A DNA stretch of 64,000 nt. It comes from Thuidium tamariscinum (taxonomy: Eukaryota; Streptophyta; Bryopsida; Hypnales; Thuidiaceae). The position numbers and the translations under genes are program-made. Shown piece by piece: positions 1 through 64,000 of this stretch. Where the stretch lies: positions 41,712,821 through 41,776,820 of the forward strand of contig OX344750.2 in assembly GCA_947034885.2 (NCBI GenBank), in the 5' to 3' direction. The notes beneath the pieces were generated by a model, which saw only the letters and a list, made by a program, of their open reading frames with translations, did no database searches and was not told where the DNA came from. The number at the start of each line of letters is the position of its first letter. Position 1 is the first letter of the stretch.

Positions 1-2079
1 ATGCGATTACACCAAAGAGTTGACAATATTTTGTATCAATATTAACTATGTGACTTCTGTATACTAATCGTAAAACACTAATTATGCATAAAAATTGATT
101 ATCTTTGTTGTGCATTTTATACGTGTTGATAAAATTTTACAATCAATGTTTAATTATTGATTGCCATTCTAATTAATAGTAACTTTTTTCTTAACTAGAT
201 TCCTTGCATTTTGTTTGTCAACACTTGATTAGTATACATTATAATAAATGATAGTTTTTGGATTTTTTTTCAATGATCAATTAAAAAATATTAAAATACA
301 CATATTTATCTTTTTTTTTCCTTTTGTCATCTTTATAATTGCACCAAATGATTGAATTGAATCCACCACTAGGCTGCCCAAAACTTGATGTTGTGGTTAA
401 GGAATCATTTTATTGGCACTTGATGAGAATGGATGATGGAAATTTTCTTTTTATACTAAAATCCATTGTTTGTCATAAACACTCAAAGGATATAGAACAA
501 CTTGAAGATGAAATCTTAACTACTCATTGTCAAAACATAGAAACCATATTCAAAGTATAAATTTAAACTTTAATTTGGCATAGTAGAATAGTTTTTCTTA
601 AGAATTTTGGAATAAAAAAAGTTGATCTATCAAACTAGCTTTCCTCTCCAAAGATTCATTCAAGATTTCAAGACTTCAATAAAAAAATTATGGACAAAAT
701 TCAAAGTGAATGTTTGGAAATATAAAAGAAAATGTCTCTTCTAATGTGTCTCTAAACTTTGTCCATAAAATTTGATTTGAGGCATGATCTTAAATGGATT
801 TTTGAAAATGAAAGCTAGCTTCATATATCAACTATTCTTAGTTCAAAGTTTATCAAAAAAGATTATTCTACTAAATGTAAATGAATTTTGAATTTCTACT
901 ATACACACAATTCCTCCTTTTTTATTGACTTGGTGCTAAAATTATGAAAGATAAAAAAATATAGTATTAGTGCTATAAATATGTATAGATATGATATTGT
1001 GTGAGTTTTGAACTAATTAAAATTGTCTTAAACAAACACTAATGTTGCACAAAGTCAATTGCCTATCACTAAACCACTAAAGTCACATATATATTTGTCA
1101 TGCATAATTATCATGTAACTTTAACACTTCAAACTCAAATATCAATGACATGCCCAAACTGCATGGTAATAATGAATGTCAATATCATATTGTAACAACA
1201 TTTTCAAATGAATGAATGTAACATGGAAGCAGTACCTAATGATAATCAAACAATTATTGTTGACTTATCATCACAAAGGAACCTTGTGATGACAAGATCT
1301 AAAGTAGGCGAAGAACAAGATCCTATAATTAAATTCTAAGAAAAACATTTTTTTCTATTTTCATAGGTGAATGCATCAAAAATAACAATCTTGAGTAGTA
1401 TTTGATAGAAATATGGCCTTGAGAATTTAAGAGTTAATATTTAAATATGACAAATCATCTAAGAATTGTTTTTTAGTATTCATTCTCATATTGTATGCAA
1501 AATTACAATGGTGTCATTTGTCTTTATAGAAAGTCATGCAGTATCAAAGTTGACCAATCCACTAAGACCTATACAACACTATATTTAATTTCATAAAAAC
1601 TTAAGAAAATCATTGAAGAAAACATTCAATGCATGTTTCTACAAACCTAACTACCACCACTTTAGTATATTATACTTGTCCATGTACACCATTTAAAATC
1701 GTTTTTCATCAAAATTGTAAGATTTGATGTACATTTATTGAAAAATATATAAAATAAAAAATATATACAAAGTTTTGATTTTTATTGCAATTGGAGATAC
1801 ATTATATTTGACTTATTTCTTGCTTTTAGTGAAACTTACAAGATTAGTAATTTAGTAGTAGAGAGAGTTTCCACATATCCAAAGAAAATAACTAATAAAA
1901 AATAATCAATAGTCAAAATTGTCACACTATCTTTGTTTATGTCATTTTCCTTATTATTATTTTAAATGTTTATGAATAGATCAAATCTCCCTGCCAACTT
2001 TAATCCATATACATTGAATTTGTATTACTTAGTACTTGGAGTATTTTATAGTGCGACTACTTTAGCCCGTTTAATGATG
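1..2079. other. AT-rich intergenic DNA
   Basis: Very AT-rich, with stops in all frames. The only frames are of chance length (up to 73 codons). I see no gene, RNA gene or well-defined repeat here. Confidence 0.5.
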
Positions 2080-2257
2080 AAAAATAACATATCATACAAT
2101 AACTTTTTAAGTATGCAATCAAAAGTTATGAAAATTGTTGAACCTTAAGGCTACTCTTCAAGTGCATGTTGTGTGAAAATTTCAAAAAAAATAATAAAAA
2201 CTTCATTTGTAGTGAGTTGCCTAAAATTGCTTTGTTAAAAAACCCAGCATTTTAGGG
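2080..2257 (+). mobile_element. 3'-end fragment of the TTAA-element family
   Basis: Shares with the full copies the block around ACATATCATACAATAACTTT, AAAAGTTATGAAAATTGTTG and the terminal TTTTAGGG. The flanking TTAA is lost and the 5' part is not recognisable, so this is an old truncated copy. Confidence 0.55.
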
Positions 2258-2744
2258 CTTTAGAATGTGAGAGTTGAAAGTGTATACCTTGTGAACATAG
2301 AGTTAGATTTGTAAAAAATTCAATGTTTTTCAATGGAAACCTTTGGAGTTTAATTATTTTCTAAAACAAAGGCCATATGAAATTGGATTGGAACTTCAAT
2401 CCAAAAAATATGAAATGGTTAAAAGGGTCTAATTTGCAAACTAGGATTCAAATCTTTGGATTTGTTGTATTGGCAAATATAAGGTTCCACTTGGGTTATT
2501 ATTGAAAATACACCTTCAAAGTGCACCATAATGAGTTTATAATTGCTAAGACTTCCATGTGAACCTCAATTAGGCTTGGGTTTTCTTTAATTAGGCTAAC
2601 AAGTTTTCATCAAATTTTCATCATTTTTACCATTGACATATTTGAAGTGAAAAAGGAACAATTTTAGGTGAATATACCTTAAAATACTCATTCTAGTGTC
2701 TTTCACCTTTGCCTAATTTTGCATTTGTCATGGTTGTTTCTTTA

Positions 2745-2985
2745 CCCCCTAAAGTCCCAAGTCATTTTTGGACTTGAAAACCATTCATAATTTCCATGTC
2801 TACTACTTTGATTGGAAAAATTTAGAAGAGACTTTTTTGAAAATGTAACCATATAATTGCATTCAAAGTATGAGTTTTTTTACACTATGCCTAGGAATTT
2901 CATATGGCTTTAACCATTGTTTGCTTGAATGTTTTGCACTACAAACTTTGAGGTTAAATTTTTTCTTATGGATAATCATGTTAAG
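2745..2985 (+). mobile_element. 5'-end fragment of the TTAA-element family
   Basis: Begins CCCCCTAAAGTCCCAAG directly after TTTA (a one-base change from TTAA). It continues like the 16,792 copy, including a TTTTTACACTA segment, and then fades. No matching 3' end was found. Confidence 0.45.
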
Positions 2986-4900
2986 CATATGCATGCCAAT
3001 TCTCAAGGCAATCTAGGACACTAAACATACTCAATAAAATTTTGCAATGTTCCAATGTCCCAAAAGTTGGCAATGCATTAGGTCATTGGTGAATCAATTT
3101 TCCACCACGTGTTCTTCAAAAAACAAAATTTGAATGGCAAAATCAAAGATGTATTTATACTTGAGAAGTGGGAAGAAAAAGATTTGCAAAACTTCAAAAT
3201 CTCTAATTTCTACAAGCATCAAATGCATATTTCAACCTCCCTAACAACCAGCAAAGGGACCTTAGATGTTTCTCGTAAATTCTTTGTTAATTTTTGTCGT
3301 ATTGAGTTGCCAATGAGCCATGGTCCTACACTATATGGGACATTTATATGTAGGGATGTATCTAATCAAATCTATTATTGTTCACTTAATTTAGATTTCC
3401 TACCCTAAAAGAATTACTTACCTTTGTATATGAGTCTTTTGCATAGCTTCAAACCTTCAAGATCCTTTCAAGAGGACATTTGGAACTTTTGAAATTAAAT
3501 ATTGTGGACACAATTTTCCTTGGGTGGGAACATTAAAAAAGAGACTTTTGTATGAACATCTCCAAATTTTTAATTTTTTAAAATTGAAAACTGTCCTTTT
3601 GGATTAGTAATGTCATATTCATGCTTCTTAATTATGGATTTCTAAGGTGTACATTTTTCTAAATTCAAATTTTTTTGTGAGTGTTAGCCCTATGACACTA
3701 AAAAATGTATTCAATGTCATTGATACAAAATGTCAAGAATCTTTAATGTCAACATACTTACGAGTTTTGCAATTAGTTTAGTTTACATTCTTTTAATAAT
3801 ATTTGCAAATGTTGTCAACAATAGATTAGTAGATTAGAATCACATCATTTATCAAGACTTTTAGAAATAGTACTTCAAAAACTAAGTTAATTACTTGATA
3901 CTATATTCACTACAAGAGAAAGGGGTGTTTTATTGAAAATCTCCTTAAAGGCCATTACTTATAATCTTGTATTTAGGACTATACTTTAAAACTAAATTTT
4001 AACATTCCTTTTTCATGCAATGATTTTATGTGTACAATGTAAAAATCTCACTTTTGGAGGAATTAAAGTTTGTATGCCCTAAAACTAATTCATGTAAGGT
4101 TGGACCCTAAAACTTATTCTTCTCAATTCAAATGGTTTAATCTTTCAATCTTCATAATCAAAGTTTTTGGAATTTCTACATACATTCCTATGCGCCCAAT
4201 CTAGCACAAAATTGATCTATGGTTCAAATACAAAAAGACTTATATTATTTATAATTTTTTAGACTAATCTAAATAGTAGCCATTTTTAACAATCTTTGCC
4301 AACTATGAATGTGTCCTAGTCCTCTAGAAGTTAATATGGGAGCCAACCTATTGCTAATCACCTCCCCCTCCTTTGGGTAGTGTAGGGTGCTTTCTTTCTA
4401 TGCAGATAGATTAATGGATAGTAATCAATTATGGTATAGTTTCGAGTGGATTATAATTGTTTATAAATCTTTCAACATTGCAACCAACCATTGGTTGGAA
4501 ATCAGAAGATGTCTCTTGTATGATCAATATTGGACGAATAGAGTCTTCAACTACAAAAATTATAGTCATTTTGTTTTGGAAAAAGTAGTTGTGAAAAATT
4601 AATGGAACCCTTCTTAACCCTTGAAGGATGCACTCGTGGCTATGGACACCATGCATTTTGATACCATGTGACATCATCTACTTTGAATAAGCCAAAAATA
4701 CTCATTGGAAGTCAAAGCACTGTAGAAGATCTCCCCTTTCTACCCCTAATACCAAGGATGAATAGTTGCACTTTTGTCCTTCAAAGAAAGATTCTTTGTC
4801 ATCCATTGGACACGAATTGTTCACAACATCCTTGAAGGGTTTATTTATTTTTTTACAAGGGGAAGTTTTTCCTCTCATCAAACTTGTGCTCTAAACTTGT
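2986..4900. other. AT-rich intergenic DNA
   Basis: No gene recognised. Frames at 3109-3408 (99 codons) and 4387-4602 have no family motifs and biased A/T composition. A CACTACAAGAGAAA motif near 3908 resembles a CACTA-type transposon end, but I found no partner end. Confidence 0.4.
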
Positions 4901-4929
4901 GCTCTGGAAACGCACCATTGCTTTATAAG

Positions 4930-6030
4930 TGATAGGAAATGGGTTGGCTCCTTAAGCTTGCTTGCTGCCCTTCGAAACCATCCATTGCAGGATCCCCCGA
5001 TTCTTCTCTCTTGATGGAATCCCCGAGCACTGTTAACTTAGTACCTGTCCACTACTGCGAAGTTTCTGGTGCTGGCGCTCGCCTTGCCCGGGCCCAGTGC
5101 TCCCATTGCTGGAACGATGCAAAAGCTCCCCCGCCCTCGAACCCCAAGACCACAGTGGCTGGCAGGGCAGGGCAGGCAGGCAGGCAGGCAGCGAGGGCAA
5201 GGGGCAACGGCCCCGGGGTCTGGGGTCGTCGCCAGGCCAGAGTGCCAGACTGATCGATCTGATGATTCTGATCAGACTGACTGCTGCAGTCCTCCCCTGC
5301 GCCTCCCTGTACTCCTGATGATAACCTATGGAACTTCTGTACTTATCTTTACCATTTTATCATTAGAAAGCTAGACTCGAGCCCCGCCTTCAGTTCAGTT
5401 CGCTCGCTATTATTCTACACACGCCACGCCACGGCACCTCCGTCCCAGTCCCCCCAGTCCCAGGTCCCAGCAGCCAGGTGCTACGGTAGGTGCCATGAAT
5501 CATGGGAGGATGGCCCCGCCAGTGGCTCCTCTGCAAAAGCTCCTCGATCGATCTGCCCCCTCGCACAGGGATTCCAGAACTCCAGATATGCCTTATTAAA
5601 TATGCGAAAGAACTCCACAGGTGTGGGGATAAGCTCGAAACTCCGACTGGCCGGAAACCCGGAACTGAAGTCAAGTCAGTCGCCTGAGTGCCTGGTGCCC
5701 GGCTTGCCTGGCCTGGCCTGGTGTGGAGCGAGGAAAAGGGCCGTGAGGGAAGTCCTTCAGTTCACCCGGCCCGCCCGCGAAATGAAAAAGCACACCCCTC
5801 CCTCCCTCGGTACGTCGATCGATCCGATTTCGTCATCTGAAAAAGGCGAAGTAAGTGAGTGAAGTGCCGTGGAGAGTGTCGCGGGGCCTTTCGGAACAGT
5901 TTCCGATCTGCCTCCGGCATTCATCAGTGGCCTTCACGGCACTCAGTGCCGTCTCCACTGAAAACATGGACGCATGTTTTTCATAAGTTATTCGCAGCAT
6001 GAAAAAGCGACTGACTATTCTACTGAGCGA
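4930..6030. other. GC-rich island, function unrecognised
   Basis: This kilobase is strikingly GC-rich compared with its surroundings and contains a GGCAGG repeat tract near 5160-5190, CGATCGATC sites, and a perfect 8-bp hairpin ACGGCACT-C-AGTGCCGT near 5936. Several frames stay open for 60-104 codons on both strands, as expected from base composition alone. None encodes a protein I recognise. It could be a captured gene fragment, a promoter/first exon, or a CpG-rich transposon end. Confidence 0.4.
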
Positions 6031-7036
6031 CTTCGGTTCAATAAGTTATTGGCCGGACCGCCGGACGCAGATAGAAACCCAGCACGTTAAAGAGCTTTAT
6101 AATAAAAACTCCGTCATCACTCAACGCAGCTCGTGTCCGACAGTTGAACAGGACTGGGATAGTTAATAATGGGAAGAGGAAAGAAATGCTTGGAAAACAC
6201 AAGGACGGATTGCGGTGGAAGCACAAAATAGAACGAAGTTATGGGAAGGTAAACAGAATGTCAGTCCTCGACGGACTTATAAAATGGAAACTCGAAGAAA
6301 TTGGCAACAATAATTTTCTCACAGCCAATGAGGAAATTTGGATGATCATTCTAATAATAACGGAACGATTTTTGTCAAGAAAGATGTCTTTTCCAGGTGC
6401 ATCAGTCCTGAGTGCACAGGTGCGCCGGCTGCCTCAGAAATTCCCACCAAGATTGGGTGTTCAAATAAAAAGGTATAAATGCTTAATAAAAAAAAATTGG
6501 GCAATTCCTGCTAAGTACACCCCTTTTTTAACTTCTAAAATTTGGTGAACATCCCGGGCTTGGCTGCTGTTCTTCTACTGTTTGCAATGGGTTTTCCATT
6601 TGTTTCAAAAATAAAAAATAATTTTTTTGGGGTGAATATGTAACGAATATGAAAATGGTATGCAACTATCATATATGTATATTGCTCCAAGAGGAGTCCA
6701 AATTGTTGACCTAGTTGGGCGGATCCAAATTTTGCTCTTTTTTTTAACATCATCTGCCAATCACTTTTTTTCAGATTAAATTATTGGATCGATAGGAAAT
6801 GTTGATGCTAACCAACAGGTACGGTACTCTAACATCTAGAATAAGCAAGGGGTTTCACACACGATCTAATTTCAAGGATAAAAGAGGGGCTCTACACATA
6901 ATCTTGAAAGTTTTCCCTTTTTTATTCTCTTGGCAACATATCTAACTTTTGATCAAGGTACTAGATCAGGAAAAAAAATTGACATATCACCTCAAAGTAA
7001 TATATACATATATGTCCACGTAAACAGCCTGGAAAA

Positions 7037-7362
7037 AAAACATGGTAAAAAAAAATCCCGCAGTCGCACTACAACTGCGGGTTTTTTTGCCACGTTTTTT
7101 CCCAGGCTGTTTTGCACAAAAACGAAACTTCTTTTGCAATTTTTCACTGCAATTTTTGGAGTTAGGTAACGTGTAATATACCATTGGAAAGGCATTTTCA
7201 AGACCTTTCCAACAATATATTACACATCTCCTAATTCCAAAAATTGCAATGAAAAACTGCAAAAGAAGTTCGGTTTTTGTGCAAATCAGCCTGTATAATA
7301 ACGCGGGAAGAAAAACACCCTCTAGTTGCACTGCAATTGTGGGTTTTTCTTACCATGTTTTG
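7037..7362. repeat. Long imperfect inverted repeat (hairpin, MITE-like)
   Basis: Arms of about 155 bp face each other around a short loop near 7193-7203 (GGAAAGG...CCTTTCC). The pairing runs outward through TTGCAATTTTTC, TTTGCACAAAAAC and the outer ACATGGTAA / TTACCATGT. Identity by eye is roughly 85%. The right arm is followed by TTTTGTTATAGTG, a CACTATAAC-like end. An RNA across it would fold into one long hairpin. Confidence 0.8.
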
Positions 7363-7789
7363 TTATAGTGTATGTCATAGTTTAGAAACAATCCATACAT
7401 AATCCACTTCATGAGATGTAGCCAGATTTGCAATTGTTCTTCCCACTTACAATGGTCCTTTCGTTAACCCTTAAAAGATGGGCTAGTCAATGTCAATAGT
7501 TTATTTATTCTGAAACTGAGAACACGCATAGGAATTCAAACTAATGTACAAGAACCTCCCCTTATCACACAAAACTCGAAAGATGAATACATGCACTTTT
7601 GTCTTACACGGGAGGATTCTCTACTATCCATTGGACAATAATCGTCCGCAATGAGGCTCAAGGGTTATATTTCTATTTTTTTTCTTTTTTACCTTTTTAC
7701 ACATTTGGCGATGTTTTGTAAGCCACTTGAGCTTTATTCTCTGTGCATCTAACTTACTGTAGCCCAGCCTTTTCTTCTTCCCCCAATTT

Positions 7790-8090
7790 TATTTGTTTCT
7801 TCTTCTTTGTTGGCTGTTGCAGACAGACCCCCACCCACCCATGGGCCATTTGGGGTTCCTGAACTGGGCCCTGGCCACAGGGGCGGCGAAGATGGAGCCA
7901 GTGATGGGCCCTTGCTTGGCTCCTGAAACTCTTAATTTACTGCGAGAAGCTGAGCACACTGAATCATGTGCAGGGAACATGCCTTCCGGGCGCAGACCGG
8001 CGGAACTGAAGCTGCTGCAAGTGGCAGAGGGCAATAAGGGCCGCGGGGAACTGACCCCCTCGCTCGGCCACTTGTTGGGGAAACGCTGAA
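7790..8090 (+). other. GC-rich exon-like segment, unrecognised
   Basis: A pyrimidine-rich stretch ending TTGCAG precedes an open frame that closes with TGA at about 8087. The opposite strand is open too. The residues (for example GHLGFLNWALATGAAKMEP) match no family I know. Its end is duplicated in diverged form at about 8170-8215, so it may belong to a transposable element rather than a host gene. Confidence 0.3.
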
Positions 8091-8300
8091 ATTTCTTGTT
8101 TGGAGTCACTCATGATAAAACAGTGAGTTTGCAAAATCTGATTTCATATTGGCCCAATCAGAGGGCCCAAATTAGGGCTGCGGTGAACTCACCCCTTGCT
8201 TGGCCACTTGGGAAAATGTTGGAATTTTTTAATTTTTACAAATAAATTTTTTTGGCAAAATCTGAATTCATAACTATGATCAAAGGCCCCAAATTAGCTA
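8040..8300 (+). repeat. Two diverged direct copies of a repeat also found at 26.5 kb
   Basis: Both copies carry the order: GAACTgACCCC..CTTGnTTGGCCACTTG, GGGAAA..G, CAAAATCTGA.TTCA, and CCCAAATTAG. A third copy at 26,520-27,265 is split by the hAT-like element. Confidence 0.6.
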
Positions 8301-8328
8301 AGAAGAGTGTTCAAGGTAAATTAGTTAA

Positions 8329-8660
8329 GCACAAAATAGGTTTTTTTTGTTTTACTTGCACCCCTGGAATTACTTGGAGTGGCGGATTAGGTTAGAGGTA
8401 TGAAGTAGGTAAATAACTTGGGCACAAAATAGTTTTTTTTTTGTTTTACTTGCACCCCTGGAATTACTTGGAGTGGCCGATTAGGTTAGAGGTATGAAGT
8501 AGGTAAATGACTTGGACACAAAATAGGGGGCTTTTTGATTTACTTGCACTCTTGGGATGACTTGGAGTGGCCGATTAGGTTAGAGGTATGAAGTAGGTAA
8601 ATAACTTGGGCACAAAATAGGGGGCTTTTTGTTTTACTTGCATTCTTGGGATGACTTGGT
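8329..8660 (+). repeat. 93-94 bp tandem repeat, about 3.5 copies
   Basis: Units start GCACAAAATAG at 8329, 8422, about 8515 and 8610, each followed by TTTACTTGCA, TACTTGGAGTGG and GGTATGAAGTAGGTAAAT. Identity is high, so the expansion is fairly recent. Confidence 0.9.
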
Positions 8661-8719
8661 TTGGCTGAGCGAGCTAGCTAGTTCACCTTGACTGGCAATA
8701 AAGTAGTTTGAGTCCTTTT

Positions 8720-8900
8720 TAAGAGATGGGGGAAGCTCAACTTCCTCAAAAAAAATTCAGAAATTTTTTGTAGGAAGAAAAATGGAATTGGCATCAAACC
8801 CAAGTCGTTGTATATTTGTTGGACCTTTGTGGAATTAGTTTCAAATTTTTGAAGTTGTAATTCAGTAGTCAATCAAGGCAACCACCTTGTGAAATATACA
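8720..8900 (+). repeat. Dispersed repeat R1, partial copy
   Basis: Contains GGAAGAAAAATGGAATTGGC followed by AACCCAAGT and GGAATTAGTTT. Related copies lie at 13,240-13,547 (reverse), 19,490-20,040 (reverse), 27,645-28,080 and 63,540-63,700. It looks like a fragment of an old transposable element without coding capacity. Confidence 0.65.
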
Positions 8901-9499
8901 TATTTGGTTCATTAAAGAAAGAAAAATCTATCTTTTGTATCATGATCACTATTAGAAGTTAATTACAAACTTGATAGCCAATGGAATTGGGAGAATCTCA
9001 ACTGAAAATTGAACCCATAGGAAAAAAAAACAATGGAAAAATCTGTAAAATAGAGGGAAAAAATTAGACTCCATACTTGATAAATTGGTCCAATAAGGAA
9101 ATTAAAAGAAAATAGTTGGTAAAATTGAAAAATCCCAAACACTATCTCAAAATTTTACTTCATTTTTTAATAATTAAATAATTTAAAATGGAATTTATAT
9201 CACTTTTAAAAGTAAATTTTTAAATAAAAAACATTGTATTTGCATTAATTCTTTAAAAAGTATGAAATTTATTGTAAAAATGGAGATCGTGGTGACAAAC
9301 ATGATGGTGTAGTTCATTAGAGGAGATTTGGCTTCAAAAAAGACTTTGAGTTCCCATGCACTGTAAAACTCAAGGAAATGCACCATTGTAGAATTTAATG
9401 TGGTGGGGCAAGGGCCACATCGATTTGTTTTTTTTTAGTTTTTTATAGAAATTTTTTAATTTATGGCGGCTGACAATGGTTAGCCATTTCCTCACTACA

Positions 9500-9714
9500 A
9501 AAAAAATGAGTTGGTCACCAAGTTCTCTTTTTGATTTTTTGTATTATAACTTTTTTTCCCATCCACCAATTGAAATAAAAATGATATCCCCACAAAGTTA
9601 ATTAGTTTTTTCTATCTTATGAGAAAGTTTCAAAAAGTTTCACTGGAAATTGAGGTCATAGAAACTTGTCCAAGATCCATTTTGTCCCCTAAAGAGACAA
9701 TAGTCTTTAAGGGG
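9500..9714 (+). mobile_element. 3'-end fragment of the TTAA-element family
   Basis: Aligns by eye with the last 210 bp of the 16,792 copy (CTTATG.GAAAGTTTCAAAA, GAACTTG.CC, TTTGTCCCC, GGGACAAT) and ends GGGG immediately before TTAA at 9715. A CACTACAAAAAAAATGAG motif just upstream (near 9492) may be an unrelated CACTA-type end. Confidence 0.65.
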
Positions 9715-9718
9715 TTAA

Positions 9719-11700
9719 GGGATAATTAATTATTGTTTGAGCTTTATGAAACTCCACTAGTTTCTATAATAAAACACAAATTTTAAAAGTTTATTGTTTT
9801 TATCATACAAATTATATATCAGAAATTTTATTTTTTATTTTTTATAATCACAATAATTTATATTATTTTTTAAATTAAAAAATATATTAATTTCGTTGTA
9901 GAAATCATAGTAATTACATGATGTTTAAAGTAGCATGTGATTTTTATTTTAAATGGATCAATAGCAATAAACATCATACTATAATTGGTATACTCTTTGA
10001 GTTTAGTCTAAGAGTAATTCTTAGTGAATCAAAAAGGATCTAAAATCAAGAATAATGTGAAATTTATTTTGACTTTCAAAATGCCTCTTGGCTTAAAATA
10101 GAAGGTTGCTAATACATGAGCCTAAGAGTATAAGCCTATGAGCCTAGAAGACTACTTATTTATGGCATAGGTGTCTATAGTACAAAAACTTTCTATAATT
10201 ATAATGCAACTATGCTGTAGATACCTATAGATGTTTAAGTTGTAATCACCTTCAATGGTTATTGTACATCTATTCATATACATGATGAAGGTTCACATGC
10301 TTGCATTTTCATACTTATATACTATCATCATTGGCTTACAATATATTTCAAAGAATGAGATAGATATAACTCCAACCAATTAAATGAACATAGATTAAGA
10401 ATCTATTTTTTTTAGTAACAAATAAAGATCCTAGGGTCAAGATAATTACTTTCAAATGGATAGAAGGAATTCATTCCTAGAAGTAAAGATTTTTGTACTT
10501 TGGAGGCACTATTTGAAAATGAAAAATATCTCAATATTTGTTATGGTCAATTTTAGAGGAAGTGATCATTTCTTCTAAAGCTTTGGTCAACTTCAATCCA
10601 AATGTGAAGAAATAATTCAATTAAACTTGTAGACAAAGCATTCAAAGTGGTACAATTCTTTGAGCAATACATTGTTGTGTACATGAAGTTTGCACTCATT
10701 AATCTTTATCTCTAATACCAAAAGGAATCTAGAATTTGTATGGAATACAATATTGGATAAATAAGCATTAACAATAATAAATTTAAAGTATTTCTATTTG
10801 AATGTTTCTATTCAAATCAACAAGTTTGAACATTTAGAATTGTGTTTAGAATACAATTCAAGAGTTAAGACTTCAAGATTAGTTGTTTGTCATTGTTTAT
10901 TGGCCCATGTGAATAGAATTTTACTTGATATCAATCTACACAAAAATCTTCAAAAACATCTCCTAGAAATAAAAGAGCCAACTCTCATTGTTTGAAAGAT
11001 GCAAGAAATTGCAAATTGTTGCATTTTCAAAACATTTCATTTTATTTTTGAAAGAGCCCAATTCCAATCATTCAAAGTTGGTGTCATTTGAAAAGAACGT
11101 GAAGTTTCCTTCTGGTACAAGGTTTTTTAGAAAAAAAAAAGGTCAAAACTCCATCTGAAAGTGGCAATTAAAAATCTATTCCTATCTATGTTCTGACTCA
11201 TCCATTCAATGTTATGAAATACACCAATCAACAAAAAGTATGATACTTTTGAATTTTTGTCATCTTTATATAATAAATAGTAAAATTAGGTTCAGCGCCT
11301 TACCCCCCAAATTTACCTTGTAATGCATTGATTATGTGTGTGGAGATTTGTGTGACTTTCTAAACTAGGGTTGAAGTGAATTGAGCCCCTCACTCATCTT
11401 TTCAAAGTCACTCTAGTGGGGCAAGTAAAAAAAAGCTATCTTGCGTTGTGTTTAGGGTATGTCCTTGACCTCTTTAGACTAACTTCGTCCTCTTATTGCA
11501 AATATGAATTGAGAATTTGCAAATTTTATCATGCAAAGTCAACAAATATACCTACAAGCACTTTAATTTGAACGCATGGAGGTTTATGAGTTTCAACTAC
11601 ATCACAAACTAATCCAAAAGTAGTGCATTTCTTCTACAATAACTGAAAATATTTATATAATGTAATATGTCGAGAAAATAGTGAGGGGCAATCTAATTTC
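9719..11700. other. AT-rich intergenic DNA with one dispersed repeat
   Basis: No gene. The segment at about 10,085-10,330 (GGTTGCTA, ATGAGCCTA.AAGACTA, CATAGGTGTCTATA) recurs reverse-complemented at 33,040-33,290. The rest shows nothing I can name. Confidence 0.5.
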
Positions 11701-11708
11701 ACTATTTA

Positions 11709-11923
11709 CATAACATTCAGTAGCCCATAGAAGGACTGCCTTTTTCCTTTGTGAAGTCCCCATCACCTAATTTCATCTGACATTTCTTGAAGTTTGCAAC
11801 TTTAGTTATTGAATGGTGTGAAATATTCCACACCATTTCATCTGCTCAATGGAATGGTGTGGGATATTCCACACCATTTCATCCGCTGGGAGGCAGAGTG
11901 ACAGACTGCTACTGAGTGTTATG
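11709..11923 (+). mobile_element. Small TIR element with CATAACATTC ends, copy 1
   Basis: Ends are CATAACATTCAGTAGC and its imperfect complement GCTACTGAGTGTTATG. Inside are two copies of the palindromic motif GGTGTGrrATATTCCACACC. It is a non-coding MITE-like element. Reverse-oriented copy at 27,787-27,961; diverged copy at 56,492-56,696. Confidence 0.8.
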
Positions 11924-12398
11924 TAGTGTAGTGAATTGCCATAAGGTAGACCAATCTAATTCCGTCTCCAATCCATTTCCGTCACCCTATATTTGGCCCT
12001 ATTTTCACCCATTCCACCATCCAAATCTATCCAGTCATTTATGGTAATGTGGCAATAGTTGATTGGTGAATACCAAGGTGCTTATAGGGACATAAGAAGG
12101 TGGTTATGGGTTGTTACTAGGGCGTTTATGACCCTAGTGATGGGCGCTTTTGTAATTTAGGGTTGAACACTTCAAAAATTCCCAATAATCATAGTTTTGA
12201 TTGGAAAATTATAATTCCACTTGGGTTTGATTCGTGAAACATGTGCACACCTTGGAAAAATATGTGTCCCTCTTAGAATTGGCTCCAAGATAGTCAGATT
12301 GCAAATCAGGGTGGTAGTAGGTTGGTGTACCTTAGAATTTGCCCTTCTGAGCAAAGTCGTGGCCACAGATGGAGGTGACAGGGAACAGTGCTCTGACT

Positions 12399-12720
12399 GC
12401 TCTCTGATACCAAGTTCCACTTGGTCAAGTGTGGTTCTTACCTTTTGTCTTTTCTTTTTCTCCCCCTTTTTACCGCAAGTAAAGAGAACTTTACTGAGTG
12501 GTAAAGTGGTTTCCCTCTTTTGAAATGGAACACGGCAGCAAATTAGTCCACCAGTCTCCCCGGCCCTCATAACTGTCATAAGTTATATGCCTTTGCCTCA
12601 TCAATGGCGTGATATGCTGTGTGACGCCCAAAGATTGTTTCTTAATTCCAGACAAACCTTGAGCATGTAAATTTCTTCCTTTGGAGGGTCCATGAATCCA
12701 TGATAAGACACTTTAACTGG
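12399..12720 (-). mobile_element. Possible remnant of a Copia-type LTR element (primer-binding site)
   Basis: On the minus strand TGGTATCAGAG (12412-12402) matches the primer-binding site complementary to initiator-tRNA-Met that plant Copia elements use. It is followed by a further AGC. An LTR would have to lie to the right, but I could not delimit one. The downstream open frame (minus, to 12172) shows no recognisable gag. Low confidence. Confidence 0.3.
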
Positions 12721-13239
12721 ACCCAAGTGGGGTGACTTTTAAGAGAAAAAGGTCCAGTACCATCCCCAGAATATTCAATGGGTTTTTAATGTTTTATTTT
12801 TGTTTTGAAACATGGACAATTTCCATCAATCAGGGAAACAGTACATCAAAAGCCCTCGGCAGAGATTTATCTGTGATATTTTTTTTGGTATTGGAAACAA
12901 ATAAAACTGATATTCAATGGTTGGGAGGGAGTCCCCAGGGCACACAAGGATCTTGGTAGAGGTCCCACGGTACAACAAGTTGGAGTTGGGAATCAAGCTA
13001 CGGACCACAAAAAAGAAGAGTTGGGGCTTGTGTGGTCAACAAAAGCCCTACTTACTTATGGGGACCACGAGAGATATGGGAGAGGAAAGAAGCAAAGATA
13101 ACCTATCAATGGCATAAAGTCTCAAGAGATGAGAGGATGGATATGGAATTACAGGATGGGGCACGATCAAGGGTAACTTTATCTACAACATGCAAAATGG
13201 CATGTAGTAGTGTATTGCAGGCAAAATCATAGATTCCAA
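12721..13239. other. Repeat-derived DNA, no gene
   Basis: CAGGGAAACAGTACA..AAAGCCCT..GCAGAGATTTAT at about 12,833-12,875 recurs at 28,325-28,375, which points to an old dispersed element. Open frames on both strands at 12,732-13,232 show no known motif. Confidence 0.4.
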
Positions 13240-13547
13240 ATCTGAAATGTGCACCACTAGAATATTTTTGCTTAGAAGTTGGCAGACATTTTGTTTAAGA
13301 TATCAATTTTATTTTTCTTCCTTCAAAAATTTATTAAAAATTGCTTCAAGGAGTTGGACTTCCCCCTCAAAAGTAATTTGCTCTTAAGAGGTTGCTTTAA
13401 TCCCTAATGACACAAGTGACCATTTTTTCATTGTTGCCTTTCTTTTATGGGCTTCCTATTAAAAAAATTTAGAAAATAGATTGCATTAGATATCCAATGG
13501 TAGTAGTTTCATCAAATTCCAAATTAGACTCTAGCTTGTGGATTTTC
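13240..13547 (-). repeat. Dispersed repeat R1, left half interrupted by a TTAA element
   Basis: Matches 19,610-19,914 in the same orientation (TTTTTCTTCCT.CAAAAATTTATT, ATCCCTAATGA, GCCTTTCTTTT, TCATCAAATTCCAAATT). Its continuation resumes at 14,481 after the inserted element. Confidence 0.8.
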
Positions 13548-13551
13548 TTAA

Positions 13552-14476
13552 CCCCTAAAGTTCTTTGACTATATTTTTCACCAAAAATCCTCCAAAACTG
13601 TCATTTCTAACACAAGTACCAAATATTCAGATAATATTGTTTTTGGACACATATAACTGTAGGATCTTTTAGTATTCAGGTTTGAGAAGACGAGGAAGAA
13701 ATTTCAGAAATTTTTACCATGTGGATTACAAGATATTAGTGTTTGAAGTTACAAAAATCCTTTTTTCAACACTGTGAAAATCTGGGCAGCTGCACTTTAC
13801 AAGCTCACATTTGCATGAAAAAAAGTCCAAAATGGTAGTGCTTCTTTGAATTCATTCTCCAAGGCAAGTTGGCTACATGCTCAAAAAATTTCAAATCATT
13901 TGGAATTGGACAACATATAGAAAAAAATAGTAAGTGAAAAGAAGTAGAGAATGATTCAAAATACTAAATTGTTAAAAATTTATTTTTCTGAAATTGAAAC
14001 TTGCCAATCCCAATGGTTCAAATGTTGTGATAAACAACCTACACCCAATGTTTTTATTTTTTTCCAAAAATATTGAAAATTGGATAAATTAAAAGACTTC
14101 AAAGTTTATTTTAGAGTAGAGAATCTATAACTACCTGCAAACTACAACTCTTCATAACTTTTGACTCATTAGTCCAAATGGAATGATTCAAAACTTTCCA
14201 TGTATATATAAATCTATTAAACCAATTTCAAAAGTTTCTTTTCTAAAAAAGTTTTTTTTTTATCTACCCAAACTACCCGAGTTGAGAAATAAACAACATA
14301 TCATGCGATAACTTTTTAACCATGCAGTCAAAAGTCATGAAAATTGTTGGGTTTTAAAGATATTCCTCGTCCACACCTTCCATTAAAATTTGGTCCCAAA
14401 ATATAGAAATCTCTAGTCACACGTACCTGCCCAAAATAGTTATGTTGCCAAAAAAGGCATGTTGGTCCTCTAGAGG
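13552..14476 (+). mobile_element. TTAA-flanked non-autonomous DNA transposon, full-length copy A (925 bp)
   Basis: Flanked by TTAA at 13548-13551 and 14477-14480. The left end is CCCCTAAAG and the right end CTCTAGAGG. No coding capacity. The related empty site at 19.9 kb lacks exactly this interval. TTAA target duplication with CCC/GGG ends is the signature of the piggyBac superfamily; assignment is by termini only, since no transposase is seen. Internal landmarks are GGATCTTTTAGTATTC, CAAGATATTAGTGTTTG, GAAAATTGTTGGG and ATGTTGCCAAAAAA. Confidence 0.85.
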
Positions 14477-14480
14477 TTAA

Positions 14481-15640
14481 GTTGGTTGGTGTAGTTTATA
14501 GCTCATAATTTTAGGTTCAATTTGTGCATGGGCTAAAAAATTAGCCAACTAATGTGATTTGTGTCTACTTCAAAAAGGAGAGATCCAAGGAGCTCAAGGA
14601 AAAGACAAGTGTACCCATTGGGTATTTTTTCACATGCTAACTTAAGATATCTATTTGAAAATTTACAAAACTAGTTTCTTATTAAGGTCATAATCATATT
14701 AATGCTAACATAATTTATTTGATTTGTAGAAAATCTTTTGTATTCTAATATTAGTTTTGAATATTCAAATGCCAAGATCCAAACAAATCACAATATCTTT
14801 AGGGCATCTCCAATGTGGAGTCGGGAAGAAGCACAAGAAAGAGATTTTGAAGTGGGATCAAGGGAGGTAGACGTCATTCTATTCCAACTTCTTAAAAAAG
14901 AAGGAACTCAATGCAAAGCCTACAATGCAAACTTCAAATGGACTTGACTACGTTATGAAAAGGGAAGGAAAAACTTTTATATAAAAAGAAGATTTTTTAT
15001 GCAAAAAGAAGAGTTCCAATTTATTGGCTTATAAAACAAAGTTTGAAAAGGTATGACCATTATGACTTTTTCAATTGTGAGCCAACTTGGAGGCCCTTTA
15101 TATTTTGCCAAATTGCTAATTCAAAGATAGAAAATGGATGGGCCGGGAATAAAGAGAGACCAACGCTTGTTGTATTTTGTTTAGTAGCCTCATCATCATG
15201 CAGTTGGCATCCCTATTCCATTGCTTTGAGATAGCCTCTGATGTGCAAGAATAAACTAATTTATCCACTAACATCTCTATTCTAAATGAAGAATATAATG
15301 CATCTAATACCGTATTATTTGAGTAACTTCTCGATCATCAAAAGTAATGTTGGAATCTTGAGAAAGAATAATCCTTCTTCTATAACCAATTTGATGAAAT
15401 TGAGGTACATAATATGATTATAAACATGAACAAAATGCAAAAATTCTACAGAAAATTTAATTTTTAAAGGTATTGAATTAAGATAAATATAGAAATTGGA
15501 TTCAATTTGATACTTTATGTACGTGCTTCATGATTTCCTTTCGCCATTTTTAATATAACATCTTTTATATTAAGAATTCAATAAACACATTTAATCCTAG
15601 AAAGACACCACCTCAATGATCGATTTTCTTTTGATGTTAG
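14481..15640. other. Right half of R1, then AT-rich DNA
   Basis: 14,481-14,590 continues R1 (GTTGGTTGGTG, TTCAATTTGTGCATGG, CTAAAAAATTAG). Frames at 14,738-14,947 and 15,043-15,234 are unrecognised and short. No gene supported. Confidence 0.5.
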
Positions 15641-15641
15641 T

Positions 15642-16590
15642 CCCTAAGTGGTTTTGACTCTATATTTTTACAAAAAAAAACCCTTCAAAACTACCATTTC
15701 TAATACAAATACCAAATTTTAGAAAGAAAAAAAATTTGATACATGTAACAATGGGATCTTGTAGTACGCTTGTTTGAAAAGATGTAGAAAAATTTCAAAA
15801 TCTTCCACCATGTAGATTGCAAGATATTAGTATTTAAATAGACAAAAATAATTTTTTTGGCCCTACGAGAAATTGGGCAGCAATACTTCACATAGTCACA
15901 TCTGTGTGGAAAAAAAAGGTTAAATTGGTAATTACCTTTGAATTTATTTTTCAAGGCAAGTTGTCGACATGCTTGAAAATTTTCAATTCATTTGAAATCG
16001 TACAACATATAGGAAAAAATAATAAGTAGAGAAAAACAAAAAATGATTCAAAATACAAAATTATAAACAATTTATGAATGGAAATGAAAATTTTCAATTA
16101 CAATGATTAAAATGTTGTAATAAAAAACAACCCACACTTGTTGTATTGATTTTTTCCAAAAATATTAAAAATTGAATTAAATAAAAAAATTCAAACTTTT
16201 TGTATTTTTGAAATTCTATAATGACCTACAAACTACTTAAACTAAAACTCCTTAAAACTTTAGACTCATTGATCAAAATATAATGGTGAAGAACTTTCTA
16301 CTTAGATACAAATCTAAAAAAATAATTTCAAATTTTTATTTCTTAAAAAATTAATTTTTCAAGAAGTTTTTTTTAATCTAGGTTGCCCATTGAGCAACAA
16401 AAACTACATATTATACAATTACTTTTAACTATAAAGTCAGAAGTTATGAAAATTGTTGGGCCTTAAAGGTATACCTCAGAAAAATGTTGTGTGAATTTTT
16501 TTTTAAAACCCACAAAAAACTCCATTCAAAGTGAGTTGCTTGAAATCTCTATATTGCCAAAAGAATATAATTTGGACATTCAAAGATTGG
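15642..16590 (+). mobile_element. TTAA-element family, degraded copy B
   Basis: Follows copy A block by block: TTTTGACT.TAT, CCATTTCTAA.ACAA, GGGATCTTGTAGTA, CAAGATATTAGTATTT, GGCAAGTTG, ACAACATATAG, GAAAATTGTTGGGCC. The left end reads TCCCTAAG after TTAG and the right end has decayed before ATTCAAAGATTGG, so no TTAA survives. Confidence 0.75.
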
Positions 16591-16791
16591 TTATGTTTCT
16601 CACTATAAAAATATGATTCATTTTTTTAACCACTAGGTGCATTCTTATAGTTTCTCCACAATAACCAAGAAAGTCATCCATTGACAATTTTGTGTAGGTC
16701 CTCAATATCATTTTCACAGTAAAAAATGAAAGTAGTCTAGCCAACAAAAATCTAGCTTGATTTCAAAAAAATTAATTAAGTAGTTAATTAA

Positions 16792-17714
16792 CCCCTAAAT
16801 TCCCAAGGCCATTTTTATGTCAAAAACCACTCAAAACTGCTATTTTTGCTGCGTTCGTCCAAGAATACAAAAAAAATCATTTTTTTAGAATCTAACCATA
16901 GGATCTTGTACTTTACTTGTCTTAGCTCACATCGTAAAAATTTCATGAAGTTTGACCGTATAGATTGAAAGATATTAACGTTCAAAGTTGAAAAAGAAAG
17001 TTTTTTTGAACATTGGACTGCAATTTCAGATGACTTTGACCACCAATTGTGAATTTTTTTACACTACAGACTTTGAATTTAAAGTTTTTTATGTTGAAGA
17101 ATTGAGTTGAAAGTCTAGGAAGCTTAAAAAAAACAGAAAAAACTTGATTTTCATTCTTTAAAAAAATGCTAAGTAGAAGTAGGTCCAAGATTGAAAAAAA
17201 AAAAAAATTGTTAATAACTCCAAGATGGGATTGAAAGACAATAATCCCAATGGTGAGATTGTTTTAGCAATCAAACACAACATTCTCAAAAAATTTTTAT
17301 GAAAAATTGTGAAAATTGCAGTCAGAAATGAACCCTACAAGTTATTTTTTCAAGAAGATGCTAAAATTGCCCGAAAAACAAAATTGTCTTTAACTTTCTC
17401 ATTATTGGTCCAAATAGAACGAATCAAAGCTTCACATGTAGACAAAAAGAAAACATTTCAAGTGGAAAAAAAAATTAAAATTTATTTTGATTTTTTGCAA
17501 TTTTTTTTGTGCTGCCCGCCGAGTTTAGTTTCAAGGTTTTTGTGGTATAACTTTTGCTCCTGGGCTCCAACTGAAATAAAAATTATATTCGCATGTAGAT
17601 AATCAGATTTTTTATCTTATGGGAAAGTTTCAAAACAATTCAACAAAATTTGAGATCACAAGAACTTGCCCGAAATCTAATTTGTCCCCCGAGGGGACAA
17701 TGGGAATTTAGGGG
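16792..17714 (+). mobile_element. TTAA-flanked element, full-length copy C (923 bp)
   Basis: Has perfect 18-bp inverted ends including the target: TTAACCCCTAAATTCCCA at 16788-16805 and TGGGAATTTAGGGGTTAA at 17701-17718. Diverged inside from copy A but collinear (GGATCTTGTA, GATTGAAAGATATTA). Non-coding. The intact ends suggest it is among the younger copies. Confidence 0.85.
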
Positions 17715-17718
17715 TTAA

Positions 17719-18600
17719 TTGATTAATATTATTTGATGTGATGCAATCATAACCACATGAGATTGCTAATGTGGCTCAATTCCTAAGTAATTCCCATGTT
17801 CCCCATTGCTTGGGAACTCGCGATCTTTTAGAGACCTCAAATATCCTCTAATGCTTAGGAACTTGTGATCTTTTAGAGGCCTAAAATATCCTCTCAAGTG
17901 GGTATACCCCAAAGTGCTAAAAATTGGTATTGTGTCTAATTACTACTATTAGGTTGTTCAAATTTTCATATAGTCTTGTTGGCAAGTGAAAACATGTTCC
18001 AATAATCCAAAGAATGCAACATTTGAATACAATATGCAAAAGTTATGAAGAGTCAAAGTTTGTTTCCAAAAGTACCGTCTACAGTTTGAGTACATAACTG
18101 ATTTTGAAAATGTACACAGACTGTAGATGACACTTTAAGGTCAGCTGCGCTTTTTGGGTGTACTTCTCACAGTTGCATCCGAAAAACTCTCAAGTCCCTT
18201 TTGCCTACCCTTGGTATAACTTTATTACTCCGTATGACTTATGCCTGCATCACTTGTTGAATCTGATGATGGTAGCATTGTCCTTGTCAACATGAGCTCA
18301 AAATGATTTCCACTTTCATATGGGATCTCCATATTATCTGGTTTAGTTTTTTCCACCTCCAACTGAACCTCTTTTGGTGGCAACCACGGCACTTCATGGA
18401 AGCCGCCCTCGTGGAATAAGCGAAGCTGGTGTTGTGGCTTCATTGCCAAGAATGTACTCCGGAGTAGAATCCAGACCTCCCCCCAAACAACGGGGAGCAT
18501 GGGCAAAAATGCGTACGACGGACCTTTTTTTAGTCGGTTGTACGTGGCACTATAAGCTTAGGTTGTCCCTCACTAATTTCTTGGTATTCCACACTATATA
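17719..18600. other. Intergenic DNA with a 45-bp duplication and an unrecognised open frame
   Basis: A 45-bp tandem duplication lies at 17,809-17,898 (GATCTTTTAGAG..CTAAAATATCCTCT). A 93-codon minus frame at 18,506-18,225 (FHEVPWLPPKEVQLEVEKTK and similar) has less biased composition than its surroundings and could be a gene fragment. I do not recognise it, and both strands are open across part of it. Confidence 0.3.
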
Positions 18601-19233
18601 TGGGCCATTTCACACTATGGGATGTCCAAGTCAAGAGGTTGTGGGAGTGAATGACCCAAACTTTGTTGAGAGTTCAAAAAAATGGGCTATTAAAAGGCAA
18701 TAAAAAATAGGATTTACAGTCTTTAGTTGGCCATAGTGTGAAGCCTCCTAAGGTCAAACTCAAAGTCCAAATTCATAGCAATAAACTCCCACGGCCTCTC
18801 AACTTGAAGGGCCATAGTGTGAAGTCTGTAAAATCCAAGTTCAAAAGGTCCAAACCTTTAGCAATGAACTCCAATAGCCTCTTGATTGGAATGACCATAG
18901 TGTGAAGCCTCCCATTGCCAAGCCCAAAGTCCAAACCTATACCAATCTAATGATGAAGATCTTGTTAGATTCTAATTTTAATGAAAAAATTCCCACAACC
19001 TCTTGACTAGAGTTTGGGTCTCCATTTTTGCTTGACCCAGATTCAAGTCAAGAATCCATCATCATGTAAGAGTTTGGATGCCATGTAAGTAGTTTTGGGG
19101 ACATTGAATTTTGATGGACTTTGAATTGTGCCGCATAGTGTCAAGGGACGAGAGGCCAAAATCATGGTTTCTTGAAATGTAATTGGTGGAAACCGACGGA
19201 TTCTCTACCGTCAACCATAGTATGAAAGTGCCT
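18601..19233 (-). mobile_element. hAT-like non-autonomous element, copy in reverse orientation
   Basis: Matches 26,605-27,240 reverse-complemented over its whole length, including CTATTAAAAGGCAATAAAAA and GGAAACCGACGG. The ends are degraded: TGGGCCATTTCACACTATGG and CATAGTATGAAAGTGCCTCT. Inside are about three units of an 85-bp sub-repeat containing GGCCATAGTGTGAAG. Confidence 0.85.
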
Positions 19234-19489
19234 CTAAATATTTATCATTATTATACAAGAATATACTATTTTTGAATTAGTTATTGGTGTAGTTGGAACT
19301 CATGAACCTTCATGTGTACAAATGGAAGTATTTGTAGAAGTATTTATTGACTTTGATGGCTTGTAGAATAACATTCTTGGAGTAAATCAACTTCATTGTA
19401 AGAGGCAATATAGTTTCACTATTTAGTATAGAAGGGTAAAAAAAACTTTGTCACATTATAAGGTAGGTTGCTCTAAAACTGACTACTAA

Positions 19490-20040
19490 CATTGAGGTAC
19501 ATTTTGCTTTTTTCAATGAACCAATGGTATACATTTGAGGAGGGGGGAGGGGTGCTTGTAGTTAGTGACCTCTACGTTTGAACTTCAAAATTTTGTAACT
19601 AAGTCCATAAAGGTCCAAGGAATATGAAACAATTTTGAATTAGATGTCAATTCTATTTTTCTTCCTACAAAAATTTATTGAAAATTGTTTCAAGGACTTT
19701 GGCTTCCCTCCCAAAGCAATTAGTTCTTAAGTGGTTACTTTGATCCCTAATGATGCAAGTGACTATTTTTTCATAGTTGCCTTTCTTTTCTGAGCTTTCC
19801 ATTTTCAATTTATTTTAATAAAAAATATTTTTAGAAAATAGATTGCATTAAAAATCCAATGCAATATTTTCATCAAATTCCAAATTCCAAGTTAAATACT
19901 ACTTTGTGGGTTTTTTAAAAGTTGGTTGGTGCAGTCCATGACTCATGTTTTTGAGTTCAATTTGTGCATGGACTAAAAAATTAGACAACCATTGTGATAA
20001 TTGTCCACTTTAAAAAGGATTCAAATCAATTAATTTGAGT
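19490..20040 (-). repeat. Dispersed repeat R1, uninterrupted copy (empty site)
   Basis: Continuous R1 sequence with a single TTAA at 19915-19918, exactly where copy A of the TTAA element sits in the 13.2-14.6 kb copy. Further left (19,490-19,630) it also corresponds, reverse-complemented, to the flanks of the CATAACATTC element at 27,787-27,961. Confidence 0.8.
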
Positions 20041-20379
20041 TCACCGTGAGTGTGAAATACAAGATCCTATAGTTAGATTCCATCCAATCTCAAGAAACAA
20101 AATGAGCCAAGTAGTTTCTCATGTTCTTGGTATTAAGTGCAAACTATTGTAAAGGAGATTTGAGGAGATTCTCATAATTGTGTCATATGGACATAAATAT
20201 GGAGCAAATCTACATATGTCATTTGTAGGGAAAAGACTATGATATACACCACAATGTGGCAAAAAGAGGCAACATAACGTGTTTCCAATTTTTGTGACAC
20301 ATACACACACCTCATTGGAAAATTAAGAGGATTTGAAATCAAAAAAATCCCAACCCCCTCCAAGAAAAATCAACAATTG

Positions 20380-21195
20380 TTGGATACATATACTAAATAT
20401 AAATATGGGTACTAGATACGAATATTGAATATAGGTTAAATCAATATGGATATTGAATACAAATATTGATATTGAATACAGGTATGGATACTAAATACAA
20501 ATACAAATACGATCATGTAAATACAGATGCCATTCTGTTATCCCATACTTATTGTATGGAGGCCCACTCTCTCAAAATTATAAAAGGGGTGACGGTGAGG
20601 GGGGACTCAAAATTAATAAAAATTTTCATATTTAAATCAGATTAGGCAATTGGAATTTTTTTTTAAATTTTAGAACTCATTGTGAATTGCAATTTGTCAC
20701 ACAATGACAATGACAATGAGTTCAGAAGAAGCAATAACTAATAACATTCAACTAATGATAGATGATGAGTAACTAGCATTAGGTATTTATTGTGGTAGGA
20801 ACTAACACTTTTGGGTGCATAGTAGTGAGGCTATGTCACTATGCACCCCAATTTTTTTTAATAATTTTTAAAGAAAAATAATAAGTTCCTCCCATACAAA
20901 TCACCTGGATTTTAAAAGAATTAATTAACTAAAATTAATTCCCACCCCTCCTTCCCCTCTACCATCCTACTTGTAATTTTGAGAATTCGATTAACTTGAC
21001 AATCAATATGAAACAATTCAGTATCCATATCCACTCTTGTATCCGTATTCATATCTATATTCACTATTATATATATCATATCATATCAAGTATCAATATC
21101 CATAATTGGTATTGTATCTATATTTTGAATTTGTATTTGGACAATTCAGATTCAATCTCTCAAAGATCAATTGCTTGTGATTTTCTGAGAAATTG
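20380..21195. repeat. Long imperfect foldback with ATAC-rich arms
   Basis: The left arm (about 20,390-20,620) has degenerate TATTGAATACAAATA-type repeats, then CAAAATTATAAAAGGGGTG. The right arm (20,935-21,180) has the complement in reverse order. At the centre GGGTGCATAGT (about 20,812) pairs perfectly with ACTATGCACCC (about 20,837). Arms are too diverged for exact limits. Confidence 0.6.
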
Positions 21196-21199
21196 ATAG

Positions 21200-22538
21200 C
21201 ATTTTAGAAGGGAAGCATTTAAAAAAGAAATCAACAACCTATAATTTTTTAAAGAGGGTGAGGGGAACTTGTGGCAATTGAGGAGGTGATTGCCACTTTT
21301 AGAAGTATAAGAATAGGTATGAAGTTGTAAGTTACAATTATTGACAAATTAACCTTATTATGCCATTGTCAAGACTAAGTGTTTGATGGATGAAGGAAAA
21401 TCTTTTTATATAAGATAGAAGTACAAATGTTTATCTTTAGAATTTTGTGCAAAAAAAGAACTCCTCTACAATAGTTTGACCTCAAAGGAGTGTTTTTGAT
21501 TTTTTTTAAAGTAGACGATTCACACCATACCAAAAAAATGATTTCTACAATAATCAGTTCATCTTTAAAGGATTAAGTTTAGCACTTGGAGTTAGTTTCT
21601 TTTTGTGTATTCAATTTTGCTTTTTCACTCTTGATCTTATAACACTATAATAAGTTTAGAAGCAACTAAAGTTATATTTGATGACTTGGATTTAATTCAT
21701 GTGAGGTATACATTTAAAACCATTTTTTATGTTTTAATGTTATATTTACAAATTTATGCCAACAAAAATAATAACAAGATTCTTATGAATGAATTTAGAT
21801 AAACTTATAAAGTAGACTTTATTTGTATCCCCGTTTACTTTAGAATTTTAGGGTTTAGAATATAGAAACAATTGTGAAGTATTTATGGTTCTTATGTTGT
21901 TTATTGTAGGAGTGATTGTTGCTTATTTTTTAGCCTCATCATTTTTATATATTTTTTATATGAAATATTGTATAGTGTTGACATGAATATCTTTGAAAGC
22001 CTTCAATTCTTGATGTTTATTTATCTTGAAAATCTTTGCTTTATGTAGTAGTGTCATGTAACCAATGTAAATGATGATTGTCTCTTGAAGTGGTGATTAT
22101 TAGTAGTGCTATAATAAATAATAAATAAATAATTTTAATTGCCATAAATTATAATCAGTATTATCCTAATGTTCTTCAAAAATGATCAAATCTAAATATA
22201 TTAAAAGTAATGATATTTAATTATCTATTCTATAAGGATTATAGAAAACTAATTCATTCTGTAGATTTATTTTTAGTTTTTTATCCATATACCTATAAAT
22301 AGATTTGTATGAATCTATTTTTTGCTTTTAAATTTTTTTATATGATATTTTCTATGATTATTGTTCATTATCAATTGTTCAATATGTGTACAAATGATTG
22401 GACTAGACATGTTCTTATATGTTGGTTATTGGTTTGATTTTTGCAAGTGCTATTTCTTTTGGATAAATGGTCCCTCTTCATTGTCTTGGATCTCGTTATC
22501 CACCAATTATCTTGAATTTATATCTTGTAATTTTTGTT
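21200..22538. other. AT-rich intergenic DNA
   Basis: No gene, RNA gene or named repeat recognised. Frames are at chance length. Confidence 0.5.
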
Positions 22539-22542
22539 TTAA

Positions 22543-23109
22543 CCCCTAAGCGCGCCGACATCCAATTTTTGGACGATGTATAGAATGAAACTGAGTTTTC
22601 TTTCTCATTACAACTTGGATGAAAGTCATCTAATATGTCGTGATACTTCATCAAGTTTTTGTCCTATCTGTCGGTTGGATTTGGTGTTACTAGAGTTTAT
22701 ATTTTTCTAAAATTACAAATGTGGAAGTTTGTCAAGCCAAAAATTGCAATGATTTTAGTTCAAAATTGGGTCTGCAAAAATGAGGTCATAGATTGAAAGA
22801 ACAAAAAGAATTCAAAAAATCAGCATATGAAGAGAACCTCATTTCAAATCCATTCCAACAAGTTTCACTCAGAAAATGATAATATTTTGTTTGTAATTGA
22901 ATTCAGAAGATTTTCAAAATTTTCTTTTTCAAAATTTATTAAAAAAAATTGATGATAGCATTGGTGAATCTAATTGTACAGATTGAATCTGAAATTCATA
23001 ATCTACAACTTTTATTTGTACATCAAGTCCAAAATATTCCAACAAATAATACTTTATAATGATTTTTCCAAAGTAGCCAATTTTGGAGATGGATCCAAAC
23101 ATTCTAGGG
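22543..23109. mobile_element. Possible TTAA-flanked element (567 bp)
   Basis: CCCCTAAGCG follows TTAA (22539-22542) and ATTCTAGGGT precedes TTAA (23110-23113 with one shared base). The interior does not align clearly with copies A-D, so this may be a separate subfamily or a chance pairing of ends. Confidence 0.4.
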
Positions 23110-23113
23110 TTAA

Positions 23114-25735
23114 GAGTTAAATAAATGTCAAGATGTAAAATTATTGGAATCCTCCATTGAAAATTTATACACAAAATTTACAAAGAATAGAAATGCATAC
23201 TAATCTTTATTTGAATATTGTATATAGATTTTTAGTTGGAAATTCAAATTACATTTGAGTTTTTAGTGCTTAAAATTAATTTGAATTTCTTTTTTCTTAA
23301 AGTCAATTTTTTTTGAGAATGTTGAATCACTTATGTAAATGAATTCCCAACTTTTGCTTAGACCATCAAAGGCACTCTACGTGTAGTATGATTGGTTATG
23401 CTTCTACCTTGTTTCAAAATTATCTCATATTTTTTTGTATGTTTGCAATGTATGTTGATGGAGATGTTATTTCTATAGTCATCAACATAATCATCCAAAG
23501 TATATTAAATCCTTGATAGAATTTTGTTTGGCATACATTGGAATAACAAAAAAGTGTACAACCATTTCAAAATTGGTACAATTTTTTTAATGATTTTTGT
23601 TATAAATTATAAATATGTCATAACCAATGGATTTAACATAGAAATAAAAGAGTTTCATACAATTTTTGACCTACATTTGTATTATTGATAATTCAATAGA
23701 GAATATAAATCCACAACTAAATTTAGTTAATTTGCAAGAAAAATTTACAATTCGCAATGTCTTGTCAATTATTAAAAACTACTTACACTAAAGTTAAAGA
23801 CCAAGTGTGTCAATATCTAGTGCTAAATATAGATGTAGATTATTCCACAAGAAAATGTTGAATTTATAAATTTCTAATACTTATGATTTATTTTAGCAAT
23901 GTATTAGAGTTTTATTTTATAAAAATAAAAAGGCCAAATAAACTTTTCAGAAATTATACCTATATTATAATTTCTTAAATAACAATATTGAATAATTGAA
24001 ATATCTCAAAGGAATGGAAATGACCACACTTTAATTTGTATTTAATAGGAAAATAATTAGAAATTATAATTCATATTTTTTTATAATTGACTATTTTTTT
24101 AAATAATTCTTTAAATGATTGTCTATCATAGAATTGACTATTTGTAAAATCATCTAATACATTTTCCTCTAAATTTGAATTTCAAATTTTTTAGAATGCA
24201 TATTTTTTAATATTCTAAATCCCTAAAACCAAAAGTGATAAAAAAAATTTTAATACAAATATTTACTACCAAACTAATTTAAGAAAAAAGGTTTAAACCA
24301 TCTTTATTGTGTATAAAATTCAACTTCAATCTCTTACTATTTCAAAGTCTTTCATTCAATTATCCATAATCTTGCAACAATTACATTTTATACAAAATGA
24401 AGTTTCCAAAACAATGCAATGTGATTCTTTTCAACATCAAATTGGGGATGGAGTTGCCTAATTTTTTTTTACTTTCTACCTAATAAAAGTGGCTATGAGA
24501 AGTATGAATTGTTTATTGTTATTGTCCTTTGGGTAGTATTTTCTTGCAAAAACTTTTAACTATAATTAACTACTCCAAATGCAAGGTTAAAAGACTAATC
24601 TATATCTTGGTTGCTTTTTATATTTTTCAACTATGTTTTAGAATTCATAAATTTCCTTAATTACATGCAATTTTTTTTACATTGTAGGTTTGTGCCATTT
24701 TTAGTCATACAAACAAGATTGGATTTAGAGATTGAATTATGAAGTAATTTACTTGGAGAGTAAAGACCAATAATGCTCTAAAATAATTTAAAAAAATCAT
24801 GCATGTCTCTAAAGTGCACTATTTTGAATCATGGGTTTTATTTACTGAAATTTGATTTGTCAATGAACTCTTGAGAAGTAATTCTATAAGTTGTAGAATA
24901 CTAGATTTTTGTTAATTTTACTGAATATTTTTTCTATTTTTTAAAAGTGAAAATATCAAGGTGCCTATTTTGAAATATTTCCATTAGCCGTTATTTTTCA
25001 GTACAAATTTTGAAGATGTTCTTTAAGCTTGAATTTTTTGAAGTACTTTTTTTTCTAATGTTGTTTTAATTTCAATTTCAAAAGTTCATAGTACCTCTAG
25101 TGATGCTTTTATTTTCCACAATTCAACATCTATTTCTATCAATTGCTCAATTGCCATTTTAAAATGCACCCTTGAGTGTTGTCTTTTCTTTATTTTTGGT
25201 CAAAGATAGAATTCAAGCCAATTATATATTTCACCTTATCCTAGTTAAAAACTATGTTTGGAAATATAAAGGTGGCTTTTCTTTATGTCCCAAGTCCCAT
25301 CAAATTCTTAAAATTTAAATTGGTGGAGATTTGAAAATTGGAATTGAGGGCTTCAAACATTTGCCCATAGTTTATAGCACACAATGCCTACATGATAGCT
25401 TTTTTTAGATGTTTTGGCACCCCCAAAATGGGACTTAAGACTTCAAATTGCAATCAAGAAGAGATGATAAAAATAGAGGCTCAAGTCAATGTGCTAATTC
25501 AAGGTTCCACTTTGGGGATGTCAAAACTTCCATTAAATGTTGTCCATGTAAACAATTTATAGTCCACTCTCAAGTCTACTAAGTCAAGGTGTGAAGCCCC
25601 TAGTCCTACATATAGCTCTCCAACATTTGGGTTTTAAGAATTCATTTGGGACTTTAAAAGTGGTGAGACTTAGCTTGCTAACCTTTAAATGACATTGCAA
25701 AATTAAGGGGCATTTTAAAGTCAAACCTCAATTTT
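23114..25735. other. AT-rich intergenic DNA
   Basis: Extremely AT-rich. No gene and no repeat I can define. Confidence 0.5.
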
Positions 25736-26049
25736 TTACACTATTACTAATTTTAAATGATTTTAGGATGCTTTGAGAATATATAGCTTAAAGAATTATT
25801 TTTAATTCCATTTTCTTTTCATAATTTTCATAATTTTAGTTTTTGCAACACTTTGAAGCTATTATATTGAAAGATTAAAATATTAGGATGCTTTGAGAAT
25901 ATTACACTATTACTAATTTTAAATGATTTTAGGATGCTTTGAGAATATATAGCTTAAAGAATTATTTTTAATTCCATTGTCTTTTCATAATTTTCATAAT
26001 TTTAGTTTTTGCAACACTTTGAAGCTATTATATTGAAAGATTAAAATAT
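25736..26049 (+). repeat. 166-bp tandem duplication, two copies
   Basis: TTACACTATTACTAATTTTA starts at 25736 and again at 25902. The copies differ by about one base over 145 bp (CCATTTTCTT against CCATTGTCTT), so the duplication is recent. Confidence 0.95.
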
Positions 26050-26519
26050 GTAATTTTTGACATTTTAATTTTAATTTTTTCTTGGAGTGAACTCAAAATG
26101 TACACCAATTACATTGTAATGTTCATCCTTATTATATTTAATTATCTATAAAATTCATACTTTTTAATGAATTTTTGTGATTATTAAAAAATTTACAAAG
26201 AAATTATTCTTAAATTTCATATAAAATTAATTTAAATGTTTTTAATCATTAAAAAAAACTATATAAATATTTTAAAAATATCAAAATTTTGGAATATGTA
26301 TTTTAATGTAGAAAACCAAAGAAGTTTCACTAATGAAGTTGAATTGTCTTTTAGAGATTAAAGTGTTACTTATAATTTTTTTCAACTTCTACTGAACCAT
26401 AGGATCGTGACTATCGTCCTACTAATGGTTGCACATAGTACGATTTTGAAGGTCTACCATGTTTTGCTAAGAAATGAGATCCCTTCTCCCACACTATCAA
26501 GAAAATGAGCGTGTTAAAT

Positions 26520-27265
26520 GATACCATCGAAACCCTCAGGGAAAACGCTGAATTTTTTTGCTTTTTGCATTTTGCATTTTTTTCAAATTCTGAATTCAGA
26601 TTCTGAGGGCCACTTCACACTATGGCCGAAGGTTGAGAGTCCGTCGGTTTCCACCAATCAAATTTCAAGAAACCATGAGTTCGGACTCTCGACCCTTCAC
26701 ACTACGCGGCACAATCCAAAGTCCATCAAAATTTGATGCCCCCAAAACTGCCTACATGGCAACCAAATGCTTACATGGCGATAGACTCTCGACTAGAGTT
26801 TGGGTCGAGCAAAAATGGAGACCCAAACTCTAGTTGAGAGGCCGTGGGAGTTTTTTCATTAAAAATCAGAATCTAATAAGATCTTAATCATTAGATTGGC
26901 ATAGGTTTGGACTTTGGGCTTGGCCATGGGCCGCTTCACACTATGGCCGTCCAAGTTGAGAGGCCGTGGGAGTTCATTTTCAAGGGTTTGGACCTTTTGG
27001 ACTTGGCCTTTGGAGACTTTACACTATGGCCATCCAAGTTGAGAGGATGTGGGAGTTCATTTTCAAGGGTTTGGACTTTGGACTTGGCCTTTGGAGGCTT
27101 CACACTATGACCGGCCAAAGGCTTTAAATCCTATTTTTTATTGCCTTTTAATAGCCCATTTCTTCGGACTCTCGCCAAAGTTTGGGTCACTCACTCCCAC
27201 AGCCTCTCGACTTGGTCGATCGTAGTGTGAAGCGGCCCTGAATCAGAGACCCCAAATTAGCTTTC
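26520..27265 (+). repeat. Host repeat (8.0-8.3 kb family) split by the hAT-like element
   Basis: Left part GGGAAAACGCTGAA..AAATTCTGAATTCA, right part AATCAGAGACCCCAAATTAGC. Joined, they reproduce the order seen at 8,080-8,170 and 8,205-8,300. Confidence 0.6.
26605..27240 (+). mobile_element. hAT-like non-autonomous element, better preserved copy (636 bp)
   Basis: Terminal inverted repeats: (g)AGGGCCACTTCACACTATGG at the left, and the complement of CAGGGCCGCTTCACACTACG at the right. CAGGG-type ends are typical of plant hAT elements. An internal 85-bp sub-repeat (CACACTATGGCC, AAGTTGAGAGG, GTGGGAGTTCATTTTCAAGG) is present two to three times. An 8-bp target duplication could not be shown cleanly. 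No transposase. Confidence 0.75.
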
Positions 27266-27632
27266 AAGACCTTGAACATACAAAAAAAAACCAACATAAA
27301 TATAAACCCCAAACCTTTGTCAACCCCTAATAAAATGAGATTTACCCTATTGGACCCACTTAGATGGTATCATTTAACGTCCAGCATCAAGAAAACCATT
27401 GTTACAAGCCTATTGAATTTTAATGATTGCTACATTATGTGGTTTCTTTTTGGTGGGTCCTTTAAAGTGAAAAGATAAAGCAAAAATTTATTGTGATTGC
27501 ATATAGACTATCTTTCACCATAGAAAAGGTTTTCTTGCTCAATGAATTTCTTTTGGTGAAATGAAGTGTTGTAGCCTTCAGAGTTGCACTAAGGTAGTAT
27601 GCTCTAAAAGCAACCATTTAAGAGTTGATTGC

Positions 27633-27653
27633 GGGGGGGGGGGGGGGGGGGGG
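27633..27653 (+). repeat. Poly-G run, 21 bases
   Basis: Uninterrupted G tract inside the R1-type copy. The exact length may be a sequencing artefact. Confidence 0.8.
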
Positions 27654-28080
27654 AGCTAAACTCCTTGAATGAATTTTCAGTAAATTTTCATAGGAAGGAA
27701 AATGGAATTGGCATCTAACCCAAGTTGTTTCATCTTTTGTTGGACATGTGTAGAATTAGTTTGAATGTTTAAAGTTCAAACACAGTCATAACATTCAGTA
27801 GCAGCCTATCACATTGCCTCCGAGCGGATGAAATGGTGTGGAATATTTCACACCATTCAGTAACTAAAGTTGCAAACTTCAAAAAATGTCAGATGAAATT
27901 AGGTGATGAGGACTTCACAAAGGGAAAGGCAGTCGGCTTCTATGGGCTATTGAATGTTATGGTGGTCACTAAAAGCGACCACCTACTGAAATATACACCT
28001 CTAGTACATTGCAGAAACCAAAATGTACCCCTGTGTCATGATTTCTTTTAGAACAGTGCTCACCTTTAGAGCATAATACC
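27645..28080 (+). repeat. Dispersed repeat R1, copy interrupted by the CATAACATTC element
   Basis: 27,655-27,786 matches R1 (AAAATGGAATTGGCATCTAA, GTAGAATTAGTTTGA, AAAGTTCAAAC) and resumes at 27,962 (GGTCACTAA, AAAATGTACC). Confidence 0.65.
27787..27961 (-). mobile_element. Small TIR element with CATAACATTC ends, copy 2
   Basis: CATAACATTCAGTAGC and GCTATTGAATGTTATG ends. The reverse complement matches copy 1 from CCCATAGAAG through ATTTCATCTGACATTT to GGTGTGAAATATTCCACACC. One of the two palindromic motifs of copy 1 is missing, which explains the shorter length. Confidence 0.85.
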
Positions 28081-29526
28081 TTACATTAATTTTCAAGCAT
28101 GCCTCCACAACAATGCGAATCAATTGGGAACTGAAAGCTACTTTTTGTTAGTTTGGATGGCCAAAATTTAAAGGTCGCTCTTATGCTCTTCATGACTTAT
28201 AGCTTCCCTGTTCAAAGTTTTTAAATTTAATCACTTTTGTTCAATATATTGTGAAAGATTAAGCTACTGAAGGCTGGGTAATGTAGACTTCATTTTATTT
28301 TTTTAAATTTTATTTTTTTTGGAACAGGGAAACAGTACAGCAAACCAGAGAGCAAGCCCTAAGCAGAGATTTTATTTTTACTTTTCATTAAAAAAAATTA
28401 CCTTTTTTTCTTTCTTTTAATTCTGATTTTTTCCACCGGAGCTGTGCAGGTTTTGCTTATTTCTTTTCACCTCTTTTTCTTTTCTTTTTCTTTTTCTTCT
28501 TTCTTTCTTTCAATAGAAACCAAAATCAATCAACTTTTCCAACATTTGGGAACACAGGGTAACTTAAATCCATCTCCTTCGGATACATAAAGTGGACACG
28601 ATTGCTCCGTCAATCTATGGATGGTTTTATTATTAACCCCACCATGACCTGGATGGATAAAGCCAAGAATCTTTTCACCAAGGACCACAGCGCACTGGCT
28701 GTAAACAGTTCAATTTGGCTCCGTCCACAAATTACGGCAAATCTATGGCCCCCGAGAGACTGGACTGTCCAATGAGGATGCTGCCTGCAAGGCCGAAATG
28801 CAGCATATTTCCAGGATTTGGCTCCAATATAACAACCCACAGGATCACATTATTCACATATATTCAAGATGCTTATCTCAGTGTGTTTTTTTGGTAGCCA
28901 ATGAGGCCCCTCTCTCAGTCTCTCACTCTCTCCTTGCGGCCTTGCCCGTAACGCCCGTTCCATGATGAAAGCATTCTTTATCCGACCAAGAAAAAAAGGG
29001 GTCGAGTTTCCTCTTGCAGGGGACTGAGAGCTTTTGGGGCGGCCAAGAGCCAAGTTGCACCACTATTTTGGAATTGCATTATATGTGAAAAAATTAAAGT
29101 ATTATTAAAGCCCATCAATGCTACAGTACTTTTGGGGGCATGAGTGTGGGCGAGAATGGAGGCCCTCCCAGGCTGCAGGGTCCAGTGATACCAGCGTTGC
29201 AAGAAGTTGGGAAAAAAATCATCCCCTACCCTTGAGTTGTGCATGGGCATGGGCACCCTTACCAAGCATTCCGTCCTAATGAGGCCACCTTTACTTGGGA
29301 AAAGGCTCCATGATTTTGACTGAAGAAAGTTCAAGAACTAGTGGATCTCAGTTTGGATCAAGAGGTTGATTCCATTTGTTTGTTTGAAACCCTACACCAA
29401 AGTTTATGGGAAGGAAGGTCTTGTTATTTGTAATATGTAATTTGAAGAATTGAAAAATAAAAATAAAAAAATAAAAGAAATGAAACGCAACTTTGGTTCA
29501 TATATGAGTCGATGGACTTTATCCCT
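28081..29526. other. Intergenic DNA, some GC-richer, unrecognised
   Basis: 28,325-28,375 repeats the 12.83 kb motif. 28,550-29,330 has normal composition and frames of 60-118 codons on the minus strand, but no known protein motif and no consistent exon structure. It may be an old element or gene fragment. Confidence 0.35.
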
Positions 29527-29530
29527 TTAA

Positions 29531-29797
29531 CCCCTAAATGCAAAAAATGCGTTTTTTTTTTCAACATAGCGATTTTGGGCAGTTCACTACAGCTTTATTT
29601 TATTTTATTTTTTTGAAATTTTCACACAAGATGTGCCCAAGGAGTAGCTTTAAGGCCCAACAATTTTCATAACTTTTGACTTTGTGGTTAAAAAGTTATT
29701 GCATAATACATGGTTTTTGTTGCATGGCGGGCAGATTGGGCACCTCAAAAAACTAAATCGCTATGTTGCCAAAAAATGCAGTTTTTGTGTTTAGGGA
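29531..29797 (-). mobile_element. Short deletion derivative of the TTAA family (267 bp)
   Basis: Flanked by TTAA at 29527-29530 and 29798-29801. Both ends are versions of the family 3' end: CCCCTAAATGCAAAAAATGC with AACATAGCGATTT, and its complement at the right. This gives terminal inverted repeats of about 45 bp. The interior is the family block around CAACAATTTTCATAACTTTT in reverse orientation. A typical MITE. Confidence 0.8.
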
Positions 29798-29801
29798 TTA
29801 A

Positions 29802-30951
29802 CCTTCAAAGATTGTGGCCCCTCTATGAATAATGTAGTCACCAAAGTTGTTCTTATTATTAAACTGGTATGTGCATTCTTTATTTCTATCATAAACAATG
29901 AAGTCATCCATTAACTAATTTTTATCTCCTTGAAGACAATTTGGTCTTAGTTTTTATTGAAACAATATATTATCTTAATATGCTCTCTCATATACTCTCT
30001 ATTGTAGTTCATTATAGCTATAAAGGCAACTAGGGATTAGATTTAAATCCCTTGGACCAGTAATTGAGGTGTACTATTAATGAATCTTCTCTTTCCTTTG
30101 TATATGTTTCAAACCTCCTTTGAAAACACACTTTTTCTCTTCTTGTTTATTTTGGTTGTGCACCCTTTTGTAATTTTGTCGTATATTTCCTATTCCCAAG
30201 ACATTACCATCACGTTCTTTAATGATTTTTTTATCTTGAGCTTTGTATTTGCAATTCTAAATATTGTTTTGTTTTGTTCTAAAGAGGTTATAGGCATGCT
30301 CTTCATACCTTTTGTCTTGAATTTCTAACATTTCAAAACTTTTGGTTTCAGTTTTATTTTTTGCAAAAGGTTTTACAACCTTCTTCTTCTTTTTCAACCT
30401 CAATGCCATAGCTATCTTCCTCTGAGCTTTATCTCCTCTCCAAGTGCTATTACTCCTATTGTTGTTGCTCTCTATTCTTCCCCTTCCCCAACTTTCTTCT
30501 CTACATTCTTTTTCATCTACTTTCTCCCCTCTTTGCTTGTTGGTCCCTCCCCACTAAATTTTGGCTTCTTCTTGCTATTTCACCTCTTGTTTAAAGCATC
30601 CCTTCTACCATAGTAGGATTTTTTCACCTTCAAATTTTGTTTTAAAATTTTTTACCTTCTATTTATTTTAATATTATATTTATTTCTATTATATACTAGT
30701 GTGCCTTGTCTTGTTTCCACAACCAAAATTGAAGTAAAAGTAATTTTCTGATTTTTCAATTCATAAAAAACTTTGAAATTCAATAATTTTTTCATTGCAA
30801 ATTGGAATGCGACAAAACAAAGCCCATGGACCCTTCTTTGTTGAAGGCTTTTTGGCAATACAAAGAACACAACTAGAGGATGCATGGTACTAGAGATCTC
30901 AATGTAACAAACAAAACAAACAAGAAACTTGACTTAATCTTGGGACAATTC
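29802..30951. other. AT-rich intergenic DNA
   Basis: 29,802-29,960 resembles 16,590-16,740 (GTGCATTCTT, AAGTCATCCATT). The rest includes a C/T-rich stretch near 30,380-30,600. No gene. Confidence 0.45.
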
Positions 30952-31482
30952 CACATGTTGGGAGATTTTGGATATCTTTTCTTGGGTAAGTCTTTTGAAC
31001 TTGAAATTTATAATACATGTTATCAACATAGATATGACTTCATGTAAAAAAATTCATGGTAAAAAACCATTTTCTGAGCCCTTGGGAGGGTGCCAAAGTT
31101 GGCAATTGTGAAAATGTTCTCAAAACTACACATGTTGGAAGATTTTGAATATCTTTTTCTAAATTAATCTTTTGAACTTGAAAATTTTCAAACATATTAA
31201 GAACACAGATTTTATTTCATGACAAAATTTTCATGGCAAAAAAAGAAAATTTAAATCCTTGGGAGGGTGTCATAGTTGAAAGTAGTGAAATTCTTTTCAT
31301 TGCTACACATGTTGGTAGATTTTGAATATATACTTTTTTGTAAATATTTTGGCCTTTAAAATTTTTCATGCATGTTATTATCTTATAGATGATGTTTTAA
31401 GAAAATTTCATAGTAAAATATCAATTTTTGAATTCTCAAGAGGTTGTCAAGTTGGCAAAGATGAAATTGTTTTCAATGCAAA
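30952..31482 (+). repeat. 177-bp satellite-like tandem repeat, three copies
   Basis: Units start CACATGTTGG at 30952, 31129 and 31306, followed by AGATTTTG.ATAT, CTTTTGAACTTGAAA, TTCATGG.AAAAAA and CTTGGGAGGGTG. The third is the most diverged. Confidence 0.85.
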
Positions 31483-31920
31483 TGCCAAAATGCCATTTAG
31501 ATTGGGACCCCACTATACATCTTATGACACTAGTAACTACCTTGCCACTTTTTGATTACTAAAGCAACAATTAGTTTTTGTTGTCGAAAGTACGTCCAAT
31601 GGTGTTCCTTATCACATTCTTTGATCTTCAAAGGAATGGGACACCTTGTAAAATTTAAGAATGTGTTTGGCAATACCATTAGGGGGCTTATTCCAAAACA
31701 ATTGACAACAATCTCAACATAATGCTCCTTTACAAAAAAATCTTGCAAAATGAATCAATATAGTTCATATAGTCAAGCAACAACAAATCTATGAAAGTCA
31801 AGGATGCATTCATTCTTACAAAAAAATGCACTCCATCCACTCATTACACAACAAAACTTACACAATAGAAAATAGACAACCAAATACTTTCTCCAAATTA
31901 TCTACACCACCACCCTTTGA

Positions 31921-32827
31921 CTCCTAGAAGATCACCCTTCTAAACTTGTCAACATGTCAAATTTCAGCAAGTACATGTGACTAGCAATTCCATGTTTGGG
32001 GCCCAAACTTTAATAGAAGATGTGAATAAGGAATATCTTTCATATGCATTACAATTCTAACATTTGGAAGTATAAGTCAAGAAATATTGCCTAATATGTG
32101 TTTTTTTTGTAAATGGGTAGTTAAGGCAAATTGAAAAGATAAATTTTTTTAGAAATAAAAATTTGGTTATAGTTTTCTAAATTTTTACATGAATGTAGAA
32201 GGCATTGAATCATTGCATTCATTAAAATGAGTCAAAATTTATAATGAGTTTTTGTTTGTAGGTAATTATTGATTTTTTTGTTCTAAAATAAACTTTGAAG
32301 TCATTTATTTTATTCAATCTTCAATATTTTTGGAAAAAAATAAAATCATAGGATGAATATTGTTTATTATGATAGTGCAGCAATTGGAATTGCAATTAGA
32401 ATCTAATTTCTTAACAATTATTTAAGTATTTTGAATCATTCTCAACTTCTTTCTACTTAATATTTTTTCTAATATGTTGTATAATTCCAAAAAATCTGAA
32501 AATTTTCAAGCATGCAATGAACTTGTCTTAAAAGGAATTCAAAGAAGTACTACAATTTTGGACATTTTTTCATACAAATGCAAGATTTTGAAGTGCAATT
32601 GCTCATTTTTTTAATTGGCCCCTAAAGGAATTTTGTAAATTCAAGAGCTCATATCTTGCAATCCATACGGTCAAAATTTCTAAATTCTTTTGAAATGTTC
32701 TCAAGTGAATATACTACAAGATCCTATAGTTATATGTTGTTTTAAACTTTTTTTTCCCCTAAAATTTGGTACTTGTATTTGAAATGACAATTTGGGAGTG
32801 TTTTTGGTGAAAACATAGTCGAGGAAG
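31921..32827 (-). mobile_element. TTAA-element family, near full-length copy D (907 bp), reverse
   Basis: Reverse-complement alignment with copy A from end to end: GACTATGTTTTCACCAAAAA, ACTATAGGATCTTGTAGTAT, TTGCAAGATATGAG, ACAACATATTAG, CTAGTCACATGTACTTG. Flanked by TTAA at 32828-32831 and TTGA (mutated TTAA) at 31917-31920. Confidence 0.75.
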
Positions 32828-33434
32828 TTAAAGAGTTGAAGTCTTTGCTAAAGGTTTCCACTTCTTTTCACACCTCTCATTAGCCTCCACGCCTTCCACC
32901 AAGACCATAGTCAAAGTTGATCAAGTTAGAGTGAGTGTAAAACTTCTCACTCCAAATACTATTTAAACTGATATAAAAATCAGTTCATATATATTAGTTA
33001 GGGCACTTTGTTTATTTGTTATGATGTTTTGGTTCAACAACAGTGTTAGTTTGTGAGTATGAAAGTGTGAGCATGTGAGCCTTGAACATATATATAAGTG
33101 GTTATCATGCAACTATTAAAGGTGTTTATAATATAAATACCTATAATATAGCTATCTATGGTTTACATGCACTATTAATATAGAAGGTAACTATAATATA
33201 GACACTTATATCATAGGTGTATAGTCTTTTAGGCTCATGAACTCACACTTCTAAGCTCACATAATAGCAACCCTCTAGGCAAAACCCCCATGCAAGTAAA
33301 TGCAATCCAACTTTGAATGCTACATATCTTGGTATTCAAATGAATGAGAAGATAAGATCTTTATGTAAGTTGGGTGGTAGTAGGTAAGACAAGCAATGTG
33401 GAATATGTACAGTGGGGTCCCAATCAAAATGGCA

Positions 33435-33975
33435 TTTTTGAAATTGAAGTGAAGGAAATTTCAGTGCAGCCAACTTTGAGAGCCTTTCGAGAGCTGAGAA
33501 ATTGGTATTTTACCACGAACTTTTTACCACAATATCATCTTTATGTTAATAACACGTGTGCCAAATTTTAAGGCCAGAAGATTCACCATAAAAAAGTTAT
33601 TCAAAATCTACCAACATGGGTAGTGGTAAGAAACATTTCACTACTTTCAACTTTGACACCTTCCTAAGGATTGAGTTTTTTTTTCTTTTGCCATGAAATT
33701 TTTTGTCGTGAAATAATCTCTATGTTTTTAATATGTATTAAAAAATTTCAAGGTAAATTTTTTTTTAAAAGATATTTGAAATCTCCCAACAGGTGTAGTT
33801 TTGAGAAAATTTTCACAATTGCCAACTTTGACACCCTTCCAAGGGCTGAAAAATTGGTTTCTTACCATGAATATTTTTTTGTGAAGTCATCTCTATGTTG
33901 ATAATATTTGCTCCAAATTTCAAGTTCAAATGAATTACCAAAAAAAAGATATACAAAATCTCCCAACATGTGTAT
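33435..33975 (-). repeat. 177-bp satellite-like repeat, three inverted copies
   Basis: Reverse complement of the 30,952 array, with unit boundaries at CCAACATGTGT-type sites near 33,610, 33,785 and 33,962. Shared blocks are GCCAACTTTGACACCCTTCC and TTACCATGAATATT. The two arrays face each other across about 2 kb that holds copy D. Confidence 0.85.
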
Positions 33976-35255
33976 ATCCTACTCACAAGGCAAGATCAAC
34001 AAAAATAAATATTTAATGTAAATTACAAAATAAAATAAAATGAACAAGAGAAATTGTTGAATTCAACAAGAATTGAGGAAAACTTATCATCTACCATTAA
34101 GAGAATTTTTGATGGTGAAATGAAGGAATTACTTTATGAAAAAATAGAGAGAACGAAAAGTAGAGGGATTATATTTAAATCCATTCTTTGCCCATGGTGA
34201 GACAAGAGATTTGGGTTATATAGAATTTGGCAACTTGACATGTCAATGTTGTTTCTAACGTCTAAATGTTGTTTCAAACATCTTGACGTTGTTTTAGAGA
34301 TTTTATATTGAACACAATTCAACTTGTATAAAAGTCATCTCTTTTTATCTATTCTATCCATCTATTCATTTCCTTCTTTTTTTGTAAAGCATGCCATGTG
34401 TCTTCCCTTTCCAAAAAATTTCACATATGGTTGGTATTTTATCATAGACTGTAGTAATTTATATTGATTTTTCCATAGTCAAAATGAAGTTCTTGCTGAC
34501 AAGGCAATCTATGTTTTTTGGGATGTTACAAAAAATATAAATTTTTCTTTCCAAACATTGTTAAGAACATGTCCACCTACAGTACGATGACATCTACTTG
34601 TTCCCCAACTTACCCACACACGTTTTTCTGCAACATTACATCAAATTCACACTCATATAGCCGTTCACCACTTACCACGTGACATCTCAAAAAACATGAT
34701 ACGTTTTTTGGAAACACTACTGAAAACGCGAGTTTCTTATAGTGACAAGAGCAACAAGCCTAGCCAGGGTGGCATTGCCGAGGTGAAACTGGTGGCCATG
34801 CTCTAACCTTATAATCTTACATCTCACACCCTATGTTAGACGTACTAAAATCCAAGATTTTAGCTCCAATATTTTAGGTGACCCTACCTTTGGACTCATG
34901 CATACTTATATCTAATATGAAACACCCACACGCCAATGCCCCCTCCCTGCCTGTCCCTCATTTTCAGGAGCTGACACGACAAATCTTCAATGGGTTTCTA
35001 CATATTGAACAAACCCAAAACAATTCTTATTGCATTTGCCTTGACTTGGCCCATGGTGGCCATGCTCTGGTAGGGATTGTGCCACTCCGCATTTTCATTT
35101 TTATTACTAACTTATTGCCGATCATGGCTTGAGCAGTGGCCGGGTAATGGGGGACGAGCACGAAAACTGTGCCTTTGGCATAATTCCTCATTTCATGAAG
35201 CTTTACATGCAGACGTAACATGACTCCGCAAAGCATTTCAAACCCCTTATTGAAA
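33976..35255. other. Intergenic DNA with one CACTA-type end
   Basis: AACGCGAGTTTCTTATAGTG ends near 34,743; on the minus strand this reads CACTATAAGAAACTCGCG, a CACTA-like terminus. No partner end was found. 34,880-35,250 is GC-richer but holds no recognised gene. Confidence 0.4.
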
Positions 35256-35358
35256 ACGCACCCAAAAAATGCACCCAAAAACCGCACCCAAAAAAATGCA
35301 CCCCAAAATTGGCACCCCCAAAACGCACCCCCAAAATGCACCCAAAAAAATGCACTTA
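35256..35358 (+). repeat. Short tandem repeat GCACCCAAAA, about eight units
   Basis: Degenerate 10-12 bp units of GCACCC followed by A runs. The long minus-strand frame across it (GAFWGC-like repeats) is a by-product. Confidence 0.9.
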
Positions 35359-37491
35359 CAAATTGAACCCCAAAATTGCTTCCTGCACACCATGTATGAC
35401 TCGTCATCAGGTAGGCAGGGCAGCGCAGGAGGTAACTTACGTGGAAGGAACTTCGGAGCGTGCGAAGCAAGTACCATGTGGCTGGCCCCATGGGGCTTCC
35501 TCGGGGGGATTAATCAATGGGGCCACAACTTATGTAAGCTATACCTTATGTAATGAGTCCACTGTAGTCGGTAAAGTCGGGCTACCTTATGATATCAGTT
35601 CATTTGTTGAGGAGGGGGAGTGAGATCGGTGATGGCTCCCCAGTTGACGTCACCAAAAACGATTGGTTGATCGCCCCTCAAATACTTCACTTTTGTTTTT
35701 AAATTTTTGTGTCTTCTTGAAACACATGGACAATTTCCAACTTTTCGGTGTTTCATTGCGTGAGAGATAGGAACTCTGTATACTTGATAAGACATAAGTT
35801 ATGTGCCCAACAAGTTGTTGATAACCACTGGTTCCATGTTTGTGTACTCAAGTCACAATTTGCACGTGGCTAATTTGAGTAGGTTAAATGGTAAAACTAC
35901 TTGAGTGTTTTTTTTGCAGACTTTTCAAAATTGTCACTTGGAAGCCATTTTTCAATGAAAGATTGAAGCATGTTTTGTTTTTTTACCAATGAATGATGTA
36001 TTGAATATTTGATAGAAAGAATGGAGATTATGAATTTAGGAATTGAATGGATTGATATTAATTTTTGAAGTCTTACCTTCTAAATTAAATAAAATTCTAT
36101 AGAGTTTGATCATTTTTCAAATAAACACTTACGCTTGTGTTTTAACTTTGATTTGATCATATATTAGAGTTATTTTCAATGATTTAAGATCACGTTGGTT
36201 AATTTACTTTGATGTTTTAAGTACTTCTCACAATTCAATTTCTTCTTTGAAGCCTAAATGCTCCAAAATCTATATTAAGGATGAGGATACGAGTGCTTCC
36301 AAGGCATTCTTTAGTTCAAATAATTTTTTTTAGTTATCCAAATACATGGTAGAATCTTTGCAAGACAACCTTAAGAAGGATACATGCAAAAATAAGAAAA
36401 AAAAATGTCCAAAATTTTAACCTTTAAAATTTTCATCAATCATAATATGGTTGGTTGGTTTTTAGAACAACCATTTCTAGACTTAGGAATGTAAAAGGTC
36501 ACTTATTCTTAAGCTCATTATGAAGAGAATAAAATTAGCTACAAAGTGGTGTATTCAAATTTTGAAGAGAATTCACTATTGAATTTCTATAAATTTCTAA
36601 AGCATTGGCGATCTAAAGGTAAAGGCATTGTATATGGAACTTTGGCAAACAAGGTAGAGGCATTTGTTTTTTCACCTAATCTTGGTTTGTATTAGCTACA
36701 ACTACTAAAATACACATCTAGCATTTGGATTTGAGCGGTTTTTTATATATTTTTTCCTATTGTGTGTCTTTTCTTGTCTTCTTCCACTTTATCATACCTA
36801 CTCTTGAATTTAAAATTCAAATTTGTAACAAATCAATTCCATAATCTATGAATTTTAACAATGAAGTTGGTTACTATTGCAAGACCATTTTCTCACTCAT
36901 TTTTTGTCCTAAAAATATAAGACTTGTTTTTAGATATGTGGAACTTTGTTAAGTGTCTTAAAGAGCTTGTCAAAGAACAATTTCAGTTATGCCCAAACAT
37001 GGATTTTCTTGAAAAAACCTTCATTTTTAAGTTATGATCTTGCAATCTATGAGTTGAATTGAAATCAAAATCTGTAGAGATGACGAGGGCTTGACTTTCT
37101 ACAAGATCCTATGGTTAATTCTACCTAAAAATGACTCATTGCTTTTCGAGCTTCAATTCTTTGTAACTTACAAAATCAGGATTCAAAACACCTTGAAAGT
37201 TTGATGCTTGGAGAGTTGCTCATCTTAGAACTCATAAGTCTATTAGGAGCAAGCCTCATTTGGCTTGGCATGTAGGACTTGGCATCATTTTGACTCCATT
37301 TGGACGTATTCTCAAGTTATTGCATATAGGGAGGGGGATCCATTTATTTGGAATCAGCAAGGCCTTCACCTTTGTAAGTTCTATTAGTGTTACTGGTTCT
37401 TGGTTGTTTCTTTGTCTAACCCACAGGGCTTGGCTATTGTTCTGGTGTTTTTTTCTTTGCAATGAATTCCATTTGTTTCAAAACAAAAAAA
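35359..37491. other. Intergenic DNA, no gene recognised
   Basis: 35,400-35,640 is GC-rich without a recognisable product; the rest is AT-rich. 37,020-37,120 carries a small reverse fragment of the TTAA family (CTTGCAATCTATGA, CTACAAGATCCTAT). Confidence 0.4.
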
Positions 37492-37565
37492 CACCTTGAA
37501 AGTGGTTGAAAATTTGAAGGGTACAAGGCACCTTGAAAGTGGTTGAAAATTTTAAGGGTAAAAGA
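37492..37565 (+). repeat. 37-bp tandem duplication
   Basis: CACCTTGAAAGTGGTTGAAA starts at 37492 and 37529, two nearly identical units. Confidence 0.85.
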
Positions 37566-37783
37566 CACCTCACTGTCTATCACTCTGTTTGCTGCCTTTT
37601 TGTACCTACACGTGAATGAAAATTTGTGACGTCCTTAACAGCGTTTCAAGGGTTTAATAACAATATGGCACTCACACAAACAACTCCATATTGTCACAAC
37701 GTCACATAACTCCATACTATCACTTGCTGCTGTGACATTCAAGAGGTCTGGGTAAACTCTAAGAAAACTATCCAAAGCATCCT

Positions 37784-38300
37784 TTGTTCTTGCGTGTACA
37801 CTACCCCCATACATTGCACGAAACATTATCTCTAAAGTTGAGTGAGGAAAATGTTCTAGGGTTCGGAGAATATTTTAGGGCTTGGAGAGCGCATAGCACG
37901 CATCACCCTCGCGAACCAGCGAAAACAACCGCAGTCACCAAAACGAGCTGCTTGATAATTCGTCCAGAGGAAATAGAACGATCAACTGTATGCATCAAAG
38001 TGAACCACGGGTCCACCGAAACGGAGCCCAGGCTTTCTGTAGAGCACAAACAATTCAGTTTCAGTTCAGCCTTGAAACAAGGTAGTCATGGAATCGACTA
38101 CCTCGACGATAAGAAAGCTGAACTAACTTCGCAACGCCACATTAGGTTCAACCGACAAGAGGAGATTGACAGTGTCTGCGTCGAAGTGAACCATGAGTTC
38201 AGGGATGATTAGAAACTCAGGCTTTCTGTAGAGCAGCGGATTATTCTCAGTCCCACCTGAACACAAGGTAGTGAGAGGGCTAACTAACTCGTTGATACAA
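37784..38300 (+). other. Open frame of 142 codons over a diverged direct duplication
   Basis: The frame runs to a TAG at about 38,210. Two nucleotide units share AAGTGAACCA, CAGGCTTTCTGTAGAGCA, ACAAGGTAGT and CTAACT, starting near 37,965 and 38,165. In protein the repeated motif is EEI...VC(I/V)(K/E)VNH. The second unit has stops, so if this was coding it is broken. Family unknown. Confidence 0.3.
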
Positions 38301-39464
38301 TAAAGCAGGACTAGATACGGAATACATACAAGAGCAGATGTTAGAAACAGACGCACACACGAAAAACACGTTCACATAGACATAACCCTTCCTGCTAAGG
38401 TACAAAGGCAGACACGGAACGCGGTCATGCGCAACGACAATCGAGACGGACCGCAGAAGCCGCTCCTGTAGAAGAGAATTCTGAAAAGATACAACTGCGT
38501 TTCTGGGAGAGGACTTCTGACTTTATGTTGGTATTAGGGTTTGGATGCCGGAGCAGCCGTTGTTCCCGAATAATCGTGTAACCCTAATTCTGTATCTACT
38601 TTCTGACAATGCATTCATACCTCGCTAGTCGCTAGTGACGCTGCCTCGGGGAACATATGAACTCCTATTACCACGCTCATGCATATTTCACAACTCGACT
38701 TTAATCAGAACATGACATATTATGAGGAATGTGCAAGAAATGTGCAAGTAGAGTGTGTCGCTTGAGTATAGTGGTTTCTCGAACTGTTTGGGATGAGATG
38801 CATTTTATGATGAAGATTTTCAATAAGATTGGTGACAAGCAGATGACAGTCAGTGCTCAATTATTAAACTTGTTTCTCATCTCCTCACTTGATGAAGGCA
38901 CAAGTAAATTCTTTTGTTGTCAGTTTCACCTTATTCAAGTGAGCAATGGTTAGTCCTCTCTGTTAACATGATACGGTAATCTGCAAAGGAATTCTCAAAG
39001 ATTTTTCAGTGGGTGATTGCCCTGATTGTCAATCAGTGTCCATTCCTCCAGTTCTGAAAAGCCATCGGCACAGTGAATCTGATTTGACCTCAATCTCCTG
39101 TCTCCTAGGGGTCCGCTCTGTTGAGAGGCAAGGTACACATTGTCCTACATGCAATGAGAATTCGTTTCGGCCAATAAAGAACTGTCAAAGACGTTGGATC
39201 AAGTACCGACCAGTCGCTGTGCGTTCTAAACTGTGCCAAATCCGGCCTGGAATTGCGTGACGCAAGCGGCAATGTCGTGATTTGGGTTTGAGCGGCCATG
39301 ATGTCAGAGTTTCGGCAGGCCGCAGGGGAAAGCAAGGGGAATGTGGCCATTCCAACAAGTACTGCCACACCGCGGACGCCAGGATCCAGTGAAACAAGCG
39401 CAGGAACGGTTCAGGCTCAACACTGTGGTTGAATGATTCTGGAAATCATGGAAACCGGGAATGA
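38301..39464. other. Mixed-composition DNA, no gene recognised
   Basis: A TTAGGGTTTGGATG context near 38,528 starts a 27-codon frame (MPEQPLFPNNRVT). A 44-codon frame begins near 39,300 (MMSEFRQAAGESKGN). Both look more protein-like than their surroundings, but neither could be linked to further exons. Confidence 0.25.
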
Positions 39465-39791
39465 TTGGCGTGCTTTTTTCTACGTCTCCCCGTACAGCAG
39501 CCGACGTTGCGCACGCTCAAGGGAAATCGGGAATTGAAAGCGTCTGAGAAGCAGCACATCGTTGGTGTCAATCCGCGAGGAGCCTCGCATCCCGGGATCA
39601 GGACTTCGGGAACTTCAAGGAGCAGGATCACATGCAAGCGATTCAGCATCCTCGTGAGCGCTTCGGCCGATTCTTCTTCCGATTCTCCGAGGGCGAGGGC
39701 GAGGCCGATTTATTCGATCGCTATCACCATCTCGTATGTGATTCTCCAATACATCGCATTTCCTCTGCTGCAGGTCGCTCTTCGGGTTTGA
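39465..39791 (+). other. Unrecognised 108-codon frame, possible first exon of a plastid protein
   Basis: The predicted N-terminal 60-70 residues are rich in Ser, Thr, Arg and Lys (SRSRITCKRFSILVSASADS), like a transit peptide. They are followed by a hydrophobic stretch YSIAITISYVILQYIAFPLL. A CAG|GT donor follows directly (near 39,775). No acceptor exon could be found in the next 2 kb, which is AT-rich, so this may be a gene fragment or chance. Confidence 0.25.
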
Positions 39792-42321
39792 AGATGAAAG
39801 AGTGCTGAATTTGTGACAATCGCTCAGTAACATTCTTGAAAATAGCTCCATGCCCTAATTAGGACAATATCAGCCCAGAACTTGTGATCATCTTATACAT
39901 TAGGGTAGTCACACTTTCTCTAAGAAGCGAATTAAGAATGAGAAGTTGGTAAGAAGCCAATGGAGCTGTTGTGTGAAGGTGTGACACCCTTTTTTGCTAT
40001 TTGGGGCATGGTGATTGAAAATTGGTTAACTCCACAACTAGATGCAGAAAATAGGGGCCCAATTAGAGAGATGAGAAGATGAAGAATCATATTGCATGCA
40101 CATGCTTAAGTGCTTGAGTGATAAAGGGCAATGAAGGGCTGAAACAATGGAGTACAAGGTAAGAAATTTTTTGGAAGAGGAGAAGAAACATCATTCTTGA
40201 TTCTATAAACAACCAACAAGGAAGTGCCATTAGTATATTCTCTAAGAATTGAAATTGAGGTGAAGAAGGTATAACTAGTCATTCATTGACACATATCTTT
40301 ACAACTTCCATAGTCACTTCAAGTATTTTAAGGAACAAGCTCTCGAAATAAGTCACTTCAATGACACTGACTTCTTGACAATAGATCTTCTTGTGAATCG
40401 ATGTCACTTATAACCAAGTGAAAGTAGAACATTGTTGCATGCCATTTTTAATCACATTGACTATATCCAAATCATATTATGATTTCTTTAATATGATTTC
40501 AAATGAATTAGAATGATAAGTGCACTTATAAAACAACTTGATAGTGCTAGAATGAACACAACCAAAACCTAACACCAAACCAAAAACTAATGCAATGGAC
40601 AATTCTTAAGTATTTAAATCCCCTCAATGTATGACAACACTACATTTAGGGCACATTTAGGGCTCCCAAAGGCAAGACCTTTCTAATAGTACAAGCTTCT
40701 TGGAGAACCTATGGTATGACATCAAGTCTCAAAGACTAATTAACCACAAAAGTGTAAGAAGTGAACTTATTGATCATCTCTCATGGGTTGCCTTGCAACA
40801 CCTCTAAAGGCATGCAACAAGCAAGGGAAGGGTTAAAGAGCTCTTTCCTTTTTGTTTAGAGCAAGTTGTTTCTTTAAAGGTGCACTACCAATAAAAGATG
40901 TTTTTGACACTTCTTTTCAACACAATTTTAAATACCAAAGTGTTGAATAACAAGATGTTATAAAATTCATAACACTTTGACACTTTTTCAATACTAAAGT
41001 GTCAATAAATAAGATTTTTATTGGTAATGGAAGTTTAGGTGAACTTGCTAGGAGAGGTTATGAATTGAAAATATTCATCTATGATGAATAATAAAATTCA
41101 ACGTTTTGTATTGATAGGTTGGTTCTTCCTACACTATTGTTGAAATTGGATCACTTTTTTTATCCTATTCATGCAAATCCCATATTAACTTCTAACCAAT
41201 TACTCCGTATAAGATTTGTAGTATGCAAAAGTAAAAAAGAATCTCCACGACCAATTGTAATGCCACTATTGTTGTGTCAAAGTATAAGAGAGAGAACTTC
41301 CAACCATTCAAGACAAACTGAAAACCATGGGAATGAGGTCTCTGCCTTACATGCACAACCTCTTGCCCATGTACCCATTCCCACATACCCCTGATTCTTC
41401 AATGTTTTTTAGACTCTGCAAAACTTGAATGTATCGGTATTCCATTTGATGCCATGGGAGAAAGAGACAACACAAAACCTATTCATCTAAAAATTGAATA
41501 CTTCGTAGTTTCTTGTCGACATCTGTGAGACCTTGTCCTTTCAGAGATCAAGGATACAAAGATTATATGATTATGCAATCAAATTTTTGTGCAGAGTTTC
41601 TTGTCCCCAGCTTTCAAAAGACACTTTCTACCTTCCCAATGTGACTGGCAGTCCAGCCAACTTGCTGTGTTGCCCTGACAAGAGCCACTGCAGAGCACTT
41701 TCTACGGCTACCTTACCCTGGTGCACAAACCTCCTTTGGCCATGCATGGCCTCGGAAACAACGCCAGAGGAGAAAGAGACAACACAACCTCACCAACGAC
41801 AAGACCGGCAACTCGAATGAGACAGTGAGCTCACATTTTCAATAGAAGACGATACACACACAAGTCTTCAATATATCCAGTTATGTACAACCTTCTGTAA
41901 ACCCCCTGGGAATTGTCACAAAATACGGTTGAGAACGTCATGATCCATACCAGTTCTCGAAACGCATCCACGCCTATACACTCTCAGTAGGCTACATTCT
42001 ATTCGACACAGGCAGGCTGGTGCAACATATACCGTAATTAGCTAGTCTATGAAATGGCAAAGCAAACTGGCTACCAACTCGGGAAAATTTGTAGTTTCAC
42101 ACAGCTGTGAGCGGAAGCACGGAAGCAAGCCTAAATCTCTTCTGGAGTGAGTCCACGGATACCAAAACATTGCGATATTTTTCGACATAATTCTGAAACC
42201 TGCACAACTGTAGTGTCGAGACTTTCTGATGAGAGTATTCAGAAGCACACCAAGGGCACATGATTTGATGCACAGCTTCTGAAATGACCCACCTGGTGAA
42301 GAGTGGTACAAACGGGTATCC
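39792..42321. other. Intergenic DNA including the 3' flank of SCAI
   Basis: 39.9-41.1 kb is AT-rich and featureless. 41,500-42,321 is of normal composition and probably contains the SCAI 3' UTR (minus strand). Frames at 41,119-41,394 and 41,533-41,820 match nothing known. Confidence 0.4.
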
Positions 42322-45300
42322 TCAGTTGCCACCAAGGCCATGGTTGTTGAAATCCTCAACAATCGACTGGACTGAGGATCTGTTCGAAGTGACATCTGAA
42401 CCTGCAGACCCTTGTAACGATGCAGGAAACTCGAACTGATCAGCTACCCCAACGCTGCTTGCAAGGTAGAACACCATGGACCCCACGATCGGTGTATTGG
42501 GAAGAACTTCCTCGGGCAGAGCAGGACAACATCGTGGTAGGAACTCAGGCTTGTCACGAAACTTTGAATGCAGTGCAAAAACTCCTCGACAGAAGATGAA
42601 TCTGCAGAGGTCAAAGCCAAATATGAGATTCAGTTGTTTCGAAACCAACGCATAATTTCTTCGCATGGTGGGCTCTGTATGCACTAACCGAGTAGTGGCT
42701 TAGCTAACTCCAATTACTTACTGGGTGCCCACACTACCAAAGTAGCGTCAATTAGCAAATTGGTGTTAATTCCTGCTAACTAAAGCCTCCATTCTATTCA
42801 GTGTTACCTTATCCATGATTAATGTCCTATCAAAACAGCGAGCCATAGGAAAAATAGATTATTTTTGATAAACAGTGAACTTGATTTCACCGTAACTAAT
42901 GACTTAAGAAACTATTGAGATAACAGTCACTCTCAATCAACACGTGACCAGGAGATCCAAAGCTAACTAAAGAGAGTTCCAATCTAGTTCTCCAAGAGAT
43001 ACATTAATAAATGGTGTTTGGATTCACTAGGTAGAATAAATGGTGTGGTTGGCAAAGAACTTTAATTAATTTCCATCCGATAATTTAACTCTCGAATTTC
43101 AAAGAAGTAGAATGAGGTCCATTCACGCTTAGTGTTCAGAATGACATCAACAAGGGTAATAGGGCTGAATTTAGGTGCAACTTTGGACTAGGCTCACAAT
43201 GTTAACACCAAGTGTGAAAGGACCTCAATTGTGCCCATCCCAATGACTCGAAGTACCAACACAACGACTAAGTAGCAGTATTCAGCAAAATGAAAAGTCT
43301 AATTCCCCGTTAGTTACGATGCACAAACAAGGTTACTAAACTTCCAGCTACCTAACATGCATTAAGGCACCAACTCCTGTAACTGATTGGTGCTTCTCAG
43401 TTGGTGCGTATGGAGCCGAAAAAAGCTACAGAACGGAACTGTAGTCCAACCTAGAATACAACGAGTCTGCACAATGAGGTAGGGAAGGGGGGGAGGGAAA
43501 CTGTACCTTAGTACAAGCTGACGAAGAAACGGATCATATAATACACGGGCCCAGACGTGGCTGATAGTAGTTGAAGATGCAAGGATGTTGCCCAGGTCTG
43601 CAAGTAGTGTTGAAAAAAACTTCTCTGTATGTTCAAGTTGGCCCTGCTCATGCATTTAAAGTTTTGTTACAAAATGCAGCTTTTCTAGTGCAAGGAAATC
43701 GACCATCGAAAGCTTCGCAAATCTGAACTCTGGCAAGAATGTCAGAACAAAGCTTAAGACAATGCAGAGGATAAACTAGGACTTTAAGAGGGAAATCACC
43801 TATTTCAAACTTAAAATGCAGGACAACATGAGAAGTTTAGCTCCCAAGTGTCTGCTTCCATATTTGTACGAATTAAAATACATTGTTTAGAAAACTTCAA
43901 GGACGGTAATGATATTCACCAACAGAAAGAAGAAATCATACCCGACGTTTTTGGATGACAGAAATATGTCACTGAAAGTTCCTCTAATCGACTATTAGCT
44001 TCCAAATTGGACTTTCTGTTTTTACTTTGGGCAAGGAGGGTTTAGATTAACAAAGCAATACACATGAGACATACCTTCTGCAAGCTTGAAACTGAGATTC
44101 CAACAACTCGACAAAACGCTAGAAACGGGGCAGTAAGGAAAAATGTGAACACATTGCCACAGCTGTTGGGATATGATACAGAAGCTGGGACTCCTACGCC
44201 TTTCTCATCAGGCTGCACACTAGGTGACAGCAGTAGAACTGCTGGTTCTCCTCTCTCGTTCCCACTGAGGCTCTGCAAGCAGTAACTCCTGGTCAACTAG
44301 TTATCATGCAATAAGACCCCAGACTGAAACACACAGTTGATAAGAAAAACATATCCTATGCTGATGCAGGTAAGGCACTTAGCAACTTCAACAAACTCTC
44401 ATGAAATGTTTTCAAACTCTTGCATAAAATGCTGCTTAACGCGTAATGTTTTTTCAGAAGCTCTTGGGGAAATTGCATTTAACTGTGATCGTATTAGTAA
44501 AATCACAAAAGCAGGATTTTCATCCAGATACAATGTACAGGCATTCTAAAAAAAGGCTTTATCACATCAGCAAATTACCTCAAAGACCGAACTGTTGTCA
44601 CTGTCAACCACAATGAACAAAGGTCGCCGCGTAAAAGGAAGAATGTCACTCGGATAGAGGAAGTTGTCACCTGTGTAAGACATAAATCAAAGCAAGAAGT
44701 CAAAACTGATTCAAGACCAGACATTTGCAGAGACCAGTCACCCTTCGTAGGTACACAAATCTATCTAAACAGGAGTATTCAAGAGTCACTTTTCTTTGTA
44801 TATTCTCAAAAGAAAAGTCAAAATGAAAAATGGAAAATGAAAATTTACTACCTGGACTGCGCCTTGACCCCAGCCAAAGCCCAGGGGAGGAGATACCAGC
44901 TGACTCCAATGATGATACTCGATCCCCAAAGACACCTTTCCTCGGACTATCTGCCGGAGTACTTGCTGTGGATGCGTCACTATGATCCACATCCGTGCCC
45001 TCGGTACCAGCAGGCTTCATATAAGATTGAATGTGACTGATTGTCAACTGGTTCAAGCTTAGCGTCGGAGTAAGAGAAACGATCTTATTTCCAGAAGGCA
45101 TATCCATCGTCAAGTTTGCTGAAGATGCGTGAGAAGACGCCAACCGTGCTGACTTGCCTACATTCGAAAGAATAGATTAAAACCCCAACGATAGATAGGC
45201 AACATACACCAAGAAAGAAAAACAGGTAAAAATAATAAGTACCTGATGCAGCTACATAAAGCAATATACAAGAATTAGCGGGCACCTCTTCACACACTGT

Positions 45301-47111
45301 AGCCAACACCTGGAATGAGGCACATGTTAGGCAAAAATCAGAGCCCCAATCACATAATATTCAAAAAGAGATCTGTGATTCAACAAGGGTCGGCTTCAAT
45401 AGCCAAACTCTAGTACCAAAATCGAGAAAAGACGCACAAAGTCGGGTTCACTCACTAGAAGCAAGTGCTGGACTGATGGACGATACAAGATGTACTTGTG
45501 GGGATTGGGTGGCAGGCTTGGATCCGGAATTTCCTCCACTACTCCAACATGCCCTGATGCACTCATCTTACTGCTGGGTTCACCAACTCGTGTGCGATAT
45601 AGAGAACCACTTGGCTCCCACTCCAGAGCTTGCAGCATTCGGAATGTATCCAAAGATAGCTCACTGAACTTGACCTGAAAGCAAACATAATTTGATAGAT
45701 ACGGATACTCCATAGACGTCCAATAAATGACATACTGTAAGGCATACTAAAAAAGAGTCGACCAGAGACATGACTACCAACCTCACTGTGATAGTAGCTA
45801 GCAAGAATAGCATCCTCCAGTCGCAGAGGTTTGGCACCTTCCAGCCTATCAACCATCGGAATTGATGCAGGGTGAGGATCCAGAAGCACACTGTATCTTA
45901 AAGGCCTGCTGATCTCACACGCAGCATCCGCTTTCATGAAACGAATGATCTCTTGCACTACCACCTTCCACTCCCGTGCGTCGATGCCCTGTACCCACAG
46001 CAAACATGTCCACATCCCTGAGAACACACAAATTGCTAAACCTTCTCAAATATATGTGATCCAAAGCTATAAATAAAGTGTGTAGTATAAAACGTGATTA
46101 AGTTTTCACCCCTTAAAAGAGATCAAGTATTCATAGTTTTACAATGACTGTTTTGATCGATAACATTGTGAAAGGTCACTAGTTCAAATAGGGTCAAGTT
46201 TTATATCAGTGAAGAACATTGCATTTGTTGATGAGAAAATACACTTAAGAAAGTCCATATAGGGACTGTTCAAAATTTCTAAACAATGAATTGGAGGCTC
46301 ACTTCGGGCTTCTAGGCCCTTAACATGCACGCGGAGATTTGGAAAAAAAAAATAGAAAGAATCTGCCAAAAACAACATGGCTTTATTGAACCTGGTAAGC
46401 GCGGCCGAATTCCTCAACAAGGAGACGAAGCTGGCGAACCAGCAGGTGCACCATCTCCCGCCGGTTGAGGAGTAAGCAAATCACAATGAACCGTGCGCAG
46501 TAGCGAAGCTGTTTGTTGGCCAACGGAGCATCCTTATCATTGTCTTTGAAGTAGTCTCGAGTCAAGATGGCTTCGTAGAAAATGAAAGACTCAGACAGAA
46601 ACTTGGCATCGCTCGTGCGGAGGTAATAGTTGTAGTACAGCTGGCCAATCCGAGAAGCGATTTCACCGATTTCCCATCGTTTCAAGCCAACCTCCACCAG
46701 TTGGTGACGATGCTCCTGCTGGAACTTCCACAGCTTGGAATACACCTGGTGCATGTCGAAACAGGTTCGTCAAAAGGAACTGAATTCTACATTAGAAAAT
46801 GAGGCTTGTAAAAACTGTCACATTTCTAGGTTCTATCAAAGTCAGAGATGGTTCCATGGGATAGCAATACGTATGGTTCAAGGGTAGTCTAAGTCTAGGC
46901 ACATGATTGGGATCCAACTACAACTGGATTGTGCACGAGACAATGTGGAACTTAATTTGCAGCCGGAATTTACCTGAAAGGCTTTGTGGAAATAGTAATC
47001 CCATTTGTTACGGCCGAAAGGAGGAAAATCCCGCAGTCGAGCGAACTTGCTGTACGCCTTGTCGACCAACGCTCGATATTCCTCACTAGGAAAATGAACC
47101 ACAGGTCCCAT
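42322..47111 (-). CDS. SCAI: SCAI homologue (protein SCAI family), 10 exons
   Basis: Exons on the minus strand, in order: 47111-46974, 46745-46392, 45988-45782, 45674-45456, 45309-45243, 45157-44852, 44670-44579, 44272-44075, 43643-43507, 42601-42322. All nine introns are GT-AG and all phases join, giving 1998 nt and 665 aa. The ATG at 47111 is the first after an in-frame TGA just upstream. Recognisable family blocks are RWEIGEIASRIGQLYYNYYL and NRREMVHLLVRQL (exon 2), LDTFRMLQALEWEPSGSLY (exon 4), ILPFTRRPLFIVVDSDNS (exon 7), FTFFLTAPFLAFCRVVG (exon 8), and DPFLRQLVLR joined across intron 9 to FIFCRGVFALH. Exon 6 (about residues 329-431) is a Ser/Thr-rich, poorly conserved linker. Animal SCAI is a nuclear cofactor that represses MRTF/SRF transcription and acts in double-strand-break repair; the plant role is not established. 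Length is close to the roughly 600 aa I recall for seed-plant homologues. The gene looks intact and stands alone. Confidence 0.95.
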
Positions 47112-48310
47112 CCCGTTTCTCAACACTCATGTCACAGTTTTACTGCCACGCCCACCATCACATGTCATTCCCACACAATCCGAAGAGGTTTTTACAAAAT
47201 CCACAAATCAAGAGACCAAATTAATTGAGTGCATGTATCTCAGTTCAGAAATTGGTCGCCCCATGCCATTTCATACATGCACATACCTCCCTCGCGAACA
47301 TCGCAGCTCACCTCGCCTCACCCAATCATCGCAAAACTAGCTCATGCAACAATCAAACCTTCAAAACCACAAGAAAAAAATACTCCCGTCAATTTAAAAA
47401 CATACGTTGGAATAAAGAAAAGCGAGATGCTTGACTCAGGATATGATGCCCACTAGTGGTTTAGCTTTCGGCTGAAACCCAACCCAACGCACAATACGCA
47501 AATTCAATCCACAAGACACAAAATCAACCTTCAGAACCGCGATTAGAAGGAGCAGTACCCGTGACCTAGACCACAATCAAAAGCGCAGCATCCCCTTGAA
47601 CTCCATAAAACTCCGCAATCTCGTCAATCAACCGCAACGTATAAACCCAAACTCCTCCAAACTTCTCCAAACTCCACCAAACCTTAAAACATCATCAAAA
47701 CTTTGCAAACCTTCGCCCAAAGCCTCCCGAATTTCAAAACAGTGACAGAGCTAAAACGAGACGCAGCCCGTTGATCTAGCTCTTTCACCCACGCCAAACG
47801 CGAGCTCGCATTTCCCCCCCTCCCTGCCAAAGTGGGAATTCGCCAACCCCAAGAGATGATGAGATCACACGCTGCGTGTGGAGTACTCGATAACGATCAA
47901 GCTCTATAGTTTCCGCGGGCTATGGCGGATGGGGAATTAATAAGCATAGAGCAGCTTGCGATAGGGTCGAGGCTTGTGCTTCGTCTTCTTCTGCTTCCTC
48001 TTCTTCAACTGACGACAGTGATGTTGATGATGCGATTGCAGAACCAACTAATAAGGCGGAAAGGCGGATATGCGCAATGGCCGCTTGGCTCGTAACGAAC
48101 TGCCGCTGCGCCTCCAGCCCAGCCCGAGGCCAAGTAATCGAAGCACTAATCAGGTTTGATTAGCTTAATTCAGGGGGAATAATTCTGATTACGGGGCATA
48201 ATATAGTGTGGGTGGAGTTAGGGCTGACCTCTGCGGATTACAGGGGGTAAGTTAGAGAAGTGGGTAATTTCAGGGTTTGCTCTGGATGCGGCAACCATGA
48301 TACTGGAAGC
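47112..48310 (-). promoter_or_regulatory. 5' flank of the SCAI homologue
   Basis: This stretch is moderately GC-rich compared with the AT-rich DNA beyond 48.3 kb and most likely carries the promoter and 5' UTR. A 57-codon open frame on the plus strand (ATG near 47921, starting MADGELISIEQLA) resembles nothing I know and is probably chance. No firm promoter motif was found. Confidence 0.4.
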
Positions 48311-48725
48311 TTTTGGTGTTAAAGGTTTTTTTAATTAATTTGGACAGGGTTGGACAGCTGGCGATGGGAGAGGCTCATTTTGAAATATTAACTTAAGGGT
48401 GATATAAGGTCAGTTTCTTTGTTTGGTCCGTTGGGCTGGTTTATTAGGGTATTCCTATGTGGAGTTTGGAGCCTCCTCACTTGGCTCTAATTACACTTTC
48501 CTTGCAAATCTTAGGAAATACTCCTTTGTGTGAACATTTGGTTGGACAACACACTAAACTCGACTCCTAAATGCTCAAAACTCAAGTTCTAAAGAACAAA
48601 ATTGTACAAGAAATTCATTTGTTTAACATACATATGTTTCATTAGAGAGAGTTGAGTATACAAGAAGAAGACGGGGAAACAAAAGTAGGGTTTTTTTCCC
48701 TTGCAGATATGAACTGTTGAAGTGG

Positions 48726-49075
48726 CACTATTGTTGTACTATGATGTGAGAGTCTGGACCTTGCGAACAACAAGAAAGCAATATGCAATTCCAAGGTACA
48801 GTCAAATTATGATAGCAATAGTCTTTTGTACTTTAGTGCATGCGCTATTGTTGTACTATGATGTGAAAGTCCAAACCTTGTGAACAACAATAAAAGTGAT
48901 ATATGACTCAAACGTGGAGTCAAACTGTGATGGTGATAATTTTTTGTACTTTAGTGCAGGTACTATTGTTGTACTGTGATGTGAGAGTAAAAACCTTGCA
49001 AACAGAAATATAGTGATTTGTGACTCTAGGGCAAACTCAAACTATGATGGCAATAGTCTTTTGTACTATAGTCTG
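48726..49075 (+). repeat. 118-bp tandem repeat, three copies
   Basis: CTATTGTTGTACTATGATGT starts at 48728, 48845 and 48963, each with ACCTTG.GAACA.CAA, TCAAA.TATGAT and TTTTGTACT.TAGT. Much older relatives of the unit recur at about 49,670-50,450, with spacing near 240-260 bp. Confidence 0.85.
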
Positions 49076-51742
49076 AGATCTCAAATCAACAAATTCTTGA
49101 CTCACTCTAGCTTCATACTCATAGTAAGTTGAAGTTCTCTTCCTTCATCATTGTCTTGAAATTGGTTTGATGCACTACTCTAAATCAATCATTAGAAGAG
49201 TTTTGAGGGCTCTAAGAGATTGCGAATTCTTGCAATTTAGGAATGCAGAAAACTACAGAATCATAGGAATCAAACATGGCTGTGACTGTGCCATGTCATT
49301 TCAAAATTAAAATAAAATTTGGGACTTCTTTTTTGCATTTTAGGACCTTAATTAAAAATTAAAAATTAAAAAAAAATATTGGCCTCACAACAACCGTCCG
49401 TTTTAGAAATTGTTTCAAGAACAGTCTTGAAACAGCCCTTTGGAGGCCTCAAATTCATCTAATGGCTAAGTGTAATTTAGAATAAACCTACCTATTTTGC
49501 AACACACTATGTATTTGTACATCCATTGAATATTCTCGAATTCTCTAATATGACTGTATGTATGATTTGACAACATTGAGAACTCAACTTCTAAATACTT
49601 ATGGAAAAATCTCATTTGTCTTATTGAAGTTGTGTCATCAAAGAAGTTTCAATATAAGAAGAGATAAGGAAACAAAAGTGGGATTTTAAAAATTGGAAAA
49701 CAAGATGTTAAAGTGATATGATTGTTGTAATTTTCAAAGGTTGTCTTCTTCAAAAAACAATATTGATATTTTTTTTTTAATCTACTTGGGGATCAGAGAG
49801 TATAATAAGGAAAAAACAACATCCAAAAACATTTGGAAGGAAAATCAAATCCCTTATTATGTACTTGTTGAAGAATGAGCTAGCAACTACCATAATGTGT
49901 GGGCTTAAAACTTGTGGATAGCAAAAAAGTAATAGGAGACTCCTAGGATTTCAAAACCTAATGGCAATTGTCTTAAGTTTTAAACATTGGTGCAAACAAC
50001 TCTCTTTAATGTTACAATTTATGTCATTACTAAGGATTGAACATCGAAAGAGACAAAATGCTAAAAGTGGGATTTTTCTAGCTAAGAAATGATTGAAGTG
50101 TTGAGGTGACACTATTGCTATACCATAATGTGAAGACTTAACCCTTGTAAACAATAATAAAGTGACATGCAACCCTTAGAGAATTAGATTATGGTGGCAA
50201 TTGTTTTGAGTTTTAAACACTAGTACTAAGAATTTTCTCTAATGACACAAATTATGCCATCAGTGAAGGTGGAGTGCATATATCAGGAGACAAAGAGACA
50301 AAAATGGATTTTTTTCCCTCAAGGAAGCAAAGTGTAGAGGTAGTACTTCTACTATATGATGATATGAAAACCTAAACCTTGTAAATAGCAATAAAGTGAC
50401 ATGAGACCTTGGGAAGTCAAATTATCAAAGTATTTGTCTTTTATCCTTTAGTATAGGAAGTTAAATTAAAAAAACTTTTGATTTACAATGGTTTAAAAAG
50501 AAGATTGAAGCTTGTCTTCTTCTTCTTGAGCTCTCAACTTTGCATCTAATGTAAATTTTCTTTTCTATATTAACTTAAATGCTTAGCATAGTTAATTTTT
50601 TGAATTAGTTTTAAAAGAATTCATTTTTTGATCACAGTAACAAATTTTTGTTGCCAAATGATGAATGGTATTCATTAAAAATAGATGGAATTTTCAAAAT
50701 TGAACCATTAAAGTTCAAATATGTAAATGAAAAAAGATTTCTATCCAAAAATGGCAAAATGATGGATTATATCATTTCCAGTTAAGAAAATTTTAGCTTA
50801 AAAGATATGTATAATTAACAATGATATGGACATATATTAAAAACTCCAAATTCTCTTTTTTATCAATGTAAATGATAAAAAAATTATTAGTATGAGATGT
50901 TGTAAAGTTAGTATAAAACAACTAAGAGCTTGACTAGAGAATACAATGTTCTAAAATTATGAAAAAAATGGAAAAGGAATCATGGCTTAGATATGGAGTC
51001 ATGGGTAAGTTTTAACCTTTGAAAGATGGGGATCAAATATGAAGGTAGCTAGTTTGTTAGTCAAAATTACTAGACTCTAAGTACACTAGTACAAATCTTA
51101 GCTTTGTAGACTCTCCAATGTGACTTGACAATGGTCTTAACTCCTAAATGCTCAAAGAACCATATTTTGAGATGTACAAAGGATATAAACTCAATGGTTG
51201 CTCCAAAATATTCCTTTGTACATCTCAAATCTGGAGTATAAATATTTATTAAAAACAAAACAATGTCCAACCATAGTAGGGACCGTGCGGTTGGATTTTG
51301 CATTGCTACTAGTTCATTTAGGCCCTATGTTATCCTCAAATCCTTCTTTTTGCTTCGTGTTACCAATATTTTTAGGTCCTAAGAAGTTCAAAATCTATAC
51401 CTTGCTAAATTCAAGAGCCTTAGCATGCTTCATAGATTAATCATTTGCTAGACTACATAAGATACCATTAGTTTAAGAAATTGAAGTTGTACATGTTGAA
51501 GTTATCGATGGACAATTGTTATCTTCTAGTAATGTTACTCATGAAACTACACTCTTACAAACAATTAGTAGCCATAGTAGTTCATAATATTATTCATTCT
51601 CTTTCTAGCGTTATTAACCTAAAGACAAAATGTATTCTAGAGGACAAAAGTATAAAAAAATAGATTGCAAACTAAGAATTCACTTGTAAAAAAAGGATAA
51701 TTGTAACCATCAGAACAATGACTCATTGTCCGTAGTAACTGA
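49076..51742. other. Decayed tandem-repeat relatives and AT-rich DNA
   Basis: 49,670-50,450 contains three or four worn units with AAAAGTGGGATTTTT, ATAATGTGAAGACTTAA and AACAATAATAAAGTGACATG, related to the 48.7 kb array. The rest is AT-rich and gene-free. Confidence 0.55.
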
Positions 51743-52473
51743 GGGTCATTGCAAGAAACACCTGTCCTATTTCATGTCACAATTTGAACCACTTTTTTGT
51801 TGTCTACAATAACTTTTGGAGATTAAGTCCAATGAAAATGAAATTTTTATTGAACATACCTAACTTGAAGCTTATTAGATCCCTTATTTTTCAGAAATTT
51901 AAAAAAATCATTTTATATTTAAAAAACATTTTTGTTGAGCGTCACAAAATTACATTTATGGTTATCATTACGTTCACAGTGTCTAAATTTAATGATTTCA
52001 AGACGAAACTTTCATGGTCTATTTGCATAGGTGTAAAACCTATGAATTCCCAAAAAAATCTAAAAATATGTTTTTTTATGTCCTCCACATGAGTACAAAT
52101 TTTTTTTCGTGGCACGCAATTTTTGAACATTGATGATGGTTCTAAGATTATTCCTTTGGTCAAATCTCATCGAAATCAACTTTCCTCAAATGGCCAATTT
52201 TTATTTTTTCTTAAAATTGATTTTCCTATTTTTTACAAATTAAAATGTTGAAGTACTAATTTTCATGAGATTTTGCACTTTTCTGGATTTTCTACTTAGA
52301 GATTTTTCCTATGCTTTTCCTTTCTAGGGTATATTCTTCTTAAAGGTTTATACATGAAACATATTTTTCACTTTTTTTAAAACTTGTTTTTCTAATTTTA
52401 AAGTACTTCCGAAAAAAAAAAGACTACGTTGCAAAACGCTACGCTTTTTGGTAGGTGTTTCTTGCAACGACCC
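51743..52473. mobile_element. Element bounded by 21-bp inverted repeats
   Basis: GGGTCATTGCAAGAAACACC at 51743 and its complement at 52453-52473 differ at one base. The similarity extends outward in weaker form (TGACTCATT / GAGTCATT, to about 51,715 and 52,545). The right side ends near 52,559 in TTTTCGCGTAGTG, a CACTA-type terminus on the minus strand. The outer left end is uncertain. Confidence 0.6.
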
Positions 52474-52559
52474 CTGAACAGTGACTGCAGTCGCTGATTC
52501 AATGCAGAAATTGACTACGCTCGTAGGTTGAGTCATTCTGTAGTGATTTTCGCGTAGTG

Positions 52560-53209
52560 TAGGGTGGAAGTGGATGAGCACCCGACCAAATAGTAGCTCT
52601 GCAAGCAGTTTATCGTTGGAACTCTATAGAGAATGCCAGGTTGGAATGACCACAGTCATGGACTAGTCATTTAGAAGCCACAAAAAATGGTTTGAAGATG
52701 GTAATTACTGCCATATGACTTCATTTTCACTTGGCTGTGGATTTGGAGTAACATTTTCACTTTTCAAAAAAATTTGGGCCTTGGAGCCAAGTTTGAGACA
52801 TAGTTTTGACACCTGGATGGATTAGGGTTTAATCAAATGGATGCATCAAATTGCTTCTTTTAGAAGGGGCTTAGATGAATAAATCAAATTATTTTTTTCA
52901 AAAGTGGTTGAGATGGATGGATCAGATTGACAGATGAAACTTCATCTTTACAACAAAATGACAATTCAAGATTGCATCTTTAAAGAATTGAACGGCTTAG
53001 ACTTTAGGGTAGCCGCCTCATTTTAGGGTTTTAGGCTTATATTTCTATGGAAGCTAATTGTAGTCATTGTTTAGTCATACAATAATCATTTTTTAGTCAT
53101 AGAACAATCATTTAGCAGTTATAAAGTATATTGTAACGTGGCAGCAAGAGATTTCAGCTGTACCATTACAAATGAATGGTGGAAATTTTGTCTTTCTCCT
53201 TTGTAGTTA
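52560..53209. other. Intergenic DNA
   Basis: No gene. 53,050-53,125 holds repeated TTTAGTCATA/CAATCATTT motifs like those at 54.1-54.8 kb. Confidence 0.4.
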
Positions 53210-53341
53210 CACTAGTAGAAAATCTCCCCGGTTCTGTTGATTTGGTCGCGTTGATGATCAACAGATTTCTGTTAATCAACAGAAATCTGTTGATCATCAA
53301 CGCGACCAAATCAACAGAACCGGGGAGATTTTCTACTAGTG
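53210..53341. mobile_element. Perfect 132-bp palindromic CACTA-type MITE
   Basis: Two 64-bp arms, identical by eye, flank a 4-base spacer AATC. The ends read CACTAGTAGAAAATCTCC inward. The direct flanks are TTA on both sides (53207-53209 and 53342-53344), the 3-bp target duplication expected of CACTA/EnSpm insertions. Perfect arms imply a very young insertion. Confidence 0.9.
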
Positions 53342-53739
53342 TTAGGATTTAGGCTAGCCGCAATCATCTTGGGTTATCATATTTTCCTCCTTCCTTCTTA
53401 GTCAAGAACATCTTCTTCATTTTTTCCTCTTGCTGTAGAGGTTTTATTTGTTGAAGAGGTGTTGTTGCTGGAGATGTGTTGTTGGCTATAGAGGTATTGT
53501 AAAGGTATTTTGTTTAGGGTGTAGGGGTAGTTTTGTTCTTATAGAGGTGTTGTTTTGTAGTTTTAGAATTGTGTTGGTGTGTTTTTGTAGTTGTGTTGTT
53601 ATATTGTTTAGTTCTTGGGTTCAATCTTGCTTTGTTTTGTTCTATTGTTGTTGTAAACTTGTATTAGTATGATTTAGGGTTGTATTTCAACTTTGTAAGA
53701 AAATTGTTTTGTAGTTTTAGGGTTTGTTGTTCACTTGTT

Positions 53740-54080
53740 CTACTATTTTGCTAATATGTAGTTTTGGTGGTGGTGGTTTCAATTGGTAGTTTCAATAATT
53801 TTAGTCTGGTGTTTTCAATGGAAACAATTGGTAGTTCCACTAGTTTTAGTCTAGTGTTTTCAGTGGTTTCAATTTAGTGTTTTTAGTGTTTTTAGTGTTT
53901 TTAGTGTTTTCAGTTTAGTATTTTTAGTGTTTTGAGTGTTTACGGTCTAGTAGTTTAGTTTCAATCATTGTTTTCACTATTTTTTGTCTAGTGGTTTTGT
54001 TTTAGTCATTGTTTTTAGCCTAGTGGTTTAGTTTCAGTCATTGTTTTCAGTCTAGTGATTTAGTTTAGTCATTGCATTGA
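53740..54080 (+). repeat. GTTTTAGT-type low-complexity array
   Basis: Degenerate repeats of TTTTAGTGTTTTTAGTG and TCTAGTGGTTTAGTTTCAGT. A T/G-rich strand with almost no C. Confidence 0.75.
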
Positions 54081-54099
54081 ACGTCACAAACCACTTTCG

Positions 54100-54848
54100 T
54101 TTTTGCACTAGTCAATAGATTTAACCATTATAGGCATTCCCGAAGGCCATTCAATGACTTTGAAATGACCTTCTTAGTCATTTATTGTTACAATTGAAGT
54201 ATAAAGTGCATTGAATGAACACTAAAGAATGACTACAATAGAAAACAAACCTTGCCACACATACAAACAAGGGACATATTCAAAATCCCTGCTACAAAAT
54301 AAATGATTACTCACTAAATAGTTTGGAACTCAATGGGACAGTAATAGTTTGCCCACATAGAAATGGCACATTCATTTTCTGGTCATAAACTAATGATGTG
54401 GCAATACATGGCCCTGAACACATTAATCATTCATACGTTATTGGACTTGAAAATGATTGCAGATTCATTCAAAAATGACTTTATAATTGCTAAGAAATGA
54501 CTAAACCATTACTCTGCATGCATCACTATAGTCATTTGCTAGTCATCTAAAAGCCTAGCAATGGCCCTCTAAACCACCCACATGGCATCCATGCTGATGT
54601 GGAAAGTGTCTCAAATCGTCCAGGTCCTAAACCTACGTTAGCAAAAATTGGGGCAATGAACTTTTTTTTCAAACGATAGATGAGGAACTAATCCCCTAGT
54701 CCAGAATGACTCAAATGTACCAAATGACCCGTCCAGTATGATTCCAGCCCCGGAATTGCAATCATAGTCATAGACGCTATTTTTTGTCCGGAATAACGAA
54801 AAACAATCATTTCGACCAATAATTTAACGCCTGTTTTCTACTAGTGGT
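54100..54848. mobile_element. Probable CACTA-type element with AATGACT sub-repeats
   Basis: The right end CCTGTTTTCTACTAGTG reads CACTAGTAGAAAACAGG on the minus strand and shares 13 bases with the 53,210 palindrome. The body contains many AATGACT/AGTCATT motifs in both orientations, like the sub-terminal transposase-binding repeats of CACTA elements. The left end is not certain (CACTAGTCAATAG near 54,106 is a weak candidate). Confidence 0.5.
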
Positions 54849-56491
54849 TGAGGCTCCGAACCAAGAACGAAATGACAAAAAAAGTTGTCAAGACTAAGGA
54901 GCCTCTTAGTCTTGATTCTTATTTATACTAGATGGTCCTAGACTTCTTCTACCAGCTTCTACTATTACTTATACCTTTAGTTTTATTAAAAATTATCTTG
55001 TACTTTTACTTTTATTTTTACTAAAGACAAAGCTTTTTCTTATGTTTGTGACACTAAAAGACCAAAATTCCATTCAATTTAGGCAAGAAATCTTAGGTAG
55101 GTTCCTAGGAAATAAATTTTAGTTGGGCGTTTATGAAATTTTGGCATATTGAGTGAATATGTATCCCTTAATGGTGATATAATTTTTTCTCCAAGCAAGT
55201 GCCTAGATCAAAAGTACTATAGTCTTCATTTTTTGAGGCAACTCAACAATTTTGGGCAACATCTGCAAGACTCTTATAATTTTAAAATTTAGCAAGTTTG
55301 TAGTTTATATGATATAAGATGCAAATGTAATAAATTTGTATTCGTATAGGTAATATTTTTGTAATATTACTTAGTAAGTTGTATGGTTGAATTTTGAAAA
55401 AAAAATTCTTTTTTTTCTCATTGCCCTAAAAGTGGTATTTTAAACAATTTCTATCCAAATTTTTCCTTGGTTATTTAAGGATTAGGCATGCAAAGTGGTA
55501 GGTTCAGATTTAGGATTTGTATCAAGGTTGTTGTAATATATTTTATTAGATTGATATGAGCTCACATCTTAGTTGGACTAGCCAATATGTGACTTAAAAG
55601 AAAAAAAGACCTTAGACTACTGATCCCTTTGTCCCAAAATATTCACCTTGTTGCTTTTAGTTTTCTATTTGACATTGATCTTCTTTGTGTACTTTATGAC
55701 ATTGCAAATCAATGAGATTCAACTTTTGATAACTATTTGGGACCAACAAAACAACTCTTAGTAGTAGTACCCCTTCCATCTATGCAATCATCAATTGAAA
55801 AACAAATGAAACCATTGATGAATCAATCAACACTATTTGTTTTTATTTTTTGCATCTCCTTAAGTACTGCCCAACTGAAAGAGTTGAAACTTTTGGAGGT
55901 GGAATGGAGGTCAAAACATGTGGTTTTAGACCAATAGGAATTGCCGACAAAATAGTGACCTCACACTCAACAATTAATGCCCACTAAGTGCTCTTTGAAA
56001 ATGTCCTCCAAATTCCACTTTTTAGTACTCGAAAAGTGCACTTTGAAAAGGGCTCTAAAGCTCAATGCTCTTAGGATGATAGGAGTGTAGTGCAAACTCT
56101 ACTTATAGTGCAAAATGGCTTTTGAAAATGTTACTCCAAAACATTAGGTCTTTTAAGAAGATCATTTTGGAACAAAGGGAACAAAATGATTGTAGGAAGC
56201 CAAAAATATTAAGGTCTCATTGTTTGTTCAAATGGCTACATGAGGCCTAAAACATATTGAGTCAATTGTTATCAAATTTGTGGTCTTGCCTTTAAAGACA
56301 TGCATTCCACTACTGTAGTGATAGGTGCATTCTTTGTTTCAACAATTTTTTTTTGAAAGTAACTCATAGGGTACTTGTAGTCTTACTAGGCTACTTAGAT
56401 TTTGACAAAAGTTTGAGCACAGATCGTCAAAGAAGCAGAGGATGGCTGTAAACATTGAAATACAAATTGAAATAGACAAACTGAAATATAA
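54849..56491. other. AT-rich intergenic DNA
   Basis: No gene or clear repeat recognised. Confidence 0.45.
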
Positions 56492-56696
56492 CATAACATT
56501 CAAGAGCATTGGCTGGCTTTGCCTTCTCTCAACAGTGCAAGGTGTGGAATATGCGACACCCCAACAATGTTTCATCAGTAACTATTGAAGTAAGTGGACA
56601 TGTGGAGGATAGAGAGGCCCTTGAATGGGTGTGGAATATGTCACACCCTTCACTGTAGAGAGAAGGGAGAGCCACAACATGCTCCTGAATGTTATG
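56492..56696 (+). mobile_element. Small TIR element with CATAACATTC ends, diverged copy 3
   Basis: CATAACATTCAAGAGC and GCTCCTGAATGTTATG ends, with two GGTGTGGAATATG.GACACC-like palindromes inside (near 56,538 and 56,630). The interior is otherwise different from copies 1 and 2, so it marks another subfamily. Confidence 0.75.
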
Positions 56697-57680
56697 ACGG
56701 AGTAACACAGAACTACTCCAGTTAAAATATTTCAAAATTTGACACAGCGGCATTAGTGAGTGCGCACTAGGAATCCTTCGTAATTCAGTATAGTAAGTTA
56801 GAATAACTCGAAGCCGTGATTCCTAATCCTGGCGTTGGTCCGGTCATGCGTCAAATTATTACGGTGACCCAAAATTTGAGGCTCCAGACCGGGTCACCTT
56901 CATGCCGTCCTTCCAATGCCAAGCAGCCACGGTAACGTCAACTTGATCATGCATTGGAGTATTGAACTCTATATTTAACCAAGACGAAGATACGAAGATA
57001 CTAGACTATATCTTTAGTCGTTCCTATTACTATTTCCATTATTCATTTTAAACAAAAAGCTGTCCACTCGTCCATAGACTCCATACAAATATCAACCACC
57101 AACCAATAACTTAAAAAAGTAGTAAAAATAGTCAAGACTAAAGTAGACCAAAAAGTTAAAACCCAAATGAAACAAAATATTAGTGTGACTTTAGAAATCC
57201 TCCGAAGGAACTAGGATGAAGTGCGCACAGGTTGCAAGGTTGCAACTTCTCTTTGCAATGAGATCATTACATAACAGTTATTTGTTCCAACACTCCTCCA
57301 AACTGGGAAAACTATTTGTACAGTACAGTACAGTACACGCCATTAGAAAGCGAATTTCTCAAACTTCTGATCTGCATAGTGGGTTCTCAAACTCAAAGCA
57401 CTAAAAGACTCTATCGTCAAGCGTACTCGTCAATAATCTCCCTGATCCAGTAACAGTGACATCAACTCAACGAGTAGACCTATTGGTACATAAATATATA
57501 ACAACATTTATCTTTTAAACAAGTTAGGAATTGATAATTGACAGGTCCCGTCACTGAAAGATCTCGCAATGCTCAGTATCTCCAACAGGCATAGGAATCT
57601 TGCAGCCAGCTGGTCCCTTTCTAGCTCAAGGTGCGGTTGTGCAGATAAGCGTAAGGAGAGTAGTACAGTACACTGTGATT
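56697..57680. other. 3' flank of the pirin-like gene
   Basis: Normal to AT-rich composition; probably contains the 3' UTR near 57.2-57.68 kb. A short CAGTA tandem run lies near 57,320. No further gene seen. Confidence 0.4.
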
Positions 57681-60600
57681 TCAAGCCAGGGCCATCTCGA
57701 TCAAGAGGAAGTGTGCACCCGCATCCTTGTCAGCCTTGAGTTGCAGTGGAAGATCCTCGCTCGCCTTCGCTTGGATCTGCGCCACCAAACAGATACGCAT
57801 GATCAATGAGAAATTGGGAAGGTGCACGCAATTGTTAGTACTGCAGGAGATCGCTACCCTCGATTTTGATATATTACTTAATTTCGTGCATGACGTGCAT
57901 AAATATTCAAAGCTAGCCACACCCCTACCCGTCACAATCGACACATGTTTTGTACTCCTGTTTCTGCCGCATGGGTCCGTTGGTACGGTATGTCAGCGGT
58001 GCCTATTATCCCAGCATTTGGAATTTACAAAAAATGGGGTTCATACAGACTTTTTGAAAGAAAATCCCAATTGTGTTTATTTCCTCGTCAGCACATGCCA
58101 TGTTCTTCACTGATTTTCATAACATATGTTGAATGCCCATTTGAATTCTAAAAATTCTAAAAATTTCCATAGTATGATCAATCGAAATGGTCATATTCAA
58201 ACCAGGAATCGTTCAGCGGTGAAGTGTTGTTAGTGCGAGTGGATAGTTACAAAAAAATACGATTTGTGCTGGAAAGACGTGCATACCTCCACGGCATCTC
58301 GAGTGTTGAGATTCACTAAGTCACTGATGGACAGTTTGCCCTCGATGCACACCAAGTACGCTTGGCGCCCTTTGGAGAGCACAAACTGCTGGTCCACACC
58401 CGCGTCAGCTTCGGAGACGTACATATTGCAGTCCTGGTGGATGGGGATGACGCCCTCGCCTAGATCTTCCTCCCCCTCATATCGCTTGAAATCCGTCACC
58501 ACGTGCTGTAGCGTGTTGTGACGGTCTTCTTTCCTGAAGGCCACCATCCCGACCATGGAATTCAAATACGATTCAACTTCACGTCGTCACTCGACTGAAC
58601 AGTGTTTCCGCAGAACTGAAAAAGAATCGATAAATGTTCTATGTGCTTCTTACTAATCTCTTCATATAACTACTCAAAAGACTGTACAATAAGCTACTCA
58701 CTTGAATACACGCGAACCGTAGTTCGGTTTGAGACCATGTCTCTCCGGCTTGATCCAGATTTGTAAGAACCGCAACCTGAGCCAAAAGTCAACATGGTAT
58801 AATCAGATATTTATTCTCATTGGGCGCGTTAGTACAAGGTGATTGATAATTCGTAGTTTCTGAGAATAATTGCAGAAACCATGCATTGCTAATCATGTAG
58901 ACCTTCTTGACCTTCGCCCGAAGGAAACGAGACCCAGATTGGGCTTCGTGTATAATTGTGCTATTTGGGTGAGTCATATGAGAACTCTCTTTTTTCAGTT
59001 ATTATTTGATGGTTTGATCAAACACATGCAATGTTCTTCACTGATTCTAGGTAGTCAATTTAACCCTGTCTGAATTGTATCTCTCAAAGTATGATCAACC
59101 AAATTGGTCATTTCGAAACGTTGAAATCACATGGTTGAAGCTAAGCAAAAAGGTGTGGCAGAAAATGAGCACATACAATTCATCATTGTTATTCATCTCG
59201 GAATGCCGAATTCCTGTCCCGGCACTCATGTACTGAACCGCGCCACGCCCTAACGTTTCGGAAGTTCCAATGCTGCTCCACAAAATATGATTAGAATTAG
59301 TAATAATCTAGATCAAACTGAAGGAACAAATCAGACAGCGGTTATTCATGTGATTTAATCGCACATGCTTGAACATTGCCAGAACAAAGGTTGCAGGCTA
59401 AGGGCTAATTACGGAATACATCTAGAGGTTGCATAACCATAATCACTCCAGCCATCTTCTAGATTCCGAAGTGAAATTATGAGTGTCCACTTCCTGTAAA
59501 TAAAATTCCTCATGTGATAGAGCCCAACCCTTACAATGCAGGAATATCGGACTTCGTGTACCCACCTGTCTTTGTGCGTCAAGCTCCCATTCACAACATA
59601 GGTGAAGATTTCCATGTCACGGTGGGGATGAGTGCCAAATCCTGCTTTAGGCTGTCCAACAACACCAATGCAATTCAGTCAATTGATATACATGTTACTC
59701 TCGCCACTCAAATTCGAAGCTATAGCGGGTTCATTTGAATCATACGAGTACTGCTCAGGAGACAATAAGTGCGTGTTATATGAAGAAAATGTACCAGAAG
59801 TGTAAATTTCAGGAGGTGAACGTCCCCCCACAACATCACAATTAAGGAAACTCCATACTCGAACACATAAGATAATCACAGTCAAAACCATTCCTCGCAC
59901 AACCATACCTTGACAAGATCGTCATTGAGAACACGCAGGACTCCAAATTCTGCGTTCTCTGGATTATAATACTCAGAGAAGCTACACACAAAAACACAAA
60001 CGCTCATCAAAACTCAGGAATGTTCAAATGTCAGCCCTGCTCTGTAAATTGCTCACACCTACCAAACTGTCTCCATCATAGCATCCCTCCCCAAACCGAA
60101 GCTACACCCGCCAGTATATTCATTGATTTCATTCCTGCCAGGTTTGGAAATGGTGACATGACATGTCAACAACAAAGGCTTGGCCATAAACCAGACTGCA
60201 TACTAAGCCTAAGCCACCAAGAATACGAGGTTCACCTGAAATGAAAGCGGCTCTCCAGCCACCATGTGGGGGTGGAAACGTAGAGGCTACTCGCAGGAAT
60301 GGGCTTCATCGTCCTACAAATGCCCACAACCGAAACCGAACAAGAATTTTCAATTAAGAATTACTGCAAATAAAAATCGATCACCACTCAGCGCTAAAGT
60401 GTCCGAATCCGCAATCCACAATCTCACAAACTAGAGTAAGAGTTACTATCACCAATTCATAACCCAAGAACAAATGCAAACAAGAAGTAACCCCTCATGA
60501 GGTTTACAATTGGGGGGGGGGGGGGAGCGCCACTCGAAAGAATGCACACACACATACATTTTCTCAGTCGAGGACCCCGCCCACGGAAATGACGAGAAGC

Positions 60601-60784
60601 TGGTCTCCCTAGCGGCCGACGCGCACACCAAATGATTCGGAAGGTTTACAATTCGCCTGGAACTCTGGAACCCACTTCTACTACTCTGCAGGAGCCGCAA
60701 AGAAGACGGATCCCGAACGCTAAAATTCCCGCCCAAGAGCGCAATTCGATTCACAGCAGTACGGAGAACGCTCGGTGGAAGCAT
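57681..60784 (-). CDS. Pirin/YhhW-type cupin with organelle-targeting-like N-terminus, 8 exons
   Basis: Minus-strand exons: 60784-60558, 60313-60236, 59981-59909, 59651-59566, 59272-59177, 58776-58702, 58533-58287, 57776-57681. All seven introns are GT-AG and phases join, giving 978 nt and 325 aa. The ATG at 60784 follows an in-frame TAG. Residues 1-75 are rich in Ser, Arg and Leu with few acidic residues, as in plastid or mitochondrial presequences. The cupin core starts near MKPIPASSLY (residue 78). Metal ligands expected for the family are present: GTHPHRDME gives His134 and His136, and GIRHSEMN gives His178 and Glu180. RFLQIWIKP, GRQAYLVCIEG and the C-terminal AHFLLIEMAL also match. The architecture resembles bacterial YhhW (quercetin 2,3-dioxygenase activity in vitro) more than canonical eukaryotic pirin. 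Substrate and localisation are unknown. An alternative exon 7 acceptor near 58612 hits stops, so 58533 was chosen. Intron 1 holds a run of 14 G on the plus strand. Confidence 0.92.
60512..60525 (+). repeat. Poly-G run in intron 1 of the pirin-like gene
   Basis: Fourteen G in a row; in the sense of the gene it is a poly-C tract inside the intron. Confidence 0.85.
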
Positions 60785-61690
60785 CAGGACAGCGAGCAGA
60801 GGCTTCTATGCCGAGATCGAATGCGAGGCGCACTGTGAAAGTGAGGATGCATGGGCTGCAATTTATACAAGTAAGCGAGCGAGAACGAAGGATTTTCCAG
60901 CGGGGGTTCGGATATACGGCGGGCTGGCGGCCGAGCAATCAGAGCGTTGGTTTGGGGGGTGCTAGCGAAGCTGCCGAGAGGGCGGACAGTTCTCTTTTCC
61001 GAGAGCCGGGGACGGCCATGCCGCCATGGACGATACAATTGGAAGAGCTTGGGGATTCTCGGTGTCCGCAGCGAATTTTTGGTTGCAATTTTGGATGTGC
61101 GCGCCGCATTTGTTGGAGGTTCGAAGCTCTTCTGGAGGATGTGTGAATGGGGAGCTGTGGGAGAGAAGGGTGACGAACAGCCCTTTTTTTTTAATTTCTT
61201 GGAAAGTCGGTGCCAGGATGGCGATCAATTAAAATTTCCAGAAGCATTCAGTTGTTTTTCTACATTCATCCATCTTTAGGACCCAAAAATATTACTTTTC
61301 AATCAACTTTATGTACTTTTTCATTTGAATTGGGTGACTTCATCCACACTATTAATAGTAATGGAACATTTTTGGCAAAAACGATTTACTTTCATTTGGA
61401 AAAAAGTAAGCTTTGACATTTATTTTAAAATGGTGCCGGAAAAAAAGGACTGGTGAGGAAGGATGACGAAGGACTTGTGTTACCAGTTATGGTGAAACCA
61501 TCTGGTAACACAAGGAACATTGGCCGGGCTTCGAGTCAAGAGATACCCGGGATAAGAACCTGGTCCGAGTGTCTGCCATGGAGATCACCTTATCCCCCAT
61601 CAACGACGACTGGTTTGTGAGCACTCTTGTGTTGTGAGCTTCACAGCAATTTTGGGACAACTTGGGGTAAGTTAACAATTGTTGGCAGCC
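60785..61690. promoter_or_regulatory. Shared divergent upstream region of the pirin-like and bL27 genes
   Basis: The 906 bp between the two start codons contain no convincing coding exon. The half next to the pirin-like gene (to about 61170) is GC-richer than the rest; the half next to bL27 is AT-richer and holds a strong hairpin (61474-61514). Both 5' UTRs and promoters should lie here. No clear TATA box was identified. Use as a bidirectional promoter is inferred from geometry only. Confidence 0.5.
61474..61514 (+). promoter_or_regulatory. Perfect 13-bp inverted repeat upstream of bL27
   Basis: CTTGTGTTACCAG (61474-61486) is followed by ATGGT, GAA, ACCAT and then CTGGTAACACAAG (61502-61514). 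This makes a 13-bp stem, a two-base bulge and a further 5-bp stem with a GAA loop. It ends 176 bp before the bL27 ATG, so it may lie in the 5' UTR or promoter. Function unknown; it could also be a transposon scar. Confidence 0.5.
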
Positions 61691-62868
61691 ATGGCGTCGC
61701 TCTCTAGCGTCTTCTCAGGTCTCTCCGTTTCCTCCAGCGCTGCGTCGTCCATTTTTGCGGGTGATTCTAGGTTTTCCACTGGAACTGCGGAAACGGCTTT
61801 CGTTTCGTCACCTGGGCTTGTTATCGAAGCTGCGCATAAGAAGGGGTCTGGGAGTACCAAGAATGGGCGTGACTCCAAGCCGAAGATGCTCGGTGTCAAG
61901 ATTTATGGGGACCAGGCCGCTCAGCCCGGGGCTATCATTGTGCGCCAACGGGGTACTAAGGTGGGTACATTGCCTGTGCTGCGAATTTTTGTGTGGAAGC
62001 ATTGGTGACAGAGGATAAAATTTGATAGAATTTGATAAAAATGTGACGGTTCATGCCTGCAGTTCCACCCCGGTAAGAACGTCGGAATTGGAAGGGATTA
62101 CACTATCTTTTCGTTGATCGACGGGCTCGTGAAATTTGAGAAATTCGGGCCTGACAGGAAGAAGGTGCGTGCTATTTCTTACTAATTGCGTTCTCGTTCT
62201 CGTTTATCTTGCTAATTTGAAATCCATCATGATTTATCTGATTAGAATTCGAAGGACAGTAGATGCAATGCAGAATGCTTGAAGATAGTAAATCATCACG
62301 GTTATCCAGTTTTGCCACAAACTTTAGCTATTGTGTTGGTAGGTTCTTGATTCTTAGTGCACCTAACCTAATATTCATTCAGTCCTAATTAACGTGAAAA
62401 CGGATGTTCCCGTTCTCCGGTTTCTAATATAGTTTCACCTAGAACCCTTTATTTTGTTATCGTTTTTCAGTCTTTGTACAGTATTTATACTTACAGCTTT
62501 AGGACAGAGTCTGGAATCGAGTTGAAAGAGAGCAGTGCAAGGCAATCAAAAGCACGATTGGAAATTGTGAGAACGAGAGCATTCCATGTTCCGGAAACTC
62601 AGATTCAGTCATCTTTCACTCACATTGGCAAATTTGACAATCGGAATTGACTTACCGCTGCTTTGCGAACTTGCAGATTAGCGTGTATCCCGTGACCGAA
62701 GTGAAGGTGGAAAACCCTAACAGCAGGCGTGTGAGGCGGCGAGAATTTTACAGGGAGCGTCGTGAGCGTCGCAGGGCTTACCAGGAAGGCACCGAAATAT
62801 TTGAGCCTAGCTTGGCCGTGGCTTCTGCTGAGAGTGTGGACGAGTCCCAAGAGAAGGCTCTTTGCTAG
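61691..62868 (+). CDS. RPL27: Plastid large-subunit ribosomal protein bL27 precursor, 3 exons
   Basis: Exons 61691-61960, 62063-62164 and 62677-62868, with GT-AG introns of 102 and 512 bp, both phase 0, give 187 aa. The ATG follows an in-frame TAA at 61673. Residues 1 to about 46 form a Ser/Ala-rich plastid transit peptide. The mature bL27 begins near [16 protein letters not shown] (residue 47), the flexible N-terminus that in bacteria reaches the peptidyl-transferase centre. It continues with [20 protein letters not shown] and [20 protein letters not shown], the conserved core. The C-terminus ([20 protein letters not shown] and an acidic tail) is the basic extension typical of plant plastid bL27 and absent from bacteria. 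The protein is imported and assembled into the 50S plastid ribosomal subunit. The gene is divergent from the pirin-like gene. Nothing suggests a pseudogene. Confidence 0.97.
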
Positions 62869-63540
62869 TTATGTTTCCTACGTGATCAGAGCATCATTCT
62901 TTTTCTTTCAGTTTACGAAGCTAAATCTGATTACTAGTTCTTCGATTTCAAGAGTAGCCGACGGTCCCAATGATCATCGAGGTCGCCTCTAGTTCTGTAC
63001 ACCAACCCTAGAGCAGAGACTCTCATTTTGATCTAAATGGAGAAATTTACATGAATTTCACAGACCGCCAGTTTCTTAGGTTTGTTGCAGCATTCATTTG
63101 GGAATTTGCATCCAGTGTGAGTGGAATGAAACATAACATGTATACAATCTCTGTGAGAGTTCTAATTGGGACGATACTTTCTGTTTTGTGTTACCCATGC
63201 CCAAGTGACCAACACGGAATTATCACTGCTTTGTCAATTTTTATTGCAAGCTGTGTATGCATGCAGTCTCTACCAGTTTTTGTGAATATGTGAATTGTGC
63301 TAATTGTTTAATTGAGTTCTGTCTACTTTCTTTCTCTAGTCCTCTCAAATTATGAGAATTCTCCTATATTTCATAGCAATTTGGGTGATGAAAAATTCTT
63401 GAATGGAATGGTAGAGTAGAACGCTCTCCTGAGTGGTTTTCTGGGAGTTGTACAAAGATTCTTAAAGGGATTTTGTCCGTGGTCAGCTTTGCATCACTGA
63501 AATCACATTAAGGTAGAAGGTTCTATAATGGACTATCTAA
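62869..63540 (+). other. 3' flank of bL27, no further gene
   Basis: Probable 3' UTR followed by AT-rich DNA. No canonical AATAAA was found, so the transcript end cannot be placed. An 80-codon frame at 63051-63293 has no recognisable features. Confidence 0.4.
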
Positions 63541-63700
63541 GGGCTGAAACTGAATTTGGGGGAGGTGAAACATCTTGAAATAATTTTCAAAATATTTTCC
63601 TAGAAAGACAAGTGAAATTGACATCTAACCCAAGTCATTTCATATATTTGGGAGCTTTTTTGAATTAGTTATCAAATTCTGAAGTTGAAAGGGCATAGGG
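63540..63700 (+). repeat. Dispersed repeat R1, diverged partial copy
   Basis: GTGAAATTGACATCTAACCC, TTTTTTGAATTAGTT and TCTGAAGTTGAAA correspond to the 8.7 and 27.7 kb copies. Confidence 0.5.
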
Positions 63701-63825
63701 CTCTAAAATGGTGCCCTAGCTAAAATGTACAATGTCTACTGAAGGCTATGAAAAAGCAACATGTACAAATGTTGTACATTTAAGATAGGGCACCATTTCA
63801 ATGCCTACTCCATTTTAGGACCTCT
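63697..63825. repeat. Short imperfect inverted repeat (MITE-like)
   Basis: AAATGGTGCCCTAGCTAAAA with TGTACAATGT faces ATGTTGTACATTTAAGATAG with GGCACCATTT. Outer ends are CTCTAAAATGG and CCATTTTAGG. The loop is about 35 bp. No coding content. Confidence 0.65.
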
Positions 63826-64000
63826 TATCTTACTTCCTCTAAGTCAGATGAAAATTGGACATTTCAATGGCTGCTTTTGTAACAGGTAAAGTAAACCACC
63901 CTATAACAGGCAGAATGACTAGATTTCCTTCTTGACATTTTTGAAAATTAAGAATTTTTTTCACATAAAGACAAACATGATTGAAAGTGTAAGTGTGTGT

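Follow-up and report, generated by a model that had tools for sequence, protein, structure and literature searches.

Element A, a 925-bp segment at positions 13,552–14,476 (+ strand) of the 64-kb window—the whole stretch of probable moss nuclear DNA analysed here—is almost certainly a non-autonomous element of the piggyBac superfamily, probably mobilised in trans, that inserted at a TTAA within the host repeat R1. Direct reading places one TTAA on its left (13,548–13,551) and a second on its right (14,477–14,480), where R1 resumes, exactly as the original prediction had located the insert. The left tip of the element is CCCCTAAAG and the right tip CTCTAGAGG, the latter reading CTTTAGGGG in the consensus of 20 genomic relatives, to which A is 95.5% identical. 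The open stretches of A are short; neither a long reading frame nor a shared one was seen, and the consensus contains no open stretch longer than 91 codons. Coding content was also considered and rejected, as mismatches between A and its relative element C lack a three-base rhythm (79/307, 88/304 and 84/306).

The ends of A are abundant in the genome. The left-end 26-mer has 1,873 matches and the right-end 23-mer 2,388, each with up to two mismatches allowed, and the reversed-pattern control gave none in either case. All 20 fetched relatives, which are the best 20 of 38 other full-length matches, are flanked by identical 4-bp sequences, TTAA in 19 and CTAA in one. Within this set, CCCCTAAAG and CTTTAGGGG are each exact in 18 copies, the exceptions being TCCCTAAAG, CCCCTAGAG and CTTTAAGGG (twice). 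The consensus ends read 5'-CC..GG-3', as short inverted repeats.

The same genome, whose organelle contigs are moss-like, carries candidate sources of transposase. At least 116 matches to PF13843 (DDE_Tnp_1_7) were found, all above the curated cut-off, the best at 5.7e-80. Two of the elements concerned resemble A at their ends: the C3 element (TTAA-bounded, 7,565 bp, CCCCTAAAGG at both tips) and the C8 element (TTAA-bounded, 7,319 bp, tips CCTCTAAAGG and CCCCTAAAGG), each with a transposase match inside. Both match the right end of A through the TTAA (71–73%) and, collinearly, a left region of A from about 213 to 352–377 (70–72%), while the outermost 212 bp on the left align at the 9-bp tip only. 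A third, the C7 element, spans 5,135 bp with a 774-codon open frame and is 72% identical to both ends of element E, a relative of A in the window. The C7 protein (P0001) matches the solved piggyBac transposase 6x67/6x68 at 8.9e-33, with D268, D346 and D447 each paired with an aspartate in the alignment to 6x67; all three catalytic positions, whose roles are described for the piggyBac transposase (PMC7351741), are conserved in this transposase of an end-sharing element, the one protein aligned. The four transposase-bearing elements measured are 5.1–7.6 kb long, with open frames of about 630–1,023 codons. At 70–73% identity, C3 and C8 are relatives of A, and C7 of E, rather than exact partners; a search for a gene-carrying element whose own ends closely resemble those of A found none, with two elements of the relevant transposase group read at both ends. 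At C1:42,206–47,240, perfect A ends lie 5 kb apart, but this candidate turned out to be a copy of A into which an unrelated 4.1-kb sequence is inserted. It is the end sequences that A shares with C3 and C8, and its relative E with C7, that identify A as a non-autonomous piggyBac element.

These shared ends also bear on the most serious competing assignment, to another TTAA-targeting superfamily. Sola3 targets TTAA as well. Kolobok likewise produces TTAA duplications (PMC9587614), and its ends are described in the same source as 5'-RR..YY-3', against the 5'-CC..GG-3' of the A family. With PF13843-type transposases residing in the elements whose end sequences recur in A and E, an origin from Kolobok or Sola3 is very improbable.

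Further relatives of A are present in the window. Element C (31,917–32,839, − strand) is a full-length relative at 72–73% identity, flanked on both sides by TTGA on the + strand, that is, TCAA in element orientation. Element B (15,637–16,590, +) is a decayed relative, roughly 71–73% identical, with degraded ends and flanks TTAG and TTGG. Element D (29,527–29,801, −) is a 267-bp short form between TTAAs, with tips CCCCTAAA and TCCCTAAA. An unbiased scan for TTAA with inverted ends recovered element E (16,788–17,718, +), which has 923 bp between TTAAs, a 14-bp perfect inverted repeat at its tips (CCCCTAAATTCCCA) and a subterminal hairpin, TTGTCCCC..GGGGGACAA, close to its right end. Four fragments complete the set: the right end (F; 9,537–9,718, +) and left end (G; 1,292–1,437, −) of E-like elements, the right end of an A/D-like element (H; 2,065–2,263, +) and the left end of a related element (K; 2,742–2,853, +; TTACCCCCTAAAG). 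TTAACCC-like sites at 22,539 and 51,137 were rejected as family members, their similarity being weak or absent. Among 30 open frames of the window submitted to Pfam, some of them overlapping, none matched a transposase, and an Rfam scan of the window gave no matches at gathering scores.

The copy with CTAA on both sides and element C with TCAA on both sides indicate that the duplicated unit is 4 bp long. This counts against A being a PIF/Harbinger (TAA/TTA) or Tc1/mariner (TA) MITE whose flanks only resemble TTAA. Both superfamilies are listed for plants (PMC10004981), and their shorter duplications would fit within TTAA; yet 19 of the 20 fetched copies have the outer T and all 20 the outer A, and none of them matches at the inner TA but not at the outer bases. 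Such an origin is even less probable than one from Kolobok or Sola3.

The host repeat gives a local view of the piggyBac-type insertion favoured here. In the interrupted copy, the left part of R1 occupies 13,288–13,547 (+) and the right part 14,481–14,579 (+); the uninterrupted, or empty, copy lies at 19,632–20,019 (+) and runs, as originally described, through a single TTAA (19,915–19,918). BLAST aligns 13,288–13,525 to 19,632–19,886 at 79% identity and 14,479–14,579 to 19,919–20,019 at 82%. The shared repeat thus begins near 13,288 and 19,632, not at 13,240 and 19,610 as first proposed. The predicted pairwise alignment is borne out: R1 flanks align on both sides of the insert, and once the insert is taken out together with one TTAA, the rejoined flanks align to the empty copy in one piece (302/390 identical, 77%), with small gaps elsewhere and the joint within TTTTCT-TAAGTTGG / TTTTTTAAAAGTTGG.

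The two copies had been called filled and empty alleles of one repeat, but they are paralogs about 23% diverged, and as such the pair alone is modest evidence. Moreover, the joint sits in a T/A run with a mismatch and a gap, and 3.7% of window positions have a TTAA starting within 2 nt, so this pair by itself is no proof of the boundary. The exact boundaries asserted on the strength of that pair nevertheless stand, carried by the identical 4-bp flanks of the 20 fetched relatives. Six other genomic copies of R1 align across the insertion site in one piece. Only single-piece matches were listed in that search, with 40 of 2,059 candidates scored; such matches are uninterrupted by construction, and what they demonstrate is that uninterrupted copies are common, not an absence of other interrupted ones. 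The TTAA at the joint is missing in three of the six. In a seventh match (L069), BLAST stops at the joint, and the next 45 bases look repeat-like by eye. Loss of an ancestral 925-bp segment from the 19.6-kb copy, which one pair alone could not distinguish from insertion, is as improbable as a PIF/Harbinger or Tc1/mariner origin, given the six further uninterrupted copies (with the scope just stated) and the presence of the 925-bp unit at many other sites, each with its own target duplications.

A search of the genome for further filled/empty pairs, as originally suggested, yielded three filled copies with uninterrupted counterparts: L019 has two such paralogs, L010 sits in an E-like element, and L021 has a counterpart over 62 bp. 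Their empty sites lack the TTAA: GGAA, GTAA, TTGG and CTAA stand opposite the TTAA of the filled copy. The flanks of L023 were compared with 6,556–6,621 of the window as a possible empty site and set aside as too short and gapped. TTAA-specific insertion of the 925-bp element is itself strongly supported by target duplications throughout the fetched set, by thousands of ends across the genome and by transposase-bearing relatives.

In the proposed mechanism, A, which has no transposase of its own, would depend on piggyBac transposase supplied by larger elements of the same genome. Sequence relationships suggest that enzymes of the C3, C8 or C7 type, or close relatives of these, may act on A. 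The supplied transposase would recognise the CCCCTAAAG tips together with subterminal sequence, excise the element and join it to a TTAA, which would be duplicated upon insertion. Here the target was one copy of the older repeat R1, whose paralogs display the uninterrupted state. By analogy with insect piggyBac, excision of A could be seamless.

Elements of this type are already known, and what is notable is recent piggyBac activity in a moss. In another gene-carrying family, with 5.1-kb copies, nine copies differ by 0–2 bases in 3,984, which points to very recent jumps, and some gene-carrying relatives therefore look recently active. On balance, we lean towards the view that piggyBac forms a large population in this moss genome, active in recent times and perhaps even now. 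If so, plants would possess a natural transposition system that targets TTAA and is possibly seamless. The list of plant cut-and-paste transposons in a 2008 paper (PMC2528002) names five superfamilies, piggyBac not among them. piggyBac is widely used in genome engineering because it is scarless and targets TTAA (PMC7351741), and native moss copies that jumped recently would offer plant biologists an endogenous system for testing. TTAA-bounded, geneless repeats with CCCCTAAA tips, which could pass as unclassified MITEs, would likewise join a known family with candidate transposases.

Typical MITEs are shorter than the 925 bp of A. Small non-autonomous elements assigned to piggyBac are described as MITEs in angiosperms (PMC10004981), and A resembles them in this respect; the moss genome differs in also holding transposase-bearing relatives, one family of which has very recent copies. 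Kolobok shares the 4-bp TTAA duplication, but its ends have the reverse polarity (RR..YY) and its transposase belongs to another family (PMC9587614). The closest likeness is to the piggyBac superfamily, whose type element comes from Trichoplusia ni: A shares the TTAA target and its duplication, the CC..GG tips and asymmetric subterminal sequence, and its relatives encode a PF13843 transposase, with the three catalytic aspartates conserved in P0001. Unlike the T. ni element, A is non-coding and appears to reside in a moss, and the T. ni transposase has 594 amino acids (PMC7351741), compared with the frames of about 630–1,023 codons in the four moss elements.

Across the genome, element A, a 925-bp insert in the R1 repeat, belongs to a large family with conserved ends. 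The assembly comprises 363 Mb in 19 contigs, eleven of which span 17.5-54 Mb. Within their first 10 kb, the 103,123-bp contig C18 matches cox1 and the 115,000-bp contig C19 carries rpoB and ycf66. The presence of ycf66 in the plastid speaks against a flowering plant, and mosses have mitochondrial genomes of about 103 kb, so the host is probably a moss. CHG is depleted in the window (observed/expected 0.75), also consistent with a plant. A DNA search with A (40 scored of 10,198 first-look candidates) returned, among the matches listed and besides the window, at least 38 full-length or nearly full-length copies at 92-94% identity, one copy divided over two rows and two short rows. The best 20 of the 38 full-length matches are 922-930 bp long and share 93.4-100% pairwise identity (median 95.2%); 18 start with CCCCTAAAG and 18 finish with CTTTAGGGG. 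Every one of the 20 lies between matching 4-bp flanks, TTAA in 19 cases and CTAA in one, while the surroundings differ. The left end of A (26 bases) has 1,873 genomic matches with up to two mismatches and the right end (23 bases) 2,388, tallies of ends rather than full copies, while reversed controls gave none. A is 95.5% identical to the consensus of the 20; C-to-T or G-to-A changes make up 24 of its 41 substitutions, and it holds 5 CpGs where the consensus holds 14, the pattern expected for methylated transposons, which suggests that the family is methylated.

The insertion site tells a compatible, less decisive story. A is bounded by TTAA at 13,548-13,551 and at 14,477-14,480, and a second R1 copy carries a single uninterrupted TTAA at 19,915-19,918, in agreement with the original prediction. 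In BLAST alignments, the left R1 flank (13,288-13,525 with 19,632-19,886) is 79% identical and the right (14,479-14,579 with 19,919-20,019) 82% identical; with the insert and one TTAA removed, the fused flanks align as predicted in a single piece, with 302 of 390 positions identical. These copies had been called filled and empty alleles that prove insertion at TTAA; they are paralogs, ~23% diverged. The flanks do align across the joint, but the joint falls within a T/A run and, by position alone, 3.7% of window bases are no more than 2 nt from the start of a TTAA. This pair therefore suggests the insertion without establishing it.

Empty sites elsewhere extend this comparison. With uninterrupted R1 as genome query (43 rows, from 40 scored of 2,059 candidates), at least six of the matches listed, not counting the query, reach across the site into both flanks. 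Because each row is one aligned piece, unable to contain a 925-bp insert, these six establish that uninterrupted copies are common but not that every copy is uninterrupted; the joint reads TTAA in three and other sequence in three. The suggested search for further filled/empty pairs gave several comparisons. Alignments run continuously through the joint between filled L019 and empty L060 (80% over 239 bp), between L019 and window positions 52,188-52,417 (72% over 234 bp), between filled L010 and an E-like element (69%), and between filled L021 and empty L002 (87% over 62 bp). However, in place of the filled copy's TTAA the empty paralogs read GGAA, GTAA, TTGG and CTAA, so these comparisons are better evidence for precise insertion than for the exact target.

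Several relatives of A lie in the window itself. B (15,637-16,590) and C (31,917-32,839, minus strand) are full-length relatives at 71-73% identity. C is flanked on both sides by TCAA in element orientation, the earliest indication of a 4-bp duplicated unit; the flanks of B, TTAG and TTGG, do not match each other exactly. C also sits between inverted arms of ~570-590 nt (80% over 580) with 177-nt tandem units at 30,928-33,994, which suggests a larger foldback-type element with C nested inside. When the window was scanned without bias for TTAA pairs with inverted 20-base ends, four hits emerged; five shuffled windows gave 0-1 apiece. The top two were E (16,788-17,718; 923 bp between TTAAs) and the short relative D (29,527-29,801; 267 bp), each scoring 16/20; the remaining two fall within a separate pair of long inverted arms. 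Since one shuffled window likewise reached 16, the score does not decide the matter by itself. E and D are distinguished by starting with CCCCTAAA, as does A; the window holds four exact TTAACCCCTAAA sites, every one an end of A, D or E. Over 665 bp, E and A share ~60% identity. A profile of the A/B/C/E family also matches weakly at 4106-4181, 36916-37130 and 55053-55242 (E-values 4e-6 to 1.6e-4), perhaps older fragments.

The same genome encodes abundant piggyBac transposases. At least 116 matches to PF13843, the DDE_Tnp_1_7 piggyBac family, were listed (116 scored of 659 candidates), all above the curated cut-off, with a best E-value of 5.7e-80; 14 well-known genomes used as a control gave none. 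Nine fetched copies of one family (L050-L058, on contigs C1, C2, C5, C8 and C9) are identical but for 0-2 bases in 3,984 bp and occupy different sites; in the 100 bases past their shared end, at most 34 positions agree in any pair. At the other end, two copies agree at 99.9% across 1,134 bp as far as a TTAA and diverge beyond it. One copy of this family is 5,088 bp long between its TTAAs; it has tips CCCCTAAACGCCGG and CCCTGAAACGCCGG and an open frame of 1,023 codons. Near-identity at different sites points to very recent transposition in this genome: this 5.1-kb gene-carrying family looks recent, whereas A-family copies differ by ~5%. One gene-carrying copy (L052, positions 2-220) is inserted in the TTAA adjoining an A-family right end, and in L049 and L043 TAGGGG-TTAA lies at, or ~10 bases off, a piggyBac end; TTAAs made by elements were possibly reused as targets.

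Structural similarities connect these transposase genes to A, which has no long reading frame. Contig C7 holds an element bounded by TTAAs that is 5,135 bp long, contains an open frame of 774 codons and resembles E at both ends: one end matches the first 303 bp of E and the opposite end the last 143 bp of E, each at 72%. Some 2.4 kb beyond this element is a separate E-like right end. The protein of the C7 element matches PF13843 (2.1e-79) and the solved piggyBac transposase 6x67/6x68 (8.9e-33), with D268, D346 and D447, residues whose roles are described in PMC7351741, aligned to aspartates, so the active-site residues are conserved in this transposase. A genome search with this protein (58 of 884 candidates scored) gave at least 59 rows including itself, and both ends were read for two relatives: one at C3:41,119,643-41,127,215 (7,565 bp between TTAAs, both tips CCCCTAAAGG) and one at C8:2,132,796-2,140,122 (7,319 bp, tips CCTCTAAAGG and CCCCTAAAGG). 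Both match the right end of A at 71-73%, through the TTAA, and its left region from ~213 to 352-377 at 70-72%, at the same distance from the end as in A; the outermost left 212 bp of A align at the tip only. Within the stretch fetched, a third relative, L071, matches only the left region. A is thus built like these elements with the gene removed. An exact gene-carrying partner of A was not found among the two relatives read at both ends. A 5-kb candidate for such a partner, with A ends, was rejected: it is an A-family copy into which a 4.1-kb insert, perhaps an LTR-retrotransposon (L076 773-4882; C1:42,922-47,031), has landed, with A alignments overlapping by 6 bases at the joint. On the downstream side of another transposase match there is a TTTAGGGG-TTAA end, and ~150 bases past that end starts a left end resembling that of A (83% over 123 bp; L073 1099-1373, C3:8,517,098-8,517,372). 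We propose that a piggyBac transposase acting in trans would excise A, and that the same enzyme would insert it at TTAA.

The window carries other features. A perfect 65-nt inverted repeat with a 4-nt loop at 53207-53344 (tips CACTAGTAGAAAA, TTA on both sides) looks like a young CACTA-type MITE. A 627-bp inverted duplicate pair (18602-19226 and 26614-27238; 84%) contains 83-nt tandem units. On the minus strand, two open frames at 45563-46754 match Pfam SCAI (2e-57 and 4.3e-13) and are probably exons of a host gene; another at 58233-58586 matches the pirin/quercetinase C-terminal cupin (6.6e-11) and is probably also a host gene exon.

The record on plant piggyBac elements is mixed. The accessible text of a 2008 grapevine paper describes only five cut-and-paste superfamilies in plants, without piggyBac (PMC2528002). 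Passages in later sources list piggyBac among angiosperm MITE superfamilies (2023 review, PMC10004981) and plant superfamilies (2024 review, PMC10794571), as isolated from insects, fungi and plants (2023, PMC10813416), and in most eukaryotic lineages (2022, PMC9499001). Among the titles and abstract openings listed from the open literature, a scope that leaves out most subscription papers and Repbase, none reported piggyBac elements from a moss, and this silence is weak evidence of absence; the accessible text of one moss genome paper (PMC10619864) has only the word 'piggybacking'. Kolobok elements are described as sharing the TTAA duplication seen in A, but as having RR..YY tips (PMC9587614). 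A is a known type of element in an unexpected and apparently recently active setting.
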